From positions 1 through 22,640 of IMG/VR virus record IMGVR_UViG_3300028115_000129: DNA of 22,640 nucleotides. The stretch is one strand, 5' to 3'. This document shows, piece after piece, positions 1-22,640 of the stretch. Within the stretch, counting starts at the first letter, position 1; the number at the start of each line of letters is the position of its first letter. This DNA comes from a virus. The notes below the pieces were generated by a model, which saw only the letters and a list, made by a program, of their open reading frames with translations, was not told the DNA's origin and made no database searches. Both the position numbers and the translations under genes were made by a program.

Positions 1-265
1 CAGCGGATTTTTCTTTATGAATCTTGGGTACTTCAGGACCTAGTTGCAAGTCTCGGACTCTTGATACTTCGGGCGGGCCAATATGACTCTCGTTGGACAT
101 TACTTCCTTCAAGTAATCATATGAGGATGCTGAATAAAGATTGTGATCTTTATCTTTTCCTCTTTGATGTGTCGGTAAACTTTCGTAGTCCTGTTGAAAA
201 AACCACTCAATATATGGTTCTAGTATTTCAATAAGTTCTGGATTAATTGAATCTAATATCTTCAT
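1..265 (-). CDS. Unrecognised gene running off the left edge (N-terminal 88 codons)
   Basis: An open frame from ATG 265-263 runs to the window edge without a stop. It starts MKILDSINPELIEILEPYIE, then WFFQQDYESLPTHQRGKDKD, YSASSYDYLKEVMSNESHIG and PPEVSRVRDLQLGPEVPKI. The protein is acidic and polar, with no signal peptide or membrane span in the visible part. The ATG overlaps the last 23 bases of the glycosyltransferase gene in another frame, without a strong Shine-Dalgarno, so it probably depends on coupled translation. Codon use resembles its neighbours. I do not recognise a family from 88 residues. The context suggests it belongs to the same small cassette as the glycosyltransferase. Confidence 0.7.
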   Translation of the reverse strand, partial: MKILDSINPELIEILEPYIEWFFQQDYESLPTHQRGKDKDHNLYSASSYDYLKEVMSNESHIGPPEVSRVRDLQLGPEVPKIHKEKSA

Positions 266-956
266 TATTTAAAAGTTCTCGGTCAGGTATAGTATAATGT
301 AGAATCACTCTTTCACTTCCCTGCAATTCGTTATCAAAATATCCCCACACAAAATTCCATCTCGCATCGGGCTGTGGGAATTCCCCAACTTTTACATTCT
401 GTTCTGTTTTATTTAGCAAGTACCACATGCTGAATGTATCCCACTTTCTCACTTCCCAAGGGTAAGGATCTGATACCCAATTAGGTTTGTTCTGTTCCAT
501 AAACTGGTCATACCAATCATCCATCAACTTAAAAGTTTGTGGGTTGCTTTTATATATGAACAATCCGCAATGATAAATCATTTCTTCTGTGTCAGACAGT
601 TTTGTTATTTTAGCATTGTATGGACGATTACGGGTAAACAAAATATCATTTTCTTCAATATAATCAAAAGCAATTGCAATGTCTTCATGCTCAATAACAG
701 TATCAGCATCTATATACATTGTAACATCATAGGGTGTTTTTGACAATGCCCACAACTTTGCTCTGATATTTTCAGGGCAGCCTTCAGTGATAACTTGGTC
801 AAACATTTCATAGTCTTCTGGCTCAACCCAAAAGTCATGTGTGAATAGAGTTATCTTAGCCTCGGGATAAAAGTCTAATAAAGATTCTGCGGATTTTTTT
901 GCGGCGTAGTAATATGCTTTATTGACTGAGGCTACATATATGTAGCCTTTATTCAT
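243..956 (-). CDS. GT-A type glycosyltransferase
   Basis: 237 aa. The N-terminal Rossmann-like half (GYIYVASVNKAYYYAAKKSA ESLLDFYPEAKITLFTHD) is followed by ENIRAKLWALSKTPYDVTMY and IDADTVIEHED. D83-A84-D85 is the DxD motif that holds the metal and nucleotide-sugar phosphates in GT-A enzymes. A middle acceptor region follows (YHCGLFIYKSNPQTFKLMDD WYDQF), then VRKWDTFSMWYLL with an acidic residue, and VILHYTIPD, whose His220 fits the third metal ligand of GT8-like retaining enzymes. No signal peptide or membrane segment is evident, so it should act in the infected cell's cytoplasm. It overlaps the 145-aa gene by eight bases and the next gene by 23. Sugar and acceptor are unknown; virion protein or host glycan are the candidates. 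Confidence 0.82.
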   Translation of the reverse strand: MNKGYIYVASVNKAYYYAAKKSAESLLDFYPEAKITLFTHDFWVEPEDYEMFDQVITEGCPENIRAKLWALSKTPYDVTMYIDADTVIEHEDIAIAFDYIEENDILFTRNRPYNAKITKLSDTEEMIYHCGLFIYKSNPQTFKLMDDWYDQFMEQNKPNWVSDPYPWEVRKWDTFSMWYLLNKTEQNVKVGEFPQPDARWNFVWGYFDNELQGSERVILHYTIPDRELLNNEDIRFN

Positions 957-1386
957 TCTTATCTAATTCCTTTTGAATTAGAATTGTTGTGTACGCCTGT
1001 ACTTCTAAGGGTGACTTAGCCTTGCGAATAAGTTTCTTTAGTTCTTTGTTTTCAGAATTTTTTACAGATTCGATTTCAAAGGCTTCAAGTTTCATGTTGA
1101 ATAAGACTTCTTGCTTGTGTCTTTGAAACTTTTGTTCTTCGTGTTCTTTTCTTCTTTCGTGATTTTTCTTTTGTTGTTCTTTGTGTGCTTCTGTCAAAGA
1201 ATCGAGACCATCAATGCCGTACTGCTCAATAACAGCATCGTAATCTTTATTGACACCGCCTTCTGCTTCGGGTCCGGCAATCACATGACATACTGCATAT
1301 TCACCATTGGGTTGCAAAATTTCACAGACTAAATGCCTGTTATCTTTGTTCTGCCAAATTGGATTTCTATATTTTTCTTGCTCCAT
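949..1386 (-). CDS. Unrecognised charged protein downstream of the repeat fibre (145 aa)
   Basis: The N-terminal half (KYRNPIWQNKDNRHLVCEIL, then NGEYAVCHVIAGPEAEGGVN and YDAVIEQYGIDGLDSLTEAH) looks like a small beta domain of a type seen in short proteins next to fibre genes of marine T4-like phages. Residues ~70-100 (KEQQKKNHERRKEHEEQKFQ RHKQE) form a very charged helix, probably a coiled coil. The rest is helical (KELKKLIRKAKSPLEVQAYT). I chose ATG 1386 for its GGAG; the GTG at 1398 would add four residues. Its end overlaps the glycosyltransferase start by eight bases, so the two are probably translationally coupled. No function is assigned; fibre chaperone or attachment protein is only a guess from position. 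Confidence 0.8.
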   Translation of the reverse strand: MEQEKYRNPIWQNKDNRHLVCEILQPNGEYAVCHVIAGPEAEGGVNKDYDAVIEQYGIDGLDSLTEAHKEQQKKNHERRKEHEEQKFQRHKQEVLFNMKLEAFEIESVKNSENKELKKLIRKAKSPLEVQAYTTILIQKELDKNE

Positions 1387-1392
1387 CACAAA

Positions 1393-1396
1393 CTCC
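1393..1396 (-). promoter_or_regulatory. Shine-Dalgarno GGAG deciding the ATG start at 1386
   Basis: GGAG is six bases before ATG 1386. The longer frame would begin with a GTG at 1398 that overlaps this site and has no Shine-Dalgarno of its own, so the ATG is preferred. Confidence 0.7.
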
Positions 1397-1417
1397 ACAA
1401 ATTAATAATAATAAAGT

Positions 1418-1425
1418 TATTTATG
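1418..1425 (-). promoter_or_regulatory. Late promoter core CATAAATA before the 145-aa gene
   Basis: It overlaps the stop of the repeat-fibre gene and matches the relaxed NATAAATA form. +1 at 1412 (A) would give a 26-base leader that carries GGAG and leads to the ATG at 1386. It would give the 145-aa gene, the glycosyltransferase and the left-edge gene their own late transcript. Confidence 0.55.
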
Positions 1426-2602
1426 CGATTCTTAAAAACAGTTTTTTAGATTCCTGTGTAGAAGAAGTTGCTTGAACCGTATCGCCAGCATAGTAGCCAG
1501 TATATGTTCCTGAATATGCACCAGTAAAGAAACCAGTGTAGTAACCAGTGTAGGTTCCGGCAAATACTGTACTATACGATCCTGCATATGTTCCTTCATA
1601 CGATCCTTCATAATACCCAGTATATGTACCGTCGAAATAGCCCCCAATAGAGCCCCCGTAAAATAATGTATATGAGCCAGTATAGTTTCCTGCATATGCA
1701 CCAGTGTAATAACCAGTGTAATTTCCAGTGAAGTAACCAGTATAATTACCCGTATAATCGCCTGCAAATGCAGTAGAATATGTACCACTGTATGAACCAG
1801 TATAGTTTCCTGCATATGCTACACTAACAATATCTTTTAACTGATCGGTTAGTGTTTCACCTCTTTGTTGCCAAGTACCACCAGATGTAGGGGCTGAAGT
1901 AGAAACTTCATAGCGACCAATGTTTGTCGCAACTACTCTGTTTCTAAATCTGTTGGTAAGACTTTGTAGTTCAGTATCCGAAAATTCTGCAACACTCTCG
2001 CCGTCAAATTTTGTGAGTGTTCTATTTGTAGCAGAAGCAGGTACTGTTGTTGCGGCAGTTTTTTGCCAAAGATACTTTGTTACAGTAGTTCCGTCAGTCT
2101 GAGTGTCATCAATTTGACCTCGACTGGTCCATGTACCGCCTGCAGGAGCAGATGCAGAAAGCCAATACTGACCAGCCGTATTCGCATCATCTGTAATCAT
2201 TGCATTAATTACATCATCAAGAATTTCAGAATCAATTTCCGCATCCGTTGATTCTACTATCTCTCCGTCAGAGTTTAGTCTTAGCGGTGTAGCAGTTTTA
2301 TTATCCGTTGCTACTCTAGTGTCTTCACCAAATGTATAAACAGTTGTTGACAATCCACCAGCCGCTGGGTGTGTACCAACAGCCTCAGTTCTTGTGCGGT
2401 CTGTAAATGTACCTATCGAGGTGAACCCAGAAGTAAGAGAACCTGTAGTAACTTCAATAGAAGCCGTTCCCACACTACTAGCGAATTCAGTGGTGATAAT
2501 GTTTGCAGTGTAATCCTTTTTTTCTGCGGTAGAAAGTTCCTGCAACCCCGAAATGTTACCTGAAGTTATATCACTTGTTTTTATCTTTAATGGGCCTGCC
2601 AT
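1421..2602 (-). CDS. Fibre-like protein with 28 Y-x-G-x tetrapeptide repeats (393 aa)
   Basis: Residues 1-145 begin AGPLKIKTSDITSGNISGLQ, a polar N-terminus that may attach to the virion. Two related segments follow: QYWLSASAPAGGTWTSRG (145-162) and RYEVSTSAPTSGGTWQQRG (230-248), a motif common in marine phage fibres. Residues 263-374 are 28 consecutive tetrapeptides of Y/F-x-G-x with no phase break. The last 19 residues (DTVQATSSTQ ... KLFLRIA) are a distinct cap. The repeats probably form an extended beta fibre with stacked aromatic rows. Four NYT tripeptides occur in the repeats. The start is ATG 2602, with AAAGGG about 11-12 bases upstream. Likely a tail or neck fibre; the receptor is unknown. 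Confidence 0.85.
   Translation of the reverse strand: MAGPLKIKTSDITSGNISGLQELSTAEKKDYTANIITTEFASSVGTASIEVTTGSLTSGFTSIGTFTDRTRTEAVGTHPAAGGLSTTVYTFGEDTRVATDNKTATPLRLNSDGEIVESTDAEIDSEILDDVINAMITDDANTAGQYWLSASAPAGGTWTSRGQIDDTQTDGTTVTKYLWQKTAATTVPASATNRTLTKFDGESVAEFSDTELQSLTNRFRNRVVATNIGRYEVSTSAPTSGGTWQQRGETLTDQLKDIVSVAYAGNYTGSYSGTYSTAFAGDYTGNYTGYFTGNYTGYYTGAYAGNYTGSYTLFYGGSIGGYFDGTYTGYYEGSYEGTYAGSYSTVFAGTYTGYYTGFFTGAYSGTYTGYYAGDTVQATSSTQESKKLFLRIA
1481..1816 (-). repeat. 336-bp coding array of 28 twelve-base units (Y-x-G-x)
   Basis: It encodes residues 263-374. Position 1 of each unit is Tyr or Phe except one Ile (IGGY), and position 3 is Gly except in YSTA, YTLF and YSTV. The 12-base periodicity is visible on the plus strand as recurring 'ccagtgta/ccagtata' strings. 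Variation at synonymous positions shows the array is old or selected at the protein level, not a fresh slippage product. Confidence 0.9.
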
Positions 2603-2620
2603 TTAAATATCACCCTTTTA

Positions 2621-3472
2621 TTAGTTTACTAGTGTACCGCTAGAATCATATACTGCTAACGGTCTGTGTACTCTCCAATCTGTAGCATCTTTACAAGAAA
2701 GTGTGAAAGATGTATTAGCGGGCAAAGTAATAGGAACATTAGCACTTCCGCCATCAATTGTATCAGAAGAACCAGGATATAATTTACAGTCTGTGCTTGT
2801 TGTATTGAAAACTGTTACTGTTCTTCCTGCAAGTGCAGTTGGAAGTTTTACGCCCTGTGTGCTTGCCGCGTTTGTTGTGATTACACTCAATGTTTCGCTG
2901 AGTTGTGTTGCTCCAGCTTGATCTGAACCAGCAGTACCTACTGAGGCTGTCACACCATAATTTATATGACCACCGATAGTAGCATCACCAGATGTTGTAA
3001 CCGTTGTGACATCTAGGTCGTCTAAATCAGGAAGAGTTCTTTGCCATTGAGTTGCACTTACTGCGATTGCTTCAAAGACATTATCAGGTCTAAGCACAAT
3101 AGGTGCATTCAAAGATCCGCCGTCAATAGATTCGCTTGATGCAGGGTAAACTTTGATGTCTGCTGATGTAGAGTTATAAACTGTGATTTTAAGACCGGTT
3201 GATGCGTCAGGAAGAACCACGCCTTCGTTGGCAGATGCTGTCTGCACAATATTATAAGTTTTAGTCAGAGCAGTACCGGTGCCCTGTGTGGTGCCAGCCG
3301 CCGTAACAGAAGCGTCCAACCCGGCAACCAGATCGCCTGTAAAAGTCAAATCGCCTACTGAAATATCATCAGAGGCTTCATACTTTGCAGTGTTTAGGTT
3401 GGTAAAGTTAGTATCTACTTCCGTATTAGTAAGTGGACTACCTTTACCAGCTCTTGTAGTTAAAGTTGCCAT
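2621..3472 (-). CDS. Fibre-like structural protein with a tandem internal duplication (283 aa)
   Basis: The N-terminus TTRAGKGSPLTNTEVDTNFT NLN is a motif widespread at the start of tail-fibre and other appendage proteins of marine phages, probably a virion attachment peptide. Two copies of a ~92-residue beta domain follow, residues ~57-148 and ~179-271. Aligned landmarks are EGVVLPDASTGLKITVYNST / QGVKLPTALAGRTVTVFNTT, then VYPASSESIDGGSLNAPIVL / LYPGSSDTIDGGSANVPITL, and TQWQRTLP / TDWRVHRP. A short spacer (TTVTTSGDATIGGHINYG) separates them. It is probably a trimeric fibre segment or decoration protein. ATG 3472 is preceded by AGGA eight bases upstream. Receptor specificity cannot be inferred. 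Confidence 0.85.
   Translation of the reverse strand: MATLTTRAGKGSPLTNTEVDTNFTNLNTAKYEASDDISVGDLTFTGDLVAGLDASVTAAGTTQGTGTALTKTYNIVQTASANEGVVLPDASTGLKITVYNSTSADIKVYPASSESIDGGSLNAPIVLRPDNVFEAIAVSATQWQRTLPDLDDLDVTTVTTSGDATIGGHINYGVTASVGTAGSDQAGATQLSETLSVITTNAASTQGVKLPTALAGRTVTVFNTTSTDCKLYPGSSDTIDGGSANVPITLPANTSFTLSCKDATDWRVHRPLAVYDSSGTLVN
2660..2938 (-). repeat. Second copy of the duplicated domain in the 283-aa protein
   Basis: Residues ~179-271, about the same length as the first copy, with a Cys in CKLYP where the first has IKVYP, so the copies have diverged. Confidence 0.8.
3029..3304 (-). repeat. First copy of the duplicated domain in the 283-aa protein
   Basis: Residues ~57-148. Shares I/L-YP-x-SS-x-(S/T)IDGGS-x-N-(A/V)PI-(V/T)L with the second copy. 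Confidence 0.8.
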
Positions 3473-3481
3473 TTAGTTATC

Positions 3482-3682
3482 CTAGTTCTTTTCGATTAAA
3501 AATTGTAATGCTTTTTTAATTTCAGTAAGCTCTGATTTCAAACTATTTATATCATCCGTAATTTCATCAACCTTACCGAAAGCCCTTTTTTGTTTTCTAT
3601 ATTTAGCAAGCGCAGAGGGGTCTTGATTTTCAAATACCCCCGGCTCTACTTCTTTATATTTTAAATTTTCTACTGAATCCAT
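3482..3682 (-). CDS. Small coiled-coil protein (66 aa)
   Basis: 66 aa, highly charged. Residues ~1-38 (KYKEVEPGVFENQDPSALAK YRKQKRAF) are polar. Residues ~39-64 (DEITDDINSLKSELTEIKKA LQFLIE) show a heptad pattern of I/L residues expected of a coiled coil. The start lies two bases after the stop of the 2215-aa gene (TAA-TT-ATG), so it is probably translationally coupled. Small proteins of this shape occur near large tail genes of marine T4-like phages. I cannot assign a role; a trimerisation or chaperone function for the fibre proteins next to it is a guess. Confidence 0.75.
   Translation of the reverse strand: MDSVENLKYKEVEPGVFENQDPSALAKYRKQKRAFGKVDEITDDINSLKSELTEIKKALQFLIEKN
3544..3551 (-). 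promoter_or_regulatory. Late promoter core TATAAATA inside the 66-aa gene
   Basis: A perfect TATAAATA, followed by GTTTGA as in the copy at 10471-10464. +1 would be 3538 (A), giving a 66-base leader to the 283-aa fibre-like gene at 3472. It is intragenic, so function is uncertain. Confidence 0.42.
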
Positions 3683-3684
3683 AA

Positions 3685-6600
3685 TTAAGCCTGCATCGCT
3701 ATTGCTCTAAGATTTTTCACTGCGGGAACATTGCATGTGTTATCTGTAATTAACACAACCTTCACAGCGAAATCCTTAAAGCGATTAAATGTTATTTGGC
3801 TTACCGCAGCCGTTGCAGTTGCACCAGAGCCGCCGCCACCACTTAGAGTGATTGTAGGAGCACTGGTGTAACCTCTACCCGGTTCTGTAACTGTAATATC
3901 AACAACAGCTCCACCAGAAATTTTTGCAATAGCTTCTGCGGGCTTCCAAGCACCTCCACCAGAGAACAGAACCGTTGGCGCCGTTGTATAACCAGAGCCT
4001 CCTGCTGTAACTGATATTGAGCTAACTCTGTCTGCTACATACTCTAAAGTATCTCCTGCGACACCCCCAAGACCAACATTATCTGAACCTCTTTCGGGTA
4101 GAGTGTAAAGAGTTTCAACAAATGCTGAAGGATTCTTTAGATTCTCTCTATTGCTTTCTAGTTCCACCCAATACAAGTCTTCTCTAAAATCAGCATCGTC
4201 TTCTGCGGCTTTAAACTTAGCATACACTTTTACATCTGCATCATTTGGAACTCGTTGATCCAAATAAACTCTCAAATCTTCTGCTAAGTTTGCTTTGCTA
4301 AGACGAACAATTTTAGAAATATATTTACAATCTGCATCTCCACCATATCTTTCTTCTTCATTAGTAACAACATCGTTAATGATGTGCTTATCAAGGTTAA
4401 GCGCCGCCCTAGTGACATCAATAACGGGAGAAAGATAATTAGTATTCGTGTAAAAATCAACTTCTACCTTGAGAGATTTTGCCCCAGAAAAAGTGGAGCT
4501 CTCATTAGAATATGAGTAAATCGCACTTTCGCTCGGAGCCATCGCTGAGTCAGTTTCAGGCAAATCAACCGCTGTTGTTCCTGGCACTGCAACACCTGTG
4601 CTTTGAGTTGGGTAATATTTAAAGTTCAGTTTGCTTGTATTATGAACAATTGTTGTAAAGTTATAAATTGCTTTGTTGTAGACATTGTTATCCACAGAAA
4701 CAATTTCTGCCTGAGAAGTTCCTGAACCGACAATATCACCTGCTGAGAATGTGCCCTTAGTGACAGTAACTTCACACTCAGTCTGTCTGTTTAGGAATTC
4801 ATTTACACTAGCATTTTTTACAACAATAGTAAATGTAGCACCACTACCAGAGCCAGTTGTGCTTGACTGTGTTACTGCACTTGCAGGATCCTCAGTGTAA
4901 CCGCTACCCATATCTCCAATACTAAAGTCCGTAATTGCACCAGAAGATACGGCATCGACAATAATTGTCAATCCAGTGCCATTTCCAAAAGAGTTCAGAG
5001 TAATAACATCACTTACTGCATAACCAGAGCCCCCTCCTGCTAGAGTGACATCAAAAGAGTGAAGTTCATCGATGGCAGAGAAGAAACCGTTAGTAAAGTT
5101 TGTCATGCTCCAGTAATCGGTATCTTCATTATTAAGTATCGCGGTACCTCCAACTGGAGAAAACTTAGCTCTATTAATAACATACTTGACATCTTCTGCC
5201 TGCTTAGGACTCCAAGATCGATCATTTGAAGAAGTAAACAAGACTCCTGCCACAGAATCGCCTGCCTGAATTCTTTGTGTAGTTCCTAATTTACTTTGTC
5301 CTAACTCAGATACCCAAATATTGTAACCTGGGTCATTTGCTTGAGGTTTTAGTACAAAACAATATTCTTGTTCAGGAGACAAGAACACCGGTGACGGGAA
5401 TGTAAACTTAGTTGCACTAGTAGCATCTTCTGAAATAGATACTTGAGAAGGTGTCAGTACAACCTCTCCATAAGGAATAACATCAGAACCAGGGTATCCA
5501 TTAACCACATTGCGAAGTTCTAATGTGATATTATTCGTGCTTGACTTAGTTCTAAAGAATATATCAATATCAGTTATGAAAGCCCCATGACCGTTATTCA
5601 CAAAAAATGTTTGAGCGATGGGATCGGCCCAACCAGCGCCGCCGAACCAATTCCAGTCGAAATCTTCCCATTCTATTTGAAAGTCGTTGGGAATATCGAC
5701 CGCCGGATTATCCACTACCGGCGAGACTGAGTTATTGACCGGATTCTCTTCCGCTGACGGTTGATCCGGCGGGGGTAAAGGAGTTTCTCCAGCACCCTCA
5801 AGAATCGTAAAGCCCTCGTTAATATTTCTTTGAGATGTGCTTGTAGTTACCGCTGTGGACTGTTGTAACGAAACCCCTGTTGTAACGGAACCAATAGTTC
5901 TTGATCCGTTATTAACAAAATTCATCGTTACATTAGGTCTTTGCGTAAATAAACTTGTATTTTCTTTTGTGTAATTACCAGAAATAAACTGAGAGAATAC
6001 AGTATTACAAGAAGAAGTTACAAACCCTTCTCTGTTTTCGATATCGTCTGAAACAATAATCATTTTGTTTCCTAGAAGATATCTTCCTGAAGGTACATAT
6101 ATGTCTAAGATTAACGAGCCATCTGGGTCAGATACGACATAATCATTTGCAGAGCTTCTACTCCAGTCACAACTTTGTCCATTTTCGTCAGTACCAAATC
6201 CTTGTATTGAGGCATTGCTGTTCATCTTTGTAGTTGTAGACAGCCCATCCCAATAAGAAGTTTTTACTTTTCTGACTCTCGCAACAGTACTACCAGACAA
6301 GTTGGTAGAACCGGTTATTCTATCTCCGGGGTCGCCGCCATCAAAGAACACATAAAATCTTGTACTCGGCTTTAAGTTTCTACAATCAACTCTAAATCTC
6401 AACTGAGGAATATAGCTGTTGAAAGCAATGCCATTTACATAATCAAAGCTACCTTCAAATCTATTTCCCAAATTACCTGAAGTATTTACATTAAGGACTT
6501 CATTGACTTGTGTAAGTGTAGCATTAGATACAGTTAAGTTAGATGTAGTAACCGCTACTGAAGTGCTGGTGTATTCAATATCAGCAGTGTTCCTAATGGT

Positions 6601-9600
6601 ATCTCCAATGATTTCACCTTCTTCATTCAATAAAGGATTACCATTAGCATCTACCTCTGTTGAATCCGGTATTATTGTTTCTTCAAATGCACCTTTATCA
6701 ACAAATGTTGTTGTACTAGTTGCACTGGAAGTAGTAGTTTGCGTAGTAGGAACAGGAGTTCCCATTATAACATTGCTTCGTGTAACACCCGAATTGCCTA
6801 AGTTAGTAAACGCATTTCTGAGGGCTTCTGCTGAACCAGTTTGAACAATAGTATTTTGTGCAGTGTTTCCGCTCTGATTCCATCTAGTAACAGATGGGGG
6901 ATATGCATTTGCTTTACCTGTGTAGTCGAACAGCAAATCTCCAACAAGATTTCTCGGCTTCGATGCAAAACGATTCTCAGAAAACAATTCTGTCGTATAT
7001 GGGAGTGTAACAAGATTACCTGTTTTTACGGTGTTGGTAGAAGCCGCACTGTTATACTGAAGTTCAACATGAGTATTAGTTACTCTAGGACCGCCTTCAA
7101 AATATTGTTCGTCTATACCAAAATCTAAATCAGCATCAGATACCTGCATTAGGTCTGTATTGTTGAATGTATCAACAAAAAATCCATTTTTAAATCTGTC
7201 AAGACCATTTGCGTCTGTGATGTTTTTATTAGCAGTAGCAGTTTTTATAAAGTTCAAAGAAGAGTAATACTCCAGTCTTTGAATTCTTTTCTCAATAGAA
7301 GCAATGTCTTGCATTGTATATCTTCTATTCTGCTTAACATCAAGTTTTACTTGAAGATCCTCTCTTCCATACTGTTCTGCTAGAAGATTAGGAATAGAAG
7401 GATAAGCAGGAATGTAAATATCTGCAAGAGCCATACACTTTGGCGGCTTTAATGGGGGAACCGGATTGTTGTTCGGTTTACCCTCAATGTTAAGAACCTT
7501 TCCGCTGTCCTGTAAGACAATTGTATCAACTCTTCCTAACCAATATTCACCGTCAGTAACATAAGATTCTCTGGGCATCGGGAATTGATACCCGCCACTA
7601 ATAGTTCTAAAATTGAAATTAGCAGTTGGGTTTTCAGTAGCCGTTCCAATTGTTGTAGCATCGCTTGCTGTATTTACAATATAAGGTCTAAAATCAATGC
7701 AGTCTCGCAAATCATATAGAACAGATCCTTCTTTCAAGTGCAAGGGAATTTCATATGTGTAAAAGCTAGGATTAGCGGCAGTCAGTTCATCTGCCGGGTA
7801 TGAATCAACACAGAAATAAGTAGATTGACTCCCAGCATAGTTAGGATCCAAGTAGTGCAATTCTACTAGAATCTTCTTATTCGTTACATCTAGGCTGCCT
7901 CTTTTTATTAATTTAGAGTGACCATAATAGTTATCTGTTTGTCCATTACCATGAATGAACAAGTCTTTGTAGTTAGTAGTAGTGTTGTCATAAGTATCGC
8001 CGACATATACACCTACAATTTTATAAACATTACAAAGACCTAAATTCCATGGACCTGAATTTCCTTCAGGGTGTGTTGCTGTGTCAATTTTAACAAATCT
8101 AGATTTAAGTGCATTTAGAGGAACCGGTGTCGTATCTGTTTGTTTTACCTTAACATAAAATTTTACATCTGCTGTATTAGATAATATCGTACCTATATCA
8201 AATTGCATTGAAGTAGGACCAGCACTTGTAAAGTGAGATTCCTGTAAATCAAAAATCTGTCCAGCCGCATATGATGTACCATCAACAGTGACGGCTTCTT
8301 TGAAAATCATAATCCATTCATCATCCAACTGTGTCTGAGAAGGAGTTGTAGAATATGGGAAAGACTTGGTTCCACTCACACTAATTGTAGTGGTGCCTGT
8401 TGTTGTAAATGTCGCATCAAACTCTTCTTGATATGTAAAAGAGTTATCATATGTGTTAATGGGATCAACTCCAATAGTCTTCATCGCCTTAGCAGGCATT
8501 TTGAAAACCATTTGATTTCTTGCTTGATTAAATAGAATTGGAGAACCTACTCTATTATCAATAAGAACATCACCAGAGCCGTTAAAATTTGTTGTGTCCG
8601 ATGTAAAGTGAACGGAACGAATATCTGATAAAGCAGAGGAACCCATACGAATATCGTAAAGATACAGTCTGTATACTGCACTAGGTGACCCAGGATCACC
8701 ACTTTCTCTCGCAACATGTCTTACTCTAGCAGTTCCTACAGGGCTTGCCGGAGCCGCTACTGCACCAAATGTGCTACTTCTTGATGTTCCCAATGCATCA
8801 ACAATAAATGTTAAAGCAGGCGCACCGCCATTACCCAGTCTAGCATCAGGAATTGTGATCGTTTCAGTTGCAATAAATCCAGTGCCGCCTTCGATAATCT
8901 CTACTGTAGCCGCGCCGTTTTCATCAACACGGATCAAAAACTTTGCATCTGTTCCAGCACCACTAGTTGTGTAAGCACCAGGGCTGATTATATAAACGCC
9001 GAGTACTCGTAATGACTCTGCACCGGATATTGAAGTTACAGAAAGAATACCTGTAGTTGACATGTGAGCATTAAGTTCAGATGAACCAAATACAACCTGA
9101 GAAGTACCACTAACATCCCACTCGCCTGCTACATTATTAATGCGAATATAGTTACCATAAGTTGTAGAAGTTGTAATTCCTTCCTGTAACTTATAGTCAT
9201 TACCCTTTCTTACTTTTATATAACTAGGGGCTTCAATTTCTCGCAATCTTCCGTTAACGATGCCTCTTCCATCAGCAACACCCACAGCAAGATAATTAGC
9301 ATCGCCTCCTTGGTCTGCTGTCTTTAATCCACCGTTATCGTCATCCACATCTAAAAGATGTTCTCGGATATTAATCTTAAATTCTTTAATTGAATAGTTT
9401 CCACTTTCTAGGAAAGTTCTTTCGGCAATTCTATCGCCAATTTTACTATACAAGTCTAAATCTTTATCAACAACCGAAGTAGATTTTTTACCATCAATGA
9501 TAGTAAACAAACTTACAAAATTGTCTTCAAGGTCATCATCGAATTCTCTGACAGCTATTTCAGTGTATACTTTATATCTGTCAGCACCTGGTGCATTGAA

Positions 9601-10332
9601 GTTAAAAGTTCCCGTAGCAGGGTCAAGCAAAGTAGAGTCATCATCAGAAGTAATAATATCTTCTTTTATGAGAACGCCCACATAACAGTCTTTAAAGTTA
9701 CCAAAAGGCATGACTGCAATTGTTTGGTTTGCGTGTTCAATAAACTTGCCCTTGAAATAAATCAATCCGTCGTCAATTGAATAATCTACCGACTGCCCTC
9801 TATAGTGCTTTGATTTATCAAGACTTGTTTGTGTGTCTACAACAAAAGTATCGCCGTTTCTACCAGAATCGGTGCTAGTTACAGTAAGAACCTCTCCTGC
9901 TGTAAATCTTGTTTCTTCAGTTGTGGTAGAACCCTGTGTGTATTCAATGTAAAGGGTTTTCTTGTCAACTGTCTCACTATCTGAACCAGATTTAACTTTT
10001 TGAATGGTAGCAACAATTCCTGTTGTTCCACCAGTAACCGTATCACCCACATAAGTTGCTAGATTGTCATTAGAAATAGATGCGCCACCATTGTCAGCAT
10101 CATTTATTTTTACAAAGTGATAATTTCTTCTGACTTCTTTGCAGCCAAGAACAGGAGCGCCATCAACAAAGATATGCTCACCAAATCTTGATAGTTGATT
10201 CTGAAGGATAGTCTGTAGCTGAGTTAATTCTCTAGCCTGTACAGCATACCCTGGCTTAAAAAGAATTCTATTAAAATTCTTATCCGCGTCAAAATCATCA
10301 TAGTACGGACCGGTGTTTAGATTCAATGCCAT
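3685..10332 (-). CDS. Very large DUF4815-type baseplate/fibre structural protein (2215 aa)
   Basis: The start [20 protein letters not shown] then [34 protein letters not shown] is the DUF4815 signature of marine phages; that domain covers about residues 5-420. Residues ~429-515 are a Gly-rich module shared with the 1005-aa protein. Residues ~900-1110 hold CIDFRPYIV, then [20 protein letters not shown] and [20 protein letters not shown], probably a coiled coil. A Pro/Asn-rich linker (1512-1569) precedes [20 protein letters not shown], then [24 protein letters not shown] (1570-1690), a domain common to peripheral tail proteins of these phages. Gly/Tyr repeats recur at ~1764-1839 and ~2101-2178. 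It occupies the place of the T4 gp9-gp12 periphery and probably forms the outer baseplate and fibre attachment. The ATG at 10332 follows gp8 by 12 bases. Confidence 0.8.
3796..4030 (-). repeat. Gly-Tyr beta repeats, C-terminal copy in the 2215-aa protein
   Basis: Residues ~2101-2178 (approximate bounds): [23 protein letters not shown], then [20 protein letters not shown] and [12 protein letters not shown]. These are the most regular copies of the unit in the window. Confidence 0.78.
4816..5043 (-). repeat. Gly-Tyr beta repeats, central copy in the 2215-aa protein
   Basis: Residues ~1764-1839 (approximate bounds): [24 protein letters not shown], then [20 protein letters not shown] and [14 protein letters not shown]. 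Same unit as in gp8. Confidence 0.7.
5701..5723. repeat. GC-rich inverted repeat in the linker of the 2215-aa gene
   Basis: A perfect 6-bp inverted repeat (CGCCGG and CCGGCG separated by 11 bases) lies in a local GC-rich island: bases 5701-5820 are about 55% GC against about 40% overall. It encodes part of the Pro/Asn-rich linker. There is no T-run after either arm, so it is not a classical terminator. Confidence 0.4.
8788..9048 (-). repeat. Gly-rich module in the 2215-aa protein, shared with the 1005-aa protein
   Basis: Residues ~429-515 (approximate bounds). [20 protein letters not shown], then [20 protein letters not shown] and [20 protein letters not shown] parallel the module at residues ~437-506 of the 1005-aa protein block by block, including VDxxGAA and ITIPDxxLGxGGA. 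Confidence 0.75.
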
Positions 10333-10344
10333 TTTTTCTTTGCC

Positions 10345-11937
10345 TTAAAAATTTAAAATTACTTTAACAGTTTCTACTTGGTCTTGATCTCTTGTTATAG
10401 GTTTTCTGTTATCGATGTACATAACATCACCTGTATGTGCAGAGATTTCTGGTTCTGTCAAACTATTTATAGTCATTCCGGTAGTGCCTGTGTTTAAGTT
10501 ATTCAACACGGAACTCAGTGAAATTCCTGGATATATTTCTTGCAAATACACAGTATCGATTACATCATCGTTATCACTATCAATTTTTTGAATTACTCTA
10601 AACTGACCCCCGGAATTCACCGTTATAATGTCATCTAGATTGTAATCCCCAGGATTGGATACAGTGATAACATAACAAGGTGTACCAATTGTTTCTGTGT
10701 AAATAGCAGTCTCATCGTATGTAGTAATATTTTTCACCAAGCCAATTTGCCTGAATTCGTTACCTACAATAATGTCGTTATCTGTGCTTGTAAATGTTGT
10801 AGTAATACCTAAATTAGTAGCAAACAATTCTTTGGGTGGATTGCCCCCGTGCCCTTCATATGGACTAATAACGGGTCTAAGCACCGCGCCGGTGCCTGTA
10901 CCTGTTGTTTGCTCAAGTTCAATCACAGCAAAAGTATAGCCACTTCCAGTAGCAGTAATATCTATAGAGACAATAGAACCCGCGGCATTTACTGTAGCAC
11001 TTGCTGTTGCTCCGGTACCATCTCCTAGTATATTAACAACAACATCATTATTGATGTAGTCTTGACCACCTTCTGTAATAACAATTCTATCTACTGTTCC
11101 TGCGATAGCTGTAGATTCAACTGCTTGTTGTAGTGTAGGCGTTTCACTAGTTCCTAATTCTGGAGTTGCAGTTGCGCCCGTACCATCGCCTGAGATTGTG
11201 ATAAATGCAAAACTATAACCCCTACCAGCAGTATCAACTGTAATAGAGTCGATCTCCCCTGCTACAATATTAGCAGTCGCCGTAGCACCTGTTCCATCAC
11301 CTTGTATAACTACAGTAGCAGTAGTGTAACCTGTACCTGCTGTAGCAACCGCAATAGATGCAATTTCTCCATTAACATCAAATTCTGGTTGACCAGCACC
11401 TGCTACTTTTCTCACAGGAATATATCTACTAGATAAAAACTTAGTTCTATCAGCCGCACCTATTTGATATAAAAACTTCCAAACATAGCCATCGCTTAAT
11501 TCAAAAGTATCTGTTCCTGTAGAAGTAGGTTTCTCTGTACTCGGTGAATTATTGTTATTGTTTAAGCACTTATAAACATTAAATTCATCTGTCAATACAA
11601 AAAATTTGGCATCTGCTAGATTGGTAGCACCAGAGTAGGCTGGATGATCGCTTGCATACTCATCATCATACTGGTCATAGATTGTATTAATTTCCCAATC
11701 ATACCTATTAGCCAACAGAACCGCATCCGACGCCTCAACTTTTTTAATAAAAAGCATGTCATGTTTATAAGTCTGCACATAATACTGTGAGTCTCTAGGC
11801 GTTTCAGGCGCATTTTCATCGTCCCAAGGTTGAGCCCTAGAGACAAACATATAATAAAAGTCGTTTTCGTTATAAATGTCTCGATAAAACGACCTAGCTA
11901 ATTGTTGACGACCAGTTCTTCTGACTAGCAATGCCAT
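10345..11937 (-). CDS. 8: gp8 baseplate wedge subunit with an inserted beta-repeat domain
   Basis: 530 aa, against 334 aa for T4 gp8. Typical gp8 segments flank an insert. The N-terminal part has FYRDIYNENDFYYMFVSRAQ PW, VLTDEFNVYKCLNNNN and SDGYVWKFLYQIGAADRTKF (residues 1-178). The C-terminal part has VGNEFRQIGLVKN and DVMYIDNRKPITRDQDQVET ending VKVILNF (residues ~356-530). Between them, residues ~191-354 form four Gly/Tyr beta repeats, and removing these gives roughly the T4 length. T4 gp8 is a wedge dimer that links gp7 and gp6 with the gp10 periphery. AGGAG lies seven bases before ATG 11937. A late promoter core for the next gene lies within its 3' end. Confidence 0.92.
   Translation of the reverse strand: MALLVRRTGRQQLARSFYRDIYNENDFYYMFVSRAQPWDDENAPETPRDSQYYVQTYKHDMLFIKKVEASDAVLLANRYDWEINTIYDQYDDEYASDHPAYSGATNLADAKFFVLTDEFNVYKCLNNNNNSPSTEKPTSTGTDTFELSDGYVWKFLYQIGAADRTKFLSSRYIPVRKVAGAGQPEFDVNGEIASIAVATAGTGYTTATVVIQGDGTGATATANIVAGEIDSITVDTAGRGYSFAFITISGDGTGATATPELGTSETPTLQQAVESTAIAGTVDRIVITEGGQDYINNDVVVNILGDGTGATASATVNAAGSIVSIDITATGSGYTFAVIELEQTTGTGTGAVLRPVISPYEGHGGNPPKELFATNLGITTTFTSTDNDIIVGNEFRQIGLVKNITTYDETAIYTETIGTPCYVITVSNPGDYNLDDIITVNSGGQFRVIQKIDSDNDDVIDTVYLQEIYPGISLSSVLNNLNTGTTGMTINSLTEPEISAHTGDVMYIDNRKPITRDQDQVETVKVILNF
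10464..10471 (-). promoter_or_regulatory. Late promoter core TATAAATA inside the gp8 3' end
   Basis: A perfect TATAAATA, followed by GTTTGA, within the gp8 coding region. +1 would be at 10458 (A), giving a 126-base leader to the 2215-aa gene. The 14-base string TATAAATAGTTTGA also occurs at 3551-3538, a second intragenic copy. It could drive the 2215-aa gene, but chance occurrence in AT-rich coding DNA is possible. Confidence 0.4.
10876..11367 (-). repeat. Four Gly-Tyr beta repeats inserted in gp8
   Basis: Residues ~191-354 of gp8. Each unit is about 35-40 residues: a strand (SIAVATAGTGYTTATVVI, SITVDTAGRGYSFAFITI, RIVITEGGQDYINNDVVVNI, SIDITATGSGYTFAVIEL) followed by a loop GDGTGATATA or a variant (the fourth has TGTGTGAVL). 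The repeats lie between recognisable gp8 halves, so they look like an in-frame domain insertion. Confidence 0.85.
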
Positions 11938-11961
11938 GTTCTAACTCCTATTAGTTAATTA

Positions 11962-12417
11962 TTAGGTGTCAGAAACAGTAATAGTCCAGGTAATTTTTAG
12001 CGTATCGTCCGAGCCTTTGTTGACTACAGAGAACACGGTACGACAAAGCATTGTACCAGCAGAAGCCGCATTAAAAACCCCAGCCTCTACAATAGCACCT
12101 GTACCTGTGCCTGCAGGGAAATCGCCAACATACTCAATAGCATTGTCAGTGACAGTAGTACTGGTCAGCGAAACTCTAGAGCCAGAGATGAGAGAGCCAA
12201 GAGCAGTATCGCCTGCCGCCGGTGCTGTGTTATCAGTACCAACTTCCATGTGAGACATTACTGCATCAGTAGTGCCTTCCATGCGAGATGCGATAAAGTC
12301 AAGACCAGTATCAACAACAAGGTTGTTTACAACTTGCTCGTTTTTAATTTTACCTTCAGGTGAGATAAGCTGTAACTTAACTTTACCTTTGGCATTAGTT
12401 TTGGATAAATTAAACAT
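11962..12417 (-). CDS. Small virion structural protein (151 aa)
   Basis: A 151-aa, Thr/Ala/Gly-rich, probably all-beta protein. It opens KGKVKLQLISPEGKIKNEQV then VNNLVVDTGLDFIASRM, and continues with HMEVGTDNTAPAAGDTALGS, FPAGTGTGAIVEAGVFNAAS and AGTMLCRTVFSVVNKGSDDT. This pattern (viral 'N-V-V-x-x-G-L-D-x-I-A-S', 'AP-x-x-x-DTAL', 'EAG-x-FN-x-x-x-x-GTML-x-R') occurs in small structural or fibre-associated proteins of many phages. I know no defined biochemical role for it. It stands alone between the gp7-position gene and gp8 with its own late promoter, which suggests many copies per virion. A peripheral baseplate or fibre-attachment protein is possible. AGGAG lies about 11 bases before the ATG. 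Confidence 0.86.
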   Translation of the reverse strand: MFNLSKTNAKGKVKLQLISPEGKIKNEQVVNNLVVDTGLDFIASRMEGTTDAVMSHMEVGTDNTAPAAGDTALGSLISGSRVSLTSTTVTDNAIEYVGDFPAGTGTGAIVEAGVFNAASAGTMLCRTVFSVVNKGSDDTLKITWTITVSDT

Positions 12418-12454
12418 TTTTAGATTATCTCCTGATTATAAAATGTTGTTTATA

Positions 12455-12462
12455 TATTTATA
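12455..12462 (-). promoter_or_regulatory. T4-type late promoter core TATAAATA before the 151-aa gene
   Basis: A perfect TATAAATA, three bases beyond the stop of the 1005-aa gene. T4 spacing gives +1 at 12449 (A) and a 32-base leader holding AGGAG ahead of the ATG at 12417. This is the best-placed promoter in the window: motif, start base, leader and Shine-Dalgarno all agree. Confidence 0.72.
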
Positions 12463-12465
12463 CGG

Positions 12466-15400
12466 TTAAAAGGTAGTGGATGAAACTCCAGGATAACTTT
12501 CTACATAATCTTCAGCAAAATAGTCTCCATTAACATAATTTTGCATATACAACAAGCCGGTATCCGACACTTCATAGTCATCTGCTTTGGACGCATCAAA
12601 AACAAACACAGAAGGATCAGTAAATGATACTGACTCTTCTTTAAGTGCCGAAATAAATTTTTCAAAACTTGTATCATCAACATCGGTTGTCTCTGCTTTA
12701 TTTAGTTGTGGTTCTAAACTAGGCAGATCATCGACTACTACATCGTCTGTTTTATTTAGCTGTGCTAATATAGCAACAAATTCAGTAGTATCAACAGAAT
12801 CCGATGGAATTCTTTGAATAAGTTTTAACAATTCTATTACTTCAGATAAATCTACGGAATCCGCAATCGTTGGTTTCGTAAGGTCTTTGGCAACCAATTC
12901 CAACATATCTGGATTATCAGTTTTCTGCATTGTAACATCAAAACGATATACCGTATCATCCATATCCGGGGTTTCAAATTTCCCTAGTCCGGGTTCTAAT
13001 ATAGCTTCATCATCTTGTGTAGCAAAAGAATCCGTAATATTGGGCTTATGGAATGCAAGTTCAACTAACTCGGTTACTTCAACCGGGTCAAGCGGAACAA
13101 AAATTCTAAAGACAAGCAAGTCTGGGACAATAGTAAAGTTACTAGCAAAATCGATATCTTGTAAAATCTGCAAGTCTGAAAATGCAATCATGCCTGCAGG
13201 GTTGGCAGTTCTAGTTAAAAGATCGCCCCAAGTGTTTTTAGAAAGAGAGGATCTTATTTGATAAGAATAAGATTGATATATTCTATTGTCTTGTAATTTA
13301 TTTGCATCAGACAAAAATCCTCTAGAATCTCTAAATCTACCTGGATAAGTATGAGAGAAACCAGTATTGCAATTTATTATTGTAGTTTCACCTAAATCAC
13401 TGGTACAAGTAAACTCAAATTCTGGTCTTTGAAAACCAACACCCGTAGCGATGATTTCAAAACCTGTTGGGTAACCAGAATCATTTATCGTAGTAATTCT
13501 TACATACGCATTGTTATCAATACCCGTGATCGTATAATCTTCAGCAAAGTAGTCAATAGCGTATACACCTAGTATATCACCTGTTTCAGCAATTTTAAAA
13601 GTGTCTCCTACAGAAAATCCGCCCTGTGCGGCACCGCTATTACTAACAACAGTTACACCAGTCAATACTCTTGTAAGAAATGCTTTTTTGTTGTTAATAT
13701 CGTCAAGTGTATTTTCATCTGCTATGTAAGTTCTATAATCAGATGTGTCTAACAAGAGTATAGGTTGGTTGTTGTATCCTTCCCCGCCGTCTAATATAAC
13801 AACACTTGTAACAACACCATCGGTAAGTCTAACACCTAAGTCAGCAGGCGTTGTGATAGTATCATTACTATCTGGTAATATTAAAATGTCTGGATTCGCA
13901 CTATATCCTTGTCCACCATTTGTGACGGTTACACTGTATATTTTGCCTTCTGTTATATCATCAACATCGAATGTCAAGTCTGCGGCACCACCGGAACCTA
14001 ACAAACTATCGGGTATAGTGATTGTCTCGCCGGGAGCGTAATCGTCACCAACGGTATCGACCGTTATACTGGCAGCACCCACGCCGTCTACAACAACCGT
14101 AAATTCTGCTCCAGTGCCGTTACCATCTGTAGTGAATCCAGAATCAATGTCATAAGTTCCTGCAACTCGCAAAACATCAGCAGAGCCTATATTTGTTACA
14201 GTTGATATCTTACCACCCAAAACCGCAGAAACCTCTCCCTCAACACCATAGCCTGGAATCTGTGTTCCTGCAGGCACATCAATAGTCAGTTCGTATGCTG
14301 TGGGATTTGTATAAGCAATCTTTTTACTTCTCAGAACAGATGTATTAATTTTTTCGCGGCTTGTTATAGAAGCATTGGACTCATAGTAGTAAATATCTAC
14401 TTTTCTTCCTCGAAAATCTAAGGGGTTATACGATCCGCCATCTGTTCTTTCTATGTTTTCATAAACTTTAATTGTTGTTTCTTCAGACCAATATCCATCA
14501 GAAGGTCTGAGAACATATTCAGACGGTTTAAATACTTCAACCTCTTCACCATATATCATTCTGAAGAAGGTCTTTATACTTTCTCTTGAACCTTTGGATG
14601 AATAAAAATCTCGTATTCTTTTAATAAGAAGTCTAGTATCGATTTGATTATCTTCAGGAAAATCGATTGCATATTGCTGTAGTAGAGATTCTAAGAAGTC
14701 TCCGTGATAATGTGTTACACTAAATCTGTCAATTAACTCCTGTAGAACATAATTAGGAGATGCAGTGGATGTTCCGATTGATTGTGTGTAATCATCATCT
14801 GCATCTAAAAAATTAAAATAGGTTGCAATGAAGTCTGCATACTTAGGATACTCATTTCTAATCCATTCTGGTATTTCAAATTCTGCAATATAAGAAAAGT
14901 TTTGATGAAAGTATTGTTGCGGTCTATTAATAAAATCAATTGCAGGTGTTAGAATGGCACCCGAACCACCGCCAGAAATGCTTGTAACGGTTAATATTAT
15001 ATTCGCCGCATCGCCCGTCCCACCAATGTTAGTGTCGGGAATAATAATCAAATCACCTTCAGCATATCCCGAACCTTTTGTGGTTACTGTCGCACCTGTA
15101 ACCTCGCCACTTGAATTTACTACAATTCTAAACTCAGCACCTGAGCCAACACCATCAGAAGAAGATCCAACCCCCGTATAAACTCCAGTTCCCCTGTTCT
15201 CGTCTGCTTGTGCTTCAAAGGTTACTGTAGACAAAGAGCCTATAAGTTTTACATCTGGTAGTGTTTTATATCCATTGCCAGGCTCTGTGATTGTGACAGA
15301 ATCAACAATGTTATTGACGATTTCTAATTCAGCAACTGCCTGTATATTTTCAGATACCTCGGTTGTATCATTGGGCACCGAAATGTATACAGAAGGCGGA

Positions 15401-15483
15401 TCGGAACTACTGTAGCCGCTTCCCGCATCTGTAATTTCAATAGACTGAATATATCGTCTAAAATTTGGTCCGGTTCTAGCCAT
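12466..15483 (-). CDS. Large baseplate wedge protein in the gp7 position
   Basis: 1005 aa, between gp6 and gp8 as T4 gp7 (1032 aa) is. Residues 1-175 and ~424-575 are Gly/Tyr-rich beta repeats (ITDAGSGYSSSD, ITEPGNGYKTLP, VTNGGQGYSANP). The core, residues ~195-345, includes YFHQNFSYIAEFEIPEWIRN, FNFLDADDDYTQ, LLIKRIRDFYSSKGSRESIK and FFRMIYGEEVEVFKPSEYVL. I associate that block with wedge proteins of marine T4-like phages. Residues ~795-985 form a degenerate acidic repeat (LNKTDDVVVDDLPSLEPQLN). It is likely a wedge or peripheral baseplate component bridging gp6 and gp8. Equivalence to T4 gp7 is inferred mainly from position and size; direct similarity is not obvious by eye. The start overlaps the gp6 stop (TAATG). 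Confidence 0.8.
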   Translation of the reverse strand: MARTGPNFRRYIQSIEITDAGSGYSSSDPPSVYISVPNDTTEVSENIQAVAELEIVNNIVDSVTITEPGNGYKTLPDVKLIGSLSTVTFEAQADENRGTGVYTGVGSSSDGVGSGAEFRIVVNSSGEVTGATVTTKGSGYAEGDLIIIPDTNIGGTGDAANIILTVTSISGGGSGAILTPAIDFINRPQQYFHQNFSYIAEFEIPEWIRNEYPKYADFIATYFNFLDADDDYTQSIGTSTASPNYVLQELIDRFSVTHYHGDFLESLLQQYAIDFPEDNQIDTRLLIKRIRDFYSSKGSRESIKTFFRMIYGEEVEVFKPSEYVLRPSDGYWSEETTIKVYENIERTDGGSYNPLDFRGRKVDIYYYESNASITSREKINTSVLRSKKIAYTNPTAYELTIDVPAGTQIPGYGVEGEVSAVLGGKISTVTNIGSADVLRVAGTYDIDSGFTTDGNGTGAEFTVVVDGVGAASITVDTVGDDYAPGETITIPDSLLGSGGAADLTFDVDDITEGKIYSVTVTNGGQGYSANPDILILPDSNDTITTPADLGVRLTDGVVTSVVILDGGEGYNNQPILLLDTSDYRTYIADENTLDDINNKKAFLTRVLTGVTVVSNSGAAQGGFSVGDTFKIAETGDILGVYAIDYFAEDYTITGIDNNAYVRITTINDSGYPTGFEIIATGVGFQRPEFEFTCTSDLGETTIINCNTGFSHTYPGRFRDSRGFLSDANKLQDNRIYQSYSYQIRSSLSKNTWGDLLTRTANPAGMIAFSDLQILQDIDFASNFTIVPDLLVFRIFVPLDPVEVTELVELAFHKPNITDSFATQDDEAILEPGLGKFETPDMDDTVYRFDVTMQKTDNPDMLELVAKDLTKPTIADSVDLSEVIELLKLIQRIPSDSVDTTEFVAILAQLNKTDDVVVDDLPSLEPQLNKAETTDVDDTSFEKFISALKEESVSFTDPSVFVFDASKADDYEVSDTGLLYMQNYVNGDYFAEDYVESYPGVSSTTF
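13759..14214 (-). repeat. Gly-Tyr beta-repeat module, second block of the 1005-aa protein
   Basis: Residues ~424-575. It contains VLRVAGTYDIDSGFTTDGNG, GTGAEFTVVVDGVGAASITV, then ETITIPDSLLGSGGAADLTF, followed by SVTVTNGGQGYSANPDILI and SVVILDGGEGYNNQPILLL. The first half matches residues ~429-515 of the 2215-aa protein closely ([20 protein letters not shown] there). Confidence 0.78.
14989..15450 (-). repeat. Gly-Tyr beta-repeat module, N-terminal block of the 1005-aa protein
   Basis: Residues ~12-165. Units of the form I-x-x-V/I-x-x-x-G-x-GY occur at SIEITDAGSGYSSSDPP, SVTITEPGNGYKTLPD and GATVTTKGSGYAEGD. The last belongs to a longer module (GSGAEFRIVV ... LIIIPDTNIGGTGDAANIIL) that recurs later in the same protein and in the 2215-aa protein. 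Confidence 0.75.
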
Positions 15484-17402
15484 TAGGAATCAATTACCTT
15501 AGGTTTGGCGCTAACAGTAATGCCAGCAAAAATATTGTTAGGAATATTAGAAGTTGTTGTATCTAGGTTTAGTATAATATTTTTTGATGGTTTGGCTAAA
15601 ACGGCTGCACCAGTCGAAGAAAGTTCTGTAGAAGAAACTAAAAATTCAGTTCTAATATCTTTGGCAGATTCATGTGGTGTTACGGTAACATTTAGAGTAG
15701 ATGAAGCGTTCAGCAAACTTTGAACATTTAAGTCTGTTAAAACAACTTTACCAGTATCATAGTCGATTGTGCCAGCATTGCTGTTCACAATTTCTCCGCC
15801 CGCAGAAGTTTTTAGTATGATTTTACCGGTTCCACTATAAAGAGGGGGAATTACATTAGAGTTTGGGACATCTGCCATAACAACTTTGTAAACTTTTCCA
15901 TTTATAGTAACATTGAAAAAATTACTAAACAATGCATAGGGGTTTATCTTATTATTGAAATCAAAGGTATATTTAAGACTGCGGTTAAAAGTTGGTATTA
16001 CTCTTTTTTGTAATCGCAAGGAAAGGTTAGTTCCTATAACCGACTTATTTGCTGTGACAATTTCACTAGCAAGTTTAGAATAATAAAAAGTAGATTCTAA
16101 AGAGTTAAGAGTATTATTGAAGAAATTGTTGATAATTGTACGCACAGAGGATTCAATTTCACCGGCTGTAGAAGTGGTTCTCTTTGAATCGTAATCTACC
16201 GTTACATCCATCCCGATATATGTATACTCAGGGTCTACAAATTCAGTCAATATCGAAACGGGCTGTCTTGGCTCAATGTAATCTCTGAGAATATTTGCTT
16301 TATCGTCTTCTGTAATTACAAGACCTTCTTTAGGCTGAAGAGATACAAACACCTTACCATATATAGGAGGATCATTATATTCGCCTCCCCAAACAGCAAC
16401 CGATTTTACATTAGGGTTGTTTTGTAGAATGAGAGACTTGTAATCATTTGCAGTCACCGCTCTATTTTTTGTTGCGTTAAATCTCGGAGCACTAAATCTG
16501 ATGCTATCAACAGATTCTTGAGGAGCACCACCTGAAGAGGGTGAAACAACTTCTAAACTCACCGTAGAACCCACTCCTGTCAAGCCAGAAGGAGGAGTAA
16601 ATACTTTAGCACCATTTCCTAAAGCGGCATTCGTAGCAATATAATCAAGCCTAACAACATTTCCAACTTCAAGTGCTTTACCTATAGTTCCGTCTCCAAA
16701 AACTACCTGATAAAATCCGTTTAGGGCTTCTTCAATAAAAAAGATTTCACTAGTGGAAGATACATCAATAATACTGTCTGAAAAGTTATAAGTTACAATA
16801 CTAGTATCAGTAAGAGACTTTTGAATTCTACATCTAATTGTAGTAGTATCCACAGCAGGGTTTGCCATTAGCACAGGACCTTGAACACTTGTAAGTTCTA
16901 CTAGCTCAGAGTTTTTTACAATAGTACCCTCAACAAGAACAACATTAGTAAAAGCAAAAACTTCAGTACCATCATCTAACAATGTTTTGTTTACTACATA
17001 GTCCGTTTCTGGGTAAAAGGATAATTTTTTCCCGTTAAGAAGAGTTGTAAAAAGCGATTCTCTAGTGAGAGAAAAGCTACTAGAAGAATAAGCAGGATCT
17101 GGTACAACAGTTAAATTAACGGTTGCTCTAGCCGCTCTCGCTGATCTAGCCGTATATCCCATAGTCTTTGCAATAGATGCAACCGAGGATCTTTTTACAG
17201 CAGAGTCCAAAAACGCTTCATTGGCGGTCATGTGTGCCAACACAGCATTGTAATGTGTATTATAAGCAAGTAGGTCAATCAGAACGGAGAGACCAGAGGC
17301 TTCAAAGTCATAGTCCTGAAATTGTTCTTGGTCTTGAAGATAAAGTTTTAGATTATTCTTTATACCTTCAAAATCTAATTCTGTTAGTCTTTTCGTTGCC
17401 AT
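15483..17402 (-). CDS. 6: gp6 baseplate wedge subunit
   Basis: 639 aa, close to T4 gp6 (660 aa). gp6 dimers form the inner ring that joins the wedges and drives the dome-to-star change of the baseplate. Diagnostic stretches are FQDYDFEASGLSVLIDLLAY and NTHYNAVLAHMTANEAFLDS near the N-terminus, then AVKRSSVASIAKTMGYTARS. These are conserved in gp6 and in J-like baseplate proteins. The middle holds SVDSIRFSAPRFNATKNRAV and TANDYKSLIL (residues ~300-330), the classic baseplate-J core motif. The C-terminal part (KYTFDFNNKINPYALFSNFF, then GTIDYDTGKVVLTDL) is as in marine T4-like gp6. ATG 17402 is preceded by GAGAGAAG. Its stop shares one base with the start of the 1005-aa gene (TAATG). Confidence 0.94.
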   Translation of the reverse strand: MATKRLTELDFEGIKNNLKLYLQDQEQFQDYDFEASGLSVLIDLLAYNTHYNAVLAHMTANEAFLDSAVKRSSVASIAKTMGYTARSARAARATVNLTVVPDPAYSSSSFSLTRESLFTTLLNGKKLSFYPETDYVVNKTLLDDGTEVFAFTNVVLVEGTIVKNSELVELTSVQGPVLMANPAVDTTTIRCRIQKSLTDTSIVTYNFSDSIIDVSSTSEIFFIEEALNGFYQVVFGDGTIGKALEVGNVVRLDYIATNAALGNGAKVFTPPSGLTGVGSTVSLEVVSPSSGGAPQESVDSIRFSAPRFNATKNRAVTANDYKSLILQNNPNVKSVAVWGGEYNDPPIYGKVFVSLQPKEGLVITEDDKANILRDYIEPRQPVSILTEFVDPEYTYIGMDVTVDYDSKRTTSTAGEIESSVRTIINNFFNNTLNSLESTFYYSKLASEIVTANKSVIGTNLSLRLQKRVIPTFNRSLKYTFDFNNKINPYALFSNFFNVTINGKVYKVVMADVPNSNVIPPLYSGTGKIILKTSAGGEIVNSNAGTIDYDTGKVVLTDLNVQSLLNASSTLNVTVTPHESAKDIRTEFLVSSTELSSTGAAVLAKPSKNIILNLDTTTSNIPNNIFAGITVSAKPKVIDS

Positions 17403-17421
17403 TTCTTCTCTCGTTTTGTTT

Positions 17422-17429
17422 TATTTATT
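17422..17429 (-). promoter_or_regulatory. Late promoter core AATAAATA before gp6
   Basis: AATAAATA on the minus strand, overlapping the PAAR stop codon, fits the relaxed NATAAATA form reported for marine T4-like phages. T4 spacing predicts +1 at 17416 (A), giving a 14-base leader that contains the GAGAGAAG Shine-Dalgarno of gp6. Confidence 0.55.
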
Positions 17430-17715
17430 ACACGCCAATTTGGACTGTTGGATTGAATGTAGTTGTAACTGGTCCCCCGCATCCCGCAACGGAACCTTGA
17501 AAAGCAACCCCCTTACCATTAATTCTAACTGTTGCTGAGCCAGTAGCAATCGCATTTGTAGGGTGTGTAGTAGCTCCTGATGTGTGGGTTGTTACCACAT
17601 CGCCCTGTAATAAAATAGGCGAACCTCCTGATAAGACAGTAGCGTTGCTGGGTGTGATTGCACCTGTTCCTGCTGTATCTACTACTGTTCCTGGAGCAAT
17701 TGCAACTGAAGGCAT
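17428..17715 (-). CDS. 5.4: PAAR-repeat spike-tip protein (gp5.4-like)
   Basis: 95 aa, Gly/Thr/Val-rich, with the order expected of PAAR proteins: an AIAPGTVVDTAGTG entry loop, SGGSPILLQGDVVTTHTSGA with a second His (H44, H51), ATVRINGKGVAFQGSVAGCG with Cys79, and a final FNPTVQIG strand. PAAR proteins fold into a small cone that caps the beta-helix spike (T4 gp5.4, 97 aa; VgrG tips in type VI secretion) and bind a metal through His and Cys. H44, H51 and C79 are candidate ligands. The usual His after the first GD/VD is replaced by Thr14. Its start overlaps the gp25 stop by one base (TAATG), with GAGGAG nine bases upstream. It should sit on the spike at 20429-18993. Confidence 0.9.
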   Translation of the reverse strand: MPSVAIAPGTVVDTAGTGAITPSNATVLSGGSPILLQGDVVTTHTSGATTHPTNAIATGSATVRINGKGVAFQGSVAGCGGPVTTTFNPTVQIGV

Positions 17716-18107
17716 TATCGCAGTCTCCTCAAAGATGTTTGAAAAATTTGAGGCTCTCTTACTCCCATTACATGAAAGTTAATTTGAATTTTGTATTCTT
17801 GTGAATTGTAATCAGGATACACAATAACTTTATCTATTCTAACTCTCCTTTCAAAGTTATCAAAAGTCTCTTCAATGAGAGAAGCCATAGCACCAGCTGT
17901 TGACGAATCCATTGGTTCAAACAACAAATCGTAAATTGGAGAACCATAATTAGGCGTAAAGGGCTTGCTGTAATATGGAGTAAGCAAAAGATTTTTCATC
18001 GCCTGCTTTACTGCATTTACATCTACCTTTTTATAGATGTCTCCTGTGACAGGATTGAGTGAAAAACTCATATCTATGTCGGAGTAAATTCTGGTTGTAT
18101 TAGCCAT
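17715..18107 (-). CDS. 25: gp25 baseplate wedge / sheath-initiator protein
   Basis: A 130-aa member of the GPW/gp25 family, matching T4 gp25 (132 aa) in length. It begins IYSDIDMSFSLNPVTGDIYK, continues with KPFTPNYGSPIYDLLFEPMD (residues ~48-67), and ends in a C-terminal beta region. T4 gp25 sits in the wedge core bundle with gp6 and gp53 and provides the first strand for the sheath handshake. The EPR motif seen as NYEPRI in T4 reads NFERRV here (residues 84-89): Glu and Arg are kept but the Pro is Arg. No clear Shine-Dalgarno lies at normal distance from ATG 18107; AAAAAGG is about 15 bases away. The stop overlaps the PAAR start as TAATG. Confidence 0.94.
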   Translation of the reverse strand: MANTTRIYSDIDMSFSLNPVTGDIYKKVDVNAVKQAMKNLLLTPYYSKPFTPNYGSPIYDLLFEPMDSSTAGAMASLIEETFDNFERRVRIDKVIVYPDYNSQEYKIQINFHVMGVREPQIFQTSLRRLR

Positions 18108-18112
18108 ATGTT

Positions 18113-18120
18113 TATTTATA
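18113..18120 (-). promoter_or_regulatory. T4-type late promoter core TATAAATA before gp25
   Basis: A perfect TATAAATA on the minus strand in the 20-base gap between the 284-aa gene and gp25. In T4 the core spans -13 to -6, which puts +1 at 18107, the A of the gp25 ATG. It may serve gp25 as a leaderless message or mainly the PAAR and gp6 genes downstream. Confidence 0.6.
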
Positions 18121-18127
18121 TACCTTT

Positions 18128-18982
18128 TTAGGTGCCTCCGCCATCGGCGCCTGCGTTATTAATAGCATCTGTAGCAGTATCAACTACCTGGTCAACTGCC
18201 TGATCGACAACACCGAATACATTATCAACTGCACCTTCAACTTGGTCTAAAATATCACCAAGAACATTGCCGCCGAAGCCGTCTTGTAAGGAACCAAAAG
18301 GATTTCCTCCCGACAAATCGTCTAACAGTCTATTCCTTTTTCTAGCAAATCTTGGTCTTCCATTCATTCTATAAGGTTCTCCAGGAGCCTCGCTTACTGT
18401 GAATCCCTGTTTGTCAGGATCTAAAATAACATCTACATCTACTCGGCTTACTGCATTTTTAAAATCGGCTACAATATCAGGGAATTCGCCTTCTTTAATA
18501 ATCTTTGCAACATTGATTTCAGGCATCTTTAAAGGCAACCCTTTAAATACAAATTCTCCGCCGATGTCTTGAATGTTGGGAACAATTTCACAAAGAAGTT
18601 CTAAATCATTTCCTACTTCATTCAATATGCCGACAATGTTGTCGATGTCTACATCAAGATCACTATATTTTTCTTTCAAGTCATTGAGATATATTGCCGC
18701 GCCTGCAACTCCCGCCGCGATACCACCGTAATCCTTGATAAACTGCTGTATGTCTGCGGGAAGTCCTGGTATAAGACCTCCTAGAGCGTCTAGAGGATTC
18801 TCTAGCAGTTGTTTTATTAATTTTACTTTTTCATTAAGTGAAGAAATTAATTGTGCTTCGACATAACCAGGGATACTAGCAATTTTAAGAGGGAGAACCG
18901 TAAGAGCCTTGTCAGCAATATCAAGTGTCTGTTCAATATTTGCTGATATGTCTTTTACTAGTTCAGCTGGTCCGCAACTCAT
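18128..18982 (-). CDS. Unrecognised 284-aa protein between spike and gp25
   Basis: I do not recognise a family. The N-terminus (CGPAELVKDISANIEQTLDI) and residues ~15-90 look helical and amphipathic. Residues ~75-100 contain a Gly/Ala-rich, moderately hydrophobic stretch (IPGLPADIQQFIKDYGGIAA, then GVAGAAIYL). The C-terminal ~80 residues include a basic patch (RPRFARKRNRLLDD) followed by Gly/Asn/Val/Asp repeats (VDNVFGVVDQAVDQVVDTAT) and a GADGGGT end. ATG at 18982 has AAGGGGGAT just upstream, overlapping the gp5 stop region, so it is co-expressed with the spike. The place between spike and gp25 suggests a virion or hub-associated component, for example a spike-bound or tube-lumen protein. 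It does not look like T4 gp26, gp28 or gp29. Function unknown. Confidence 0.85.
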   Translation of the reverse strand: MSCGPAELVKDISANIEQTLDIADKALTVLPLKIASIPGYVEAQLISSLNEKVKLIKQLLENPLDALGGLIPGLPADIQQFIKDYGGIAAGVAGAAIYLNDLKEKYSDLDVDIDNIVGILNEVGNDLELLCEIVPNIQDIGGEFVFKGLPLKMPEINVAKIIKEGEFPDIVADFKNAVSRVDVDVILDPDKQGFTVSEAPGEPYRMNGRPRFARKRNRLLDDLSGGNPFGSLQDGFGGNVLGDILDQVEGAVDNVFGVVDQAVDQVVDTATDAINNAGADGGGT

Positions 18983-18992
18983 ATTATCCCCC

Positions 18993-20429
18993 TTAGTTCA
19001 AACTAATCAGTGCGGCAGTGACAGTGAAGTTGGCGCCGCCGGTGATATTGGTGCTTGCATTAGTCATAGACATTGCCGCATGTGTATAAGTCGCCGCAGC
19101 CGTTGTAATAGAATACGCGGCAGATGTTATAGATGTAGCGGCTACAGATGTTTGTGTATTCGTACCCAAACTGTTCATGGTATATGCAAGTCCAGCATTG
19201 ATAGTGGTTGCAACAGTAGCACCAACATTAAAGTTGCCGCCCGAGAAACTAATAGAACCAAGCGTTGTAGTTCCGAAGTCCATATCTTTGATTGCAAACA
19301 CACGATATGCGCCTAATTCACTTGTAATATTGAATCCTAACAATCCAGACTGAATTACTTTTCCTGCAACTTGTGTATTTTGATTCTGACCAACAAGTAT
19401 ATCTTGACGACCAAGAACAGTTAGTTTATCCCCTCCTAATCCTAAGCCCCCCTGAGAACCAACACGAATACCTCTGCTTCCGTTAATATTCATGCCGTAG
19501 TCAGACATGATTTCACTTACATGATTGCCCTGTGTTTTTTCATGTCTTGTTCCTCTAACAGTAGAGAATTTGTTTCCGCTAATGTCTTCATAAAAGTCTC
19601 CCTTAACATTTAAAGTCATATCGCCTTCAACTGTTATATTAAGGTCGCCCTTGATAAACATCTGTTTGTCTTTTATGGTAATTTCGTAGTCATCACCGAC
19701 AACTTTCTGTACTTTAGTTCCATCAGGTTGAATCTCTTCAAATGTACCCGTTCGATGGAAAGTGTGAATTCTTTCTGCGCCCGGTGTGTCGTCAACCTCA
19801 AACACATGACCGCTCTCTGTCTCTCTTACATGATTGTAAGGATACTTGGTTTTTGTTTCTTCAACACCTTGAGGGTGTGGTTCGTCCCAAAAAGTTTCTT
19901 CTCTTCTTGCTTGTACTGGGTCTCCTTCAATTTCGGGCGCAAATGCGATAGGAACTTTTTCAACTCGCATCGCTCTTTTTACAGCAAGTGAAAAGTGTTT
20001 TTCAGCAACATCTTCTCTTGCGAGTCTAGTAATATCAGATTCAGGTACTGTGTTTCTTCCTGAGTTATTATCACTGAAAGGATACACACCATTAGGATCA
20101 TTGAAACCAACTTCTTCGTTGGGTGGTTGCATAGATAGAGCAGATAGAGATCCCATGATAACAGGAATCTGACAGTCAGGTCCATCAGCAAAAAATCCAA
20201 ACACATGCGAGCCTTCAACCAAGCCCGTAGCAGATTGTCCTATACCAGACACACTAGCAGAGTTTACAGAATTCATTAATACTGCAAGAGGTAAATCTTC
20301 AGTGGGTAAGTCTGCTTTATCAGGCGTATGATAACCTAAAATCCTAACACGGACTCTTCCGATTTTTGCCGGGTCATTTCTATCTTCTACAACCCCCTGC
20401 CACCAAGTAAATTGAGGATACTTTGTCAC
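18993..20429 (-). CDS. 5: gp5-like baseplate spike (OB-fold plus beta-helix), no lysozyme domain
   Basis: 478 aa. Residues ~8-95 form an OB-fold typical of gp5/VgrG: WWQGVVEDRNDPAKIGRVRV, then LPLAVLMNSV, GLVEGSHVFGFFADGPDCQI and PVIMGSL. Residues ~180-235 contain FWDEPHP, SGHVFEVDDTPGAERIHTFH and GTFEEIQPDGT, the transition into the spike. Residues ~240-345 carry short V.G/KGD-type beta-helix repeats (IKGDLNITVEGDMTLNVKGD), followed by an Ala/Thr/Ser/Asn-rich tail to residue 478. In T4 gp5 (575 aa) a lysozyme domain separates OB-fold and helix. Here only ~85 residues with no lysozyme-like Glu/Asp/Thr arrangement fill that interval, so this should be a piercing spike without muralytic activity. 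The start is GTG, overlapping the hub stop (GTGA) with GGGAG seven bases upstream. The PAAR tip is encoded two genes later. Confidence 0.88.
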   Translation of the reverse strand: MTKYPQFTWWQGVVEDRNDPAKIGRVRVRILGYHTPDKADLPTEDLPLAVLMNSVNSASVSGIGQSATGLVEGSHVFGFFADGPDCQIPVIMGSLSALSMQPPNEEVGFNDPNGVYPFSDNNSGRNTVPESDITRLAREDVAEKHFSLAVKRAMRVEKVPIAFAPEIEGDPVQARREETFWDEPHPQGVEETKTKYPYNHVRETESGHVFEVDDTPGAERIHTFHRTGTFEEIQPDGTKVQKVVGDDYEITIKDKQMFIKGDLNITVEGDMTLNVKGDFYEDISGNKFSTVRGTRHEKTQGNHVSEIMSDYGMNINGSRGIRVGSQGGLGLGGDKLTVLGRQDILVGQNQNTQVAGKVIQSGLLGFNITSELGAYRVFAIKDMDFGTTTLGSISFSGGNFNVGATVATTINAGLAYTMNSLGTNTQTSVAATSITSAAYSITTAAATYTHAAMSMTNASTNITGGANFTVTAALISLN

Positions 20430-21835
20430 GAATCTTCTCCCATGCTATCACGAAAAATCTCAAGAACCATCGTATGGGTTCCTCTTTTAATAGTGTGTCT
20501 AACACCCGCAACAAAATATATTCCTGAAAGTTGTGGGTCAAAGAAATCTTCAGGTTTGGGGTTAGATGTCTTTTCACTTACATTGGGAAAATTACACTTA
20601 ATAAGGTATCCTACTTCAATATCTGTTTTTCCAGGAACTGTTATTTCAAAATTCACAGTTTTCAATTCTGCCATAGCAGTATTTCTAAATGATGTTGCTG
20701 TAACTTGTGCCACATTAAAGGCATCGTTTTCACTAAACAAACCAGAAGAGCCTGCTTTAAAGTTTATGACAGACAGAGGATCCGATATAACACTTTCTCC
20801 AAAAGGAGCAGTATTTGTAATATGCTTAAAAGATGAGAATGTCTCAGGTATCAAATTCTTTATCGTTTTCTTTCTTTCTGCGTGTTGTTTAGTATAGTCA
20901 AATCTAATATCGTACATGTCTTTATTAGCAAAATCATACGCAAATGTTGTATTACCGTAATAACCCGAGCTTCTATTTTGAAGCTGGTCATAATAAACAG
21001 GATATTCTATCTTGCTTATAGTAATTTGAGTAGGAGAAAAGAAAGGAGAGGTGAAGAGATATCTGCCACCTCTTCTATTGTCTCTAGCGTCCTTAAAGAT
21101 ATTATCAAGATTTTGGATGTAACTGTACTCATCATACAGAACACCAGCTTCTTTTTGTTCTTGTATTAATGCTGTAATAGAAGTAAAATAAAAGTTCTTA
21201 GAAGATTCATAAAATAATACATTAGGCATTTTATAAGTCGTGCCGATAGAATTCTTAGCCAAGAAATTTAAACATTTAAAAGGAGACCAGTAAGGAGAAA
21301 TAAACTCAAAGTTATTTGTCGAGTGAGGTGTGTCAAACAAAATAAGTTCTGAGTCTTGTGTTCCGGTTTGACCCGAAGTCTGCAATACTCGCTTATCTTT
21401 TACATAATCCTCGAATATTTGAGATGCTATTGTTTCGGTTCCGCCTGAAAACTTTCTAGAAATTCTTGTAATACTATCCCATAATCCTTCAATCGACATA
21501 AAATTGAGTTGATAAAACTGTTGTCGGTCATTTTCTAATTTCCGGTCTGTTACTGAATATATCGAAAAAGTTTTGTGTATTACATTAGATTCTTGATCTT
21601 CTAAGTAAGGACTTCTTAACTTCACCGTAATATATTCGTCACCTGTAAACAAGTTTCCTAAAAGGTTTACGGCATCTACTAAAATGCAATATCCAAATAA
21701 ACAAGGCGTGTGTATACTCTCAGAGATAGAAATCTCTAATTGAAAATTTGTAAGGTCTACTGATTCACCCTGTGAAGTTGTTAAGTATAATTCTTCAACA
21801 ACAATGTCACCGGCAGTTTTTTGTAAATCTGTCAT
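20426..21835 (-). CDS. 27: gp27-like baseplate hub subunit
   Basis: A 469-aa protein directly before the spike gene and overlapping it by four bases. In T4, gp27 is a trimeric ring that seats the gp5 spike and joins it to the tail tube. Here an N-terminal beta-rich domain (residues ~10-115) contains NFQLEISISESIHTPCLFGY and LLGNLFTGDEYITVKLRSPY, as expected for a tube-like barrel. The central region (~165-265) has PYWSPFKCLNFLAKNSIG, a recurrent motif of marine gp27-like hubs. The end (~436-465; LSGIYFVAGVRHTIKRGTHT, then MVLEIFRDSM) matches the closing barrel strands of hub proteins. T4 gp27 is 391 aa, so this one is somewhat longer. The start lies two bases after the gp53 stop, with a weak AAGAGA upstream, which suggests translational coupling. 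The assignment rests on motifs plus position. Confidence 0.8.
   Translation of the reverse strand: MTDLQKTAGDIVVEELYLTTSQGESVDLTNFQLEISISESIHTPCLFGYCILVDAVNLLGNLFTGDEYITVKLRSPYLEDQESNVIHKTFSIYSVTDRKLENDRQQFYQLNFMSIEGLWDSITRISRKFSGGTETIASQIFEDYVKDKRVLQTSGQTGTQDSELILFDTPHSTNNFEFISPYWSPFKCLNFLAKNSIGTTYKMPNVLFYESSKNFYFTSITALIQEQKEAGVLYDEYSYIQNLDNIFKDARDNRRGGRYLFTSPFFSPTQITISKIEYPVYYDQLQNRSSGYYGNTTFAYDFANKDMYDIRFDYTKQHAERKKTIKNLIPETFSSFKHITNTAPFGESVISDPLSVINFKAGSSGLFSENDAFNVAQVTATSFRNTAMAELKTVNFEITVPGKTDIEVGYLIKCNFPNVSEKTSNPKPEDFFDPQLSGIYFVAGVRHTIKRGTHTMVLEIFRDSMGEDS
20434..20441 (-). promoter_or_regulatory. Shine-Dalgarno that fixes the GTG start of gp5
   Basis: GGGAGAAG on the minus strand; the GGGAG core is seven bases from GTG at 20429-20427. 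It lies inside the last codons of the gp27-like gene and supports the GTG as the true start of the spike gene, giving a GTGA start/stop overlap. Confidence 0.75.
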
Positions 21836-21837
21836 TA

Positions 21838-22347
21838 TTATCTCTTAATCAATTGTTTAAATTCACTTAGAAAATTATTCAAATACCTAGGATGAAGAAC
21901 ATTGATTTCCTGTCTAGCTTCGTTTTCAATTATTTCGTGTTCATAGTGGGTTACTTCAAAAATATCACCGCTGGCTAGTAAGTCTGCATCATAATCTACA
22001 CAAATTTCAGGTCTTTCCGTTGTAGCCCAATGATGTGTAGCATTTGCGTTGCCCGCTCCATATCTTTGTTCTACCATACGCAAAATTTGTTCGTCAGTGT
22101 AATACCATTCATTATAAGGGTCTATAATATTGTTTATCAGTAAAAGTATCCAATGATACTCTGGGTCACCATATAGTTTATATGCAACATCTTCAGGTCT
22201 TTCACCCGCTTGTAAACTATACTTATCAAGATAAAATTCATTTACAATAAATTTATCTCTCGGGGCAACCCTTCTAAAGATGTCGGTTACAACCTCTCTT
22301 GAATCATCAAACGGATAAAGTAATTTTGGAAATTGCTTAAAAAACAT
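21838..22347 (-). CDS. 53: gp53 baseplate wedge subunit
   Basis: A 169-aa protein recognisable as the T4 gp53 family, the wedge component that clamps the inner baseplate around the hub. The N-terminus (FPKLLYPFDDSREVVTDIFRR) and the following LysM-like stretch, residues ~40-80 (LQAGERPEDVAYKLYGDPEY, then HWILLLINNI.DPYNEWY), are the family signature. A C-terminal helix (QEINVLHPRYLNNFLSEFK) is also typical. Length is close to T4 gp53 (about 196 aa), slightly shorter. The ATG is preceded by a strong AAAGGAGGG about 11 bases upstream, embedded in the end of the gp48-like gene. The next gene starts two bases after its stop, so the two are probably co-translated. Confidence 0.92.
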   Translation of the reverse strand: MFFKQFPKLLYPFDDSREVVTDIFRRVAPRDKFIVNEFYLDKYSLQAGERPEDVAYKLYGDPEYHWILLLINNIIDPYNEWYYTDEQILRMVEQRYGAGNANATHHWATTERPEICVDYDADLLASGDIFEVTHYEHEIIENEARQEINVLHPRYLNNFLSEFKQLIKR

Positions 22348-22351
22348 TTAA

Positions 22352-22640
22352 TTAAAACCCTCCTTTCCCGTATTCATCACCACCAATGTCATCTCTTGTT
22401 AGGACTTCCAACTCTTTAAATACTAGAGTCATTGTAATTTCAGACGGGGCGCCATTTGTGTCTTGAATAGTAGTAAATGTTCCGCCATTACCAAATGTGA
22501 GTCGCAGGTCTGCAAGCGCACAGGATTTTATTTTATGTAACCATTGATTTACGCTATTTCTATATCTAAATTCAATATCAAACTCTGAAGGATATAACAA
22601 AAATAATCCTGAAGGATCTTTTTCTGGATGCATATTCTTT
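22352..22640 (-). CDS. 48: gp48-like baseplate tail-tube cap, C-terminal part (partial)
   Basis: The reading frame is open to the window edge. A Met codon lies at 22633-22631, but in-frame codons continue upstream (Lys-Asn), so this is probably the C-terminal ~95 residues of a longer gene. The visible part has the segment LFLLYPSEFDIEFRY, then a hydrophobic/aromatic stretch, and MTLVFKELEVLTRDDIG near the end. That resembles the C-terminal strands of T4-like gp48, and tail-tube-related proteins typically end in such a 'MTL.F.E.E.LT' strand. T4 gp48 caps the hub and starts tail-tube assembly with gp54. The position just upstream of gp53 and the hub genes fits. It ends in GGF-TAA, four bases before the gp53 ATG, and the gp53 Shine-Dalgarno lies inside its last codons. 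A gp54-like or tube-like protein is the main alternative, because only the C-terminus is visible. Confidence 0.72.
   Translation of the reverse strand, partial: KNMHPEKDPSGLFLLYPSEFDIEFRYRNSVNQWLHKIKSCALADLRLTFGNGGTFTTIQDTNGAPSEITMTLVFKELEVLTRDDIGGDEYGKGGF

What the first reader, a model, noticed from the sequence alone, without database searches (positions are those of the whole stretch)
1481..1816. Unbroken 28-unit Y-x-G-x tetrapeptide fibre
Residues 263-374 read as 28 consecutive tetrapeptides with Tyr/Phe at position 1 (one Ile) and Gly at position 3 (three exceptions), with no phase slip. Position 1 is aromatic in 27 of 28 units. A period of four does not match the usual collagen-like or hexapeptide beta-helix repeats, so the fold may be an unusual thin fibre with aromatic ladders. 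Three non-Gly units (YSTA, YTLF, YSTV) could mark kinks or inter-subunit contacts.
Basis: partly seen in the sequence, partly recalled or inferred. Interest (0 to 1): 0.62.

Follow-up and report, generated by a model that had tools for sequence, protein, structure and literature searches.

The report
Self-pairing giant hairpin phage fibre
A marine virus of bacteria carries a protein whose Tyr-x-Gly-x repeats appear to form two equal arms that fold back and zip against each other through a simple residue-pairing rule, a way of building viral fibres that I could not find described.

Summary
The array is real: residues 263-374, 28 tetrapeptides, no phase slip. It is more than a linear repeat. It is inserted as a giant loop into the second copy of a duplicated ~85-residue module; the last 19 residues are that module's closing strand. 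The single non-aromatic unit (IGGY) is always unit n/2+1: this holds in all 23 distinct short relatives, at eight array lengths (12-40 units). In long relatives (arms up to ~760-1030 residues) an irregular or globular tip usually sits at the midpoint with equal arms (582/582, 733/734).

The arms pair antiparallel in one exact register (Tyr of first unit opposite Tyr of last). Arg faces Gly, Ser or Phe and almost never Arg; Tyr faces Tyr. The register, fixed beforehand, ranked first of 31 shifts in 13 of 15 held-out proteins. AlphaFold2 of a short relative draws the same hairpin and register, with modest confidence in the arms. No Pfam, NCBIfam, PHROG or PDB-sequence family fits.

Best reading: a tail-fibre-like protein in a T4-like baseplate cluster, whose shaft is a self-complementary beta-hairpin with its tip at mid-chain. 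The three non-Gly units are not kinks; each faces a Phe unit. Oligomeric state, 3D packing and host binding are untested.

The parts
1421..2602 (-). Whole gene, 393 aa: N-terminal region, duplicated module (D1, D2), two-arm Y-x-G-x array, 19-residue C-terminal cap
   Evidence: ORF list; complete relatives with the same order of parts
2027..2293 (-). Module copy D1 (about res 104-192); its closing hairpin has a short turn (DTQTDGTT)
   Evidence: Profile comparison D1 vs D2-joined: probability 98.6, E 8e-16 (on relatives including this protein); in L061 the D1 hairpin strands are 163-173/179-189
1817..2026 (-). Module copy D2, first part (about res 193-262), interrupted by the array
   Evidence: alignments A2 and A3
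1649..1816 (-). N-arm: units 1-14 (res 263-318)
   Evidence: pairing register
1637..1660 (-). Apex: units 14-15, YGGS|IGGY (res 315-322); likely turn G316-G317-S318 with Y315 opposite I319
   Evidence: Only non-aromatic unit, always unit n/2+1 in 23 relatives; AF2 turn in L061 at 301-307, apex 305|306
1481..1648 (-). C-arm: units 15-28 (res 319-374)
1424..1480 (-). C-terminal cap TVQATSSTQESKKLFLRIA (res 375-393), closing strand of D2; TIxx...ETYTLYVRxA in distant relatives
   Evidence: Conserved at the exact C-terminus of relatives; aligns with the last strand of D1; strand to 358 of 360 in the L061 model
1769..1780 (-). Unit 4 YSTA, facing unit 25 FTGA (1517-1528)
1661..1672 (-). Unit 13 YTLF, facing unit 16 FDGT (1625-1636), just before the apex
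1565..1576 (-). Unit 21 YSTV, facing unit 8 FTGN (1721-1732)
3482..22633 (-). Neighbouring genes: T4-like baseplate/tail cluster (PHROG baseplate wedge, hub/tail lysozyme, PAAR and tail tube cap families), same strand as the array gene
   Evidence: PHROG matches

Best explanation
The gene encodes a tail-fibre-like protein of a T4-like marine phage. An ordinary closing hairpin of its second base module has been extended by Y-x-G-x units into a long two-arm antiparallel beta-ribbon. The chain leaves the base, runs up 14 units, turns at YGGS|IGGY and runs back 14 units to finish the same module. The arms are held in register by side chains facing each other: Tyr opposite Tyr at position 1 and at least one Gly in each facing position-3 pair. 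In long relatives Arg sits opposite Gly, Ser or Phe and is kept away from Arg. The shaft is lengthened by matched changes in both arms and bears its exposed tip, often a globular domain, at mid-chain. SHOWN by sequence: equal arms, apex at the midpoint, module interruption, the antiparallel register and pairing preferences. SUPPORTED by prediction: a beta-hairpin. INFERRED: assembly in oligomers (probably trimers, as in other phage fibres), an extended shaft of roughly 18 nm here and up to about 340 nm in the longest relative (0.33 nm per residue), and recognition of the host by the tip.
For: Midpoint: in 23 short relatives of eight lengths (12, 18, 20, 22, 28, 32, 36, 40 units) the one non-aromatic unit is always n/2+1. 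In 20 clusters of long relatives the largest irregular segment lies at the midpoint (median deviation 2%, KS p 1.8e-9; arms 582/582, 733/734, 705/708, 469/472, 762/768). Phage C48C1: N-arm 1033, C-arm 1075 regular residues, 1035 without a tandem-duplicated stretch. Register: Gly-vs-Arg density is anticorrelated between arms at the mirror register in 10 of 11 proteins (minimum r within +-8 residues -0.55 to -0.82; combined p <= 5e-5); parallel control |r| <= 0.15, within-arm lags >= -0.25. Pair counts: R-R 6/43 (position 1) and 19/135 (position 3); R:G 439/244; F:R 255/93; S:R 199/96; Y:Y 331/199. Held-out test: the register ranked first of 31 shifts in 13 of 15 non-redundant arrays. Short family: a non-Gly unit faces a Phe unit in 40 of 68, against 31 of 436 for Gly units (log odds 2.9; -1.8 and -2.1 one unit away); permutation p <= 5e-5. 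Module interruption. AF2 of L061: strands 251-300 and 308-358, pTM 0.79, the same register (300+308 = 608).
Against: No experimental structure. AF2 confidence in the arms is modest (pLDDT 47-69 in L061; under 50 over res 272-362 of the window protein, where base strands sum to 636-637 rather than the expected 634). Exceptions to equal arms: L012 (854 aa), L018, L040, L045 (936 aa), L075, L097; L015 shows no anticorrelation and two held-out proteins do not choose the register. The window array has no Arg, so its own evidence is the midpoint and three Phe matches. A hydrophobicity test of the register was inconclusive. Tail-fibre role rests on gene neighbourhood and architecture only.
Confidence: 0.8

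Rival explanations
1. Same pairing, but compact: the hairpin of short members folds over itself into a beta-sandwich (jelly-roll-like) head rather than an extended shaft; only the giants are true fibres.
For: VIA-align matches of the L061 array region (265-340) are to cupins, seed globulins and nucleoplasmin-like cores, so the monomer model is not a straight ribbon.
Against: All Z <= 4.0 and no Foldseek match at E <= 0.001; the model is a monomer with arm pLDDT 47-69. Arms of 582-768 residues keep the same register and would not fit one sandwich.
Confidence: 0.25
2. Arms pair between chains: each N-arm pairs with the C-arm of a neighbouring subunit (domain-swapped oligomer).
For: Sequence covariation in a homo-oligomer cannot tell intra- from inter-chain contacts. 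Phage fibres are usually trimers (general knowledge).
Against: The AF2 monomer forms the contact within one chain; the apex looks like a tight turn.
Confidence: 0.2
3. A linear, parallel fibre in which the arms never meet.
For: Alternating Tyr/Gly suits many beta-fibres; phage shafts known to me run linearly from base to tip.
Against: Equal arms about the midpoint and exact antiparallel residue complementarity have no reason to exist; parallel control flat.
Confidence: 0.04
4. The symmetry is a by-product of duplication or recombination between the two halves, without structural pairing.
For: 40-unit members carry a near-copy of N-arm units 2-10 at C-arm units 31-39.
Against: The relation in long members is complementary, not similar (Arg faces Gly, G-G and R-R are depleted), and units are aligned antiparallel, whereas duplication gives parallel similarity.
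Confidence: 0.03

Closest known systems
T4 long and short tail fibres (gp34-gp37, gp12) and other trimeric phage fibres
   Same: Long, repetitive, beta-rich protein encoded beside T4-like baseplate genes; very variable length; tip domains that differ between relatives
   Different: As far as I know those run N to C from base to tip. Here both chain ends are at the base and the tip is mid-chain; no PHROG or Pfam match to fibre families
T4 gp5 C-terminal triple-stranded beta-helix (octad VxGxxxxx)
   Same: Alternating large residue and Gly two apart; period 4 is half an octad
   Different: gp5 is a linear strand wound in a trimer (general knowledge); this array has an apex and an antiparallel return
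Beta-hairpin stems of barrel-forming pore proteins (aerolysin type)
   Same: Works like: amphipathic hairpin with equal arms extending from a globular module
   Different: No sequence relation; arms here reach hundreds of residues, carry a tip insert and a residue-pairing code; nothing suggests a membrane pore
Phage C48C1 (Kyanoviridae) WJE88074.1, 'hypothetical protein', 3347 aa
   Same: Homologous base module, Y-x-G/R-x arms, same C-terminal cap
   Different: Giant, Arg-rich arms, five extra globular inserts in the C-arm; the only record hit in the phage collection

Membership tests
Collagen-like (Gly-X-Y) | Gly every third residue | tested here: not met
   Period is 4; identity at lags 3 and 6 is 0.06 and 0.04
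Pentapeptide-repeat (Rfr) and hexapeptide beta-helices | Period 5 or 6 (coil of about 20 or 18) | tested here: not met
   Identity at lags 5, 6, 18 is 0.07, 0.04, 0.04; no Pfam match. Lag 20 is 0.41 only as a multiple of 4
Triple beta-spiral (adenovirus/reovirus-type shaft) | Repeat of about 15 residues | tested here: not met
   Identity at lag 15 is 0.10
T4 gp5-type triple-stranded beta-helix | Linear chain with no return strand | tested here: not met
   Centred apex and antiparallel cross-arm register
T4 gp5-type triple-stranded beta-helix | Shared solved fold | tested here: inconclusive
   Foldseek and VIA-align of monomer models gave only weak, unrelated matches
MORN repeats and other curated repeat families | Profile match above cut-off | tested here: not met
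   No Pfam or NCBIfam family reaches its curated cut-off for this protein or five long relatives
Phage tail fibre proteins (as a functional class) | Gene in tail/baseplate cluster | tested here: met
   PHROG baseplate and tail families throughout 10345-22633
Phage tail fibre proteins (as a functional class) | Sequence match to a fibre family | tested here: not met
   Best PHROG hits E 0.2, unknown function
Phage tail fibre proteins (as a functional class) | Present in virion, trimeric, binds host | not testable with these tools
   Needs virion proteomics, multimer structure, binding assay
Barrel-forming hairpin stems | Amphipathic antiparallel hairpin extending a globular module | tested here: met
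   (resemblance of working principle only)

The most novel reading that the evidence does not exclude
A residue-pairing code in protein: Tyr:Tyr, Arg:Gly, Arg:Ser, Phe:Arg and Thr:Gly opposition lets two antiparallel stretches of one chain, up to about 760-1030 residues each, find one register and build a fibre of almost any length with its receptor-binding tip at mid-chain.
Probability: 0.6. Interest if true: 0.92.

Novelty: categorically new. Interest (0 to 1): 0.85.

Why it matters
If right, this is a fibre-building principle I know no precedent for: the shaft is a self-complementary hairpin whose arms obey a simple facing-residue code and whose length can change freely as long as both arms change together. 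It would explain a large group of uncharacterised giant proteins in marine phages (the second-round scan found 218 relatives and kept 80), tell annotators where to look for the tip (mid-chain, not the C-terminus), and offer a modular repeat with a built-in register for designing long protein ribbons. The code makes exact, cheap predictions (which residues touch), so it can be tested directly. 'Categorically new' refers to the shaft architecture; the biological role, a phage fibre, is a known kind.

Tried and rejected
Family searches: Pfam, PHROGs, NCBIfam and PDB sequences gave nothing credible for this protein or five long relatives; scattered PHROG/NCBIfam hits to long relatives look like composition matches. 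Fold searches of both AF2 models: no PDB or BFVD match at E <= 0.001; VIA-align Z <= 4.0. These do not show that the fold is new. First mirror test on residue classes was swamped by the trivial period; replaced by Gly-vs-Arg densities and facing-pair counts. Phe/hydrophobic register test inconclusive. 'Both non-Gly never face each other' in short members: 0 against 5.1 expected, but also 0 at shifts -2 and +3, so weak. Tip and insert domains: only one insert, in L097, resembles a carbohydrate-binding domain (CBM_4_9, E 0.003, below the Pfam cut-off; PHROG tail protein 4e-14). Genome contigs of bacteria/archaea: no relative. The downstream 149-aa gene was guessed to be a fibre chaperone; it does not match C48C1's chaperone or Pfam. 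Papers: no description found (pelagimyophage and metaviromic-island papers PMC7029224 and PMC3909814 read); the library holds open-access papers only.

Full report
OBSERVATION. The minus-strand ORF 1421-2602 encodes 393 residues; residues 263-374 (1481-1816) are 28 tetrapeptides without a phase slip, aromatic at position 1 in 27 and Gly at position 3 in 25. The period is far outside shuffled sequence, and the DNA of 27 of 28 units differs, so the repeat is kept at the protein level.

SURROUNDINGS. Upstream on the same strand lie genes matching PHROG families for baseplate wedge subunits, hub/tail lysozyme, a PAAR protein and a tail tube cap, so the gene sits at the end of a T4-like baseplate/tail cluster. 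Downstream are a 149-aa ORF of unknown function and a weakly glycosyltransferase-like ORF. The window is a virus record of 22,640 bases.

RELATIVES. Scans of viral contigs brought in 48, 56 and 78 loci (the last kept 80 of 218 confirmed matches); these overlap between scans. No bacterial or archaeal genome contig had one. Among phage records only C48C1 (Kyanoviridae) matched, with a 3347-residue hypothetical protein. Arrays run from 12 units to more than 350 units in open frames. Distant relatives mix Y/F-x-G-x with Y-x-R-x, R-x-S-x and S-x-R-x units, always alternating, and end in the same 19-20 residue C-terminus, T[IV]...ETYTLYVRxA.

THE ARRAY INTERRUPTS A MODULE. The protein has two copies of a module of about 85 residues. 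Copy 1 (D1) ends in a short-turn hairpin: GTW...DTQTDGTT...LWQKTA. Copy 2 (D2) starts alike, GTWQQ.GE..TDQ, then comes the array, then TVQATSSTQESKKLFLRIA. A profile of D1 aligns with D2 joined across the array with probability 98.6 and E 8e-16; most of the score comes from the first part (E 1.7e-15 without the cap), and the cap extends the alignment to the end of the module. So both ends of the array lie in one small domain, and the chain must come back.

THE TURN IS AT THE MIDDLE. In 23 distinct complete short relatives, of 12, 18, 20, 22, 28, 32, 36 and 40 units, the only unit with a non-aromatic first residue is always unit n/2+1, within an apex motif such as YGGS|IGGY, FGGY|LNGA or FSGY|SGTS (the 23 are counted). 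In long relatives a segmentation of the array found the largest irregular stretch at the midpoint in most of 20 clusters (median deviation 2%, KS p 1.8e-9). Examples of N-arm/C-arm lengths: 582/582 (L043), 733/734 (L033), 705/708 (L044), 469/472 (L016), 762/768 (L042). In C48C1 one of six inserts is at the midpoint: N-arm 1033 regular residues, C-arm 1075, or 1035 without a 40-residue stretch belonging to a 75-residue tandem duplication; the five other inserts are all in the C-arm. Exceptions are L012 (854 aa), L018, L040, L045 (936 aa), L075 and L097.

THE ARMS PAIR. In long relatives, Gly-rich stretches of one arm lie level with Arg-rich stretches of the other. After removing slow trends, correlation at the mirror register is -0.55 to -0.82 in 10 of 11 proteins, with combined p <= 5e-5 against random circular shifts. 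A parallel pairing shows |r| <= 0.15 and within-arm lags no less than -0.25. At residue resolution the best register is the same in 8 of 11 proteins: Tyr of the first unit faces Tyr of the last unit before the cap (two of the eight have a 20-residue cap). Facing pairs, observed/expected: position 1, Y:Y 331/199, F:R 103/39 and 152/54, R:R 6/43, F:F 17/49; position 3, G:R 201/110 and 238/133, S:R 122/53 and 77/43, G:T 32/13 and 46/18, R:R 19/135, G:G 46/109.

HELD-OUT TEST. The third scan was made after the rule was fixed. Among 15 non-redundant complete arrays sharing little sequence with the earlier ones, the predicted register ranked first of 31 phase-compatible shifts in 13. R-R fell to 1.5% of core pairs, against 5-8% at other shifts.

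THE SHORT FAMILY AND THIS PROTEIN. Short members have almost no Arg. There, a unit whose third residue is not Gly faces a unit starting with Phe in 40 of 68 cases, against 31 of 436 for Gly units (log odds 2.9; -1.8 and -2.1 one unit away). With one protein per lineage it is 24 of 39 against 19 of 255, permutation p <= 5e-5. In the window protein YSTA(4) faces FTGA(25), YTLF(13) faces FDGT(16) and YSTV(21) faces FTGN(8). So the three odd units are matched features, not kinks.

STRUCTURE PREDICTION. AF2 of the window protein gave a good N-terminal part and an array of pLDDT under 50. AF2 of the 18-unit relative L061 with 22 sequences gave mean pLDDT 83 and pTM 0.79, with strands 251-300 and 308-358 joined by a turn at 301-307. 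The apex predicted from sequence is 305|306 and the register sum from the long relatives would be 608, which equals 300+308. Short members lack the Arg code, so this agreement is not circular, though the alignment itself contains the symmetric arms. Arm confidence is modest (47-69). VIA-align sees weak jelly-roll-like resemblance, so a folded-over hairpin is possible for short members.

MECHANISM. Shown: module interruption, equal arms, central apex, one antiparallel register, facing-residue preferences. Supported: beta-hairpin. Inferred: the ribbon assembles with others, probably as a trimer; aromatic rungs and Gly holes pack the shaft; the mid-chain tip, which in many relatives is a globular insert differing between lineages, meets the host. 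One L097 insert resembles a carbohydrate-binding domain, but that ORF is cut by the contig end and its place relative to the midpoint is unknown.

NOVELTY. No curated family, PDB sequence or paper in the held library describes it. The paper library is open-access only and fold searches cannot prove a new fold. I rate the shaft architecture categorically new and the role, a phage fibre, as known in kind.

Noticed in passing
L106 (Phage C48C1) res 2017-2126 of the 3347-aa ORF: A 75-residue stretch is repeated in tandem without change; it may be an assembly artefact, and without it the two arms match to 2 residues (1035 vs 1033).
   Followed up: partly
L106 res 1810-3259: Five globular inserts of 123-242 residues sit only in the C-arm, like side branches, while the N-arm has none.
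   Followed up: partly
L055, L057, L058 (40-unit members), units 2-10 and 31-39: A nine-unit segment occurs in both arms at mirror levels but in the same reading direction, suggesting that arms lengthen by matched copying.
   Followed up: no
L040 and L045 (936-aa ORF): Arrays split as about 120, insert 131-136, 117, then 127-149 residues: three regular stretches, which the two-arm model does not explain.
   Followed up: no
L036:2-6424: A 2141-residue open frame with a 12-residue super-repeat (YTGEYTGVPEEP) over hundreds of residues, very acidic, without the usual cap in the stretch held.
   Followed up: no
L075-L091: A group whose arrays contain repeated PSTPGTP spacers between Y-x-G-x units.
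   Followed up: no
L012, L018, L024, L025, L046, L088, L095: Several phages carry two paralogous fibre genes of this family in tandem with different arm lengths.
   Followed up: no
L014 long array: One-residue phase slips at YTNYVNAF-like motifs, possibly beta-bulges; only roughly mirrored between arms.
   Followed up: no
window 243-956 and 949-1398: A weakly glycosyltransferase-like ORF (Pfam E 0.04, below cut-off) and a 149-aa ORF of unknown function follow the array gene.
   Followed up: partly
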